64,000 nucleotides of DNA from an uncultured Gammaproteobacteria bacterium (GCA_947258755.1 CAMYJO010000007.1:1-64000); one strand, 5' to 3'. Counted from the stretch's first letter, positions 1 to 64,000 are shown. The notes: generated by a model from the sequence alone, not told the origin. Translations and numbers: made by a program.

Positions 1-771
1 TGGCTCACTACCTGTGACCTTGCTCTCACGGTCAGTCATTGTACCGGTAACCGTCTTGCCTTTAGCCGTTTGTGAAACACCGACCTTGCGATCCTGTGGT
101 GATGGTGCCGCATTACAGAAACCGCTGTACTGTTCCTGTCCGACATAATCATCACCGGTGATGTTGCGGCAGCTGCCCGGCTCATCACCGGTCATACGCT
201 CGCGTCGGCCAACCATTGTGCCGGTCACACTGCCACCGCGTAGTGTAGCGCTGACACCGACCTTGGCTGGTGCAACACCAATGTCTTCCGCCTGGGCATA
301 CTGTGTACCGGTAAGAGCGCGGTTCATACCTGGCTCATCACCCGTCACTTTTTCTGAACGACCAACATTGTTACCAGTCATCGCTTTACCCTTGTTTGTT
401 TGCGCAACAGTCACCTTGCGTGGTGCCTTGGTCATCAATTCACCACAATAGCCCTGCGATTGCTCAGCACTGATATATTCGTCACCTGTTACATTTTTAC
501 AGGTACCGGCTTCATCACCGGTGACACCGCTAGCACGACCAACGCGTGTACCACTAACCGGGTTACCGCTCGAGGTCGATGTCACATTGACCTTACGTGG
601 CGCCGCCTTTGGATCGGCCTGACAAAAATCACGAAAAATGTCGGCACCCAGATATTCAGTACCTGTAACTGTACGGCAGGTACTGGGCTCATCACCGGTG
701 ACACTGGTGCTGCGACCAACCATGGTTCCGGTAACGGTCTGACCCTCGGCCGTTTCGCTGGCACCGACTTT
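1..771 (-). repeat. CsoS2 middle-region protein repeats, five units (the last one partial)
   Basis: Translated units start KVGASETAEG, KVNVTSTSSG, KVTVAQTNKG, KVGVSATLRG and KVGVSQTAKG, each followed by VTGT/VTGDE motifs. Confidence 0.85.
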
Positions 772-1491
772 CCACGGTGCATCCTGCGCAGCACCCGTAT
801 CATCTGATCCTTTTGGGCGACGACGACCGCAAGGCTCAGATTTTTTCTGACCTGCAGAACCGTTTTTGCTGCGCTGCTCACGCAATACCTTGGAAAGGTC
901 ACGGCTATTCAAGTTTGGATTGCCTGCACGTGCTGTTTGCGCTGCAGACATTCCATTCTTGTTGATACCCGCCTTGCCTCGATTAGACGTAGCTTCACGA
1001 CGTGCCAGTGAGGCAATGCGTGCAACCGAGCGATTGATCGATTGCTTCGCCTGACTAATGCTAGCCGCTGTTGCTACCGGCGCAGTTACCGGTTTCATGC
1101 TGGCTTTACATTCAGCTCGAGTACCGTCACAACCACAACCACAGCCTTTCTTTTCAGGCGTAGCTGTCGTTGCTGCTGCAGGCGTCGCTGTCGATGCAGA
1201 CTGACTAGCCGGCATTTCATCAGAACGCGTCCGGTCCTTGCTCTGGATACCGGATTTTCCGCTACTGGACATCGCCAGACGGCGCGCTATGGAAGCAGCA
1301 CGGCCAACATTAGCCGATGTGCTTGCAGGCGCCGCATAGGCAGTTGCAGTTGCAGCAGGTGCTGAAACCGCAGCCGATCTAGACTGTGCAGTTCTCTGAG
1401 CAGTATTTGACGGTATCGAAGCCTTGCCTGATGTTGACATGGCTTGACGTCGCGCCTTTACCAGCTCACGTGTGCTCTGTGGTTGTGCCAT
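1..1491 (-). CDS. csoS2: Carboxysome assembly scaffold protein CsoS2, N-terminal and part of the middle region (truncated by window start)
   Basis: Minus-strand open frame from ATG at 1491 (MAQPQSTRELVKARRQAMSTSGKA...) running off the window; arginine-rich N-motifs (VARIASLARREATSNRGKAGI) followed by repeats of the form KVxxSxTxxGxxVTGTxVGRSxxVTGDEPGxCRxVTGTEY; directly downstream of cbbS. Confidence 0.93.
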   Translation of the reverse strand, partial: MAQPQSTRELVKARRQAMSTSGKASIPSNTAQRTAQSRSAAVSAPAATATAYAAPASTSANVGRAASIARRLAMSSSGKSGIQSKDRTRSDEMPASQSASTATPAAATTATPEKKGCGCGCDGTRAECKASMKPVTAPVATAASISQAKQSINRSVARIASLARREATSNRGKAGINKNGMSAAQTARAGNPNLNSRDLSKVLREQRSKNGSAGQKKSEPCGRRRPKGSDDTGAAQDAPWKVGASETAEGQTVTGTMVGRSTSVTGDEPSTCRTVTGTEYLGADIFRDFCQADPKAAPRKVNVTSTSSGNPVSGTRVGRASGVTGDEAGTCKNVTGDEYISAEQSQGYCGELMTKAPRKVTVAQTNKGKAMTGNNVGRSEKVTGDEPGMNRALTGTQYAQAEDIGVAPAKVGVSATLRGGSVTGTMVGRRERMTGDEPGSCRNITGDDYVGQEQYSGFCNAAPSPQDRKVGVSQTAKGKTVTGTMTDRESKVTGSEP

Positions 1492-1528
1492 CGTTAACCC
1501 CGTTGCGTCATGATTGTTGCAATCACTG

Positions 1529-1559
1529 TTGTCCTACTACAACCCACCACCTTGGTGGG
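1529..1559. promoter_or_regulatory. Hairpin-forming sequence in cbbS-csoS2 intergenic region
   Basis: CCCACCA-cct-TGGTGGG (1543-1559) plus overlapping GTTGT-cctact-ACAAC (1529-1543). Confidence 0.55.
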
Positions 1560-1580
1560 CAACAGTATCGTCGTTCTCTC

Positions 1581-1922
1581 TTAACGTCCTTCGTAAACTA
1601 CGAAACATGAACCCTGTGACTGGGTGTAACTATCGTAGCCAAGCAAACGTACGTGATGATCAGGGAACGCACGGTGACAGGCTTCGAGTTCACTCAGTAC
1701 AGTACTGATATTTGTTTCACCGAAAAACGGCAGTTTCCACATGGTCCAGTAATGATCCATGGAGTTACTTGGATGCTCATGCTCGATCGCAGGCGACCAA
1801 CCATTGGCAATAATGTAAGCAACCTGCGCCTGGATTTCGTTCGCGTCCATCTTAGGCAGGAAGCCGAAAGTTTCGAGTGTTTGGGAAGTTTCGTAGTTAC
1901 CCATATCATTCGTCATTGGCAT
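1581..1922 (-). CDS. cbbS: Ribulose-bisphosphate carboxylase small subunit (form IA)
   Basis: 113 aa; ETFGFLPKM, NGWSPAIEHEHP, YWTMWKLPFFGET, ACHRAFPDHHVRLLGYD are RuBisCO small-subunit motifs; downstream of cbbL. Confidence 0.96.
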   Translation of the reverse strand: MPMTNDMGNYETSQTLETFGFLPKMDANEIQAQVAYIIANGWSPAIEHEHPSNSMDHYWTMWKLPFFGETNISTVLSELEACHRAFPDHHVRLLGYDSYTQSQGSCFVVYEGR

Positions 1923-1978
1923 GCTCTTATTCCTCGTATATGTTTATTCGATATCAAGTTTGTCAACGAGACGTGAGA

Positions 1979-3394
1979 TTAGCTCACGTCCAGTTTGTCA
2001 ACAGTTTCAAATTCGAAGACGATTTCTTTCCATGTCTCCATCGCGATAGCCAATTCAGGGCTAGTACGTGCAGCTTCGGTCAGAATGTCACGAGATTCTT
2101 TCTCGATCTGACGACCTTCGTTACGTGCCTTGACACTTGCTTCAAGCGCAACACGGTTAGCAGCAGCACCTGCGGCATTACCCCATGGGTGACCCTGTGT
2201 ACCACCACCGAACTGCAGTACAGAATCATCACCGAAGATAGTAACCAGTGCCGGCATGTGCCATACGTGGATACCACCAGAAGCGACGGCAAATACGCCA
2301 GGCATTGAGCCCCAGTCCTGATCGAAGAAAACACCACGAGAGCGATCTTCTGGTACGAAAGATTCACGCAGCTGATCTACGAAACCTAATGTAGAGTTAC
2401 GGTCACCTTCGAGCTTACCAACAACAGTACCTGTATGCAGGTGGTCACCACCAGACAGACGCAGACACTTGGCCAGTACGCGGAAGTGAATACCGTGTTT
2501 CGGATGACGGTCAATTACCGCATGCATCGCACGGTGAATATGTAACAGCATGCCATTGTCACGACACCAGTTAGCCAGACCCGTATTTGCTGTAAAACCA
2601 CCGGTCAGGAAGTCATGCATGATAATCGGGCAACCTACTTCCTTAGCGAATTCTGCACGTTTGTACATTTCTTCAGGAGTAGAAGCGGTTACGTTCAGGT
2701 AATGACCCTTACGCTCGCCAGTTTCGCGTTGTGCTTTGTCAATCGCTTCAGCAACGAACTCGAAACGGTCACGCCAGCGCATGAATGGCTGTGAGTTTAC
2801 GTTCTCGTCATCCTTAGTCAGGTCAAGACCGCCGCGCAAACATTCGTATACTGCACGACCGTAGTTTTTAGCAGACAGACCTAATTTAGGCTTGATTGTC
2901 GCACCCAACATTGGACGACCGTATTTGTTCAAACGATCACGTTCAACCTGGATACCAGCTGGTGGTCCACCACAAGTCTTGATGTACGCGATTGGGAAAC
3001 GAATGTCTTCCAGACGCAGATGCTTCAGAGCCTTGAATCCGAATACGTTACCAACCAGTGAAGTCAGTACGTTAACGACAGAACCTTCTTCGAACAGATC
3101 AATCGGATATGCAACGAAAGCATAGAAAGATTCAGGGTCGCCTGGTACGTCTTCTATTCGATAGGCGCGGCCCTTGTAGAATTCAAGGTCAGTCAGCAGT
3201 TCAGACCACACCGTACTCCAGGTACCGGTCGAGCTTTCTGCAGCTACCGCAGCAGCGACCTCTTCGCGAGGTACTTCAGGCTGACCCGTGACCTTGAAAC
3301 AGGCCAGTAAGTCGGTATCGAGTGGTACATAATCCGGGGTCCAGTATTTATCGCGGTATTCCTTAACACCCGCTTTATAGGATTTTTCAGCCAT
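1979..3394 (-). CDS. cbbL: Ribulose-bisphosphate carboxylase large subunit (form IA)
   Basis: 471 aa; catalytic [47 protein letters not shown] and [20 protein letters not shown]. Confidence 0.98.
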
Positions 3395-3660
3395 AATCGT
3401 CTCCTGTTTCGTCGCGTAGAATGGTTCTTACTGTTTTTTCAGTGTGTAGTTTAAATCGTAATTACTGAAGCATAGGCATTAACCGATGCATGTTCCAATT
3501 GATATTTTATTAATAAACTATAGTTAAATATCTATGGGTTAATTTTGGCAATCAAAAATCTGATCTTTCAGAGACACCGGAGCATACACCATCGTTAGCC
3601 AAACCGCATCATTAATTATGTACGCATGAGCCCGACATAATTACTCTGATATTTATCACT

Positions 3661-3682
3661 GTTACAGGCCGAAGCCTGTAAC
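3661..3682. promoter_or_regulatory. Perfect hairpin between Nudix gene and cbbL
   Basis: GTTACAGGC-cgaa-GCCTGTAAC, 9-bp perfect stem with a 4-nt loop. Confidence 0.6.
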
Positions 3683-3774
3683 GATGCTGTGTTTTTCATT
3701 GCCTAAAAGCTATTTTTTTCCTCAATTTTCATAACGAAATTAATGCCGACATCAGTCGCCATCCCTAAAGTTAA

Positions 3775-4350
3775 TCACGCTATCCTGTTATGTGCGTAAG
3801 CATTTCGTAACTGCCGGGTTTTCTCCAGCATTCGATAAGTCGAGCGATTGTTGTTGTAACGCGTCACCTCCAGCGTGCTGACCCAGATGACATCGTGCGA
3901 TTCATCATTTCCGGGCACCGGCAGGCTATCGTCAATCTCGACCAGAAAACGAATATCGATATGTTCATGGCGTGGATCACCATGCATCGCCGGGATCGTA
4001 TGAATATCCACGTCAAATATATCTGCACCCAGCAAATGGATGTGTGCGGCATCGATACCGGTTTCTTCAGCGGTTTCGCGTAATGCCACACGCATAATAT
4101 CGGTATCGCCATCGGCATGCCCGCCCGGTTGAAACCACTGATCGATTTTGCGGTGATGCATCATCAACACCTTGCTTCGATCCGGGCTGACGACCCATGC
4201 CGAACCCGTTACGTGGGCTGGCCACAGTTCACGATAAAAAATCTCGCTATTCGCTTCAACATACATGAGCGCACGTTTAATATAACCTGCCTCGTCCATA
4301 AAGCGGGTCTGATGTTGATTTAATAATGTCAGCAGTTCCTGTCGATGCAT
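3775..4350 (-). CDS. Nudix hydrolase
   Basis: FQPGGHADGDTDIMRVALRETAEETGI matches a Nudix box variant; ATG at 4350 lies 1 nt after the csoS1D stop (the track ORF starts at 4407). Confidence 0.85.
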   Translation of the reverse strand: MHRQELLTLLNQHQTRFMDEAGYIKRALMYVEANSEIFYRELWPAHVTGSAWVVSPDRSKVLMMHHRKIDQWFQPGGHADGDTDIMRVALRETAEETGIDAAHIHLLGADIFDVDIHTIPAMHGDPRHEHIDIRFLVEIDDSLPVPGNDESHDVIWVSTLEVTRYNNNRSTYRMLEKTRQLRNAYAHNRIA

Positions 4351-4351
4351 A

Positions 4352-4966
4352 TCAGGTACCTGATGGATTCTCCACCGCCCTGATTGCAGCAGCTGCAGCT
4401 TCTTCAACGTCGGCTTCGTTACCAGACAGCGTTAAACGCCCATACGCACCGACTGCGCGCACGTCAATCAGAGTAATATTGGCTGCTTTTTCGGCCTGAT
4501 TGGCAGCATAAACGATGTATCCGGCCGGTTGTGTTTCGAGAATGAACATACTCTCACCCGGCAACATCATTGAGCCACCACGGTGTTGACGGTTGATCAG
4601 AACGGCATGGTCCGAGGTCATACCATAAATGATTTCTTTCCATTCGATGTTGCAGTGGTCACGGTCTTCGACCCGTGCGTCAATGCTGGACAGCAGGATT
4701 CTACCAGCCTCGATAACATCACTCTGGTCACGGTGATGGACTACCATCGAACCAAAGGCACGCTCGACGACCTGCTGGGTCAGCTTGACCTGGCTCGCCT
4801 TCAGGGCGATATCGGTGACTTTGTGCACGGCCATGCCCGGAGATACCTCGACCCACAAGCAAGCATCGCCCGGCACGGGCGGAAATCCCTGGGAAACAGA
4901 GGCCATATACTCAGCGAGCTGTGGCTGCAAAGAGTCTATATAGACATAGGTTCTGAGTTCTACCAT
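4352..4966 (-). CDS. csoS1D: Carboxysome shell protein CsoS1D-like (tandem BMC domain)
   Basis: 204 aa; [43 protein letters not shown]...TDIALKAS...[12 protein letters not shown] resembles recalled CsoS1D sequences; second half ends in a BMC-like segment. Confidence 0.88.
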
Positions 4967-5098
4967 TCTGTATACTTCTTCGCCTTAACCGCCACGTTTC
5001 TGCTCAAATCCGGATATTGTGCCGGCAAGCATCAGTAATTGTTCCCGATACGACCGGCACAAATGCATACTGCCACTTGCAACGGTTCAGGATATGAA

Positions 5099-5112
5099 GC
5101 GCTATATAGCGC
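5099..5112. promoter_or_regulatory. 14-bp perfect palindrome upstream of csoS1D
   Basis: GCGCTATATAGCGC, about 130 bp upstream of the csoS1D start. Confidence 0.4.
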
Positions 5113-5627
5113 AAGATCTGACTAGGGCGAAAAGCATATGAAAAGCAAGACTATTATGCAAATAAATATTAATTTGAGTTTTGATAGATAATTATCTATT
5201 AATAACCCAACGTTGATTTGCTACATAGTTGACTTGCTACATATATTAAAGGTATGTTCGACCAATACACCCTGATTCAATACAGTGCTTGTTGTCAGCC
5301 TGGCGATCCGCCACCGGTGCCAGCATGCGCTCATGCAGAGGGGCGAGTATCGTCGATTTTACCTGCTTCTTCAAGCAGTGCGTTGCAGCAGTGAGGCAGG
5401 GCCTCGAGTCAGGTCGATAAACCATTAAGTTTTTATGATTAATATTCATAAACTGATACATCCAATGCTATTCATTGATTTTTATTAATGAGTCCTATTT
5501 GCACATCCTATTAGTCATAGCCCCACCCAGCAGACATACTACGCGGCAATCAAATTTCGGCTATTGACCCTAATTCCATAGGCGCTCATTAGCGGGTACC
5601 GGGTTTTCTCAAGGATATGTATTTATA

Positions 5628-7778
5628 ATGAATTTACTGCACGCTTTGCTCCCTTTTTTGCGCTGGTTCCCTATGTCAATAAGCACACTACGTGCTGATC
5701 TAATTGCAGGTGTGACAGTAGCCCTGATACTAGTACCACAGAGCATGGCGTATGCCCAACTGGCCGGACTCCCCGTGGTCTACGGCTTATACGCTTCCTT
5801 TATCCCGGTTATCGTCGCTTCACTGTGGGGTTCGTCCAACCAGCTACACACCGGACCCGTTGCCATGTTATCGCTAATGTCTGCGGCAGCACTGATATCG
5901 TTTGCCACGCCTGGTACCACGGATTTTATCCAGCTATCGCTGATGTTGGCGTTAATGGTTGGTGTATTACGTCTCACTTTAGGCGTGTTTCGTCTCGGTG
6001 CGATTGTGAATTTACTGTCCAGTCCGGTGATCGTCGGCTTCACTAACGCGGCCGCGCTCATCATTGGCCTGTCACAACTCAGCAAGGTGATTGGTGTACC
6101 CTTTCCACGGTCTGAATCTTACCTGACTGACCTATGGCGTGTTATCGAACAGATACCCCAACTACATTGGTGGACACTGGCCTTTGCTGCCGGTACATGG
6201 TTACTGATTTCCGGTATGCGGCGTGTCTCTCCGGCCATTCCTGGAGTACTGGTAGCTGTGGTTGCCGCCACAGTTATCAGCGCCGTAGCAGGCTATGAAG
6301 ACAAGTCGACGATAAATACAAAACAAATTCTCGATGCGCAAGTAGTGCAAAAGATAAACAGCTACAGCAAAACACAAAGTAGAATTGCCGAACTCACCGA
6401 CCAGACTGCCAATTACAGTCAACAAGCACAAAAACTTGAGCAAGCTGGTGGCATCGACAATATTAAAGTAGCAAAAAACCTGCTGGCACAGGTCGCTGTC
6501 AACGAATACGAACTTGCACAACTAAAACAGACCAGCAACCTGCTTAAAGTGGATTTACACAGCATAACACTACATGGCAGCACGGATGCGAATGGGGAGT
6601 TGGTATTGAATAGCGCCAATAACACGGCCGTGGACAGCAATAACGATAATAAAACCTGGCGCATTAGCCATATCAACAATGAAAAAGTAACGCTTTCTGC
6701 AGGCGGTGCCGTGGTCGGTAATATTCCACAGGGCTTACCCAGCTTTCAAGTGCCAGTGATTCATTGGGATTTATTACTGGCATTATTCCCGGCAGCACTA
6801 GTCATGGCCTTGATTGGTTTTATGGAAGCAACGTCAATCTCAAAGGCAATTGCCACATCAACAGGCGAACGTGTCAACACCGGTAAAGAGCTGATTGGCC
6901 AAGGCCTGGCCAATATCGCTGGCAGCTTCTTCGGTTCTTATACGGTCAGCGGCTCATTCTCTCGCTCCGCAGTGGCTGCACGTTCCGGCGCCAAAACCGG
7001 TCTGTTTGCTATTATCAGCGCCCTCGCCGTGGTGTCTGTCCTATTGTTTTTCACGCCTTATTTATATCACCTGCCGCAAGCAGTACTCGCGGTCATCGTC
7101 ATGATGGCAGTCTTTAGCCTGATTCGAATCAAGCCATTGATACACGCCTGGAAGATCGATCGTGTCGGTGGAATCATCGGCATTACAACCTTTATTGTTA
7201 CTTTACTAATGGCTCCATCGATTGCCAATGGCATCCTGCTTGGGATTGCATTAACGATACTGCACTTTTTGATTCAAACAATGAGACCTCGCTCGGAAAT
7301 CGTCAGCCGCAAGGCAGATGGCACACTGGGCGGAATTCGCGCACACCGCCTTGCACCTATTAGTGAACACTTCGTACCGGTACGCTTTGATGGCTCATTA
7401 ACTTTTGTAACAGTCGCCTATTTTGAAGATATGATCCTTGAGGCGCATACTGAATTCCCGCAAGCCGAATTTATTCTGATTATCGGCAGCGGCATCAATG
7501 AAATAGATGCATCCGGCGAAGAAAAGATACGAGAAGTCGCTAAAAGATTGGACGATGTCGGCGTCACCTTGGTATTCAGTAGCCTGAAACACCAGGTCAG
7601 GAAAATCTTGCAAAAAAGCGGCATATGCGAAGATCTGGGGCACGATTCATTCTTCTCTGATAAGGAAACAGCTCTGGAAGTCCTGACGGCGCGCTTAAAT
7701 GCCGCTGCAGATTCAGCCGCCCATGATGACGATGCAGATAAGAATGACATGCCAAATACTAGAACTGTCAATGCTTAA
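5628..7778 (+). CDS. SulP-family anion transporter with C-terminal STAS domain and a long internal insert (possible bicarbonate/sulfate transporter)
   Basis: 716 aa; LVPQSMAYAQLAGLPVVYGLYASFIPVIVASLWGSSNQLHTGPVA SulP signature; C-terminal STAS-like segment. Confidence 0.93.
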   Translation: MNLLHALLPFLRWFPMSISTLRADLIAGVTVALILVPQSMAYAQLAGLPVVYGLYASFIPVIVASLWGSSNQLHTGPVAMLSLMSAAALISFATPGTTDFIQLSLMLALMVGVLRLTLGVFRLGAIVNLLSSPVIVGFTNAAALIIGLSQLSKVIGVPFPRSESYLTDLWRVIEQIPQLHWWTLAFAAGTWLLISGMRRVSPAIPGVLVAVVAATVISAVAGYEDKSTINTKQILDAQVVQKINSYSKTQSRIAELTDQTANYSQQAQKLEQAGGIDNIKVAKNLLAQVAVNEYELAQLKQTSNLLKVDLHSITLHGSTDANGELVLNSANNTAVDSNNDNKTWRISHINNEKVTLSAGGAVVGNIPQGLPSFQVPVIHWDLLLALFPAALVMALIGFMEATSISKAIATSTGERVNTGKELIGQGLANIAGSFFGSYTVSGSFSRSAVAARSGAKTGLFAIISALAVVSVLLFFTPYLYHLPQAVLAVIVMMAVFSLIRIKPLIHAWKIDRVGGIIGITTFIVTLLMAPSIANGILLGIALTILHFLIQTMRPRSEIVSRKADGTLGGIRAHRLAPISEHFVPVRFDGSLTFVTVAYFEDMILEAHTEFPQAEFILIIGSGINEIDASGEEKIREVAKRLDDVGVTLVFSSLKHQVRKILQKSGICEDLGHDSFFSDKETALEVLTARLNAAADSAAHDDDADKNDMPNTRTVNA

Positions 7779-8004
7779 GCATTTTACCCATTCCCTGCAG
7801 AATCCGATTGGCGCAAAATTTTCTGCTGATCGTCATCACCTGTTATTTCGTTTCAGCGATGTATACCGGTTCTTTCGCGTATAAATAACACAATCCTCGG
7901 CAACTAATTATCACTAAACACAATGATTTACGTTACTGCCATTGTGATAAGCTCGCATACTTGGTAAATTATACGCTCTTACCTAATCTGAAAACTTAAT
8001 TACT

Positions 8005-9051
8005 ATGACACTGCTTCTTGTATACCTTGCCATCGCCATCGGCGTCTCATTTATCTGTTCCATTCTTGAAGCGGTTTTACTATCAATCACTCCCAGTTAT
8101 ATCGAAATAACACAGGCAAACAAACCGCGTGCCGGTAAGCTACTGACATCTGTCAAAGAGCAACTGGATGAATCGCTATCCAGCATACTCATCCTCAATA
8201 CCTTCGCGCACACGATGGGCGCTGCCGGCGTCGGTTCACAAGCACTTCTTGTTTATGGTGAAAAGTGGGAAACCTTGATCGCCGTGTTACTGACATTGGC
8301 GATTCTATATTTTTCAGAAATCATCCCCAAAACCCTCGGCGCAACCTACTGGCAAAAATTGGCTATCCCGGCGGCCTTCACCATAAAGTGGCTGGTGAAG
8401 CTGGTTTACCCGTTAGTATGGATTTCTACACGTCTTACCAAACTTTTCAGCAAAAACAAGAGTAATGAAATCACTCGCGAGGAAATCATCGCCCTTGCTT
8501 CACTAGGCCATAAAGACGGTATCTTGTTTCAGCAGGAAAACCAGTACCTGTCGAACATCCTGCGTCTACGTGAGGTCCGCAGCGAACAAATCCTCACCCC
8601 GCGCTCAGTAGTACACATGTTCGAGCAATCAACCAGTGTGTCTGATGCCCTGAATGAACCCAGAACGCGTGAATTTACACGTATGCCCATTTACCAGGAA
8701 AGCTCAGACAATATTACCGGAAAAGTGAATAAATACGATCTGTTTGAAGCAGAGCGCAGCGGCAATGGTGACAAGCCCATCAGTGATTATGCGAAAAAAA
8801 TCTATCGCGTCTCAGAAAAGTTACCCGTACAGCAGCTACTTGATCTGTTTATCAAACACCGCGCTCACTTGTTTCTGGTAGAAGATGAATATGGACAGAC
8901 AGCCGGTATCGTAACGCTCGAAGACGCAATTGAAACCATTCTGGGACGTGAGATTGTCGACGAACGCGACACTACAGCAGACATGCAGGAGCTGGCAAAG
9001 GAAAAATATCGCGAACGCCTGCGCCAGGATGATAAAACCCTTTCTGATTAA
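8005..9051 (+). CDS. CNNM/CorC-type transporter (DUF21 plus CBS domains)
   Basis: 348 aa; N-terminal membrane domain with EIIPKTLGATYW, then TREEIIALASLGHKDGILFQQENQYLSNILRLREVRSEQILTPR and CBS region. Confidence 0.88.
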   Translation: MTLLLVYLAIAIGVSFICSILEAVLLSITPSYIEITQANKPRAGKLLTSVKEQLDESLSSILILNTFAHTMGAAGVGSQALLVYGEKWETLIAVLLTLAILYFSEIIPKTLGATYWQKLAIPAAFTIKWLVKLVYPLVWISTRLTKLFSKNKSNEITREEIIALASLGHKDGILFQQENQYLSNILRLREVRSEQILTPRSVVHMFEQSTSVSDALNEPRTREFTRMPIYQESSDNITGKVNKYDLFEAERSGNGDKPISDYAKKIYRVSEKLPVQQLLDLFIKHRAHLFLVEDEYGQTAGIVTLEDAIETILGREIVDERDTTADMQELAKEKYRERLRQDDKTLSD

Positions 9052-9107
9052 TTTATGCAAAGTAATTAGTAATCGGGAACCTCAGATCATAGTTGCTCAC
9101 TTAAGCA

Positions 9108-10514
9108 TTGGCTGGGAACAAGGGTAAACTGGAGAATAATTTGGCTACACATCCTCCCATGCATAGCTGGCGCGAAGCGCTCCTGGTCTATACCAACCCA
9201 CGCGTGTTAACGATGCTATTTCTTGGTTTTTCCGCAGGCCTACCGTTTCTGCTCGTGTTTTCAACCTTGTCAGCCTGGCTGACCGAGGCCAGTGTCAGCC
9301 GTGCTACCATTGGCTTCTTTAGCTGGATCGGTATTACCTATTCCATCAAAGTAATTTGGGCACCAGTGATCGATCGCTTGCCCTTCCCTGTGCTGACCAA
9401 GCTTCTCGGTAAACGCCGCGGCTGGATGCTGGCCGCGCAAGTGGGTATCGCCTGTGGCCTGCTTGGCATGGCCATCACCAACCCCCGTACAGATCTGCTT
9501 ATGATAGCCGTATTTGGTTTACTGGTAGCGTTCAGTTCAGCAACACAGGATGTGGCGCTGGATGCGTATCGCATCGAGATTATTGATAAAGAATACCAGG
9601 GCGCGATGGCCGCCACCTATATTCTGGGTTATCGCCTTGCCTTGTTGGTCGCCGGCGCGGGTGCGTTTTATATTGCCGAGTTTTCCAGCTGGTCACTGAG
9701 TTACATGGTCATGGCCATGCTGATGAGCGTTGGCATGATAACGGTATTACTGATCAGTGAACCAGAGCATAAGATTTCTGCGGCCACGCGTGAGCTGGAG
9801 GCACATACTGCCGCTGTCATTAGTCACGTTGGCCACCTGCCCTCCCGCCTACAACGCTTACAGGAGTGGTTCAGCAGTGCGGTAATTAGTCCGTTTGTCG
9901 ATTTTTTCACACGTTATGGAAGGCTGGCCCTGGTTATTTTATTTTTTGTCGGTGTCTACCGTATTTCAGATATCACCATGGGCGTGATGGCCAATCCTTT
10001 CTACCTGGATCTCGGCTTCAGCAAGCCGGATATCGCCAACATCGCCAAGGTATTTGGCTTCTTCATGTCGATTGGCGGTGCAGCTGCCGGAGGCATCCTA
10101 GTCGTCCGTTTCGGTATTCACAGACCTTTAATCCTTGGTGCGGTACTCGTTGCCGTCACCAATTTATTGTTTACCTATATGGCGACACTGGGACCGGACA
10201 AGGCCTGGCTAGCCATTGTCATCAGTGCCGATAATTTTTCCGGCGGTCTGGCCGGAGCAGCCTTTATTGCCTATTTATCCAGCCTTACTAATGCCGCATA
10301 CACCGCCACGCAATACGCCCTGTTTAGTTCACTCATGACATTACCGGCGAAAGTCCTCGGTGGATTTTCAGGCGTGGTCGTCGAGGCCTACGGTTACGAG
10401 TGGTTCTTTAGTTATGCCGCATTGCTTGGTGTGCCTGCGATAATAGTTGCAGTCTATTTAACTTTTAATACCACAGCGCGGCAACTGCAAGTGGAGGCAA
10501 ACGGTAGCAAGTAG
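9108..10514 (+). CDS. MFS transporter, AmpG-like family
   Basis: 468 aa multi-TM; LGFSAGLPFLLVFSTLSAWLTEASVSRATIGFFSW and SATQDVALDAYRIEI are AmpG-like. Confidence 0.82.
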   Translation: MAGNKGKLENNLATHPPMHSWREALLVYTNPRVLTMLFLGFSAGLPFLLVFSTLSAWLTEASVSRATIGFFSWIGITYSIKVIWAPVIDRLPFPVLTKLLGKRRGWMLAAQVGIACGLLGMAITNPRTDLLMIAVFGLLVAFSSATQDVALDAYRIEIIDKEYQGAMAATYILGYRLALLVAGAGAFYIAEFSSWSLSYMVMAMLMSVGMITVLLISEPEHKISAATRELEAHTAAVISHVGHLPSRLQRLQEWFSSAVISPFVDFFTRYGRLALVILFFVGVYRISDITMGVMANPFYLDLGFSKPDIANIAKVFGFFMSIGGAAAGGILVVRFGIHRPLILGAVLVAVTNLLFTYMATLGPDKAWLAIVISADNFSGGLAGAAFIAYLSSLTNAAYTATQYALFSSLMTLPAKVLGGFSGVVVEAYGYEWFFSYAALLGVPAIIVAVYLTFNTTARQLQVEANGSK

Positions 10515-10600
10515 CCGTGTGAAAAAATAACCTGTGGAGTGGTATACAGTAATTGCTTCGCGTTGACCGTTTTTTATTCTCTAATAAATGGCATGTTAGT

Positions 10601-10690
10601 TCGCAATGACTGGACACATAATACCCGCAACAAACCACCAATAGAATACCGTCATTGCGAGTCGCGGTTTTTTGCGGCGCGGCAATCTGT
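10601..10690. repeat. Dispersed palindromic repeat (GTCATTGCGAG...GCGGCAATCTG type)
   Basis: tcgcaatgac (10601-10610) and gtcattgcga (10651-10660) form a perfect 10-bp inverted repeat; gtcattgcgagtcgcgg...gcggcgcggcaatctgt at 10651-10690. Confidence 0.6.
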
Positions 10691-10694
10691 CCGT

Positions 10695-12776
10695 TCAGGT
10701 ATCCAGATTAGCAGAGGCCGACTTTATTTGATGACGAGGATAACGCTGCTCCAATATTCGCAGCGCAGTCTCCTTGCTGGAAAAGATATTCTCCGGCCCG
10801 ATCACCTGGTCGAGACCTGCGCGCTCGAGGGCCTCGCGTACCTGTCGCTTTAGACTGGAAAGCATCAAGGTAATGCCAGCAGCTTCCAGATCACGCGTCA
10901 AGGCACGTAATTTTTCCTCTCCGGTGGCATCGATACGATTAATCCCCTGACCGATGACCAGTATCGCGCGCGCCTGTGGAAATTCGCTCAATGATTTGAG
11001 AACAGCCTGTTCGAAATGCGCGGAGCTGATAAAGACCAGTGAATCATCGAAACGCATAACCACATAGTTCTCGCTGATCGGCGCGAGATCATGTGCCGCG
11101 GCCCCGGCCAATGAGCCCGTGGCTGTACGTCCAAGGACTTCACTGCGCGGCTTCATCGTGCCTGTCAGGAACAGCAGGATAGTCAGGATCACACCGACGA
11201 GCACACCATCGGCCAAGTCCGGCGCCATAATCAGGGTAGTGATAAAAGTTACCACACCGACGATACCATCAGCCCTGCGTACGTTCCACGCATGCAACAT
11301 GGATTTAAAATCAATCAGGCCGAACACGGCACTCATAACAATGGCCGCGAGTACGGCCTTTGGCAAATGGTATAGATAATCGGTCAGAAACAACATCACC
11401 AGCAACACGCCCAGCGCACTAATAATGGCATAGAAACCGGTTTTCGCACCGACCCGGGCAGCGACGGCCGAACGCGAGAATGAGCCACTGACAACATAGG
11501 AATGAAAAAAACTGCCGACAATATTGGCCAGGCCCTGACCGATCAGTTCCTGATTGGGGTTTAGCTTTTCGCGTGTCTTCGCCGCCAATGCACGAGAAAT
11601 CGATGTCGCCTCCATGAAGCCGATCATGGCCATGATGAAGGCGACGGCGAACAGGTCCGAAATAATACCCAAGTCAATCTGCGGTACACTAAACCCAGGA
11701 ACACCGCTGGGGATGTTGCTGACCACGGCGCCACCGCCTGTGAGTTTGAACTGCTCGCCACTGTATCCTGACCAACGCCAAACCGTTGTGAACGGACCGG
11801 TGCTGGTGGCATTCTGGTAAATCACCTGGCCATCGGCTTGCGTCTCCGGGACCAGCGCTATCCGATGGGTTTCGACACGTTGCCTGTAGAGACTGTGTTT
11901 AAGTGTATTTTCTTCGCCCTGCAGGCGTAGCAATTCCGTTTGCAGATTGTAGGCCTGGTCGCTGTTGGCTGCAATCTGCTGCAGCTCTTCATTGATCGTC
12001 TGCCGTTCTGACTTAATATTGCGCAGCCTGGCCTGGTCATTCGTTATTTTTTCAAACTGTGCGCGCACCGTAGCATCGGCAATCTGTTGCGGTGCTACGC
12101 TACGGGTTTTTTCGAAACTGATCCCGGCACTGATCAGCGTACCCAGAACGACAACAATCAACACCCCGGGAAGTTTGGGAAACTTTACACGCAACCAATG
12201 GAGAGCCACCAGGGTCACCAGGCCAAACAATAATGTCGGACCATGCGTCAACGGCACTTGCTCAAATACTTGCCAGAGATCGGTAAGGAAACTGTCCGAA
12301 CGTGGCATCGGCACACCGAGAAAACCATTGAGCAAGGACAAGCCAATGATCAGTGCCGCGGCATTAGTGAAACCCAGAATGACAGGGTGCGATGCAAAAT
12401 TAATCAGAACGCCCATTCTGAACAGGCCTAGGGCCAGGCGTAAAACACCCACCAGCAATGCCAACACCAGGGAAAGCTGAATAAACTCATCACTACCACG
12501 ACTGGCCAAGGGTTCAATCGCAGCCGCCGACATCAGCGACAACATAGCCACCGGTCCGGTATGTAAAAAACGTGATGCGCCCCACAACGAGGCTACAATG
12601 ACAGGCAAGAAAGAAGCGTACAGACCATAGACGACAGGTAGGCCAGCCAGCGACGCATAGGCCATACTCTGTGGAACGAGGATCATCGCAATCGTGACAC
12701 CAGCGATCGCGTCTGCGCGCAAGTTTTCACCCGAAGGTGGAAACCATCGCAGAAAAGGGAAAAGTTTCGTCAGCAC
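10695..12776 (-). CDS. SulP-family anion transporter with C-terminal STAS domain and a long internal insert (paralogue of 5628-7778)
   Basis: 693 aa; LVPQSMAYASLAGLPVVYGLYASFLPVIVASLWGASRFLHTGPVA; same architecture as first SulP. Confidence 0.93.
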   Translation of the reverse strand: MLTKLFPFLRWFPPSGENLRADAIAGVTIAMILVPQSMAYASLAGLPVVYGLYASFLPVIVASLWGASRFLHTGPVAMLSLMSAAAIEPLASRGSDEFIQLSLVLALLVGVLRLALGLFRMGVLINFASHPVILGFTNAAALIIGLSLLNGFLGVPMPRSDSFLTDLWQVFEQVPLTHGPTLLFGLVTLVALHWLRVKFPKLPGVLIVVVLGTLISAGISFEKTRSVAPQQIADATVRAQFEKITNDQARLRNIKSERQTINEELQQIAANSDQAYNLQTELLRLQGEENTLKHSLYRQRVETHRIALVPETQADGQVIYQNATSTGPFTTVWRWSGYSGEQFKLTGGGAVVSNIPSGVPGFSVPQIDLGIISDLFAVAFIMAMIGFMEATSISRALAAKTREKLNPNQELIGQGLANIVGSFFHSYVVSGSFSRSAVAARVGAKTGFYAIISALGVLLVMLFLTDYLYHLPKAVLAAIVMSAVFGLIDFKSMLHAWNVRRADGIVGVVTFITTLIMAPDLADGVLVGVILTILLFLTGTMKPRSEVLGRTATGSLAGAAAHDLAPISENYVVMRFDDSLVFISSAHFEQAVLKSLSEFPQARAILVIGQGINRIDATGEEKLRALTRDLEAAGITLMLSSLKRQVREALERAGLDQVIGPENIFSSKETALRILEQRYPRHQIKSASANLDT

Positions 12777-12875
12777 TGCAAATTCTTTTTCTCAGTCAAG
12801 CGCCATAGGATTAGGGCACGCAATAGCGCCATTCAGGCCTGCGTGCCTTAGTATAACAATATCCCGCGCCTGCTG

Positions 12876-13469
12876 TCAGGCTACACTAGTATTATTTGGA
12901 TCTTGCTTCGCTGTCGATTGAGCTTGTGCTGCGGCACTGCCTTCCTGTGTGGCGACCACGACGACCGGTACCGGCAAGGCGTCTTTGCGCTGGATACCCG
13001 TCAGGTAGCTGCGACCCAGGTAGCCAGAGTCCTTACAGGCCAGAAAAGCAATCTCTGAATGACCGCGCAGGTAACGATTCAGACCAGGGAGCGGCTCACC
13101 CTTGAGCATCACCAATTGCATGTCGATGCCGGCTGCCTGCAGGGCTGCTGCATGCGGCTGCAACAAGTTATTGGCGGCTTTTTCGGATCCGAAGGTCAAC
13201 ACAGTCAGTTCGTGCTTGAGGCGAACACAGGTCTGGATGACATATTCAATCGCCTCAGGTGGTAATTCACTGCCAAGGTACAGCGCAACCCGGCGTGCTT
13301 TACTGCGCGTAGGTTTTGTCCGACTAGCAGTCACAGGCGCTTCGACGGAATCAGCAGATGCCTTGCTCAGCACGGCTGACTTATCACGCAGGGTCATGTT
13401 TTCTCCGGCATCAGCATAAGCCATGGCATCCAGCATCTTTTTAACTGTTCTGGTTAATTTTTTCATCAT
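12876..13469 (-). CDS. Universal-stress-protein-like protein
   Basis: RRVALYLGSELPPEAIEYVIQTCVRLKHELTVLTFGSEKAANNLLQPHAAALQAAGIDMQLVMLKGEPLPGL..; start moved from the track's TTG (13478) to ATG 13469 or 13466 behind GGAG. Confidence 0.55.
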   Translation of the reverse strand: MMKKLTRTVKKMLDAMAYADAGENMTLRDKSAVLSKASADSVEAPVTASRTKPTRSKARRVALYLGSELPPEAIEYVIQTCVRLKHELTVLTFGSEKAANNLLQPHAAALQAAGIDMQLVMLKGEPLPGLNRYLRGHSEIAFLACKDSGYLGRSYLTGIQRKDALPVPVVVVATQEGSAAAQAQSTAKQDPNNTSVA

Positions 13470-13501
13470 CGACTCCAAAGTTAATATCTACCCTACACTA
13501 G

Positions 13502-13517
13502 AGCAAAACCTGTGCCA
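13502..13517 (-). promoter_or_regulatory. Sigma-54 (-24/-12) promoter
   Basis: Minus strand TGGCAC-AGGTT-TTGCT matches TGGCAC-N5-TTGCW; lies 33-36 nt upstream of the likely ATG. Confidence 0.75.
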
Positions 13518-13596
13518 ACATACTAGTCTTTTAATATCAATAACTTACTTTCTCCCTCGCATCCTCCTTGTTTCAACTTGTAACAGTTCGATAAAA

Positions 13597-13624
13597 AACA
13601 CTGTTATCCCGTTGTAACAGTGTT
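13597..13624. promoter_or_regulatory. Candidate enhancer-binding-protein site (inverted repeat)
   Basis: AACACTGTTA-TCCCGTTG-TAACAGTGTT: perfect 10-bp arms, 8-bp spacer; extra half-site TTGTAACAGTT at about 13578-13588; about 80 bp upstream of the -24 element. Confidence 0.7.
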
Positions 13625-13681
13625 GTATTATGAAACACCCCAGAAAATATTATAATAAGCACATAAGGCATATATATCGTT

Positions 13682-15157
13682 ATGACGAGCCTGCGTAATA
13701 AGATCATGACCTCCTACGGGTTATCGATAATTGCCCTGCTGGTATTTGTCGCAGTCGTGATCGCCGACCTGCTTTACCTGCAAACCCAGATCGCCGAAGG
13801 TGAAACAGTCAGTGCCTTTTATGAAACCAGCCAGGAGATCCGCCGCCATGAGAAGAACCTGTTCCTCTATCATGACATGAACGATATGCAACAATTGCAA
13901 CGCCAAGTCGAGTCGGCACAAAACACCCTCAGAGACGGGCAACGTGTATTTACCGAGATCGCCAGTGGCGCTGAGTTAGACCAGGTTAAAGATGTATTGC
14001 AGCAATATGGCGCGCAACTCAATCAATATGCGGCACTAAATGATGAAGCACGCACCACACAACAACAGGCTATCCGAACACTCGGCCATGAATTGTCAAA
14101 CCTGACGCAGGATTTCAATCAGCGCCAGCGCGCCATACTGGAGCAAACCACACGCGTGGCCGTGTGGACATTGATTGCGGCGTCCATCACCGTGATCCTG
14201 ATCGGCCTCGCCAGCGCGCTGTTTATGGTACACCGCATCGTACGCCCCCTGGTACAACTGGAAAAACAACTTGACGACCTCGCCGAAGGCAATGAAAAGA
14301 CACTGACCCTGACATCCCAGGACAAGGAACTTCAATCCTTCGTGCATCATTTCAATACCATGCTCGAACGCCTGCGCGCACAACAGAACCAGTTACGCCA
14401 CCACGAAAAGGCGGCCGCGCTCGGTGTGCTGGTCTCCGGTGTGGCCCATGAATTAAACAATCCGCTGTCCAATATCTCAACCTCGGTGCAGCTACTCCTA
14501 GAAGAGGGTACCACGCGGGAGGACTTGCGCCAGCAGTGGCTATCGCATGTCGATGGCGAAGTCGAACGTGCCCGTCGTATTGTCAGACGCCTGCTCGATA
14601 GCGTGCGTCAACCCACCCACGAGTTACAGGTGATCAGTGCCCCGCGACTGGTGCAGTCTGCTGTACTGCTCATTCACCGGCAAATGCCACCGACGTATTT
14701 GCTGCACATAGAAGATATGGATGAAGTCATACTGCAGGTGGACCGTGAACGTATGCAGCAAGTGTTTATCAACCTGATCAAGAATGCTAACGACGCCGGA
14801 GCGAGCAATCTCTGGATTATTGGCAGGGAAACGACCTGGGAAGCGTCCAAACCCGCCAGTACCGATCATCTAGCGGGCGAAACAATCGAGGTCAGCCAAA
14901 GTGGACATGTCATGTTGATACATATCGATGACGATGGCCCCGGCATCCCGACGGACCACCTGGCCAAGGTCTTTGACCCGTTTTTCACCACCCAATCGGG
15001 TGGCGAAGGCACCGGTCTGGGCCTATACCTGGTTGAAGAGATTATCAGTGAACATGGCGGTTGTATCGCCGTGGAAAACCGTGACGGCGGTGGTACCCGC
15101 TTTTCGATCTGGCTACCGCTGGAACAGAAACTACAATTAGAACAGGAGACAGCATGA
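13682..15157 (+). CDS. Membrane sensor histidine kinase
   Basis: 491 aa; two TM segments, HAMP-like region, H-box VAHELNNPLSNISTS, ATP-binding DDDGPGIP and TGLGLYLVEEIISEHGG. Confidence 0.95.
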   Translation: MTSLRNKIMTSYGLSIIALLVFVAVVIADLLYLQTQIAEGETVSAFYETSQEIRRHEKNLFLYHDMNDMQQLQRQVESAQNTLRDGQRVFTEIASGAELDQVKDVLQQYGAQLNQYAALNDEARTTQQQAIRTLGHELSNLTQDFNQRQRAILEQTTRVAVWTLIAASITVILIGLASALFMVHRIVRPLVQLEKQLDDLAEGNEKTLTLTSQDKELQSFVHHFNTMLERLRAQQNQLRHHEKAAALGVLVSGVAHELNNPLSNISTSVQLLLEEGTTREDLRQQWLSHVDGEVERARRIVRRLLDSVRQPTHELQVISAPRLVQSAVLLIHRQMPPTYLLHIEDMDEVILQVDRERMQQVFINLIKNANDAGASNLWIIGRETTWEASKPASTDHLAGETIEVSQSGHVMLIHIDDDGPGIPTDHLAKVFDPFFTTQSGGEGTGLGLYLVEEIISEHGGCIAVENRDGGGTRFSIWLPLEQKLQLEQETA

Positions 15158-16521
15158 GTAATGAAGCCCCACATGTCCTGCTAATTGACGATGAAGCCAT
15201 CGCCCTATCGAATCTGACCCATGTATTCGAACGCGAGGGCTATGCTGTCACCGCCTGCAAGGATGGTGAAAGTGGTCTCGCCGCCATGCAGACTACCGAA
15301 TTCGATCTGGTACTTACTGATCTGCGCATGCCCGGTATTGACGGTATGGATGTATTACGCCATGTTCGCGAGACCATGCCCGATGTACCCGTGATCGTGA
15401 TTACCGGTCATGCCACGCTCGATTCAGCGGTCGATGCAATGAAGGCCGGCGCGTATCACTATATCTCCAAACCCTTCCGCCTCGATGAAGCGCGAGAGGT
15501 TGTGCGCTCGGCACTGGAGCTACGGGACATTAAGCGTGAAAACAAACAACTCAAGCAACATATTGAACAGCTCTCACATCACAGCTCCATCATTACCCAG
15601 GATCTGGGTATGCAACGTCTGCTGGAAACCGCGCGCCAGATTGCCATATCGGACTGTAGTGTAGTCATCCAGGGCGAGTCCGGCACGGGCAAGGAACTAC
15701 TGGCGCGCTATATCCATCAAAACAGCCAGCGCGCAGACGGACCCTTCATTGCGTTTAATTGTGGCGCTCTACATGAAGAGATAGCCGCCAGCGAATTATT
15801 CGGTCATGAGAAAGGCGCATTTACGGGTGCCAACGCGACCAAGATCGGTCTGTTCGAAGCGGCCGAGGGTGGCACACTGTTCCTCGACGAAGTGGCCGAA
15901 ATGCCTCTGCTGATGCAAGTTAAACTATTGCGTGTATTACAGGAACGCGAGCTGATGCGTGTAGGTTCAACCCAACCCATCAATATCAATGTGCGTGTCG
16001 TCGCTGCCAGCAACCGCGACCTGCAGGCTGCCGTGGACGATGGCCAAATGCGTAATGACCTCTTTTTCCGCCTCAATGTCGCCACCCTGCTTCTGCCGCC
16101 ATTACGCGAACGACGTGAAGACATACCGCTACTGGCCTATTATCTACTGCGAAAATTTTCTACCATGATGGACCGCGACGTACAGGAAATCAGTACCGAA
16201 GCGATGCAACGACTGGTCGAGTATGACTATCCCGGCAATATTCGTGAACTATCCAATTTTATCGAACGTGGCGTCGCCTTGACCCAGGGCAACACCCTGG
16301 ATATCGAACATCTACCGCAAAGCCTGGGCGCACTGACCGTGCGCGTGTTCAAACCCGAAATGGCCGCCAGCCCGACGACTCTCGAAGAACAAGAGACCGA
16401 ACATATCTTACAGGTATTGAAAATGGCCGATGGTAACCGCACCCAGGCCGCCAAAATGCTTGGCATCGACCGGGTTTCGTTGTGGCGTAAACTTAAAAAG
16501 CTCGGTATCGACTCCAAATAG
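15154..16521 (+). CDS. Sigma-54-dependent NtrC-family response regulator
   Basis: 455 aa; receiver domain, GESGTGKELLARYIH Walker A, ELFGHEKGAFTGA, C-terminal HTH NRTQAAKMLGIDRVSLWRKLKKLGI; overlaps kinase stop. Confidence 0.97.
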   Translation: MSNEAPHVLLIDDEAIALSNLTHVFEREGYAVTACKDGESGLAAMQTTEFDLVLTDLRMPGIDGMDVLRHVRETMPDVPVIVITGHATLDSAVDAMKAGAYHYISKPFRLDEAREVVRSALELRDIKRENKQLKQHIEQLSHHSSIITQDLGMQRLLETARQIAISDCSVVIQGESGTGKELLARYIHQNSQRADGPFIAFNCGALHEEIAASELFGHEKGAFTGANATKIGLFEAAEGGTLFLDEVAEMPLLMQVKLLRVLQERELMRVGSTQPININVRVVAASNRDLQAAVDDGQMRNDLFFRLNVATLLLPPLRERREDIPLLAYYLLRKFSTMMDRDVQEISTEAMQRLVEYDYPGNIRELSNFIERGVALTQGNTLDIEHLPQSLGALTVRVFKPEMAASPTTLEEQETEHILQVLKMADGNRTQAAKMLGIDRVSLWRKLKKLGIDSK

Positions 16522-16564
16522 GCCCGAACAACGAAGCCCAGTCCCTTATAGTCTTATACTAACT

Positions 16565-16795
16565 CTAAATATTATTGCCAAGTTTATCTTTGGTAACAAG
16601 TCCGCAGTCTTTAGTGTCTTCGTTATAAGTGATCAACAAATCGCCCGTTTTCAGTAGTGCAAGTAAATGCTCTGCTTTCTCCTGCATACTCTTTTCATTG
16701 TCACCGTAATCGGTGCCATCACGCGTGACAAAATCTTCAATCAGGGTTTGTAATGCGTCTTTCGATAATTCGTTATAAGGGATAATCATAGACAA
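16565..16795 (-). CDS. YheU/UPF0270-like small protein
   Basis: MIIPYNELSKDALQTLIEDFVTRDGTDYGDNEKSMQEKAEHLLALLKTGDLLITYNED resembles UPF0270. Confidence 0.8.
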   Translation of the reverse strand: MSMIIPYNELSKDALQTLIEDFVTRDGTDYGDNEKSMQEKAEHLLALLKTGDLLITYNEDTKDCGLVTKDKLGNNI

Positions 16796-16935
16796 TTACT
16801 CGTACACCACTCGTTAATATTCATCATTAAAGGCAAGATGGCAGAGACCATACTTACTTCTTAATATAAATGTAATTCTTCTAGTAAATACCCGTCTCCG
16901 TGGTTTAAGCGCTCTTTTTTGACATAAAATGAGCA

Positions 16936-17823
16936 CTAGTCTTTGTCCCATTCCATATTTACCCCTTTATATTTAGCTTCAGGCTTCCATAAGCGATTTG
17001 CATTACGATAGGCCAGGTCTCGTGCAACATCCGCAGGTAATTGCACAAGCCAGCCGCGAATTTTTTGTACCACACTATCAAACTCCGACCAGCGTTTCGG
17101 GCTATAGGTATCCACACCCACCATAAATCTGTCAGAATAATCTACGAACAACTCCTCCCATTGGCTATCCAGTTTTCCTTTGGGTGCGATCAGATCGTCA
17201 CGCACTGATAGATCAATAGTTAGATTTGGGTATCGCATCAAATAGTCACGCAGTAAAGGCGGATAGGGATAGACACCCGCATGCGCCCAGATCACCCGGG
17301 CCTTTGGACTCTGCTGAAACAGGCTATCGATAACAGCGGGATCAGCATGCATTTGTAGTGTCAGATTCCTTTCACTCGCCAATTTTACGATGGCTCTGAA
17401 TATCGGGCTGCTACGATTATCGGCAAACAGGTGCAACTCACCAATCCCTGCCCAGATTCCGCTATCCAGTTGCTGCTTCACCCATTGTGGTAGCGCTGTA
17501 TTCAGATGCCAGCGCTCCTTATCAAGGGCCACCTGATAAACACTGAGGAACGGAACAATGCGACCGGGCGCTGCGCGATAGAGTGATGCCGTGTGCGTGC
17601 TTGGGGTGCCGGTGACGATCGCACGTGTAATTCGATTACGGTCCAGAATCTGAATAAAGCGGGACTGACCAATTTGTTCTGCATCCCTGGCACTGTAGTG
17701 TAAATGGCTATCGAAAATCGGCACCTCAGCACGCGTCATCGGTGCCAACAAGATCGCAGTAATCCAGACAATACATGACAGAAACGGGATAAGGGATATG
17801 CGCATATTGGATCTATAAGTCAT
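16936..17823 (-). CDS. Amidohydrolase-family protein with signal peptide/TM
   Basis: 295 aa; PIFDSHLHYS metal-binding start, MHADPAVID, IWAHAGVYPYP, MVGVDTY. Confidence 0.72.
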   Translation of the reverse strand: MTYRSNMRISLIPFLSCIVWITAILLAPMTRAEVPIFDSHLHYSARDAEQIGQSRFIQILDRNRITRAIVTGTPSTHTASLYRAAPGRIVPFLSVYQVALDKERWHLNTALPQWVKQQLDSGIWAGIGELHLFADNRSSPIFRAIVKLASERNLTLQMHADPAVIDSLFQQSPKARVIWAHAGVYPYPPLLRDYLMRYPNLTIDLSVRDDLIAPKGKLDSQWEELFVDYSDRFMVGVDTYSPKRWSEFDSVVQKIRGWLVQLPADVARDLAYRNANRLWKPEAKYKGVNMEWDKD

Positions 17824-18022
17824 GATTAGATTGATAGTTTAAAGCTCGATGCTACTACATCCACGGCATTTTCATAAGCTATCTTTTCGGCGACTTGATC
17901 GAAAAGCACATCCAGAAGTTATTGTTGTCCAGCTATCACACTGATAGTGTGACGATCATTGCCAGCAAACAGGAAATGCTAGATAACTATCAGAAACAAA
18001 TAGTTGAACAGCTTAGATTCAT

Positions 18023-18994
18023 TTAAGCAGCAGGCACCTCAAAATAATGCACGCTGAATAGCTGCTCTGGATCTGTCCACACATTAATTGGCATAAAGCC
18101 GGCCTGGCGCGCCATTAACTGGAATTCCTTGATGGAATATTTATACGAGTTTTCGGTATGAATAGTCTCGCCTTCATCAAAATGAATCATTTGTTGATCA
18201 ATATTGATGACCTGATCTCGTTGACTACGCAAATGCATTTCAATTCGACCCTTGTCTGCATTATAAAAGGCATGATGTTCAAAGCCATCTAGATCAAAGT
18301 CAGCATTAAGTTCGTGGTTCATACGCTCAAGCAGGTTCATGTTAAAGGCTGCAGTGACACCGGCCTCATCGTTGTACGCTGCATCAAGAATGTCTTTATC
18401 TTTTTTTAGATCAACGCCAATCAACATGCCGCCTCCGCGGCCGACGGCACTAACAACATGTGACATAAACTTGACAGCCGCCAGGGGTTCAAAATTACCA
18501 ATACTGGATCCGGGGAAAAAAGCAATCTTTTGCATGCCTATGGGACAAAATGAAAGATCAAGTGGCTGGGTAAAGTCAATGCAGGCAGCATGCACATCCA
18601 GCCATGGATAGTCAGCAGAAAGCGCTTTCGCGGCTTTTTTCAAATGATCCCGTGAAATATCCATGGGTACATATGCCTGGGGCTTTAACGCATCCAGTAA
18701 CAAGCGAACTTTTTCACAGTTACCACTTCCCGGCTCAACCAACAAACAATGATGACCAATAATCATTGCAATTTCTTCAGCATTTTCCTGCAATATATTC
18801 TGCTCTGTTCGTGTCAGGTAATACTCTGGAGCATCGCAGATTTTTTCAAAAATTTCTGAGCCCTTTTCATCATAAAAAAACTTGGGGGGAATTTTCTTCT
18901 GTTCACGACTTAATCCATCTAGCACCTCGGCAAAAAAATCGGCCTCCCTTGGGTGATAATCATAAAATTGGATAGATGCAGTTGAAGTACTCAT
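18023..18994 (-). CDS. egtD: L-histidine N(alpha)-methyltransferase (ergothioneine biosynthesis)
   Basis: 323 aa; IPPKFFYDEKGSEIFEKICDAPEYYLTRTE, LVEPGSGNCEKVRLLL, FFPGSSIGNFEP. Confidence 0.92.
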   Translation of the reverse strand: MSTSTASIQFYDYHPREADFFAEVLDGLSREQKKIPPKFFYDEKGSEIFEKICDAPEYYLTRTEQNILQENAEEIAMIIGHHCLLVEPGSGNCEKVRLLLDALKPQAYVPMDISRDHLKKAAKALSADYPWLDVHAACIDFTQPLDLSFCPIGMQKIAFFPGSSIGNFEPLAAVKFMSHVVSAVGRGGGMLIGVDLKKDKDILDAAYNDEAGVTAAFNMNLLERMNHELNADFDLDGFEHHAFYNADKGRIEMHLRSQRDQVINIDQQMIHFDEGETIHTENSYKYSIKEFQLMARQAGFMPINVWTDPEQLFSVHYFEVPAA

Positions 18995-20277
18995 ACCAGG
19001 TCCTTTGCTAAACGAATGCCAGTTACTTGCCAGCGATCCTTTGGATAAAAGAAGTTACGATAAGTCGGGCGAATATGGTTAGCAGGGGTAAGACATGATC
19101 CACCACGCAACACCATTTGGCTACTCATGAATTTACCATTATATTCACCCAGGGCGCCAGCTGCCGCCTTATAACCAGGATAAGGTGAATAGCTCGATTG
19201 TGTCCATTCCCAAACATCCCCAAAAAACTGGCTAAGCCCGCTTTGTTTTGTAGCTATAGGCTGCAAGAAGTCTTGATCACGAAGGTTGCCTTCAATGGCC
19301 AGGTTTTTGGCAACCACTTCCCACTCGGCCTCTGTTGGCAAGCGTTTATTGGCCCAACTGGCATACGCTGCTGATTCATACAGACTGACATGCGCCACCG
19401 GTGCATTTAGATCAAGATACCTTAATCCACCGAGCGTCATTTCATACCACGCTCCATCACGTTGTTGCCAGTATAATGGGTGCGACCAGTTATTCTCATT
19501 GACTGCCTTCCATCCATCGGACAACCAGAGTTCAGGCCTTTGGTAACCCTTATCTTCAATAAAATCCAGATACTCTGCATTGCTTACCAGGCGTGAGGCA
19601 ATATAGAAAGGCTGCAAATACTGCTTATGTGTTGGTGTTTCATTATCATAGGCAAACACATCTGAAAAACATGTACTAATGTCGTAAATACCACCGGGCT
19701 GTTCATGCCAACTGATATTTTTTGTAGTGATACTCTCTGCATTGTTGAGTTCACGATACGTCGGCTTTGATAGGTTGTAGGCAAATATATTCTTGATATC
19801 TGCCAACATTAGCTCCTGATGCTGTTGCTCATGGTGTATACCAATGACGGTACGTAACTGGATCGTCTCCAGCTCGGGATGTCGCTGCTTGTGTAACAAA
19901 TCTGCCATGGCGGCATTGACATGTTTTCGATACCGATAGACCTCATCGACAGTTGGGCGTGACAATAGACCACGTTCGGGGCGCGGATGAAACGTGCCTG
20001 CTAGTTCATAATAAGAATTAAACAAATGCGCGTAAAATGGATCATATTCCTTATAGGACTTAGCGAATGGCTTCAGAATAAAGGTCTCAAAAAACCAACT
20101 GCTGTGCGCAAGATGCCATTTCGGTGGACTGACATCGACGATAGTCTGAATGCCATAGTCTTCGATTTCAAGTGGCGCACAGATATCTTCTGAGTCCCTT
20201 CTAACCTGCTGAAAATCCTGCAACAAATCCGATTGCGTTACCTGCGCTGTCGCTGGAAAGGCTGAAAATAGTCCCAT
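18991..20277 (-). CDS. egtB: Ergothioneine biosynthesis protein EgtB (sulfoxide synthase family)
   Basis: 428 aa; DVSPPKWHLAHSSWFFETFIL DinB-like region, HHEQQHQELML, C-terminal FGE-like WEWTQSSYSPYPG...VLRGGSC; 4-nt overlap with egtD. Confidence 0.92.
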   Translation of the reverse strand: MGLFSAFPATAQVTQSDLLQDFQQVRRDSEDICAPLEIEDYGIQTIVDVSPPKWHLAHSSWFFETFILKPFAKSYKEYDPFYAHLFNSYYELAGTFHPRPERGLLSRPTVDEVYRYRKHVNAAMADLLHKQRHPELETIQLRTVIGIHHEQQHQELMLADIKNIFAYNLSKPTYRELNNAESITTKNISWHEQPGGIYDISTCFSDVFAYDNETPTHKQYLQPFYIASRLVSNAEYLDFIEDKGYQRPELWLSDGWKAVNENNWSHPLYWQQRDGAWYEMTLGGLRYLDLNAPVAHVSLYESAAYASWANKRLPTEAEWEVVAKNLAIEGNLRDQDFLQPIATKQSGLSQFFGDVWEWTQSSYSPYPGYKAAAGALGEYNGKFMSSQMVLRGGSCLTPANHIRPTYRNFFYPKDRWQVTGIRLAKDLV

Positions 20278-20458
20278 ATTTTGCCCTTATTTTCTTTTTA
20301 TAGCCTCTGCACTTGTGTGCGTATTAATACGATATTAACATTCCTGGAATTTGCTACCATCAAAGACTAAATATTCCATCAATCAACAATAGCACATACA
20401 CAGAATTTTACTTTATTGCCATATTCCACAAATGGTATGAGCCCATCATCTTACGTCA

Positions 20459-21478
20459 CTACTTACATTCAGCTGTAGCACACCTGCCCAGTACCATATT
20501 AACAAAGGTTTGCCTGACATCATTACTGCTATCACGAAAGAAACGATAATCGGCATGCCCTTGTGGGTGTTCGGCATTTATTACTATACCCCATAGTGGC
20601 TTGACGCTAATAGGCAGCATGCTATAGCGCATATCACCTAGTACATTTTTCTGTGATGGATCGAAAGCGATAAAACCATCTGAAAATTTCATGAAACGTT
20701 GAATGTCTGTATGTAATAACGAGCCTGGAGCAAGCCCGGGAAGGTCCTGCTGTGCGACCATTATTTTGACAGACTCACCTTCGTAGGTATTACTGCCAGC
20801 AAACAATCCAACCCGAACTGCATCGACGTAAATTCGATCAGCATAGCTGTAAACCGAACGCCATAACACGAGATTGGCGAGGGTTGGCTTGACGATATGC
20901 TTGGCAGCCACATGTCCCCGCTTCTGAATTAATTCCTGAGCCAATGCCTGTGCCCTCTGCAACTGCACAAACCCTAGCGCCAGGTAAGCACTACACAATA
21001 ACAAACCAATATGGGCTATTCGTTTACTCTTAATACGCAATCCCAACAGAAGTGACATTAGCAAAATTAATGTGAACACAGGGTCGATGATCGAGATAAT
21101 ATTAAATGCTACACGCTCGTCAGATAGCGGCCAGAAAAGATGTGTTCCATAACTGGTACAGGCATCCAGCACACCACTCATACTGTAACCCACCAGACAA
21201 AACAGATAGAGGCGGCCGCTACTGATACGAGATCTAAGAAATGGCCACAATAGAACCAGCGCAATGGCCGCGCCAATAGGGACAAAAAACAGTGAATGCG
21301 TAAAATGACGATGATACTCAATATTCAGCAACGGGTCGTTGGCTGAACTGATCAGAATGTCCACATCCGCCAACAAGCCTGCGACAATACCAACAAATGA
21401 GGCCAGTTTTTTTTCTTCTTTTTTGGCCACTGATTGCGCTAATACGCCACCCAGTAAGCCTTGGGTTAATATATCCAT
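20459..21478 (-). CDS. Membrane-bound metal-dependent hydrolase (YbcI/YdjM, DUF457-like)
   Basis: 339 aa; MDILTQGLLGGVLAQSVAKKEEKKLASFVGIVAGLLADVDIL...YHRHFTHSLFF. Confidence 0.85.
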   Translation of the reverse strand: MDILTQGLLGGVLAQSVAKKEEKKLASFVGIVAGLLADVDILISSANDPLLNIEYHRHFTHSLFFVPIGAAIALVLLWPFLRSRISSGRLYLFCLVGYSMSGVLDACTSYGTHLFWPLSDERVAFNIISIIDPVFTLILLMSLLLGLRIKSKRIAHIGLLLCSAYLALGFVQLQRAQALAQELIQKRGHVAAKHIVKPTLANLVLWRSVYSYADRIYVDAVRVGLFAGSNTYEGESVKIMVAQQDLPGLAPGSLLHTDIQRFMKFSDGFIAFDPSQKNVLGDMRYSMLPISVKPLWGIVINAEHPQGHADYRFFRDSSNDVRQTFVNMVLGRCATAECK

Positions 21479-21705
21479 GTACTACTCATGATGATTCGCT
21501 GTCATTTCAATTACTGTCGAAAAAGGGCTATGACCCTTTAATCCTCAGGTTATTCCACGACATATAATAACCCGTTGTCGTATCTGGGTCTTTAGAATCC
21601 TGCCTAACTGCCGCTCTTATATAGAAGGAAGCTAGGTATAATTACTGCAGTTTATTAAGGGTTTTAAGCAGCTATGCAGTCAGTAGCCCTATGACTATTT
21701 GTTAA

Positions 21706-22866
21706 TTGAAATACAGAAAGTATCCCATACCCATGATGCAGCTTCTCAATCAATGCAAACCACGAGAATATCGAATAATCACCTTCCTGACGGTAACATC
21801 GACCATTGGCGTGTTGTTGATTTTTGTCGCCGTATATAATGCCTCCCGAGATCTCGAAATTATTCATAGCGTAGATAATCTGTACAGCTTTGGCGAAGCT
21901 AGTCTTTCTGGCCCAAAGAGCACAGGTGAAACATTGCATGAATTCACTAATCTGCCCCCTGATCACTATCATGTAGTCATTATTGAAAACAGCAGTGTTA
22001 CTGAAATCCCTGGTGCAAATTCACGTATAAAGTTTCCTCTAGACATGGCTACATTGGAACAATCGCGATTAAACAAGCGCGGTGGCTATGTTGAAGTAGA
22101 AGACAGAAGCTACACTTGGGCAATGTTGCCATTAGCAGGCGCCAACAGGCATGTAGTACTGGCCCTTAATTTCACGAAAAATCCAGCGGGAATGCTTGCC
22201 AAGGTCTACTCAAAACGCTTGTTGGTGCCAGCAGTATTTTATGTATGGCTGATGATCTGGGTATCACTGATTATCCACTTTCTTACTAAAAAACTCAGGA
22301 CACAAAATGAAACGCTTGAACATATGGCCTTACATGATAGTTTAACCGACCTGCCAAACCGCACACTATTGGGAGATCGTTTACAAGCGCTCATCCAGGA
22401 CAGTCGACACACACAACGTAGATTCGCACTTGCTATTATCGATCTCAATGAGTTCAAGTCTGTGAATGATACACTTGGACATGATCAGGGCGATGAGTTA
22501 CTCAGCCTGTTCGCAGAGCGTATCCGCGCGATGTTACGCCCCTCGGATACATTAGCGCGAATTGGTGGCGATGAATTTGTCTTGCTCTTGAATGATGTTG
22601 GCGAAGCATCCTGTATCGCGATGTGCGAGCGCATCAAGACTACTATTTCAATGCCTTTCTCCTTAAGAGAAGCAGAAGTGACTATAGGCCTAAGTATCGG
22701 CATTGCCCTATTCCCTAAGCATGGCGATGAATCGGCAACATTAATGCGTAATGCCGACCTGGCCATGTACACGATTAAATCCAAGGGCGGAGGCATTAAT
22801 CTCTATGCAGATCATCAAAAGATTGTTTCAGAAAATACATTTGGCACAGCAACCGGTTCTAGATAA
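21706..22866 (+). CDS. Membrane-anchored diguanylate cyclase (GGDEF)
   Basis: LTDLPNRTLLGDRL...ARIGGDEFVLLLND intact GGDEF; two TM segments flank a periplasmic region; alternative ATG at 21733. Confidence 0.93.
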   Translation: MKYRKYPIPMMQLLNQCKPREYRIITFLTVTSTIGVLLIFVAVYNASRDLEIIHSVDNLYSFGEASLSGPKSTGETLHEFTNLPPDHYHVVIIENSSVTEIPGANSRIKFPLDMATLEQSRLNKRGGYVEVEDRSYTWAMLPLAGANRHVVLALNFTKNPAGMLAKVYSKRLLVPAVFYVWLMIWVSLIIHFLTKKLRTQNETLEHMALHDSLTDLPNRTLLGDRLQALIQDSRHTQRRFALAIIDLNEFKSVNDTLGHDQGDELLSLFAERIRAMLRPSDTLARIGGDEFVLLLNDVGEASCIAMCERIKTTISMPFSLREAEVTIGLSIGIALFPKHGDESATLMRNADLAMYTIKSKGGGINLYADHQKIVSENTFGTATGSR

Positions 22867-22914
22867 AACTGCTAGAAACTACCACCCTGACATTTAATTA
22901 GAGGACATCAACAG

Positions 22915-23130
22915 ATGCTAAAATTCAATCGTAATATGAATATCGTAGATCGTAGCATTCGCATATTAGTAGGTTCATCACTGCTGATAGTCGGCCCACT
23001 AAGCAATCTTGTTGACACAGATATGATGTCCAATATCATACTCGGCACATTAGGCACTACCGCAATACTCTCGGGAACATTTGCTTACTGCGTTCTCTAT
23101 GAGCTAACCGGATTCGATACTCGTCGTTAG
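22915..23130 (+). CDS. DUF2892-like small membrane protein
   Basis: 71 aa; NRNMNIVDRSIRILVGSSLLIVGPL...AILSGTFAYCVLYELTGF. Confidence 0.8.
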   Translation: MLKFNRNMNIVDRSIRILVGSSLLIVGPLSNLVDTDMMSNIILGTLGTTAILSGTFAYCVLYELTGFDTRR

Positions 23131-23310
23131 TCAAGTAAAACATGGGGTACGGGGAAACCGGATCAGAAAACAACGTTTTATCTGCCATTCGTCTGCTGCG
23201 CAGTTCACTGGCGAAAAAATCACCATATACCGCAACATAACTTTCAATTTAGGTTTATAACAGGCTAAAATCCAGAGATAATTTAATAAAATTAAACAAG
23301 AGCCTCTTAT

Positions 23311-25803
23311 ATGTTGCCTGCTTTGACGCAGCTATATGATAAATGGATACTTAAACGTCCTGTTTATCCTGTTCTTATCTGTTTTTTGATAACTACCCTG
23401 TTCGCCTTTTATATTCCCGATTTTAAACTCGACGCATCTGCTGACTCTCTCGTCCTGGAGAATGACGAGGCTTTGAAATACTATCGATCGGTCAAGGCCA
23501 GATACGAGTCGGATGATTTTTTAATAATCACCTATACGCCTGACAATGATCTGTTCACGGATGCGGTATTGCATAGTATCGCCAAATTACGTGATGATAT
23601 TAACAAACTGGAGCGGATTGACTCGGTAGTCAGTATTCTGGATGTCCCGCTCACCCAAAGTCCTCCCGTATCCATATCTGAACTAAGCAAGGAAGTCCGC
23701 ACCCTGGAAACACCAGGCATTGACAGGCAACTAGCCCGCAAGGAACTTTTAACGAGCCCATTATACAGTAATATGTTAATCAGCAGCGATGGAACTACAA
23801 CTGCCATCCAGGTGAACTTCAAACGTGACGAGACTTTCTATGCCTTACTCAATAAACGTAATAAATTACGAGAAAAACAATTTACCGACAAACTTAGCGA
23901 ACAGGAATTACTACAGCTTTCCGTAATAAGCAAAGATTTCAAAGATCACACACACAGCCTGCAGGACCAGGAAAAAAAGTTAATTAAAGATATCCGTAAA
24001 TTAATGGATCAACATCGCCATAATGCACGCTTGCACCTGGGCGGCGTTCCCATGATTGCTTCCGATTCACTGGATTTCATACAAAATGATCTGAAAACCT
24101 TTGGCATTGGCGTGATTATTTTCATTCTTGTGATTTTGGCCGTTGCATTTCGCAAACCCCGCTGGGTCATCTTACCCATGATTACCTGCTTCATGTCAGG
24201 GATAATCATGATAGGCCTGCTTGGCTTGCTCGAATGGCGGGTGACGGTCGTATCATCCAACTTTATTTCCTTGATGTTAATCATTAATCTATCACTAACT
24301 ATTCACTTAATTGTTCGCTATCGTGAGCTGCATGCCAAGGCTTTCAGCAATGATCAGCGTGCATTAATACTTGAAACTGTTAGATCTAAGTTCGCACCCT
24401 CCTTGTATACGGCCATTACCACCATGGTTGCCTTTGCTTCACTACTGGTTAGTGACATACGCCCGGTCATTGATTTTGGCTGGATGATGGTAATGGGCGT
24501 CTCGATTGCGTTCATACTCACCTTTGTATTCTTTCCCGCTGTTTTAATGTTCTTAAAACCGGGAGTAGCAGACAAACTTCATGATTTTACTGGTTACATA
24601 ATCATCCATATTGCAAAAATTATCATCCAATACAAAAAAACAACTGTCGTGCTGTTTGCAATATTCACCGCGATTAGTGTTCTCGGCATCTCCTTACTTA
24701 CTGTTGAAAACAGGTTTATTGATTATTACAAGAAAGAGACTGAAATTTATCAGGGCATGGAACTTATTGACCAAAAACTGGGCGGCACAACGCCCATGGA
24801 TGTTGTTATCACAGCCCCTGCATCATTCTTTGAGAAATCTGCTGAGCCTGATTATATTGAGCCCCTGGAAGAAGATTTCAGCATAGAATTAGATGATGAA
24901 GACTCGGGTGGTATCACTGCTACTAGTTACTGGTTTAAATACAGCAAAATGGATACGATCCAAGGAATTCATAAATACCTTGATAACTTGCCGGAGACCG
25001 GCAAGGTAATATCTATTTATACATCTGTATCCTTGCTCGAACAACTCAAGGATAACCAGGATCTGGATAACTTTTTTCTCTCTATTATTTATAAACGCGT
25101 ACCGGATGAAATGAAACAGGTACTGTTTACACCCTATATGCTGAAAGATGGAAACCAGCTACGCTATAGTATTCGAATATTTGAATCAGATAAGCATCTT
25201 CAACGAAATAGATTGATCGAAAAAACCAAAGCTGACCTGATAGCTAAATTTAACCTGGAACCGGAGCAGATTCAGTTAACCGGCATGGCGGTACTGTATA
25301 ACAATATGCTACAAAGCCTTTTCCGTTCTCAAATAATGACAATAGGCGTCGTATTTATAGCCATCATGATCATGTTTTACATGCTGTTTCGCTCATTTTA
25401 CCTTGCCTGTGTTACCCTTATTCCCAATATGATTCCTGCAATAATGATGCTGGGACTGATGGGCCTGGCAGGCATTCCTCTGGACATTATGACAATTACA
25501 ATTGCAGCCGTCTGTATCGGTATCGCAGTTGATGACGCTATCCACTATGTGCACCGTTTCAAAGAAGAGTTTGTTAAAGACCGGGATTACCGGGAAGCCG
25601 TCAAACGCTGTCATTCCAGTATCGGCCGTGCTATGTATTTCACAACTGTGACAATTACACTAGGTTTTTCTATCCTCGCCTTATCCAATTTTGTGCCGAT
25701 AATTTACTTTGGATTACTGACTGGTTTTGCCATCATAGTTGCCTTGCTCGCCAACCTAACTTTATTACCAATTCTGTTGACACTATTCAAGCCGTTAAAA
25801 TAA
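23311..25803 (+). CDS. RND/MMPL-family exporter
   Basis: 830 aa; two copies of multi-TM block; GIAVDDAIHYVHRFKEEF and periplasmic loops. Confidence 0.9.
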   Translation: MLPALTQLYDKWILKRPVYPVLICFLITTLFAFYIPDFKLDASADSLVLENDEALKYYRSVKARYESDDFLIITYTPDNDLFTDAVLHSIAKLRDDINKLERIDSVVSILDVPLTQSPPVSISELSKEVRTLETPGIDRQLARKELLTSPLYSNMLISSDGTTTAIQVNFKRDETFYALLNKRNKLREKQFTDKLSEQELLQLSVISKDFKDHTHSLQDQEKKLIKDIRKLMDQHRHNARLHLGGVPMIASDSLDFIQNDLKTFGIGVIIFILVILAVAFRKPRWVILPMITCFMSGIIMIGLLGLLEWRVTVVSSNFISLMLIINLSLTIHLIVRYRELHAKAFSNDQRALILETVRSKFAPSLYTAITTMVAFASLLVSDIRPVIDFGWMMVMGVSIAFILTFVFFPAVLMFLKPGVADKLHDFTGYIIIHIAKIIIQYKKTTVVLFAIFTAISVLGISLLTVENRFIDYYKKETEIYQGMELIDQKLGGTTPMDVVITAPASFFEKSAEPDYIEPLEEDFSIELDDEDSGGITATSYWFKYSKMDTIQGIHKYLDNLPETGKVISIYTSVSLLEQLKDNQDLDNFFLSIIYKRVPDEMKQVLFTPYMLKDGNQLRYSIRIFESDKHLQRNRLIEKTKADLIAKFNLEPEQIQLTGMAVLYNNMLQSLFRSQIMTIGVVFIAIMIMFYMLFRSFYLACVTLIPNMIPAIMMLGLMGLAGIPLDIMTITIAAVCIGIAVDDAIHYVHRFKEEFVKDRDYREAVKRCHSSIGRAMYFTTVTITLGFSILALSNFVPIIYFGLLTGFAIIVALLANLTLLPILLTLFKPLK

Positions 25804-25859
25804 GCAGGGCCAGGGTACAACAGCTTTTAATATTAGCGAAATTGTACTCTAACCTCTCA

Positions 25860-26134
25860 CGTAGCGGTGTTCACGGTCAGACATTCAACGGTGCAGCCGA
25901 TCTTGCCCAGGCGATGATGCGATGGGGAACTTTGTCAATGCTGCCTACCTGAGTACTGGTCAAGACTACCGGTCGCTATTGAGGGCAACCGATATTATCC
26001 CATTAATCCCGGAACCCTCTACCTACGTCCTGATGGGTATAGGATTATTAGGACTTGGATGCGCACATAGACGGAAACAAAAAATTAATGAATTTCTAAT
26101 AAGCGGGGCCGGAGACAGTCGCTCAAAGCAATAG
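25860..26134 (+). pseudogene. Degraded PEP-CTERM sorting-domain protein remnant
   Basis: IPEPSTYVLMGIGLLGLGCAHRRKQ is a PEP-CTERM signal; upstream GVHGQTFNGAADLAQAMM lies in another frame ending near 25950. Confidence 0.65.
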
Positions 26135-26138
26135 AGTA

Positions 26139-26163
26139 AACTGTGATCTGACCCTGCTGATTT
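26139..26163 (+). repeat. Left arm of imperfect inverted repeat
   Basis: aactgtgatctgaccctgctgattt; 21/25 match to reverse complement of 26781-26805. Confidence 0.6.
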
Positions 26164-26261
26164 TTTAATACTCACCTAAAGTAAAGCCAGGTTTGTGCCG
26201 ACCTTATTATTATGGGGCTCCTGAAGACAAAGGATTCGGACAAACGAGTGTGAACGATTAC

Positions 26262-26405
26262 TTATTTCTTACTCCGGCGTATCTCACGTTCGATCAAGCG
26301 GGTGATCCAGTTTGACAGACTACGGCCATCTGCTTCGGCGAGCTTTTTCGCCTTATGTTTGCTGTCTGCATCAATTCTGAAGTTAATAACTTTTTGTTTT
26401 GACAT
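26262..26405 (-). CDS. Small ribbon-helix-helix-like DNA-binding protein (47 aa)
   Basis: MSKQKVINFRIDADSKHKAKKLAEADGRSLSNWITRLIEREIRRSKK; beta strand plus two helices typical of Arc/CopG/HicB-type antitoxins; not in the ORF track. Confidence 0.75.
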   Translation of the reverse strand: MSKQKVINFRIDADSKHKAKKLAEADGRSLSNWITRLIEREIRRSKK

Positions 26406-26435
26406 GAGTATTCTTGACTTTTTTTAAATTATTGC

Positions 26436-26457
26436 ATACATTGTATATACAATGTAT
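26436..26457. promoter_or_regulatory. 22-bp perfect palindrome, candidate operator
   Basis: ATACATTGTATATACAATGTAT, between the divergent RHH-like gene and small ORF. Confidence 0.75.
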
Positions 26458-26478
26458 ATTTTATCAAGGTGTAATCCA

Positions 26479-26604
26479 TTGAACTATCTTAGCGCAAAAT
26501 CAGAACTTAAATATTCACGGTCCAAATTCTCATTGAAGTACCTGGCAATAGAAGCCGTATTACTGGTTATCATTGCCACCGTCATGACCATGGTTGCGGC
26601 TTAA
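26479..26604 (+). CDS. Candidate 41-aa membrane protein with TTG start
   Basis: (M)NYLSAKSELKYSRSKFSLKYLAIEAVLLVIIATVMTMVAA; AAGGTG Shine-Dalgarno 8 nt upstream; basic N-terminus then one hydrophobic segment. Confidence 0.45.
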   Translation: MNYLSAKSELKYSRSKFSLKYLAIEAVLLVIIATVMTMVAA

Positions 26605-26780
26605 TAAGCCACCCGCCAGGGATAGTGTGATAGCACATTGAGGCTGTCATTCATCCACGAATATTGCAATAAATATTGCTATTTAATTGTTTTATATATT
26701 AATTAATCATTGAAGAGTTATTGCTGATTTTAATAACACGCCGAGCGTGGCAATCTTTTGCCGATAAAACACATTTTCGT

Positions 26781-26805
26781 AATACAGCTGGGTCTGATCA
26801 CAGTT
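26781..26805 (-). repeat. Right arm of imperfect inverted repeat
   Basis: aatacagctgggtctgatcacagtt, inverted partner of 26139-26163. Confidence 0.6.
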
Positions 26806-26853
26806 GTTTGTGGTATTTGTAATAGAATGAATTCTGACCCGACTTTATCATCG

Positions 26854-27126
26854 CTAAATACATTCTACGGCTGCACACCTGCCCAAAACCATATTAATAA
26901 ACATTTGCCTGACAGCACTGCTGCTATCACGAAAGAAACGATAATCGGCATGGACTTGTGTATGTTCGGCATTAATGACTATTCCCCACAGTGGCTTGAC
27001 GCTAACAGGCAGCATATTATAACGCATATCACCTAACACGTTTTTCTGTGATGGATCGAAGGCGACAAAACCTTCGGAAAATTTCATGAAACAATGTATA
27101 TCTGTTTGACAAACTTTGTTGAGCAT
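26854..27126 (-). pseudogene. Truncated duplicate of the C-terminus of the hydrolase at 20459-21478
   Basis: FMKFSEGFVAFDPSQKNVLGDMRYNMLPVSVKPLWGIVINAEHTQVHADYRFFRDSSSAVRQMFINMVLGRCAAVEC is near-identical to the 3' part of the hydrolase; N-terminal membrane part absent. Confidence 0.88.
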
Positions 27127-27136
27127 CCTCTACTTG

Positions 27137-29932
27137 TCAGCTGATCACGTACGAATCCTCTTTGAGTTTTGCCTGTGCAGCCGCCAGCCGCGCAATGGGT
27201 ACGCGCGGCGCTGAACAGGATACATAGTTCAATCCAATATGATGGTAGAAACGGATAGATTCAGGGTGTCCACCCTGTTCACCACAAATACCTACTCGCA
27301 GATCCTTTCGTGTCTGACGTCCCCACTCAACGCTAATACGCATTAGCCGCCCAACTCCCTTTACATCAAGCACTTCAAAGGGGTTATCCTGTAATATTTC
27401 TTTTTCGGTATACATTGGCAAGAACTTGTTTTCCGCATCTTCCCGCGAGAAAGAAAAACTGGCCTGGGTAAGATCATTGGTGCCGAATGAGAAAAACTCT
27501 GCCACCTCGGCCAGGCTGCCTGCCCGCATGCAGGACCTGACCACTTCAATCATGGTTCCAAATTCAAATTCCAATTCTACACCGTACTCGCTTTCTACTT
27601 CGCCACGTACTTCATCTACAATTTGTTTAACCCGCAGCAATTCCTGTACAGTACATACCTGCGGCACCATGATCTCGGGATGAGCATCAATGCCATCCCT
27701 TTTACATTCAGCAGCCGCTTCCAGTGCTGCACGAATCTGCATCGCATAAATCTCAGGGTAGGTAATACCCAATCGTACACCACGATGACCCAGCATTGGA
27801 TTCACCTCAAACAATTCACGCACCTTAAGCAGCATCAGCTCCTTTTTGGCAATGGCTGCATCTACCAATTCACGACCGCCTTCACCAAATGGTTTTTGTA
27901 TTTCCATCATCGGCTGTTGCTCACCGCTTAGCAGCCGCAATGTACCCATCAGATCGCCTACTCCCTCAACAGTATTGCGTAGCTGCTTCAAATGTTCCAA
28001 CTCTATTTCCAGCTGTTTCTCACTGGGAAGAAACTCATGGATAGGTGGATCCAGCAAACGTATGGTTACTGAATAAGGTGCCATCGATTCAAACAAAGCC
28101 TTGAAATCATCGCGCTGTATCGGGCGCAAACGATCAAGTGCCTTTTGACGGTCTTCTGTGGTACTGGCAAGAATCATATCAACAACGATAGGCAGGCGAT
28201 CCTGCGCATTGAACATTCGTTCTGTACGGCATAGGCCAATGCCCTTGGCACCATATTCAACCGCCTGCCGGGTAGCCGTCAGGGTATCGGCATTGGTCAT
28301 CACACCTAATGTGGCAATCTCGTCTGCCCAAGCCAACAATGTCTGCAGGTCTTCTGAGAATTCCGGCGGCACAGTTGAAATCTCTCCCAGATAAACATTA
28401 CCGTTACCACCATCAATAGTAATAACATCACCTTCATGCAATACCTGAGCACCAACATTTGCCTGTCTTTTCCGGGTATCCACTTGGATTCCCTCTGCAC
28501 CGGCTACACAGGGCTTACCCATGCCCCGGGCGACTACGGCTGCATGTGATGTTTTACCTCCCCTGCTGGTGAGTACACCTTCAGCCGCAAAGAAACCGTG
28601 GATATCTTCCGGCTTGGTTTCCTCGCGTACTAAAATTACTTTCTCACCGGCTTTACCCAATAATTCCGCGCGATCTGCATCAAATACCACAGCCCCGGAT
28701 GCCGCACCTGGTGATGCAGGCAGCCCTTGTGCTACCGGGATTGCGCTGGATGAAGGATCCAGGCGTGGATGCAACAGTTGTTCGAGTTCTTCCGGATTAA
28801 TCCTTAACAGTGCCTGCTCACGAGTAATCAAACCTTCATTAACCATTTCCACCGAGGTACGTACCCTGGCGGCTGCATTCATCTTGCCATTACGTGTTTG
28901 CAGGCAATACAGCACACCTTTTTCTATGGTGTATTCAAAGTCCTGTATTTCCTGATAATGACTTTCCAGACGATTACGCAAGGCAACCAGCTGCTGGTAC
29001 ATTTCTGGCATTTCCTGTTCCAGTTCCTGTACCGGTTTCGGCGTACGAATACCGGCCACCACATCCTCACCCTGGGCATTAATCAGATATTCCCCGAACA
29101 TAAGATTTTCACCGGTTGCCGGATTACGGGTGAATCCAACACCCGTGGCGCTATCCATACCCATGTTTCCGAATACCATAGCAACCACGTTCACCGCAGT
29201 GCCATTAGCCATATCCGGTGTAATATTGAATTCTCGCCGATAATCGATGGCGCGTTTACCCATCCAGGAATTAAAAACTGCCTTGATCGCTATTTCGAGT
29301 TGCTCATAGACATCCTCAGGAAAAGGACGACCCGTCACCTGTTTTACGACTTCAAGAAAGGTTTCACTGATTTCTTTTAGATGTTCCGCAGTAAGACCAA
29401 TATCAGCTTTGACACCTTCCCGGCGTTTTATTTCCTCAAAAGGCTGATCAAATTCTTCATCATCAATACCCAGAGCAACCTTGCCGAATAGCTGAATAAA
29501 ACGGCGGTAGGCATCGTAAGCAAAGCGCTCATTGCCAGTTTGCTCGATCAATCCGTACATAGTTTCTGAGTTCAGCCCCAAGTTGAGAATAGTATCCATC
29601 ATGCCTGGCATGGAAAGGGCCGAACCAGATCGGACTGAGACCAGCAGCGGATCGCCACCGTTACCAAAACCTTTTCCGCTTGCCTGTTCCAGCAAGACAA
29701 CCTGTTTTCGTACTTCCTCCATCACACCTGATGGCAGGCTGTGATCTTCGGTATCAAGATAGGCAAGGCATGCCTCGGTACTGATAACAAAACCGGGGGG
29801 TACGTTTATACCAATCTGCGTCATTTCACACAGGTTGGCGCCCTTACCACCCAGTAGGTGCTTGTTTTGGCCATCTCCATCCTTAAATGAAAACACGTAG
29901 CCGACGGATGCTGCACTTGCTGGCACTGACAT
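27137..29932 (-). CDS. ppdK: Pyruvate, phosphate dikinase
   Basis: 931 aa; KHLLGGKGANLCEMTQIG, GGKTSHAAVVARGMGKPCVAG, GLCRTERMF, GICGEQGGHPESI. Confidence 0.97.
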   Translation of the reverse strand: MSVPASAASVGYVFSFKDGDGQNKHLLGGKGANLCEMTQIGINVPPGFVISTEACLAYLDTEDHSLPSGVMEEVRKQVVLLEQASGKGFGNGGDPLLVSVRSGSALSMPGMMDTILNLGLNSETMYGLIEQTGNERFAYDAYRRFIQLFGKVALGIDDEEFDQPFEEIKRREGVKADIGLTAEHLKEISETFLEVVKQVTGRPFPEDVYEQLEIAIKAVFNSWMGKRAIDYRREFNITPDMANGTAVNVVAMVFGNMGMDSATGVGFTRNPATGENLMFGEYLINAQGEDVVAGIRTPKPVQELEQEMPEMYQQLVALRNRLESHYQEIQDFEYTIEKGVLYCLQTRNGKMNAAARVRTSVEMVNEGLITREQALLRINPEELEQLLHPRLDPSSSAIPVAQGLPASPGAASGAVVFDADRAELLGKAGEKVILVREETKPEDIHGFFAAEGVLTSRGGKTSHAAVVARGMGKPCVAGAEGIQVDTRKRQANVGAQVLHEGDVITIDGGNGNVYLGEISTVPPEFSEDLQTLLAWADEIATLGVMTNADTLTATRQAVEYGAKGIGLCRTERMFNAQDRLPIVVDMILASTTEDRQKALDRLRPIQRDDFKALFESMAPYSVTIRLLDPPIHEFLPSEKQLEIELEHLKQLRNTVEGVGDLMGTLRLLSGEQQPMMEIQKPFGEGGRELVDAAIAKKELMLLKVRELFEVNPMLGHRGVRLGITYPEIYAMQIRAALEAAAECKRDGIDAHPEIMVPQVCTVQELLRVKQIVDEVRGEVESEYGVELEFEFGTMIEVVRSCMRAGSLAEVAEFFSFGTNDLTQASFSFSREDAENKFLPMYTEKEILQDNPFEVLDVKGVGRLMRISVEWGRQTRKDLRVGICGEQGGHPESIRFYHHIGLNYVSCSAPRVPIARLAAAQAKLKEDSYVIS

Positions 29933-30156
29933 ATTCAGTAACTCCTTAATGCTCTGCGCAATAACTCTCTACTATTAACATACCTATCAAGAATCGTACC
30001 CTATAGTTTTTTCACATAATATTATTATAACATACTGTTTTTCATGTTTTTTATTAAAATTACCCAGGGTCATGTCAAATGAATCGGCACCCATATAGTG
30101 CATAATAATCAATCATGCTCCACATGCGTGAATGTTTTATGACATACCGATGCGAA

Positions 30157-31494
30157 TCAAAGATAACGCAGATAGATATAAATACTACTGATGATAATAC
30201 TCAGAATCATCAGCGGGAAGGCACCCAGCATGAAACGCAGGAAACTGATTGGATGTCCTGAGCGCTCTGCAAATCCTGCCACGATCACATTCGCACTGGC
30301 CCCGATCAGTGAACCATTCCCACCCAGGCAGGAACCAAGAGCAAGCGACCACCACAATGGCATCAGGCCCTCAGGCCCGCCAAAGGTGGCAGCCATGGAT
30401 TTAATAAGCGGAATCGAGGCTGCGACGAAAGGAATATTGTCCACGAGCGCCGATGCAACTGCCGAGCCCCAAAGAATAGCCATGGAAGTGACAAATGTAT
30501 CACCTTGCGTCCAGCTAAGGATGTCATCTGCCAGCATGGTTAGCAGCCCGGTACTTTCTACGCCATGCACGATAATAAACAAACCGAGAAAGAAAAAGAT
30601 GGTCACCCATTCCACTTGTGAAAATGATGCGTTAACGGAACGGCTCTGGTCATCTGCTTTACCAGGTAAATTATCCATTAGCAATAACAATGCGGCTCCT
30701 GACATGGCAATAGATGCCGGCTGGAGATTGAGGTGATGTCCCATCACAAAACCGGTCAGCACCAATCCCAATACGAGCAGAGACTTCCATAGTAGAGGCA
30801 CATCTGTAATGGCCTCCCATTCATTATAGTTTAATACCCGTTGTCGATCTTCCTGGCTCGCGTACATTGAGCGACCCCAGATGAGATAAAAAGGAATCAG
30901 GGTTACTAACAGGACGATGACGGCGGCCGGCCCCAGATTGATCAGAAAATCATTAAAGCTCAGATTAACAGCGGAACCAATCATAATATTAGGCGGGTCT
31001 CCGATCAGAGTCGCAGCGCCCCCGATATTGGATGCAAATATCTCGGCAAAAAGAAAAGGATAGGGATTAATCCTGAGTGCGTCGGTAATAAGCAGGGTGA
31101 CCGGTGCGACCAGCAATACTGTGGTGACATTATCAAGCAAGGCAGACAATACAGCTGTTACCAATACCAACATTACCAGGATGCCCCACGGGTCCGCGCG
31201 TACCTGTTTGGCAGACCAGACAGCCAGAAACTGAAATACACCTGTTCGTCGTGTAATGGCGACAATCACCATCATTCCAGTCAATAAACCCAGGGTATTA
31301 AAATCAACACCGCGCAAGGCTGCTTGCTGGGTTAATACACCACCCAGGATCATAAGACTGGCAGACAATAATGCGACGATGGCACGATTAATCCGATCAC
31401 TTAAGATGACCAGGTAAGTCAAAACAAACAACACACCGGAGAACCACATAGGATCCCAGCCGAATACCACCCCTGTACTTACCGCGTGCTGCAT
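30157..31494 (-). CDS. ArsB/NhaD-family permease (probable Na+/H+ antiporter)
   Basis: 445 aa multi-TM; LLDNVTTVLLVAPVTLLI, NIGGAATLIGDPPNIMIGS, second half ALVDNIPFVAA...LGGNGSLIGASANVI. Confidence 0.9.
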   Translation of the reverse strand: MQHAVSTGVVFGWDPMWFSGVLFVLTYLVILSDRINRAIVALLSASLMILGGVLTQQAALRGVDFNTLGLLTGMMVIVAITRRTGVFQFLAVWSAKQVRADPWGILVMLVLVTAVLSALLDNVTTVLLVAPVTLLITDALRINPYPFLFAEIFASNIGGAATLIGDPPNIMIGSAVNLSFNDFLINLGPAAVIVLLVTLIPFYLIWGRSMYASQEDRQRVLNYNEWEAITDVPLLWKSLLVLGLVLTGFVMGHHLNLQPASIAMSGAALLLLMDNLPGKADDQSRSVNASFSQVEWVTIFFFLGLFIIVHGVESTGLLTMLADDILSWTQGDTFVTSMAILWGSAVASALVDNIPFVAASIPLIKSMAATFGGPEGLMPLWWSLALGSCLGGNGSLIGASANVIVAGFAERSGHPISFLRFMLGAFPLMILSIIISSIYIYLRYL

Positions 31495-31953
31495 CTAGAT
31501 CTCCTGCTCCAGAATTTTAGCACCAACGTCCCAGTAGGAGATCACACCCACCAGACAGCCACTGTCCGGATCAACCACGGGAAGACTGGTACGAGCGTGG
31601 TACAGGAGAAGAAGTGTTTCTACCAGGGGCGTGCCAGGCGCTACCACTGGTGCTTCATGACTCATGCAAAAGGTAACCGGCTTGTCTTCAACTTCCTTGA
31701 GGCGAAGCCGCAGATCACGCAAAGTATCCGAAACAAACGGGACTGTAGTCAGCCCACGCTCAAGCAATACAGCCTTGGGTAACACCAGACGCAACAGGCA
31801 ATTCACACCAAATATACCCTGATAACAACCATTGTCATCGACCACCGGTATATTTCGATAGCGATGTTCCATCACCAGTTCCACGCCCTTGGCAATATTC
31901 TCATCCTTATGCAGGACTGAAGGGTACGGATCCATCACCTGACTTGCGCTCAT
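31495..31953 (-). CDS. CBS-domain pair protein
   Basis: 152 aa; MEHRYRNIPVVDDNGCYQGIFG and ARTSLPVVDPDSGCLVGVISYWDV; abuts the permease gene. Confidence 0.88.
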   Translation of the reverse strand: MSASQVMDPYPSVLHKDENIAKGVELVMEHRYRNIPVVDDNGCYQGIFGVNCLLRLVLPKAVLLERGLTTVPFVSDTLRDLRLRLKEVEDKPVTFCMSHEAPVVAPGTPLVETLLLLYHARTSLPVVDPDSGCLVGVISYWDVGAKILEQEI

Positions 31954-32029
31954 ATATGTCTCCTATTCTTCCGGATAATCATCACTCTTATTTTAAAATA
32001 AAATATTGACATATAAAGCATAATAATCA

Positions 32030-32881
32030 CTACTCAAGCAACAAGAACAGAGCTGGCATAAAACAAACAATACTGGCGTTAATCATAATCTTTTTTGGGC
32101 TAAGTTTTACTACAGGAAATATCCTCCATACAGCAATCAAGACCGTAGCATAGAACACTATGTTCATCATCAGCCCCCTTTGCTGCATCAAAATAGCAGT
32201 GCCCAGTGCAAGCAAACTTATCAGAAACATTGTCGCCGAGGCCTGATAGGTGCGTTTCATCCCATAACGAACAGCAAATGAATATTTACCGGCTGCACGA
32301 TCGGTTTCTATTTGCGGGGGTTGGTGTGAAAACAGTAAAGACATGGACAATGCAGCAAAGGCAAGCATGCCCAGCGCAGAAATCCAGTTAAATGGCTCGC
32401 CTGCCACGAACCAAAGGCTCCCGAATACACCAGGACCGTAACAAATACCCGTTACCCATTCACCCACTGAAGTATAGGAGAGCGGGCGACGGCCAAAATT
32501 ATAGAACAGGCCAAGCACTACAAATGGAAACGCATACAATAATACCCATACAGACTGGTAGTACGTTAACGTCAACAAACCAAGCATGGTACCCGCGGAT
32601 AAACTGAGTAAGCCGTGGGTATTGGCTATCTGTGGATGTCCTCCATGTACACGCACCCATGAATCCTGTTTATCGTGATCAGCACCTAACTGCCAGTCCT
32701 TGGCATCGTTAAATAGATTGATCGCATGCTGAAGTAGTACCACAGCTGCTGTCGCGAACCCTATAGCTGCATGCTCTTCGGGTATATTTTCCGCCAATAT
32801 CCATACGCCCACACCCGGGAGTATGGATACGAGGTAGATGGCAGGATTCAGTGCCTGCCACCAACGGGTCACTGCAGGCAC
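32030..32881 (-). CDS. UbiA-family prenyltransferase
   Basis: 283 aa multi-TM; HAINLFNDAKDWQLGADHDK and later DRAAGKYSFAVRYG; GTG start. Confidence 0.82.
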   Translation of the reverse strand: MPAVTRWWQALNPAIYLVSILPGVGVWILAENIPEEHAAIGFATAAVVLLQHAINLFNDAKDWQLGADHDKQDSWVRVHGGHPQIANTHGLLSLSAGTMLGLLTLTYYQSVWVLLYAFPFVVLGLFYNFGRRPLSYTSVGEWVTGICYGPGVFGSLWFVAGEPFNWISALGMLAFAALSMSLLFSHQPPQIETDRAAGKYSFAVRYGMKRTYQASATMFLISLLALGTAILMQQRGLMMNIVFYATVLIAVWRIFPVVKLSPKKIMINASIVCFMPALFLLLE

Positions 32882-32903
32882 GAGGACTTACACAGTTTCA
32901 TAT

Positions 32904-33040
32904 CTACGCTGTCGTCTGCAGTTGCGTCTCCCGATAGCTTTCCAGTGCACCCCTGAACCATTCGGCATGCTGCTGTTCCGAGTCAATAACTTTTTGATAG
33001 ACTTCTGCGGTTGCCTGATCACTGTTTTCAATCGCTCGAT
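32904..33040 (-). pseudogene. C-terminal fragment of a ferritin-like four-helix protein
   Basis: Minus frame ...[44 protein letters not shown]; resembles the C-terminal helix of bacterioferritin/rubrerythrin-like proteins; no 5' portion because NqrD begins. Confidence 0.5.
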
Positions 33041-33310
33041 GCCGTGGGACACGGCCTCGGTTACAGCATCATTCTGGTCATTGTAGCAACATTCAGGGAA
33101 CTGCTGGGATCTGGCAGCATCCTTGGTGTAAAACTTCTGCCGCTAAGCAATGAGGGTGGCTGGTATACATCCAATGGCTTGATGCTACTCGCACCCAGTG
33201 CATTTTTTATAATCGGCTTGTTGATCTGGGCCGTGCGTAGCTGGAAACCACAGCAACAGGAAAAACCTGATTACCGCATCCAGGTTGTACATCGGACGGA
33301 AGTCATATAG
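33030..33310 (+). pseudogene. nqrD: C-terminal fragment of Na+-translocating NADH:quinone reductase subunit D
   Basis: [73 protein letters not shown] matches the NqrD C-terminus; N-terminal TM segments missing. Confidence 0.85.
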
Positions 33311-33332
33311 TGAACACAAGACAGGCAACATA

Positions 33333-33941
33333 ATGACTGCTTATTTACAACTGTTCATCCAGGCGGCCTTTGTCGAGAATCTGGCCCTGTCCTTCTTCCT
33401 GGGCATGTGTACCTTCCTTGCAGTTTCCAAGCGCGTTGATACGGCACTGGGTTTGGGTGCGGCTGTTATTGTGGTACAGGGCATTACAGTTGCGGTCAAC
33501 AACCTGATACATCAATACTTACTGCAGGAAGGCGCACTAGCCTGGATCGGGCTTGCAGAAGTGGACCTGAGTTTCCTCGGCCTGGTTACCTACATTGGCG
33601 TCATTGCGGCACTGGTGCAAATCCTGGAAATGATACTGGACCGCTATTTCCCCGCACTCTACAGCGCGCTCGGCATCTTCCTGCCATTGATCACCGTCAA
33701 CTGCGCCATCCTCGGCGGATCACTGTTCATGGTCGAACGTGATTATAACTTTGGTGAAAGCCTGGTATATGGACTCGGTAGCGGTTTCGGTTGGGCTCTG
33801 GCATTGGTTGCCCTTGCAGGTATTCGTGAAAAACTGAAATACAGCGATGTGCCCAATGGCCTTCAAGGTCTGGGGGTCACTTTTATTATTGTCGGACTCA
33901 TGTCCATGGCCTTCATGGGATTTTCAGGTATTCAGTTATGA
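33333..33941 (+). CDS. nqrE: Na+-translocating NADH:quinone reductase subunit E
   Basis: [45 protein letters not shown]; start placed at ATG 33333. Confidence 0.95.
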
Positions 33942-33950
33942 GGACGAGGC

Positions 33951-35171
33951 ATGCTTGAAATCACTCTTGGCGTTATCATGTTTACCGGTATTGTGCTGCT
34001 ACTGGTTGGTGTAATCCTGTATGCACGGTCACGACTGGTACCAGCGGGACAGGTTGATATCAAAGTCAACGAAGAACGCATCATTAGTTCGCCTGTAGGC
34101 CTAAAGCTGGTCACCGCATTGGCCAACTCGGAACTGTTTCTGCCCTCGGCCTGCGGTGGTGGTGGCACCTGTGGCCAGTGTCGCGTAAAAATATTCGAAG
34201 GTGGCGGTGCCATCTTGCCCACCGAGACCTCCCTCATCACCAAACGTGAAGCAGCCGAAGGTGCGCGACTGGCCTGCCAGGTGACCGTCAAACAAAATCT
34301 GACAGTGGAAGTTCCCAGGGAAGTATTCGGTATACGAAAATGGGACTGCCGGGTGCTATCCAATGATAGTGTTTCCACCTATATCAAGGAACTCATTCTG
34401 GAGTTACCCGAAGGTGAAAGCGTGGATTTCCGCGCAGGGGGATATATTCAGATCGAATGCCCTCCCCATCGCGTTAACTATAAAGACATAATCATTCCGG
34501 AGAAATTTAGTGCTGAATGGGACCGCCACAACTTATGGCGCTATAGTTCTGAAACCACGGAGACAGTGACCCGAGCCTATTCCATGGCCAGTTATCCGGA
34601 TGAAAAAGGCATCATTATGTTGAATGTGAGGATAGCCACACCGCCACCCAGTAATCCCGTTGCACCACCTGGCATCATGTCATCATTTATATTCGGTCTG
34701 AAACCGGGGGATAATGTAACTATATCGGGCCCCTATGGTGAGTTTTTTGCCCGCGATTCTCAGGCGGAAATGGTATTCGTCGGAGGGGGCGCCGGCATGG
34801 CACCCATGCGTGCGCATATTTTTGACCAACTCAAGCGTCTGAATACATCGCGTAAAATCAGTTTCTGGTATGGCGCCCGTAGTCTTAAGGAACTTTTCTA
34901 CCAACAGGACTTCGACCAACTCCAAAAAGCACATGACAATTTTGAATGGCATGTAGCCCTTTCGGACCCGCAGCCTGAAGACAATTGGGATGGTTACTCC
35001 GGATTTGTTCATGATGTACTATTCAAGTATTACCTGGAAACACACTCGACACCGGAAGACTGTGAATATTATCTGTGCGGCCCGCCCATGATGACATCTG
35101 CCGTTATTCAAATGCTGGATAACCTGGGTGTTGAACGAGGAAATATCCTGATGGATGATTTTGGCGGATAG
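33951..35171 (+). CDS. nqrF: Na+-translocating NADH:quinone reductase subunit F
   Basis: 406 aa; 2Fe-2S motif [22 protein letters not shown] domain [30 protein letters not shown]. Confidence 0.97.
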
Positions 35172-35179
35172 ATACTAAG

Positions 35180-35383
35180 ATGAGCATATTTATAATTACT
35201 TTTGTTGTTTTTATTTTTATGGGCGTTGCCCTTACATTAGGCCTATTGTTTGGACGCCATGGAGTAAAGGGTAGTTGCGGAGGACTGAACCGTATACCAG
35301 GGCTAGAAGACTCCTGTGGTGCTTGTGCAAAGAAACATTGCCCACGTAAAAAGAAGAAATCCACAGTAAATATGGATCTCTGA
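35180..35383 (+). CDS. nqrM: NqrM-like maturation protein
   Basis: 67 aa; one TM segment then CGGLNRIPGLEDSCGACAKKHCPRKKK, characteristic cysteine pattern; follows nqrF. Confidence 0.88.
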   Translation: MSIFIITFVVFIFMGVALTLGLLFGRHGVKGSCGGLNRIPGLEDSCGACAKKHCPRKKKKSTVNMDL

Positions 35384-35439
35384 CTGAAAATATTTTGAAT
35401 AACAAATTGACTCAGCATATAACTTAATCAGGAGAGGCA

Positions 35440-35835
35440 ATGAAAAATTCTCTATTGGCAAAAGATTTCATGGCAGCCAGCCTGGTAACCTTCACACCGG
35501 ATATGGATATCATGGAAGCAATACGATTACTTACTGAAAAACGAATTTCGGGTGCCCCGGTGGTAGACCCATTGGGAAACCTGGTAGGCATGTTGTCAGA
35601 AAAAGACTGCCTGAAGGTAGCCCTGGATGCGGGATATCATGACGAATGGGGTGGGCGCGTGGATGAATATATGCATCCAAAAGCCGAAACGATCGACGCT
35701 GAAACCAGTATTCTTGATGTAGCTCGCTATTTCATTGAAGGAAACTATCGTCGTTATCCGGTCATGCAGGAAAATCGCCTGGTCGGACAAATCAGCCGCA
35801 AGGATGTCCTGAAGGCATTATTAACACAAATATGA
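35440..35835 (+). CDS. CBS-domain pair protein
   Basis: 131 aa; LLTEKRISGAPVVDPLGNLVGMLSEKDCL and YFIEGNYRRYPVMQENRLVGQISRKDVL. Confidence 0.9.
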   Translation: MKNSLLAKDFMAASLVTFTPDMDIMEAIRLLTEKRISGAPVVDPLGNLVGMLSEKDCLKVALDAGYHDEWGGRVDEYMHPKAETIDAETSILDVARYFIEGNYRRYPVMQENRLVGQISRKDVLKALLTQI

Positions 35836-35862
35836 CAGTCTATCATTTTAGGAAGGTAAACC

Positions 35863-36321
35863 ATGCGCTTTGAACAGACCCGTGAAATACTGAAGCACAT
35901 CCAGGATTTCCATACATCACTGTCACATTGCTATCAGCACCTGGAAGATGAACCTGTGCGCGAACGCACTCGTCTATTACTGGACTATTTAAAGACACGG
36001 GAACATGATCTTGCAAATGCCATCCAGAGTTTCACAAACGAAGCAGAACCAGAACTGCTGGATACCTGGTTTCAATTTGCCGATGAGAACAATCTGCTGG
36101 AATTCTCCTGTCCAGTTATAAATACAGAGACAGAATTTGGTGTCGATGAAGTAATGGTTCTTGCACAGAAATCTCATGAATGCCTGATTTCGACATTTGA
36201 GGAAATTATTTCCAACTGCGAATCACAGCGTGTAACTAATGTATTTCAAATGCTGTGCGTTCAAGCCAGCAGTCAATGGCGGCAATTTGTACATGAGGCA
36301 AGCATGCTATCGGATTTGTAA
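35863..36321 (+). CDS. Uncharacterised helical protein
   Basis: 152 aa; RFEQTREILKHIQDFHTSLSHCYQHLEDEPVRERTRLLLDYLKTREHDLANAIQSF; high helical propensity; good upstream AGGAAGG. Confidence 0.7.
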   Translation: MRFEQTREILKHIQDFHTSLSHCYQHLEDEPVRERTRLLLDYLKTREHDLANAIQSFTNEAEPELLDTWFQFADENNLLEFSCPVINTETEFGVDEVMVLAQKSHECLISTFEEIISNCESQRVTNVFQMLCVQASSQWRQFVHEASMLSDL

Positions 36322-36553
36322 TTATGACATAGTATTAATTCGCAACACATATATTCACGTTGACTTGACTTCACAGCAAATGATTGACGCACACAGTTAA
36401 TGCACTCAGAAGTTGCTGATAGTTGCAATTGCCCAAATCGGGTGCATTATTATTGTCCGCATCTTTCTTAAGTAATTGTTTTTTATCCCATTATCCTAAT
36501 GGCATAAATAATGCTTTATTACTATAAAGCTTATCCATGGTAGAGGTAACGAC

Positions 36554-36661
36554 ATGTCATTTGATGCATTCACTGTATCCGGGATTATTAGTATTCTGGT
36601 TATTGCTGCGACGTTGTTCCTGTTATGTAAACATCGTAATTGCGGTGGGGACAAATCCTGA
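36554..36661 (+). CDS. Candidate 35-aa single-TM protein
   Basis: MSFDAFTVSGIISILVIAATLFLLCKHRNCGGDKS; GAGG 8 nt upstream; not in the ORF track. Confidence 0.55.
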   Translation: MSFDAFTVSGIISILVIAATLFLLCKHRNCGGDKS

Positions 36662-38092
<1,431 letters not shown>

Positions 38093-38174
38093 GTTTAGAT
38101 TATACCTGTAAGCGACAGAACACATATTTTACCACTGTGGCCATAGAGTACATAGACAGGACAAGGAATAAGCT

Positions 38175-38522
38175 ATGATTGATCAATCAATACACACCGA
38201 TTTAGTACCATTGAAGATGTGTTCCGCAACAGTCACGCTCGACCAGAATCTAGCAGACTGGCAACTTGCACAAATCGAAACCAATGCATCACCAGAGCCA
38301 CGAAGCTTTGAATATTATATCGGGTTTGAAAACCCGTTTTCAACTGTGCCCCTGGTTCAGGCGGGAATAGCCGGCTTTGATATCGACAATCAGGACACAA
38401 GCCGATTAAGTTTGCATATTACAGAAGTTTCGAGTGATGGTTTCAAGATCGTCATCCAGACCTGGATGCATACCCGCGTGTACATGGTGGAGGTAAGCTG
38501 GATCGCATTAGGTAGTACTTGA
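38175..38522 (+). CDS. H-type lectin domain protein
   Basis: 115 aa; FENPFSTVPLVQAGIAGFDIDNQDTSRLSLHITEVSSDGFKIVIQTWMHTRVYMVEVSWIALGS matches the H-type lectin domain pattern. Confidence 0.75.
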   Translation: MIDQSIHTDLVPLKMCSATVTLDQNLADWQLAQIETNASPEPRSFEYYIGFENPFSTVPLVQAGIAGFDIDNQDTSRLSLHITEVSSDGFKIVIQTWMHTRVYMVEVSWIALGST

Positions 38523-38567
38523 TAGAGAGAACAATTCAGCGCGAGCTGGGTCGGAAATATATATTTT

Positions 38568-41500
38568 TCACTTCGACGTATCTTCGATCCTGCGGTCTAT
38601 CCAGTCTGCGCCAATGCTTCCCTGCAGGCTGTTCAGGTATTCAACGCTGCGCAGATAATCCAGTTGCTTATTGACTTCGACTAGCTTGTTATTAAGCTCG
38701 AGCTGTTCCACTTCATCTACAATACGCCCACTATTCAGAACTGCATTGATATAGGATGCATGATGCTGCCAGGTTTTGATGTTGCGTTCCTGCTCAATGA
38801 ATAAGCGCTGCTGGTACCAGTCGCTGTTTAGTAAATAGTCTGCAGTAAACATATTTCGAATATCCGGATGGTCTATATCCTTACCTTCATAATCTCCCTC
38901 TGCCATAATATAAAGCAGCGCCTTTAATGGCGGGCAGGCATTTTCAACTGATTCATCTTCAAGATAACCGCGCGCAACGCCCTGCTGTGCCTCTACAATA
39001 TTACAGATACCATCTACATAGGCATCCATATCCTGTGTCTCCGGTCTGAGCAAGGCCTCATCAAATACCACATTGGGATTATCAAAAATCTTACCCATAT
39101 AGGCATGCACAAATTGCGTTGTAATCCGATAACCCAACCTGCTTGCCAAAATATTTTGACCATCATGCGTGAAGTTTTCCAGTTTCTCCAAGTATCCATG
39201 CTTAATCATATAGCCGGCATCACGCTGTGGCACAGGAACCCTGCACCAGATTTCCGGGATCAATAGACTTATATCATGTTCCACCTTGCAATTGGGCCCA
39301 ACATAACCTGCAGCGGAACTAAAGCCATCGTAGCAGCATAAAATATAAGAGACCAGCGCATTGTTTAAATCAGCCGTTGGAGAGAGCGCGTTAAATGGTC
39401 CTTTGGTAAGCGCGCCTTCTGACCCGGCCCCTGTTGTCGAAGGTGATTTACCAGTCAGACTGCTGATGTAATCCATGAATAACTCAGGCAGCTCCTGATA
39501 ATGAATCGGGTTGTAGACTGCCAAAGGCCGGATATTCCTGGCAGGATCACCGGCATTATTGCGTCGCCCGGGTAACACTGCATTGACAGGATAATAAACC
39601 GGCTGATCCGCCGGTACTCGCCGATACAGCCGTGTACCTAACTCTGCTATATATTTCCCCCTTGCATCCACCTGATCAGGTCTGTTTTGAAGATAACGTA
39701 CGTTCGGGCTTGGCCTGCCATCAACAATACGAGGATGAGCAGATGAAACAAAATACTGACCATTTTCTGCTTGCGCAGTACGTTGTATCAGTTGCTGCAT
39801 GGGAGACGTATATTTTCCGAAACCGATAGCGTCCTCAATCAACTCAATGGCGATATTCTTTCCGAGTGGCTCAAAATTAGAAATGAAGTTATCATCGCCG
39901 GCAAGATCAGCTTCAGCCTGGATATCAAAACCTCGATGGATAGCATCATCTGGCCTTTGAAACAGTTTTTGTTCGCAATTCAACACAAGCTTACAACTGG
40001 GATTATTGTAATCCGGATTTAGGTAATTCAGGCGTCTGGAAGCTACTGTTTTGGATACAGTTATATCGTCTTCCATCTGCACCTTGTCGGCACCGACAAA
40101 ATCCTGCCGTAATTTATAAATACGCCAGGAACCATTACGCTCCTCACCAATCCGGAGATAGTTTACCACCAATTGTCGGCCCCCGAATTTGAGTTCATGC
40201 CCGGGGTATCCATTCACCACATCAACAGTAAAGTGCTGACGCCAGTTTCGTCCCCAATCAGTCCGATAGAACCTCTTAATAATAAAAACTACGGCACGAA
40301 TATGCTGCGGTATCGTATCCAACCACCGGTTATACTCATCTGTATATTCCGTATCCGAGGGTGTCAGTAGCCGGATGCTGGAACCTAGTGAACGATCTTC
40401 ACTTAAAAAAGATCTGCTGTCAGTATTTTGTTTACTGTTTCTAAAACGCGCCGAATAATCCTTGAAAAATATTTCCTCTACTAGATCCAGATCTTCCTTA
40501 ATGTCTCCAACATACAAGGGGCCGGAAATCAGTGTTCCTGATATCGATTTGGAAATCTCGGACTTGCCACCCCCGGACACAGTACAGGGTTTATGACAAA
40601 AGGTACCCTCTGCTTCAGTACCAATCAGACGCCATGTAGGTGAACGCGGGTGCTTTTCAATTCTTACTTTATAGCCACATGGATAAATATAGGCATAATG
40701 GACCAGCAATTTGAGCTGATGCGAAACACCGTCTTTTTCCCAGGAAACCGACTGTTCCAGTAAATCGATACGTGTATCTTCAGGAACATAGATGATATCG
40801 GGATACTGTTTGTCAATAGCATAGCCCTCCTCCCTAACATCCATGAACTTAGCATAGGATTTTACAATATCTTGGAAATTATGCCCATCCATACGAATAC
40901 GGGCATCGGGCTGGAAAACATCACCGAGATTATGACTGGGAAAGGCGATAGCGCCGCCGGAGTGCTCCTCTTCACTTCCACCCAGGAGATTGGATGAATA
41001 ACTTATCTGGGATTTTACTTCTTTTTTGCTGTAACCAAAATAATTATCAGCGATGATGGTAACAACGATACCGCGCATATCCCTGCAGACAATCTTGAAA
41101 GCCTGCCCCTCGTTGTACAGATCATCCTCGTTCTTCCAGTACATGCCGTCCCGACGTTGACGTGCCGTTGCATCGTCGTAATGCGGCAGACCCAGGTCTT
41201 GGGCGCGGCAATTAATCAGATGCGGCGCCAGGATGATGCAACCAGTGTGGCCGGTCCAGGCATGAATATCCAGTGCAGCGTCATTCTCTGGCAGACAGGG
41301 ATCGCCAGCATTACCGAAAATACGTTCTACAAAGTCCAGATTTGAAACCAGACCGCCAGGAGCAAAAAATCGTATTTCCAGACTTTTTTCTGAGGAGATT
41401 GCGTAAATCTCCGGCGAAACGACCGGTCTCATGAGAAGGGATACCCACAAATTTGCCTGATCTTTCTGTGTAGCAGTAAACGGCAAACACATAAGCTCAT

Positions 41501-42038
41501 CCGGCGGACTCATCGCATATTCGAACAAAGCATGGAAAACATGCACCGGGACTGCTTTCTTGCCTTCAGGGATAGGCAGCCCTCCCTCGACGATATGAAA
41601 AACGCCCTTTGTGGTACGTCGATCCTTGACTGGATTGTTGAGAATACCCTGAGTCAGCCGATACGAATTAACGTAATTAGATGAAAAGTGATTACCGTCT
41701 GGTGGAAGCGATAACTCTCGAGCCAGCCTGGGCTTGTCGAGTACAAAGGTTGTACCCGGCAAGCTTACCGGATCATTAATATCATTTTCCTGAAAATAAG
41801 TGTTCAGGTAATCCTGTATACGTTGATCGGCTGGACATCGATAATCGGCCAGTAATTTTTTCTGTTGCCGGTAGTTACGCAATAGTTCATCGGCTATCCC
41901 GAGATAATCATTATCGTCGCCACCATGAAAAGTAGGCTGATCTAAAGCTGCAAGTTGCAGATTAATATGCTTTACAATATGCAGTTGCTCTTCAGATAAC
42001 AAATCCTCAGGGCCCAGATTGTTGTTGGATGCATCCAT
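38568..42038 (-). CDS. Large 1156-aa protein, possible PPi-type phosphoenolpyruvate carboxykinase
   Basis: Size and P-loop-like CTVSGGGKSEISKS fit the PPi-PEPCK family as recalled; neighbourhood has ppdK and glgP. Assignment is from memory of the family, not from alignment. Confidence 0.55.
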   Translation of the reverse strand: MDASNNNLGPEDLLSEEQLHIVKHINLQLAALDQPTFHGGDDNDYLGIADELLRNYRQQKKLLADYRCPADQRIQDYLNTYFQENDINDPVSLPGTTFVLDKPRLARELSLPPDGNHFSSNYVNSYRLTQGILNNPVKDRRTTKGVFHIVEGGLPIPEGKKAVPVHVFHALFEYAMSPPDELMCLPFTATQKDQANLWVSLLMRPVVSPEIYAISSEKSLEIRFFAPGGLVSNLDFVERIFGNAGDPCLPENDAALDIHAWTGHTGCIILAPHLINCRAQDLGLPHYDDATARQRRDGMYWKNEDDLYNEGQAFKIVCRDMRGIVVTIIADNYFGYSKKEVKSQISYSSNLLGGSEEEHSGGAIAFPSHNLGDVFQPDARIRMDGHNFQDIVKSYAKFMDVREEGYAIDKQYPDIIYVPEDTRIDLLEQSVSWEKDGVSHQLKLLVHYAYIYPCGYKVRIEKHPRSPTWRLIGTEAEGTFCHKPCTVSGGGKSEISKSISGTLISGPLYVGDIKEDLDLVEEIFFKDYSARFRNSKQNTDSRSFLSEDRSLGSSIRLLTPSDTEYTDEYNRWLDTIPQHIRAVVFIIKRFYRTDWGRNWRQHFTVDVVNGYPGHELKFGGRQLVVNYLRIGEERNGSWRIYKLRQDFVGADKVQMEDDITVSKTVASRRLNYLNPDYNNPSCKLVLNCEQKLFQRPDDAIHRGFDIQAEADLAGDDNFISNFEPLGKNIAIELIEDAIGFGKYTSPMQQLIQRTAQAENGQYFVSSAHPRIVDGRPSPNVRYLQNRPDQVDARGKYIAELGTRLYRRVPADQPVYYPVNAVLPGRRNNAGDPARNIRPLAVYNPIHYQELPELFMDYISSLTGKSPSTTGAGSEGALTKGPFNALSPTADLNNALVSYILCCYDGFSSAAGYVGPNCKVEHDISLLIPEIWCRVPVPQRDAGYMIKHGYLEKLENFTHDGQNILASRLGYRITTQFVHAYMGKIFDNPNVVFDEALLRPETQDMDAYVDGICNIVEAQQGVARGYLEDESVENACPPLKALLYIMAEGDYEGKDIDHPDIRNMFTADYLLNSDWYQQRLFIEQERNIKTWQHHASYINAVLNSGRIVDEVEQLELNNKLVEVNKQLDYLRSVEYLNSLQGSIGADWIDRRIEDTSK

Positions 42039-42095
42039 ATTTTTATCTATCAGTAATCCTACAATTAATTATAAGAAATAATTCTGGCCAGTCAT

Positions 42096-44651
42096 TCACA
42101 ACCAAACCATATAACCTAGTTCAAACCGGTGCGTCAGCATTTGATGATATGGATAAGCCCTTAATTTATAATACTGTAGTCCTGCCAAATTTGGCATAAG
42201 ATCAAGTCTAAACAAGATTTCGCCTACTTCAAGATTATCCTGTGGTAACAAGCGAAGTACATCCTCGACTACTAACTCCCTTCTGTTGGAAGCGCGGCCA
42301 ATCAGACATTCCACAACTATATCCTCTGGTTTGAGCTCGCCAAGCTTGACCCCTACCAGAATCGGCACTGTATCACCCGTCTCAATTTCAGGTACTGGCT
42401 CGTCCAATCTTCGTATTTCCAGTTTCGGCCAGTAACTATGAATCTTGCGCTTCCACGAGGCAAGCTCTATAGCTGGCTTATATTCATCATGTTCAATTTT
42501 CTTACCTTGCTGCATCGCAGGCGCGTAATAATTATTTACATAGTCCATGACCATTCTTTGTGAATTATATTTTGGCAATATGGTCTTCATCGAAGCCTTG
42601 GATATTCTGATCCAGTCAGCTGAATAACCCATACCATCCCTCCTGAAATAACTGGGTACAATATGATGTTCCAGTACATCCAGAATCGTTTGCGATTCAA
42701 GCTTGTCTCTTTCCTCGGCATGGCTGGTAGGATGAGGCTGAATTGACCAGCCATTTTTACCGTCATAGCCCTCTCCCCACCATCCATCTAAAACACTTAG
42801 ATTAACAACACCATTAAGTCCTGCTTTCTGCCCCGATGTACCACTGGCTTCCAGTGGATACTCCGGTGTATTTAGCCAGACGTCTACGCCTGCAACAAGA
42901 CGTCGCGCCATTGCCATATTATAGCCTTCCAGCAATATAATTTTGCCCTGGAATTGCTTTTCCTGTGAGAGTTTGTAGATGGTGCTGATTAACTGTTGGC
43001 CTGGGAGGTCATTAGGATGCGCTTTACCAGCAAAAATAAATATAACCGGTCTATCCGGGTCATTAACCAGCTTGGCCAGACGCTCTGTATCGCGAAAAAT
43101 AAGCGTTGCCCGTTTGTAAGTTGCGAACCGGCGTGCAAAACCGATAACCATGGTATTGGTGTTTGCCGGATTCAAATAACTAACAGTATGCTCAAGGTCA
43201 ACCGGGCTACTGCCATTTCGCTGAAATTGATCGGTGACTCTTTTTGCGGCATCCTTGAATAAGTGTGATTTCAGTGTTTGCCTGATACTCCAGTAACTAT
43301 AATCAGGTATGGAATCGATACGCTCCCAGTATCTTTCATTAAGCAGTTGATTTCTCCATTCGTGTCCAAACTCCATGTCAAACAGGTTTCTCCATTCTGG
43401 AGCTAGAAAGCTATATAAGTGAACACCATTTGTTACGTAACCAATTGGGTTTTCCTTGGCACTGATTTGCGGCCAGATATAGGCCTCCATCTCGGATGCA
43501 ACATCACCATGAATTTTACTGACACCATTATGATAGCGTGAACCACGCAGTGCCAATGCCGTCATATTAAATCCACCCTGGGCCGTAGGGCATGAACCCA
43601 GACTGATAAATTCATCGATAGTAAGACCAAGATCACTCACCAGCTTGCTCATATGCGTAGTAATTAGGTCTGACGAAAATATGTCATGACCTGCCTGTAC
43701 TGGGGTATGGGTTGTAAAAATAGTAGATAATGCAACTGCTTCAATTGCTGAATCAAATCTCAATTTATTATTAGTTAGCTCACGACAACGTTCGATAATC
43801 TGAAATGCTCCATGGCCTTCATTTATATGCCAGGCTGTAGGTTTGAAGCCCAATGCACGTAATGTACGCACTCCGCCTATACCCAATACGATCTCCTGCA
43901 GGATACGCATCTGTATATCGCCACCATATAATTGATAAGTAATTGTGCGGTTGTGCTCACTATTTTCCGGTACGTCTGCATCCAGTAGATATAAACGTAT
44001 CCGGCCGGCCTTGGTCTCCCAGACACGCAGATATATCGGATCGGTCATTTCGTCGATGCAGATAGTGATCTCGTTGCCTTTGGCATCCTTCGCTGGCGTA
44101 ATAGGCAGGCTACTGAAATCCGTGTCGGCATATTGTGCTTGCTGATTGCCATAAGCATCAATTGTCTGCGCAAAATAACCCTGGCGGTAAAGCATACCTA
44201 CCGCAACCAGTGGCAGAGCCATGTCACTGGCAGCCTTGCAGTGGTCACCAGCCAGGATACCAAGTCCGCCTGAATAAATAGGGACACTCTCATGAAAACC
44301 GAATTCCATGGAAAAATAAGCAATCAGATCATTTTTTGGATTAATAACTTCATTATTGGTGATCTGCACATGTTCATTCAGGTAATTATCATAATCAGCC
44401 AACACAAGATAATAACTTTTAAGGAAAGTCGGATCTTTAGCTGCCTGTTCGAGCCTGTGTTGTGATATGCGGCGCAGAAATAATTTCGGGTTATGAATAC
44501 ATGTCCGCCAAAGCTCGGGGTGTAGATAATAAAAAAGAGAGCGAACCTGATTGGACCAGCTATAATATAGATCGCCAGATAGTTCACTCAGCCGCTCGAG
44601 CTGCATGGGTATTTTTGGTCGAACTTCAATACTGTAACAAGTACCTTCCAT
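42096..44651 (-). CDS. glgP: Alpha-glucan (glycogen/starch) phosphorylase
   Basis: 851 aa; YFSMEFGFHESVPIYSGGLGILAGDHCKAASD, THTPVQAGHDIF, PLEASGTSGQKAGLNGVVNLSVLDGWWGEGY. Confidence 0.95.
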   Translation of the reverse strand: MEGTCYSIEVRPKIPMQLERLSELSGDLYYSWSNQVRSLFYYLHPELWRTCIHNPKLFLRRISQHRLEQAAKDPTFLKSYYLVLADYDNYLNEHVQITNNEVINPKNDLIAYFSMEFGFHESVPIYSGGLGILAGDHCKAASDMALPLVAVGMLYRQGYFAQTIDAYGNQQAQYADTDFSSLPITPAKDAKGNEITICIDEMTDPIYLRVWETKAGRIRLYLLDADVPENSEHNRTITYQLYGGDIQMRILQEIVLGIGGVRTLRALGFKPTAWHINEGHGAFQIIERCRELTNNKLRFDSAIEAVALSTIFTTHTPVQAGHDIFSSDLITTHMSKLVSDLGLTIDEFISLGSCPTAQGGFNMTALALRGSRYHNGVSKIHGDVASEMEAYIWPQISAKENPIGYVTNGVHLYSFLAPEWRNLFDMEFGHEWRNQLLNERYWERIDSIPDYSYWSIRQTLKSHLFKDAAKRVTDQFQRNGSSPVDLEHTVSYLNPANTNTMVIGFARRFATYKRATLIFRDTERLAKLVNDPDRPVIFIFAGKAHPNDLPGQQLISTIYKLSQEKQFQGKIILLEGYNMAMARRLVAGVDVWLNTPEYPLEASGTSGQKAGLNGVVNLSVLDGWWGEGYDGKNGWSIQPHPTSHAEERDKLESQTILDVLEHHIVPSYFRRDGMGYSADWIRISKASMKTILPKYNSQRMVMDYVNNYYAPAMQQGKKIEHDEYKPAIELASWKRKIHSYWPKLEIRRLDEPVPEIETGDTVPILVGVKLGELKPEDIVVECLIGRASNRRELVVEDVLRLLPQDNLEVGEILFRLDLMPNLAGLQYYKLRAYPYHQMLTHRFELGYMVWL

Positions 44652-44802
44652 AATTATATAACTTTCATCTAAGTGTATAGGGGACCGTCTACATACATAA
44701 GTAGACCATATGTTTGAATATTTAATACAGCTATAAATACCGTGAATTCATCAGGTTCATTTGCATGCTGACAAGCCTGATCTTTATATTGTATAGCAAT
44801 AC

Positions 44803-47800
44803 TCACGCCGCCTGCTCCATAGATTCAATAACAGACCCCAAACTGCTGGCTATCGGCTTAATAAGCCAGAACTTGCCGACATAGAACATAAAATCATCAA
44901 GTATGGTTTTTGCCCAGAGACTTCCTGTTTCACTTTCATAATTCTCTATAGACTTACGTAGATAGTTCCTATGCGCCTCGGTATCCTCGGTATCGATACG
45001 GTGTATATCGACCAGTTCGTTATTATAATGATCAACGAAATTATTTTGTAAATCCAGTGCAAAGGCAAAACCACCCGTCATACCCGCACCGAAATTAACA
45101 CCAGTCGGGCCTAGTATTGTGACCACGCCACCGGTCATATATTCACAACAGTGATCACCAGCACCTTCAACAACGGCAATGGCACCTGAATTTCTTACAG
45201 CAAGACGCTCTCCCGCCAAGCCTGCGGCATAAAGAACCCCTCCTGTTGCACCATATAAACAGGTATTGCCGATAATGGCATTTTCCTGGCTTATGAAACT
45301 CGATTTCAAAGGTGGTTTAATAACGATCTTACCACCTGCCATTCCCTTCCCTACATAATCATTGGCATCGCCTTCAAGATACAGATGCAAGCCACCACAG
45401 TTCCATACACCAAAACTCTGTCCGGCTGTACCGGTAAATCGGATAACTAATGGTGTACTTTCCATGCTTTTATTCCCATATCTTTTGACAATCTCGCCTG
45501 CAAGACGCGCACCGATTGAACGATTGTTATTTTTTAGTTCATAGGAAAATTCTTTTGTCTGACGGTTTTCGATAGCAACCCAGGCATCAGCCAACATTGT
45601 TTCTGCCAGTTCCGCTTTGTCAAAGGGCTCATTTCTTGGATGATGGCAATACCTGGGTTTAATACTGTCACACTCTGGCTCGTAAATTAGTGGGTACAAG
45701 TCCAGCCTGGACTGCTTTTGCGATTGACCCGGGAGAATTGTTAACAAATCATACCGGCCGATTAGATCATTAATAGATTGCACACCTAATCGCGCCATCC
45801 ACTCGCGCGTATCCTGTGCAATAAACTGGAAAAAATTCATGACCCTCTGTTCATCACCCTTAAAGTGATTTCTACGCAACAGCCCCTCCTGTGTTGCAAC
45901 ACCAGTAGCACAGTTATTTAAATGGCAAATACGCAAGTATTTGCATCCCATAGCAAGCAGTGTAGCGGTGCCGAACCCAAAACTCTCCGCACCGAGAATG
46001 GTTGCCTTGATTACATCAAGCCCCGTCTTCAGGCCGCCGTCAATCTGTATGCGCACTTTGTCACGTAGATCATTTGCGCGTAATGCTTGACAGGTTTCAC
46101 TTAGACCCAGTTCCCACGGACTGCCTGCGTACTTCACTGAAGTCAATGGACTTGCACCCGTACCGCCATCGTATCCGGATATGGTAATCATATCCGCATA
46201 GGCCTTGGCTACACCTGCTGCGATAGTACCTACACCCGGCTCAGATACCAGTTTTACCGAGACAAGTGCCGCTGGATTAACCTGTTTTAAATCAAAAATT
46301 AGTTGTGCAAGATCTTCGATAGAATAAATATCATGATGCGGCGGTGGAGAAATTAACGGCGTTCCTATCGTTGCATAACGTAAGCTGGCAATCAGTTTGT
46401 TAACTTTTTTCCCGGCCAGCTGACCACCCTCTCCCGGCTTGGCACCTTGAGCAATTTTTATCTGTAGTACCTCAGCATTAACCAGGTAATGCGGTGTCAC
46501 GCCAAACCTACCCGATGCGACCTGCTTAATTTTTGAATTACGTTCAGTGCCAAATCGCTCCCGGCTTTCTCCTCCTTCACCAGAATTAGAACGTCCACCC
46601 AGTCTGTTCATGGCACAGGCAAGGGTTTCGTGTGCTTCAGGCGACAGGGCACCAAGGGACATAGCACCACTTTCAAAACGCTTATAAATATTTTCTAGGG
46701 GCTCTACCGAATCGAGGGCAATAGGTTCAATATCTGTTCTTAAACCCAGCAGGTCGCGCAATACTGTTACTGGCCTTTGATTGATTATATTCGTATACTC
46801 GAGATAATCATCGTAATTACCCGTCTCTACTGCTTTATGTAGGGCATGAACAATATCCGGATTAAAGGCATGATACTCACCAGCATGCATGTACTTTAAC
46901 AAACCACCCTGACTGACCTCTTCTCGTTTCGACCAGGCTTGTCTGCTAATCCTTCTCTGGTCACTTTCAATCTCTTCAAATCCCGCCCCTTCAATTCGGG
47001 TCACTGCGCCGGTAAAACACAAATCCACAACTTCCCGATTGAGACCAATTGCTTCAAACAATTGCGCGCCCCGATAACTGGTTATTGTAGATATACCCAT
47101 CTTGGACAGAATCTTGTATAGGCCTTTATTAATACCTCTCCGATACGTTTGCACTAAATCTGCAGCTGGTCTATCACGAATATCTCCCGAGCTAATCATG
47201 TGACATATGCAATCATAGGCAAGATAGGGGAATACGGCGGAAGCACCATAACCGATTAATACAGCAAAATGATGAGGATCTCTGGCAGTTGCAGTTTCGA
47301 CCACAATATTAACATCGCAACGTAAACCCTCATTAATTAATCGATGATGAACTGCACCAGTAGCCAGTAACGCGTGAATAGGTAGACTGCCTTTTTCTAT
47401 TTTCCTATCACTGAGAATGATAATCTTTATGCCTTCATTCACAGCAGTAACTGCAGTCTCACATAGCTGTTTTATCGCCGTTTCGAGATCAATATTCTCT
47501 GGGTATAGCAGTTCGATAATCCTGTGCATAAAACGGTGATCATTTACAGCCAGCAATTGATTATATTTACTAAAAGACAATACCGGACTATTTACAACAA
47601 TACGTACTGCATGTTCAGCATTGTGCACAAACAAATTTTGCTCATTACCTAAACAGGTTTCGAGAGACATGTTTATACTTTCACGTAATGGATCTATTGG
47701 TGGATTGGTTACCTGTGCAAACTGCTGGCGAAAATAATCGTAAAGGTTTCGGGGCAATCTCGATAATACGGGTAACGGAGTATCGTCCCCCATTGAACCA

Positions 47801-49248
47801 ATGGCTTCCGTACCACCTTCTGCCAATACTTTTATCACCTGCTCCTGCTCTTCATTGCTGATCTGGAACATTTTTAGATATATTTTCAGGTTTTCAGGTT
47901 CCGGAAAAACAATACATGCTTCCTCCTCAAGAGAAGATTGTAGATAAGTAACGTGATCTCTGAGCCATTGTCGGTACGGATATCGTGACTTTAACTCATT
48001 ATCAATATACTCCGGCAGCATTAATTGACCATTCAATGTATCGACGGCAATCATATCACCCGGACGCAAACGCCCTTTGGTCTCAACATCATGTGGCTCA
48101 TAGTCGTACACACCAATTTCTGATGCCAGGGTTATATGCCGGTCTTTGGTAATAACATAACGTGCTGGTCGTAAGCCATTACGGTCCATCGCACAAGCAG
48201 CATATCTGCCATCGGTTAAAACAATCCCTGCCGGCCCGTCCCAGGGCTCCATGTGCATGGAATAATATTCATAGAACGCACGTAAATCAGGATCCATTGA
48301 CTTCATGTTCTGCCAGGCTCTTGGTATCAGCAGGCGCATGGCAAGAAAGATATCCATACCTCCTGCCAACATGGCTTCAAGCATATTATCCAGACTGTAG
48401 GAATCAGAACCGGACATTGAAACCCAGGGGCGTATATCCTCCATTTTCGGGATAAGGTCCGTCTCAAATTTATAGCTTCTTGCCTGCGCCCAGTTTCGAT
48501 TTCCCTGAATAGTATTAATCTCTCCATTATGTGCCAGATACCGAAATGGTTGCGCAAGTCGCCATTCAGGCCAGGTATTCGTAGAAAAACGCTGATGAAA
48601 AATACACAGGGAAGAAGTCAACCTGGCGTCATTCAAATCGACGTAAAATGACGGCAGATTATGTGGAAGCACCAGACCTTTATAACAAATCACCTGAGAG
48701 GACAGGGTAACTACATGAAATACATCATCCTTTTTTTCGATAAGTTTCTTGGCACGCCGTCGAGCGATATACAGATGCCGGTCAAACTGTTCTGTAGTGA
48801 AATCATTTGGTGAATTAACAAACACCTGTTCGATAACTGGCAGCGTTGTTAACGCCTGTGGACCACATACCTGTGGATCGACAGGAACCTGCCGCCATCC
48901 GGCGACAGTTAAACCCTCGGCTTTTAATTCAGTCTCGAGACGATGCCTGGCCCTGGCAGCCAATCCGTCATCGCGACTAAGAAATATCATACCAACACCA
49001 TATAGACCATTCAGGCCAATACCTTCGTCCTGACATACAGCCCGCAAAAAATCATCTGGCTTTTTCATCAAAATACCGCAACCGTCACCAGATTTGCCAT
49101 CCGCAGCAACAGCTCCTCGATGCGTCAGACGTGACAGGGCCTTGATAGCTGTATGTACCAGCCAATGGCTGGGCTCGCCATCCATATGTGCGATTAACCC
49201 GAATCCACAATTATCCTTGTCATTGCTTTTATCATATAGTGATGGCAT
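44803..49248 (-). CDS. gltB: Glutamate synthase large subunit
   Basis: 1481 aa; CGFGLIAHMDG, LAHNGEINTIQGNRNW, GAKPGEGGQLAGKKV, GYDGGTGASPLTS. Confidence 0.97.
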   Translation of the reverse strand: MPSLYDKSNDKDNCGFGLIAHMDGEPSHWLVHTAIKALSRLTHRGAVAADGKSGDGCGILMKKPDDFLRAVCQDEGIGLNGLYGVGMIFLSRDDGLAARARHRLETELKAEGLTVAGWRQVPVDPQVCGPQALTTLPVIEQVFVNSPNDFTTEQFDRHLYIARRRAKKLIEKKDDVFHVVTLSSQVICYKGLVLPHNLPSFYVDLNDARLTSSLCIFHQRFSTNTWPEWRLAQPFRYLAHNGEINTIQGNRNWAQARSYKFETDLIPKMEDIRPWVSMSGSDSYSLDNMLEAMLAGGMDIFLAMRLLIPRAWQNMKSMDPDLRAFYEYYSMHMEPWDGPAGIVLTDGRYAACAMDRNGLRPARYVITKDRHITLASEIGVYDYEPHDVETKGRLRPGDMIAVDTLNGQLMLPEYIDNELKSRYPYRQWLRDHVTYLQSSLEEEACIVFPEPENLKIYLKMFQISNEEQEQVIKVLAEGGTEAIGSMGDDTPLPVLSRLPRNLYDYFRQQFAQVTNPPIDPLRESINMSLETCLGNEQNLFVHNAEHAVRIVVNSPVLSFSKYNQLLAVNDHRFMHRIIELLYPENIDLETAIKQLCETAVTAVNEGIKIIILSDRKIEKGSLPIHALLATGAVHHRLINEGLRCDVNIVVETATARDPHHFAVLIGYGASAVFPYLAYDCICHMISSGDIRDRPAADLVQTYRRGINKGLYKILSKMGISTITSYRGAQLFEAIGLNREVVDLCFTGAVTRIEGAGFEEIESDQRRISRQAWSKREEVSQGGLLKYMHAGEYHAFNPDIVHALHKAVETGNYDDYLEYTNIINQRPVTVLRDLLGLRTDIEPIALDSVEPLENIYKRFESGAMSLGALSPEAHETLACAMNRLGGRSNSGEGGESRERFGTERNSKIKQVASGRFGVTPHYLVNAEVLQIKIAQGAKPGEGGQLAGKKVNKLIASLRYATIGTPLISPPPHHDIYSIEDLAQLIFDLKQVNPAALVSVKLVSEPGVGTIAAGVAKAYADMITISGYDGGTGASPLTSVKYAGSPWELGLSETCQALRANDLRDKVRIQIDGGLKTGLDVIKATILGAESFGFGTATLLAMGCKYLRICHLNNCATGVATQEGLLRRNHFKGDEQRVMNFFQFIAQDTREWMARLGVQSINDLIGRYDLLTILPGQSQKQSRLDLYPLIYEPECDSIKPRYCHHPRNEPFDKAELAETMLADAWVAIENRQTKEFSYELKNNNRSIGARLAGEIVKRYGNKSMESTPLVIRFTGTAGQSFGVWNCGGLHLYLEGDANDYVGKGMAGGKIVIKPPLKSSFISQENAIIGNTCLYGATGGVLYAAGLAGERLAVRNSGAIAVVEGAGDHCCEYMTGGVVTILGPTGVNFGAGMTGGFAFALDLQNNFVDHYNNELVDIHRIDTEDTEAHRNYLRKSIENYESETGSLWAKTILDDFMFYVGKFWLIKPIASSLGSVIESMEQAA

Positions 49249-49303
49249 ATTATTTTTCAGTATTATGAATCAACTCTTATTTCCATTCGCAAAGAAACCG
49301 CGA

Positions 49304-50305
49304 TTAGGCTGCGAACTCTTTTCTATCTTTGGAAGATTCTTTAGTTTCTACTAACTCCTCCTTAATTCTATCAGTCTGGTAATATGCCAACGATAACTGA
49401 TCATGTACTTGCCCAAGTGTTACTTGCAGCTTACTCATGAACTTATTCAACATTTTCCTTCCCATATCTTTTTCATCCGCCTCGAACACAAGGCGTTGCA
49501 AATGCCCCAACGTCCGCAGGGCATCATCACTATCCGGCAATGATCGCAGACAGTTCTCCACCTCGTTTACACAATGAGCAATTGATCGGGGAAATTGCTT
49601 ATCCTGCAGCAGGTAACTCATTACAGCAGAACCTTTAACACGCACATGCACATGGCGTCGGTACATCTGATAGGCAGCAAGAGATTCAAGAATACTTTTC
49701 CACTGGATATCATCAAAGGGCTTGAATTCGTCAGCGAGTTTTGGCAATAAATTACCCGCACGTACTTCAAGAACGCGTGTTGTCATATCAGCACGTTCCA
49801 GGCTCCTGCCCAAACGCACGAATTCATAAGTCTGGTCATGACTCATGGAGCCACTGATATTACCGGCTATAAGCTGACAACTTCGTATTATATGAGTGAG
49901 GTACTCATATCTGCCCTTACGCGATAAAATTTTCGATTTATTTTCCTCAGCATAGTAATGCAGATCGTTCAACACTTCCCAGGTTCCACGTGGCACGATA
50001 GCCCGAGTTGTTCTTAGATTCTCCCTGGCAGACAAGAGGGAGTTCAGAATAGACCCCGGATTTAATTTATCTGATATAAGAAATTTTGCAACACTACGCT
50101 CATCCACCTCAGCATAATGTTCACTAAATAAATCTGATGATCCTGTAATAGTAATTATGGGCTCCCAGCCTGGCGCAATACCCTTGGGTAGGTCGAGCAG
50201 AAGATTTGAATTAACCATTATAATTCGCGCAGTATTTTCTGCACGCTCGATGTAACGCGCCATCCAGTAAATTCTCTCAGCCACCCTTGATAAAATCATT
50301 TGCAT
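49304..50305 (-). CDS. Alpha-E domain protein (DUF403)
   Basis: 333 aa; MILSRVAERIYWMARYIERAENTARIIMVN, SHDQTYEFVRLGRSLERADMTTRVLEV. Confidence 0.92.
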   Translation of the reverse strand: MQMILSRVAERIYWMARYIERAENTARIIMVNSNLLLDLPKGIAPGWEPIITITGSSDLFSEHYAEVDERSVAKFLISDKLNPGSILNSLLSARENLRTTRAIVPRGTWEVLNDLHYYAEENKSKILSRKGRYEYLTHIIRSCQLIAGNISGSMSHDQTYEFVRLGRSLERADMTTRVLEVRAGNLLPKLADEFKPFDDIQWKSILESLAAYQMYRRHVHVRVKGSAVMSYLLQDKQFPRSIAHCVNEVENCLRSLPDSDDALRTLGHLQRLVFEADEKDMGRKMLNKFMSKLQVTLGQVHDQLSLAYYQTDRIKEELVETKESSKDRKEFAA

Positions 50306-50314
50306 TCACCTCAC

Positions 50315-51754
50315 TTACTCTACTATCCACGTGTCTTTACTGCCACCGCCCTGGGAGGAATTGACAACTAGAGAACCTTTCTTCAAAGCTACCCTGGTAA
50401 GACCACCCCGTGTTACATAACTGCTTTCCCCTGACAATATAAATGGACGAAGATCAAGATGGCGTGGCTCCAGTTTTCCGTCACACAATGTTGGTGCTGT
50501 CGACAGACTCAGAGTTGGCTGTGCAACGTAGTTTCTGGGTTTCTTTTTAATTAGGTCTGCAAATTGTTCCCGCTCTTTTTTTGTTGAATTTGGCCCGATC
50601 AACATTCCGTAGCCACCTGACTCATTGGCGGGCTTAACGACTAATTTGTCCAGGTTATTCAGCACATAGTCACATTCATCTTTATACATACACAGATAGG
50701 TCTGTACATTCGGGATAATTGCTTTCTCACCCAGATAATATTCGATCATCTTCGGAACAAATGCATAGACCACTTTGTCATCTGCTACTCCAGCACCCGG
50801 AGCATTCGCAATAGCCACATTCCCCTTACTCCACGCACGCATAATGCCGGGTATACCTAACGTTGATTCCGGTTCGAATACCTCGGGATCCAGAAACAGG
50901 TCATCAACCCGTCGGTATATCACATCGATTCGCTCCAATCCCTCAATAGTACGCATGTAAACACAGTCATCCTCAGAAACCATGAGGTCACTGCCCTCAA
51001 CCAGCTCAACGCCCATCTGTTGGGCAAGGTAAGAGTGTTCAAAATAGGCAGAGTTATAGATACCCGGTGTAAGTACAACAATGGTTGGATAGTCCGCCGG
51101 ACGCGGTGACATAGATGCGAGCATGTCAAACAACCGCGTAGGGTAATCATCAACTGGCTGAATACTATAATCCTCAAACAACTCAGGAAATACACGCTTC
51201 ATAACCATCCGATTCTCAAGCATGTAAGAAACGCCGGAGGGAACTCGCAAATTATCTTCAAGTACATACAAAGTACCGTCCTTGTCACGTACAAGATCAC
51301 TGCCACAAATATGCGCCCATATACCCAGAGGTGGATCGATACCGACGCACTCTTTGCGAAAATTAACTGAATCAGCCAGCACTTCTTCCGGAAAAATTTC
51401 ATCTTTAATGATATTCTGCTCATGATAAATATCATCAATAAAGCAATTCAATGCCTTGACCCGTTGTATAAGTCCCTCTTCGGTACGCGCCCACTCACGT
51501 GCCGAAATCACACGTGGAATTATGTCAAATGGCCAGGTCCGATCAATTCCGGTCCCTTCACTGTAAACAGTAAATGTTATACCCATAACATGCATGGCCA
51601 TCTCGGCTGCATGACTGATGTCCTGTAGTTCATTTTCACGAAGTGATGATAGGTATTTGCAAACAGAGCGGGCGGCTTTACGTGGTCGGCTGGTCGTACC
51701 GATCAACTCATCGAATAAATCATTCGCTTCGTAATCTTTCCATTTTATGCGCAT
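50315..51754 (-). CDS. Circularly permuted ATP-grasp protein (DUF404/DUF407)
   Basis: 479 aa; YVLEDNLRVPSGVSYMLENRMVMKRVFPE, VIYRRVDDLFLDPEVF, VVKPANESGGYGMLIG. Confidence 0.94.
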   Translation of the reverse strand: MRIKWKDYEANDLFDELIGTTSRPRKAARSVCKYLSSLRENELQDISHAAEMAMHVMGITFTVYSEGTGIDRTWPFDIIPRVISAREWARTEEGLIQRVKALNCFIDDIYHEQNIIKDEIFPEEVLADSVNFRKECVGIDPPLGIWAHICGSDLVRDKDGTLYVLEDNLRVPSGVSYMLENRMVMKRVFPELFEDYSIQPVDDYPTRLFDMLASMSPRPADYPTIVVLTPGIYNSAYFEHSYLAQQMGVELVEGSDLMVSEDDCVYMRTIEGLERIDVIYRRVDDLFLDPEVFEPESTLGIPGIMRAWSKGNVAIANAPGAGVADDKVVYAFVPKMIEYYLGEKAIIPNVQTYLCMYKDECDYVLNNLDKLVVKPANESGGYGMLIGPNSTKKEREQFADLIKKKPRNYVAQPTLSLSTAPTLCDGKLEPRHLDLRPFILSGESSYVTRGGLTRVALKKGSLVVNSSQGGGSKDTWIVE

Positions 51755-52576
51755 TACGTGTCAAACCTGCCTGTTATCGCATGTCAAATTATACGCATCC
51801 TGCCTGTGACTTGACATGCCTGGTAAAAAGCCCCGCCATGGATTCAAGAAGATTAAGCAACAATATAAGGCTATTCCACTTGAATAATGTCATCCTTGCT
51901 TAGATCAAAATGCAATGAATATGCCACGTCACAAATAATCTCTAACTCTTTGTTTATAAGATTAATTATAAAATCACACAGTAACTGTCATGCACGGTAA
52001 ATGTGCATAAGAAGTAAATATAATTACATATGCACTAAGATCGCCTGCGTTAAAAACACCCTCTTATCTATGTATTAACCGTGAAACTGACTGATTGCTG
52101 TGCAAACTACTAAACTTCGCATCAATGCCGTGCATCGCAATGACAAGCTTAGCTCTTTTCTATCGGGTTTCAGGGATTCATATAATAATTTTCCCGCTAT
52201 CAGTAACAACTATCCCCATGATGTAAATTAAACGGAGTACATCAGGACACCTAAACAGTGACCATTGCTGGACTATATGCCCGGACAGTGCAGTACTCAA
52301 AACCAGGGATCAGACAGCTAATGAATCCTTTTACCAGTTTGACTAGGACTATTGTAAGGGCTGCGGGTTGTGCGCTCACGAATGTCTATGCGGTATTATA
52401 GAAATGACTGAAGATTTATAAAGCGAATTGTAATTAAAGATTTCATGTCTATTGTCTTTAATTGTTCAGCAAACGTGCATAAGGTCTTTACGTGAACCGG
52501 GATGGTGCGGATTTTATTGTTAACTCTAATCAAAAACAGCCGGCATACCTGCTCCAGGAGAGCTATTGTTCGTTGA

Positions 52577-52605
52577 GTCATTGCGAGACAAAGGCGGCAA
52601 TCTGC
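52577..52605. repeat. Second copy of dispersed TCATTGCGAG...GCGGCAATCTG repeat
   Basis: gtcattgcgagacaaaggcggcaatctgc; same ends as the copy at 10651-10690. Confidence 0.55.
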
Positions 52606-52739
52606 TATATAGAATCAATAAGTCAATGATTGCTTTGGTACTTCTCATCTGACAATCACGAATCCAGCATAACATCACTATGCTAATGGTTCATCTTAAG
52701 GTTTGCTTAATTCTGAAAACTGTCTATATGGCGCAATAA

Positions 52740-54047
52740 TTGCTAAACCTTTCTTACTCGCAACTATCTGATGGAGCTCAGCTATATATGACCATTTCAC
52801 TGGACTTTGCGCGACATGGTGACAAAGAGAATTCGCCCTTTTTTGAAGAATACCTGGTGCGTCTGCTGGAAGAACGTGACCGTGTTGGTCTCACAGACAT
52901 GATTTTTGAGATCGATGCTATTATGATCACGGTTGATCCGGGGCATTCCATCGGTTATATCTGCGAACTATGCTTGATGACGCCATACCACTACCTGGTG
53001 ACGCTGGAAAGCGAATCCCACTGGACTCATATCTTGCGCGTTGATCTTGACTACCCTGATATTCTGATACGTGAAGTAAAAGACCCAAAAATCCAAGGTA
53101 TTTTCAGAAGCCTTAATGAGGTATATCCGATAGGCGCCCGTAAACCCAATAGTCGTTATATGGGTGAAATCCTGCGGGTGTCTGACCTGCACAGCGTAAC
53201 AGAACTACAGAAAGAACGAGAATTCCGTTTTTTTTCGCAGGATCAGATTAGGAAAATGGAGCTACCGGGTAATTTCGCAGTGGGCAAACCATCACCCTAT
53301 ACGCATAATGTTGTTTCTTACATGGAACGCTCCCCCGAACAGCTGCGTGTGTATGCTCTTGGAATCAGTAGCATACGTTATGATATTCAGGAAGCTTACC
53401 TGGCCGCCAAGGAACTGCAGAAACTTCACCAGATTGATGATCTGATATTACCGATTGACCATTTGGCAACAAGAATTTACAGTCAGAACCGCGAAGTCGC
53501 CATACTTGAGTGGCTGTCCTTGTCGAGTTATTACTATTGGGGCTCCTATGATATTAAGAACCAGAATTCTTCTACCAATGTAACTAAAAATGTACATTTT
53601 GATGAAGCTATACGCAGTCCGGTAAAGGTATTTACCGCAAATAATACACCCTATTTTGTTAACCATTTAGAAAAAATGCCGTCACCTACCGAAACTTTTG
53701 TGCGTAATTATGGACCACGTCTTCACCATGTTGCACTTGCGGTCAGAGACGGAGAACGTGGCAATATGGAAAACATAGAATATGTGGTCAAGCAGATCAA
53801 GCAGGAAGGTCAGGACTTCCTCCTTGATGTGATCGGCTCCAAGGATGAAGGTCTCAAGCAGATATTCTCCAATGCCTCTGAGCACTCTTCGCTGATCATT
53901 GAATATGTACAACGTTACGGTGAATTCGATGGCTTCTTTACCAAGAAAAATGTTGCCGAGCTTACCCATGCTGCGGGGGTGGCAGATGAATTACTGGAGC
54001 TACAGGCAGAATCTATGAGCTCAGATTCAATCAAGGATTCTCATTAG
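52740..54047 (+). CDS. VOC-superfamily protein with HPPD-like C-terminal half and unassigned N-terminal region
   Basis: 435 aa from TTG (alternative ATG 52788); LPIDHLATRIY, GPRLHHVALAVRD, LKQIFSNASEHSSLIIEYVQRYGEFDGFFTKKNVAEL resemble HPPD-family metal-binding strands. Confidence 0.65.
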   Translation: MLNLSYSQLSDGAQLYMTISLDFARHGDKENSPFFEEYLVRLLEERDRVGLTDMIFEIDAIMITVDPGHSIGYICELCLMTPYHYLVTLESESHWTHILRVDLDYPDILIREVKDPKIQGIFRSLNEVYPIGARKPNSRYMGEILRVSDLHSVTELQKEREFRFFSQDQIRKMELPGNFAVGKPSPYTHNVVSYMERSPEQLRVYALGISSIRYDIQEAYLAAKELQKLHQIDDLILPIDHLATRIYSQNREVAILEWLSLSSYYYWGSYDIKNQNSSTNVTKNVHFDEAIRSPVKVFTANNTPYFVNHLEKMPSPTETFVRNYGPRLHHVALAVRDGERGNMENIEYVVKQIKQEGQDFLLDVIGSKDEGLKQIFSNASEHSSLIIEYVQRYGEFDGFFTKKNVAELTHAAGVADELLELQAESMSSDSIKDSH

Positions 54048-54050
54048 CTT

Positions 54051-54248
54051 ATGAGCAAGGATTTATCGTCTATAGAATTTTCAGTCAACGATGAGAAGAT
54101 CGTATCATTCGATAATTACAATCGTGGAATTACCCACTTCAAAGAACCATTACAGAATCTTAAATGGAAAAATAAAAATATCTTCCGTGAAGATAATTAT
54201 GAAATAGGAAACTTATCTTCTAACATTATTGATTTCAAAATTGGCTAA
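54051..54248 (+). CDS. Small uncharacterised protein closely coupled to the VOC gene
   Basis: 65 aa; ATG 3 nt after the VOC stop; MSKDLSSIEFSVNDEKIVSFDNYNRGITHFKEPLQNLKWKNKNIF. Confidence 0.4.
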   Translation: MSKDLSSIEFSVNDEKIVSFDNYNRGITHFKEPLQNLKWKNKNIFREDNYEIGNLSSNIIDFKIG

Positions 54249-54450
54249 TCATAAAATTAAATCAGTTATCAGAAGAAATAAACAAGGAAGAGCATAAACC
54301 AGCGCCGACTTATGTATCACTAACAAACCTGTTAGACTCTATCGACAGACTGGAAAACATAAAACTAAGAGTAGATCAGTTACTTCTGCTGATGGTAGTT
54401 AGACAGCGATTTGACGATTAAATGTCTCTATAGCAGATAATAAACTATGG

Positions 54451-55344
54451 TTAGACAACAACATTATCCATTGCTTCAACGTCCACTGATACATTTAACT
54501 TGTGTTCCTTTCCACCACCAAATATGACTCCCTTGAGTGGTGTCACATCACCATAGTCCCTGCCCCAGGCAGTCGTTATATGTCGCTCCATTGGAATTTG
54601 GTTGTTGGTCGGATCAAAATCTACCCAACCGAAGTCCGGGACATACACTGAGAACCAGGCATGAGATGCATCAGCTCCGCGCATGCGTTTCTGACCGGGC
54701 GGAGGTATGGTTTCCAGATAACCGCTGACATAACGTGCCGGAACACCATGTGATATCAGGCATGAAATCGCGAGGTGGGCAAAATCCTGGCATACACCCT
54801 TGCGGTGCGCAAACACTTCACTCAGAGGTGTAGCTATGGTTGTAATATGTGGATCATAATCAAAATCGTTATGGATTCGATCCATTAGATCATGAACCGC
54901 CTCCAGCACAGGCCTGCCGGAATCAAATGATGCTTGTGCATACTTGTGCAAATCGGGGTTTAAACTGACGAAAGGGGATTCTAATAAATACTGTCTTGCA
55001 TCCATATCTTCACTACGGGCACTACGCATGAGAGTATTGCGCACTTCATTCCATGGAATAGGAAAAGCCGCATCCAGCAAGTTACCTGGATGACTGATTT
55101 CTACTTCACTCACTGCTGTCACGGTCAGTGAGTCATGAGGCGTATGCACTGTAAAATAGTGCACCTTGTTACCGAAAAAATCATCCCTTTCAATACTATT
55201 GGCCACACCTGGTTGTACGTTTACACTGGAACTACTACAAACCTGTCTGTTACTGTTACGCGGAGACAAATGCGCAAGATTGTAACAGGATGTTACCGGC
55301 TTACTGTAAGTGTAATGGGTTTCATGTGTGATTCTGTATTTCAT
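54451..55344 (-). CDS. Transglutaminase-like protein (bacterial transglutaminase-like N-terminal domain)
   Basis: 297 aa; YRITHETHYTYSKPVTSCYNLAHLSPR, HRKGVCQDFAHLAISCLISHGVPARYVSGYLET, DASHAWFSVYVPDFGWVDFDPTN. Confidence 0.95.
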   Translation of the reverse strand: MKYRITHETHYTYSKPVTSCYNLAHLSPRNSNRQVCSSSSVNVQPGVANSIERDDFFGNKVHYFTVHTPHDSLTVTAVSEVEISHPGNLLDAAFPIPWNEVRNTLMRSARSEDMDARQYLLESPFVSLNPDLHKYAQASFDSGRPVLEAVHDLMDRIHNDFDYDPHITTIATPLSEVFAHRKGVCQDFAHLAISCLISHGVPARYVSGYLETIPPPGQKRMRGADASHAWFSVYVPDFGWVDFDPTNNQIPMERHITTAWGRDYGDVTPLKGVIFGGGKEHKLNVSVDVEAMDNVVV

Positions 55345-57953
55345 TCCGCACTCCCAGGTCGCATGCGCACCAATTGCTGTATCTGCTCCTCTTTCTGGAA
55401 GTACGCTGTTGTCATCATATTGGAAAGTACCGAAAGCTGCTGCTGGATGTGCTCCAACATCCGGTCTAACTCCACACGCGAAGATAAATCTTCATTAATA
55501 CTGACAAGATCAGCTAAATCAGACAGACGCAGCTTGGTCAATAGTTCCAGTATCAGCCTTTCTTCCGCTGATAATTGTTGGCTGCTGCGGTCTACTGGCA
55601 GGTATGCGACATGTTCCTGTATACGCAATAGCTGGTAACCAACCGATCTCGGATTAGCTTCATTCAGCAGAGTCAGGTTAAGCAGGGATGAAACTTCAAA
55701 ACCTTGCAAGAAATTGCGTTTATACGTCATAAGGCTGTCAGTGACACGTAAGACCGATTCGAGCAACTCGCTATATTCGACTTGCTTACTTGCAAATGTC
55801 AATGTAGAGCGGATGAGTGTTGTAGTATGGAGTGCCCTTTCAACTCTTCTACCGATCTCCAAAAAACGCCATCCCTGCTCATGGGACATATTCTCATTAA
55901 TCAGGCCGCTGAATCCAACCAGTGCCGTAATGAGGTTATCGAGTTCATCATCGGCATCATTCAGGTGATGCATTACACTCTGCTGTATACTATTCAGCTC
56001 CACGTCGATATCATTAATTACTCGCAATGTATCCATGGACAGACGGTCCCGAATACTGCGTGCCGCAACCAGCAAGGCGGACAAGGTCTGGGAAAGACTT
56101 CCCTGCCTGCTTCTGTCGACAATCACCGATAACAGTTCTTGCTCCGGTGATGCAAGCCGTTGATCCGCATCCTGACCGATAAAACCCGGGGTTAATTTCG
56201 TAATCTGGCTGACTGCACGTAATAGTTGGTGCAGGGCAAACAGGGACCGGGGTTCTGATGCTGAATCCAGTGGGCTGTCTGCCAGATATAACTGTACAAC
56301 GCGCAACAAACGGACAATCCCTTCCGCTCGTTCTGTATAACGGCCAAGCCAGAACATATTGTCTGCAACACGACTGGGCACATCACCACCAAGCGGGTTC
56401 TTTTGTACCGCATGAGGTGTAGGCATGATAAGCGTATCCTGCTTCTCCGGTTCCGATGCCAGCACCCAGGTGTCTTTACTGGCCCCACCGTGCTGGCTGG
56501 ACACCATGAAACTATCACGTGTGGCGGATACACGCGTCAACGCACCAGGCATCACAATATAGCTTTCATCCTGAGCGGTAAGGTAGCTGCGCATGACTAC
56601 ATGACGGGAATCCAGTGAAGCGTTTTGCTGCAAAACAGGTGCTGCTGATAAAGTTACCTGTGATTGGGCAGTGAACAAGTATGGCCTGGCATTGATTTTG
56701 TGGATCAATTCATTGCGTTCCTCAGCACTGAGGTTCGCGCCAAAGATGGTACGTTGTTTATCTACTGCAATAGATGGCTTAAGAACCAATTGCTCCAGAT
56801 TAGCCAGTACATATTTCCTGTCATCTTCCCTGCCGCACCACCATGTTCTAACATTATTAAGACGCAAGTCCTCGCCAAAAAAATAACGTGATATTTGTGG
56901 AATAAATGCCATCAGGGCCGAATTCTGCAATACACCACTTCCAAGGGGATTCGATATAGTAACCTTGCCATCCCTGACAACCTGTAGTAACCCAGGAACA
57001 CCCAGGAATGAATCATCACGCAGTTCCACGGGGTCGCAATATTCATCATCTACACGTCGTAAAATCACATCCACTTGCTGCAGACTATCCAGTGTTTTCA
57101 GCCATACGCGTCCGTCACGTACCGTCATGTCACCTCCCTGTACCAGGGTGTAACCCAGATAATTAGCCAGGTAGGCATGCTCGAAGTAACTTTCGTTACC
57201 AACACCCGGTGACAGCAATACAATGAGTGGCTCCTTTTCAGGTTCCGCGGCAAGTGAGTTCAGAGTGTTGCGCATGGTGCGAAAAAAAGAAGCCAGTCGA
57301 TGTACGTGGGAATCACGAAACAAACTGGGCATTACTCGGGAGAGCACAATACGATTTTCAAGTGCATATCCTGCACCGGATGGCGCCTGTGTGCGGTCAG
57401 CGATCACCTGGAATTCACCTTCTGCTGTACGAGCCAGGTCTGCTGCATATAGATGCAGATAGCGTCCATCTTCACGCTGAATGCCATGACATGGACGCAA
57501 GAATGACGGCGAAGAGTAAACAAGTTCCGGTGGCAATATACCGGCTGAGATCAACTTGCGAGGCCCATAAAGATCTTCCAGTACGAGATTCAGAAGTTCT
57601 GCCCGCTGTACCAGACCAGCCTCAATGCTGCTCCACTCCTCACTCCCTATCAGTAAGGGAATCAGGTCCAGATCCCAGGGACGACCTATACCCTGCGGAT
57701 CAGTGTATATATTATATGTTACGTCATTGTCGCGGATCAGTCGTCTGGCTTCACGGTCTCGACGTACCAGCTCATCCCTGCCCATGGCATCCAGTGCGCG
57801 CCCAAAATATTCCCAGTGCGGACGAAGTTTTCCCGGTTTGTCACACATTTCATTATGAACATCCTGCACAAAACTGCAGCTTTTGCATAATGCTGGATCG
57901 TCCATACTTGCTGTTGGGGTTGGATCTGACATAGAATTACCGCTTGCGGTCAA
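55341..57953 (-). CDS. Circularly permuted ATP-grasp fused to alpha-E domain
   Basis: 870 aa; QVIADRTQAPSGAGYALENRIVLSRVMPSLF, VDVILRRVDDEYCDPVELR, then PSRVADNMFWLGRYTERAEGIVRLLRV alpha-E start; 4-nt overlap with next gene. Confidence 0.95.
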   Translation of the reverse strand: MTASGNSMSDPTPTASMDDPALCKSCSFVQDVHNEMCDKPGKLRPHWEYFGRALDAMGRDELVRRDREARRLIRDNDVTYNIYTDPQGIGRPWDLDLIPLLIGSEEWSSIEAGLVQRAELLNLVLEDLYGPRKLISAGILPPELVYSSPSFLRPCHGIQREDGRYLHLYAADLARTAEGEFQVIADRTQAPSGAGYALENRIVLSRVMPSLFRDSHVHRLASFFRTMRNTLNSLAAEPEKEPLIVLLSPGVGNESYFEHAYLANYLGYTLVQGGDMTVRDGRVWLKTLDSLQQVDVILRRVDDEYCDPVELRDDSFLGVPGLLQVVRDGKVTISNPLGSGVLQNSALMAFIPQISRYFFGEDLRLNNVRTWWCGREDDRKYVLANLEQLVLKPSIAVDKQRTIFGANLSAEERNELIHKINARPYLFTAQSQVTLSAAPVLQQNASLDSRHVVMRSYLTAQDESYIVMPGALTRVSATRDSFMVSSQHGGASKDTWVLASEPEKQDTLIMPTPHAVQKNPLGGDVPSRVADNMFWLGRYTERAEGIVRLLRVVQLYLADSPLDSASEPRSLFALHQLLRAVSQITKLTPGFIGQDADQRLASPEQELLSVIVDRSRQGSLSQTLSALLVAARSIRDRLSMDTLRVINDIDVELNSIQQSVMHHLNDADDELDNLITALVGFSGLINENMSHEQGWRFLEIGRRVERALHTTTLIRSTLTFASKQVEYSELLESVLRVTDSLMTYKRNFLQGFEVSSLLNLTLLNEANPRSVGYQLLRIQEHVAYLPVDRSSQQLSAEERLILELLTKLRLSDLADLVSINEDLSSRVELDRMLEHIQQQLSVLSNMMTTAYFQKEEQIQQLVRMRPGSAE

Positions 57954-57985
57954 AAAAACCTTTCACTGGACAGGGTAAATTAATT

Positions 57986-60900
57986 TTAACACTTTGGATG
58001 ATAACGTAAATCCAAGGTATATGGATAGTCCGGATTTCTGTCTTCATCGATAGGATTCAGGTTACCAGGCGTATGTCCATAGGGCCAAAAACGCGCAATT
58101 CGGCGCGATTCCGCCTCGTTGGCATTGACCGGGAATGTTTCATAATGGCGGCCACCAGGGTGGGTAACATGATAGGTACAACCACCTATAGAACGATTGT
58201 TCCAGGTATCAACAAGATCAAATACCAAGGGTGCCTGCACCGGGATATTGGGATGCAGCCCTGATGGTGGTGACCAGGCCTTGTAACGCACCCCTGCTAC
58301 AAATTCTCCTCGGGTGCCGGTAGGATGTAGCGGTACCTTGCGGCCATTACAAGCAACGATATGTCTTCCATCTGTCATACCACTCACCTTGACCTGCAAT
58401 CGCTCCACAGAAGAATCAACGTAACGAGCTGTCCCCAGTGAAGTGACCTCTTCACCTAACACATGCCAAGGCTCAATAGCCCAGCACAATTCCAGCTCAA
58501 TACCCTGATTATCGATTCTGCCGTAATGCGGGAAGCGAAATTCAAGGAAGGGAGCAAACCATTCACGCTTTAGCGGGAAGCCTGCTTGTTCCATATCGCA
58601 TATGACATCCTTGAAATCCTCCCAGACATAATGGGGCAACATAAACCGATCATGCAACTCTGTATTCCAGCGCACCGGATTACGTGTATAGGGTTCTTCC
58701 CAGAATCGGGCAATCAAGGCACGCAATAACAGCATCTGCACGGCGCTCATTTGTGCATGAGGCGGCATTTCAAAAGCGCGGAACTCAACCAGACCCAGCC
58801 GGCCTGTACTGGAATCCGGAGAATAGAGCTTATCGATACAGAATTCGGAACGGTGTGTGTTACCAGTTACATCAATTAGTAGATTGCGTAACAATCGGTC
58901 TACCAGCCACGGCGACGGTACTTCACCGGCCGGTATCTGCTGGAATGCAATCTCAAGTTCGTACAAACTATCATCACGCGCCTCATCCACACGGGGCGCC
59001 TGACTGGTTGGGCCCAGAAACAAACCGGAAAATAAATAGGAAAGGCTCGGATGATTCTGCCAGTATGTCACCAGGCTTTGCAGCAAGTCAGGGCGCCTGA
59101 GTATTGGGCTATCTGCCGGTGTCGCCCCGCCAATAGTAACGTGATTGCCTCCACCGGTACCCGAGTGCCGCCCATCGAGCATAAACTTCTCTGTTCCCAA
59201 TCGCGAAAAGTGCGCCTCTTCATAAAGTGCAGTGATCGTTTCCACAATTTCATCCCAATTATGGGACGGATGGATATTCACTTCGATCACACCCGGATCA
59301 GGTGTAACCGCCAGGCGCAACAGTCGTGGGTCATTGGGTGGTTCATAGCCTTCGAGCAGTACAGGCATTTGTAGTTCGGATGCAGCTGCCTCAATAGAAC
59401 TGACCAGATCCAGGTAGTGCTCCAGGTGGCTCAAGGGTGGCATAAATACATATAACTTGCCGTCACGAGGCTCAACACATAATGCTGTATGAATATCTTT
59501 GCCATCTCCATTTTGCTTATCGGCGGCACCTTCTTGTGTACCATTTACTAGCGGAGACGAAGGAAGTAATTGATCGTAACGCTGAGCCACTTCACCCCAG
59601 ATATCGCCCAGGGGTAGGCGCGGCTCAAATGTACAACGCTGCATTAATAGATCACGCTTTCCCTCGTCCACCCATGGCAATGATCTCAGCGGTATCCGGA
59701 AACCCATTGGAGAATCACCCGGTAGCAAAAACATATGGTCACGGCGAAATTTCCACTTACTACTTTGCCATTGACCTTCACCTACCAGGTCATTCCATTT
59801 CAGAGGTAAAGCGTAACCAACAATTTCATCCAGTCCCTGTTCAAATAATCGTAACAAGCGCTTGCGCTCCAGCGGGTTCTTTAGCTTGTTATCGAGCGGG
59901 TCTACATTGGCAGGCAGCATGCCCTCTTTCCACAGGTAATACACAACATCTTCGTAAGCGGGTTCTATGGTTTCGGCACCAAGGCCCAGATAACGGGACA
60001 GCACCTTGGTAAAACGTTTTGCCTCTTCAGCACCGAAACCATATTCACGTTTTTCGTCCGCTATGAGCTTATCATTTTGCCATACAGGCAAACTATCGGC
60101 ACGCCAGTAACAATTCAAACACCAACGCGGCAGCGGTTCGCCTGGATACCACTTACCCTGCGCATAATGCAGCAATCCACCTGAAGCAAAACGATTGCGC
60201 AAACGCTTAACAAGATCACCCGCCATGTTGCGCTTGTCAGGCCCCATGGCTGTAATATTCCATTCAGCACCATCCATATCATCAACAGATACAAAGGTAG
60301 GTTCCCCACCCATGGTCAGGCGAACATCATTATCCTCGAGGGATTTATCCACTACATGACCAAGCTTCGTGATATCCAGCCATTGTTCATCGGTGTAAGG
60401 TTTAGTGACACGAGGATCCTCGTGAATACGTTGAATCTCATTATGAAAATAAAATTCGACTTCCGCCTTGTCAGTAGCACCGGTTATGGGTGCGGCACTA
60501 ACTGGATCGGGTGTGCAGGCAAGTGGTATATGACCTTCCCCGGCATACAAGCCTGATGTTGGATCCAGACCCACCCAGCCTGCCCCCGGTACATATACCT
60601 CCGCCCAGGCATGTAAATCGGTAAAATCCTTCTCTGACCCTGAAGGACCGTCGAGTGATTTCACATCGGGTTTAAGCTGGATCAGATAACCGGATACAAA
60701 GCGGGCTGCCAAACCCATATGACGCAGTATCTGCACCAGAAGCCAGCCAGTATCGCGACAGGAACCGGATGCCTTTCTCAGCGTATCTTCGCAGGATTGG
60801 ATCCCCGGTTCCATACGGATGTTGTAACCAATATCTTCTTGTAATTTATGATTCAGATCAAATAAGTAATATACAATCTGTCTTCTGTCTGTTTGAAAAC

Positions 60901-61297
60901 CCTTGATCCATTTTTTAAGTAATGGACCATCTTCCTTGATTTCTCGATAAGGGATCAGCTCCTTCCTGAGTTGGTCGTCATACTCAAATGGATAATCGTC
61001 TGCATATTTTTCAACAAAGAAGTCAAACGGATTGATTACAGTCATCTCGGCAACTAGGTCAACTTCCATGCTCAGAGTTCTTGCCTTTTCCTGAAAGACA
61101 AGACGTGCAAGATAATTACCAAAGGGATCTTGTTGCCAGTTAATAAAATGCTTGCTGGGCTCAACTTTTAAAGAATAGGAATGAATCGGTGTCCTGGTAT
61201 GCGGTGCTGGACGTAACCTCAAGATATGCGGCGCCAGATTAACCAGTCGATCAAACTTGTATTCCGTCTTATGATTAATTGCTACTCGTATTGCCAT
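57986..61297 (-). CDS. Large transglutaminase-like protein with DUF2126-type C-terminal region
   Basis: 1103 aa; [111 protein letters not shown]. Confidence 0.95.
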   Translation of the reverse strand: [1103 protein letters not shown]

Positions 61298-61955
61298 GCT
61301 ATGCCTTTAAACAGAATCTGGGTAAAATTTCAATATAGAGCCGATTTATTATAATTATGACCTTCCTGGAAGCTACTAAACTAACAATATATTCACGGGT
61401 AAATATAATTATATCTGCACAAAATATACCATGAATATCTTTCATCTTTCTAACAATGACTTGCATCCCTCGCCCAAGCGTTAAGCGAATTTAAATTGCC
61501 CTTGAAAAGTGCGCCGGAGACTCAACAAGTACTATTTGGGTGCAAGCGAGTTGACAGCCGGGCCAAGGGGCATTTGGGAGATATTATATCGTATTTTGAC
61601 CGGTAGAAGTTTTTCACAATATACCGATTAATAGGCTAGATGGTTACTATATTCTGTGTTTGCCTATTGCTGAATATTACCTATTATCGATATAAAGATG
61701 GCCGTTGAAACTAGTCTGCTACAAAATATAGCAAACGCATTTGCACGAATACTTATTACATAACCAATTATATCAGATTATGTATTAGAGAAATACCTTG
61801 CACCTATTATAATTTTTCCTCTAAAGTACGACTTGAACCACATGCTTTACTCCTTCGCCCAAGGGAGGGACATGAACTGCTTCCTATTATGAAATAGGCG
61901 ACAGTCAATGGGATCTTTTACTCACTTTTTTTACATTCTTCTAAAGGATTATCAT

Positions 61956-62753
61956 ATGTGGTTACATACGAGCTGTGATTTGACGTTCGATATTACTATA
62001 CCGACACCCTTCATTCTAATGCTGAGACCTCGTAGTGGCGCGCAGCAGTGGATAGCACGCGAGGAATACATGCTCGAGCCTAGTGTACCTGTGTTTGAAT
62101 TCACAGATAACTACGGCAATCTCTGTCAGCGACTGGTCGCTCCGCCTGGAATCTTCTCGGTTCACACTGCTGCTGACGTAATGACTACGGATTACGTTGA
62201 TCAGGCTCAGGGAGCGCCATTTGTCGAGGTCCAGAATTTGCCCGACAGCGTACTCAGTTACCTGTTACCTAGCCGATACTGCGAGTCGGATCATTTTTGT
62301 GATATGGCAACCTCGATTACAGCAGGCCAGCTGCCGGGTTACGATCAGGTTAAGGCCATAGATTCCTGGTTGCGAAGTACGATACGTTATGAATCTGGCA
62401 GCAGTGACATCCCGGTATCAGCAGTAGAGGTTAATGCCAGACAATCGGGTGTCTGCCGAGATCTTTCACACCTCGGAATTGCATTGTGTCGTAGTCTTAG
62501 TATTCCGGCGCGATTAGTGGTGGGTTATCTCTACGGACTCGAACCTATGGATCTGCACGCTTGGTTTGAGGCATACATTGCTGGACGCTGGTATACTTTT
62601 GATGCGACGCAGGCCGAACTCAAGGGCGGGTATGTGGCAATTGGTTATGGTCGTGATGCCGCTGATGTTGCTGTCTACAATCAGTTTGGCCCCCCGGTGT
62701 ACCCCATTGGGCAGAACATTCTCGTGCAATTCATTGAAAAGCAAAATACCTGA
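61956..62753 (+). CDS. Transglutaminase-like protein
   Basis: [61 protein letters not shown] 61956 preceded by AAAGGA. Confidence 0.92.
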
Positions 62754-62852
62754 CCGCTGACAAAACGAAAATCGCTCTAGTATCTTATTGTCATTTACTG
62801 GAATTGGTAAGCGTCTTATTTAATACCAGATACAGAATATATTTACGATTAA

Positions 62853-64000
62853 CTATGCAACACCGCGCAAGTTCACCGGCAGTTTCGGGCGCTCTACACG
62901 CTTACTTGACTTTAGAAGCAGCGAAGTAAATTTCATTTCGGCCGGTTGTTTAATCCCCATCAGCTGCAAAATAGTAGGCGCAACGTTAGCCAGACCGCCT
63001 TGACATGATAATTTCCAGTTTTCCCGGTCCATCACCATACACGGTACCGGATAGGTAGTATGTTGTGTTTGAGGTTCACCCGTTAGCGGATCTACCATTT
63101 CCTCACAGTTACCATGGTCTGCACTAAGCAATACCGAATAACCCGCTGTCTCTGCTGCTTCGAGGACGCGCCCTACCTCCTTATCCAGGGTTTTCACTGC
63201 ACTTAAAACTGCATGCCGCTTGGCGGTATGACCTACCATGTCTCCATTAGCGAAATTAACTACCATAAAAGCATAACGTCCATTGCTGATGGCCTTAATC
63301 ACAGCATCTGCAATTTCGCGCGCGCTCATTTCAGGCATTTGATCATAGGTAGCCACCTTCGGTGACGGGATCATTAATTGACTTTCACCACTATAGGGCT
63401 GACCCCGACCACCATTAAAGAAATAGGTCACATGGGCATATTTTTCTGTTTCGGCACAATGAAACTGTGCCAGACCGAGGTTGCTGATAACTTCACCAAG
63501 GGTTGTCTCAGGACGATCTGAGTCAAACAGATAGGGCAAATTATCCTGTCTGTTATATGGCATCATGCAAGTTACATCTGCCAGACACGAATCACCACGA
63601 TCAAAGCCGATAAAATCCTTCTTACCCAAGGCGGCTATTATCTGGCGTGGGCGATCCTTGCGGAAATTAAAACATAGAAGCTGGTCGTCTTGTTCAATGG
63701 GCTGAAAGGGTGGCAGTAATATAGGACGAATAAATTCATCCGTATCTCCAGCAGCATAAGCTGCTTTGATTGCCGTTTCGGCAGAGAGCGCTGATTGGCC
63801 TTTACCCAATACCAGGGCACGCCAGGCCAGTTCGGTTCTGTCCCAACGATTATCTCGATCCATGGCGTAATAACGACCCGTGATACTGGCAATCGCACAA
63901 CCTGCTGCTGATAGTCGTGGCTCCATTTCAGCGAGAAACGTCAACGCTTTCTGTGGTGCTGTATCACGACCATCTGTAATCATGTGCAGTAGCGATTTAA
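62853..64000 (-). CDS. gpmI: 2,3-bisphosphoglycerate-independent phosphoglycerate mutase, C-terminal part (truncated by window end)
   Basis: ITDGRDTAPQKAL, SITGRYYAMDRDNRWDRTELAW, SADHGNCEEMVDPLTGEPQTQHTTYPVP; frame stays open through 64000 (KSLLHMITDGRD). Confidence 0.95.
   Translation of the reverse strand, partial: KSLLHMITDGRDTAPQKALTFLAEMEPRLSAAGCAIASITGRYYAMDRDNRWDRTELAWRALVLGKGQSALSAETAIKAAYAAGDTDEFIRPILLPPFQPIEQDDQLLCFNFRKDRPRQIIAALGKKDFIGFDRGDSCLADVTCMMPYNRQDNLPYLFDSDRPETTLGEVISNLGLAQFHCAETEKYAHVTYFFNGGRGQPYSGESQLMIPSPKVATYDQMPEMSAREIADAVIKAISNGRYAFMVVNFANGDMVGHTAKRHAVLSAVKTLDKEVGRVLEAAETAGYSVLLSADHGNCEEMVDPLTGEPQTQHTTYPVPCMVMDRENWKLSCQGGLANVAPTILQLMGIKQPAEMKFTSLLLKSSKRVERPKLPVNLRGVA

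What the first reader, a model, noticed from the sequence alone, without database searches (positions are those of the whole stretch)
49304..62753. Expanded ATP-grasp / alpha-E / transglutaminase system with an HPPD-like dioxygenase candidate inside it
Seen: a stand-alone alpha-E plus ATP-grasp pair (49304-51754), a second ATP-grasp/alpha-E fusion (55341-57953), three transglutaminase-like genes (54451, 57986, 61956) and, between the blocks, an HPPD-like VOC gene (52740) with a small linked ORF. Established: circularly permuted ATP-grasp, alpha-E and transglutaminase-like genes recur together and have been proposed from comparative genomics (Iyer, Aravind and colleagues) to make and turn over peptide-like amide products. 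Inference: the VOC protein may be an oxygenase modifying the product or precursor; gltB directly next door could supply glutamate. No Anbu-type peptidase was seen in this window.
Basis: partly seen in the sequence, partly recalled or inferred. Interest (0 to 1): 0.72.

Follow-up and report, generated by a model that had tools for sequence, protein, structure and literature searches.

The report
HPPD-like partner of Anbu ATP-grasp system
A protein that no family database we searched recognises, but whose predicted shape and metal-binding residues match iron-dependent oxygenases (HPPD, hydroxymandelate synthase), is a recurrent member of a poorly understood, nitrogen-starvation-linked bacterial amide-making gene system, which gives that system a concrete chemical step to test.

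Summary
The VOC gene starts at ATG 52788, not 52740. It matches no Pfam or NCBIfam family, yet its homologues are 61-89% identical in gamma-, beta- and zetaproteobacterial sulfur, iron and methane/methanol oxidisers. Foldseek on an AlphaFold model places it with hydroxymandelate synthase and HPPD (E 3e-15), and the 2-His-1-Glu ligands align. 58 of 80 homologous loci lie within 10 kb of ATP-grasp/alpha-E/transglutaminase/Anbu genes, in many gene orders, often as overlapping operon genes. 33 of 34 VOC-bearing genomes in a 370-genome survey carry Alpha-E, against 88 of 336 others (p 9e-17). The window's genome holds a second copy in the operon ATP-grasp-alphaE-Anbu-VOC. Sigma-54 and NtrC-type motifs lie between the divergent ATP-grasp and VOC genes and recur across loci, but not before operon-internal VOC genes. 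Most likely it is an Fe(II) alpha-keto-acid oxygenase working with a nitrogen-limitation amidoligase system. Its substrate is unknown. Two genomes keep VOC without ATP-grasp or alpha-E; in one it overlaps putA, pointing to glutamate/proline metabolism.

The parts
49304..50305 (-). alpha-E protein (PF04168)
   Evidence: 284 bits
50315..51754 (-). circularly permuted ATP-grasp (PF14403/PF04174), 9-nt gap to alpha-E
   Evidence: 558 bits
51911..51926 (-). sigma-54 (-24/-12) like motif TGGCATATTCATTGCA, upstream of the ATP-grasp gene (-172 from ATG)
   Evidence: 1 mismatch, GG/GC core kept
51991..52007 (.). NtrC-type palindrome TGCACGGTAAATGTGCA, the only perfect TGCAC-N7-GTGCA in the window
   Evidence: expected 0.27 per 64 kb
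52729..52744 (+). sigma-54 like motif TGGCGCAATAATTGCT, -59 from the VOC ATG
52788..54047 (+). HPPD/HMS-fold VOC protein (419 aa); metal ligands H225, H314, E372
54451..55344 (-). transglutaminase-like protein with intact Cys-His-Asp motifs
55341..57953 (-). ATP-grasp/alpha-E fusion, overlaps the transglutaminase start by 4 nt
57986..61297 (-). transglutaminase + DUF2126 putative amidoligase, 32 nt upstream of the fusion gene
61908..62753 (+). third transglutaminase, divergent from 57986-61297
44803..49248 (-). gltB, glutamate synthase large subunit, same strand 55 nt downstream of alpha-E (context; same order only in the congener L006/G039)

Best explanation
The VOC protein is a recurrent component of the ATP-grasp/alpha-E/transglutaminase/Anbu system in a set of mostly lithotrophic and methylotrophic Proteobacteria, and probably part of a nitrogen-limitation (NtrC/sigma-54) regulon. 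Shown by computation: linkage, co-occurrence, HPPD/HMS fold, conserved HHE ligands, promoter motifs. Inferred: like HPPD, hydroxymandelate synthase and HglS it binds Fe(II) with H225, H314 and E372, chelates an alpha-keto acid and uses O2 to decarboxylate and hydroxylate that acid within one molecule. More speculative: the acid comes from glutamate/glutamine/proline metabolism, and the hydroxy-acid product is a building block (or cap) that the ATP-grasp enzymes activate and join by an amide bond, while the transglutaminases and Anbu trim or recycle the product.
For: Linkage in 58 of 80 loci with many orders, e.g. AG>aE>VOC with a 4-nt overlap; Methylomonas AG>aE>VOC>TG-DUF2126; Methylotenera AG>aE>TG>VOC>TG-DUF2126; own-genome AG>aE>Anbu>VOC. 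On the ATP-grasp tree the linkage needs 9 label changes, at least 6 forced by well-supported branches. Co-occurrence 33/34 against 88/336, p 8.6e-17, in 21 families; 20 of 22 further VOC genomes, mostly unlinked, carry Alpha-E. Fold: AlphaFold pTM 0.80, every one of the top 50 PDB matches HPPD or HMS, E down to 3e-15. HHE aligned by hhalign and invariant. The genome has no canonical HPPD. Regulation: sigma-54 motif before 27 of 50 ATP-grasp operon heads (expected 1.7%) and NtrC motif before 22 of 50 (2.1%); VOC divergent from the system 6/12 and 8/12, unlinked VOC 7/34 (p 7e-6) and 6/34 (p 2e-4), operon-internal VOC at background 2/43 and 2/43. NtrC is in the genome. Published: these operons are NtrC-induced in P. 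putida (PMC7801951) and B. cenocepacia (PMC5491218); decarboxylation-hydroxylation in this fold (HglS, PMC7286885); an oxygenase-made acid joined by an ATP-grasp enzyme (E-64, PMC12568646).
Against: No activity, metal content or substrate is known. VOC is dispensable to the system: most Alpha-E genomes (88 of 121 surveyed) lack it. Two VOC genomes lack both alpha-E and ATP-grasp, so its reaction does not need them. The AlphaFold model is moderate (pLDDT 77, weak at 286-310). hhalign E is 0.0023 with low probability (12.7). Invariance of three residues is modest evidence in a family where about a third of columns are invariant. The motif counts include closely related loci.
Confidence: 0.6

Rival explanations
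1. The VOC is an oxygenase that tailors the finished amide or peptide product, or a protein tagged by the ATP-grasp system.
For: Tight operon linkage with all ligase, transglutaminase and Anbu genes.
Against: Genomes G248 and that of L009 keep the VOC with no alpha-E and no CP ATP-grasp; HPPD-type enzymes act on small alpha-keto acids.
Confidence: 0.2
2. The VOC serves nitrogen salvage: it breaks down or detoxifies an alpha-keto acid that arises when glutamine, glutamate or proline is used as nitrogen source, and is linked to the amide system only because both belong to the NtrC regulon.
For: Sigma-54/NtrC motifs; VOC overlaps putA and is followed by a glutamate-synthase-domain gene in G248; nas/nir-type genes beside Thiobacillus operons.
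Against: Other NtrC-regulon genes are not recurrent neighbours, whereas system genes are, with overlapping reading frames and 33 of 34 co-occurrence.
Confidence: 0.25
3. The VOC no longer catalyses oxygenation; it acts as a metal-dependent lyase/isomerase, a structural subunit or an oxygen/keto-acid sensor of the complex.
For: A position next to the second His that is Gln in HPPD is His here, so the substrate pocket differs.
Against: All three HPPD metal ligands are invariant in all 43 aligned sequences and the full two-domain fold is kept.
Confidence: 0.12
4. Coincidental neighbourhood or passenger gene.
For: 22 of 80 loci are unlinked; not all systems have it.
Against: Linkage, co-occurrence, repeated operon orders and shared promoter motifs.
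Confidence: 0.02

Closest known systems
Anbu operon / ATP-grasp-alphaE-transglutaminase amidoligase system (Iyer 2009, cited in PMC6376114 and PMC5666114)
   Same: CP ATP-grasp, alpha-E, transglutaminase, in relatives and on contig C16 Anbu; NtrC/sigma-54 control as in P. putida and B. cenocepacia (PMC7801951, PMC5491218)
   Different: Adds an HPPD-fold protein; the operon descriptions seen in the held Anbu papers (PMC6376114, PMC5666114) name no such component (the text of Iyer 2009 was not held, so not checked)
4-hydroxyphenylpyruvate dioxygenase / hydroxymandelate synthase
   Same: Two-domain VOC fold (best Foldseek hits), HHE ligands in register, C-terminal E-x-x-QR...GFF..N motif
   Different: About 13% identity, no TIGR01263/Pfam match, active-site Gln before the second His is an invariant His
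HglS / DUF1338 hydroxyglutarate synthase (PMC7286885)
   Same: VOC-fold Fe(II) enzyme that decarboxylates and hydroxylates an alpha-keto acid, proposed as mechanism analogue
   Different: No PF07063 match; not among the top 50 structural matches
E-64 pathway (PMC12568646)
   Same: An Fe(II) oxygenase makes a carboxylic acid that an ATP-grasp enzyme couples to an amino acid
   Different: Fungal, alpha-ketoglutarate-dependent oxygenase of another fold class; analogy only

Membership tests
HPPD/HMS family (TIGR01263) | Two-domain VOC fold of HPPD/HMS | tested here: met
   Foldseek E 3e-15 to 2r5v, all top 50 HPPD/HMS, 406 aligned columns, on a model with pTM 0.80
HPPD/HMS family (TIGR01263) | 2-His-1-Glu metal ligands | tested here: met
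   H225/H314/E372 align with H161/H239/E319 and are invariant
HPPD/HMS family (TIGR01263) | Recognised by the curated profile | tested here: not met
   No NCBIfam or Pfam hit; TIGR01263 finds nothing in the genome
HPPD/HMS family (TIGR01263) | Substrate-pocket Gln before the second metal His | tested here: not met
   Invariant His (H313) in its place
HPPD/HMS family (TIGR01263) | 4-hydroxyphenylpyruvate turnover | not testable with these tools
   needs an enzyme assay
HglS / DUF1338 | PF07063 profile | tested here: not met
   no Pfam hit
Anbu/ATP-grasp/alpha-E/transglutaminase system | CP ATP-grasp + alpha-E + transglutaminase clustered | tested here: met
Anbu/ATP-grasp/alpha-E/transglutaminase system | Anbu in the operon | tested here: met
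   absent from the window, present on C16 in ATP-grasp-alphaE-Anbu-VOC and found in 23 of 80 VOC loci
NtrC/sigma-54 regulon | -24/-12 promoter and NtrC sites | tested here: met
   motifs in window and enriched across loci
NtrC/sigma-54 regulon | NtrC binding and NtrC-dependent expression | not testable with these tools
   needs expression or footprinting data

The most novel reading that the evidence does not exclude
A further branch of intramolecular alpha-keto-acid oxygenases (beside HPPD, HMS, HPDL and HglS) that makes an unknown hydroxy acid used by the Anbu/ATP-grasp system to build a nitrogen-limitation amide metabolite or tag in lithotrophs and methylotrophs.
Probability: 0.35. Interest if true: 0.82.

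Novelty: new variant of a known kind. Interest (0 to 1): 0.64.

Why it matters
The Anbu/ATP-grasp/alpha-E/transglutaminase operon is widespread and nitrogen-regulated; the papers read here report no known function for Anbu and no peptidase activity (PMC6376114, PMC8665760). A conserved companion with a recognisable oxygenase active site gives a first handle on the chemistry: an enzyme whose substrate class (alpha-keto acid, Fe(II), O2) can be screened directly, plus testable operons in culturable hosts such as Methylomonas and Thiobacillus. It also adds a family that Pfam and NCBIfam do not cover.

Tried and rejected
Pfam, NCBIfam and PDB sequence searches with the VOC gave nothing. No plasmid or phage copies, so no mobile-element explanation. 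The first AlphaFold run was weak (pLDDT 62.8) and was repeated with a more divergent alignment. The small ORF 54051-54248 was rejected as a linked gene. gltB adjacency as a general feature was rejected (only L006/G039). Sigma-70 promoter and terminator scans were at chance. No sigma-54 or NtrC motif (up to 2 mismatches) upstream of the C16 operon, and no sigma-54 motif upstream of the DUF2126 gene. Canonical tyrosine-catabolism HPPD was rejected. Iyer 2009 could not be read, so whether it mentions a VOC gene is unchecked.

Full report
OBSERVATION. On the minus strand, TG-DUF2126 (57986-61297), the ATP-grasp/alpha-E fusion (55341-57953) and a transglutaminase (54451-55344) run as one block, with a 32-nt gap and then a 4-nt overlap. 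ATP-grasp (50315-51754) and alpha-E (49304-50305) form a second block, followed 55 nt later by gltB. The VOC gene stands on the plus strand between the blocks. A third transglutaminase (61908-62753) is divergent from TG-DUF2126. All three transglutaminases have Cys-His-Asp motifs. The VOC start is corrected to ATG 52788, because homologues align from there.

WHAT THE VOC PROTEIN IS. It matches no Pfam model even at E 10, no NCBIfam model and no PDB sequence. The genome-collection scan found 196 relatives and kept 80, at 68-89% identity, in gamma-, beta- and zetaproteobacteria, mostly sulfur, iron and methane/methanol oxidisers. Further homologues go down to 61%. A first AlphaFold model (pLDDT 62.8) already matched HPPD best. 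A second, with a more divergent alignment, reached pLDDT 77.5 and pTM 0.80; its top 50 PDB matches are all hydroxymandelate synthase or HPPD, E 3e-15 downwards, over both domains. A profile comparison with HPPDs taken from related genomes aligns the C-terminal domain (E 0.0023, 28% identity) and puts H225, H314 and E372 opposite the HPPD metal ligands; all three are invariant in 43 sequences. One pocket residue (Gln before the second His) is replaced by an invariant His, so the substrate is probably not 4-hydroxyphenylpyruvate. The genome has no canonical HPPD.

LINKAGE. In 58 of the 80 loci the VOC lies within 10 kb of ATP-grasp, alpha-E, transglutaminase, TG-DUF2126 or Anbu genes. The orders vary: ATP-grasp>alpha-E>VOC (often overlapping by 4 nt) in Acidithiobacillus and thiobacilli, the same plus an overlapping TG-DUF2126 gene in Methylomonas, ATP-grasp>alpha-E>TG>VOC>TG-DUF2126 in Methylotenera, TG-DUF2126>ATP-grasp>alpha-E>Anbu>VOC, and Zetaproteobacterial variants. 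The window's own genome has a second VOC (77% identical) on contig C16 in ATP-grasp>alpha-E>Anbu>VOC. On an ATP-grasp tree the VOC-linked label needs 9 changes, at least 6 forced by well-supported branches, so distinct lineages of the system carry it. In a 370-genome class survey, 33 of 34 VOC genomes (21 families) have Alpha-E against 88 of 336 without VOC (p 8.6e-17). Of 22 further VOC genomes, mostly unlinked or outside the class, 20 have Alpha-E (some repeat genomes of the survey). The congener G166 lacks both. Three of the 34 survey hits are broken or partial copies (G139, G184, G234).

REGULATION. The 1-kb gap between the divergent ATP-grasp and VOC genes holds a sigma-54-like motif pointing at each gene (51911-51926 minus, 52729-52744 plus; one mismatch each) and the window's only perfect NtrC-type palindrome (51991-52007). 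Markov-simulated sequence gives 1.8 such sigma-54 motifs and 0.27 such palindromes per 64 kb. This was noticed after the fact, so it was tested across loci: 27 of 50 ATP-grasp operon heads have the sigma-54 motif and 22 of 50 the NtrC motif, against 1.7% and 2.1% expected. VOC genes divergent from the system have them in 6 and 8 of 12. Unlinked VOC genes have them in 7 and 6 of 34 (p 7e-6, 2e-4). VOC genes inside operons, an internal control, are at background (2 and 2 of 43). Related loci are not independent, so the p-values are optimistic. NtrC is present in the genome. Published work shows NtrC/sigma-54 induction of the same operon under nitrogen limitation in Pseudomonas putida (PMC7801951) and Burkholderia cenocepacia (PMC5491218). 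In Thiobacillus the operon adjoins molybdopterin-oxidoreductase and nirBD-type genes, read as assimilatory nitrate/nitrite reduction.

EXCEPTIONS. G248 and the genome of L009 carry VOC without alpha-E and without CP ATP-grasp. In G248 the VOC gene overlaps a putA gene (proline to glutamate), followed by a glutamate-synthase-domain gene. This argues that the VOC acts on a small metabolite near glutamate/proline rather than only on the ATP-grasp product.

MECHANISM. By analogy with HPPD, HMS and HglS (PMC7286885), the VOC protein should be an Fe(II) enzyme that decarboxylates and hydroxylates an alpha-keto acid using O2. The E-64 pathway (PMC12568646) is a precedent for an oxygenase-made acid being joined to an amino acid by an ATP-grasp enzyme. 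Both the substrate and the hand-over to the ATP-grasp enzymes are inference.

VERDICT. The chemical role is plausible but untested. I rate it a new component of a known kind of system.

Noticed in passing
window 38568-42038 (-): 1156-aa protein without any Pfam or NCBIfam hit matches PPi-dependent PEP carboxykinase structures (8e1u, 6k31) with E 0; it lies beside an alpha-glucan phosphorylase gene (42096-44651).
   Followed up: partly
L029:8146-8856, L010:11273-11494, L028:11288-12001, L007, L024, L053, L060, L073, L077: A ParA/MinD-like P-loop protein family without a Pfam hit sits next to VOC or TG-DUF2126 genes in about 10 loci; 6 of 24 VOC genomes and 2 of 16 others tested carry it. Possibly another accessory of the system.
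   Followed up: partly
window 36430-36515, upstream of gltD (36683-38092): NtrC-like site (1 mismatch) and sigma-54-like site (2 mismatches) before the glutamate synthase small subunit gene.
   Followed up: no
L170:9843-15852 (G248): VOC overlapping putA and followed by a glutamate-synthase-domain gene in a genome without alpha-E or CP ATP-grasp.
   Followed up: yes
L047, L173, L174: Broken VOC genes (frameshifts or stops), one of them in the complete genome of Methylomicrobium sp. wino1, suggesting occasional loss.
   Followed up: no
window 38175-38522 (+): H-type lectin domain protein (PF09458) between gltD and the PEP carboxykinase gene.
   Followed up: no
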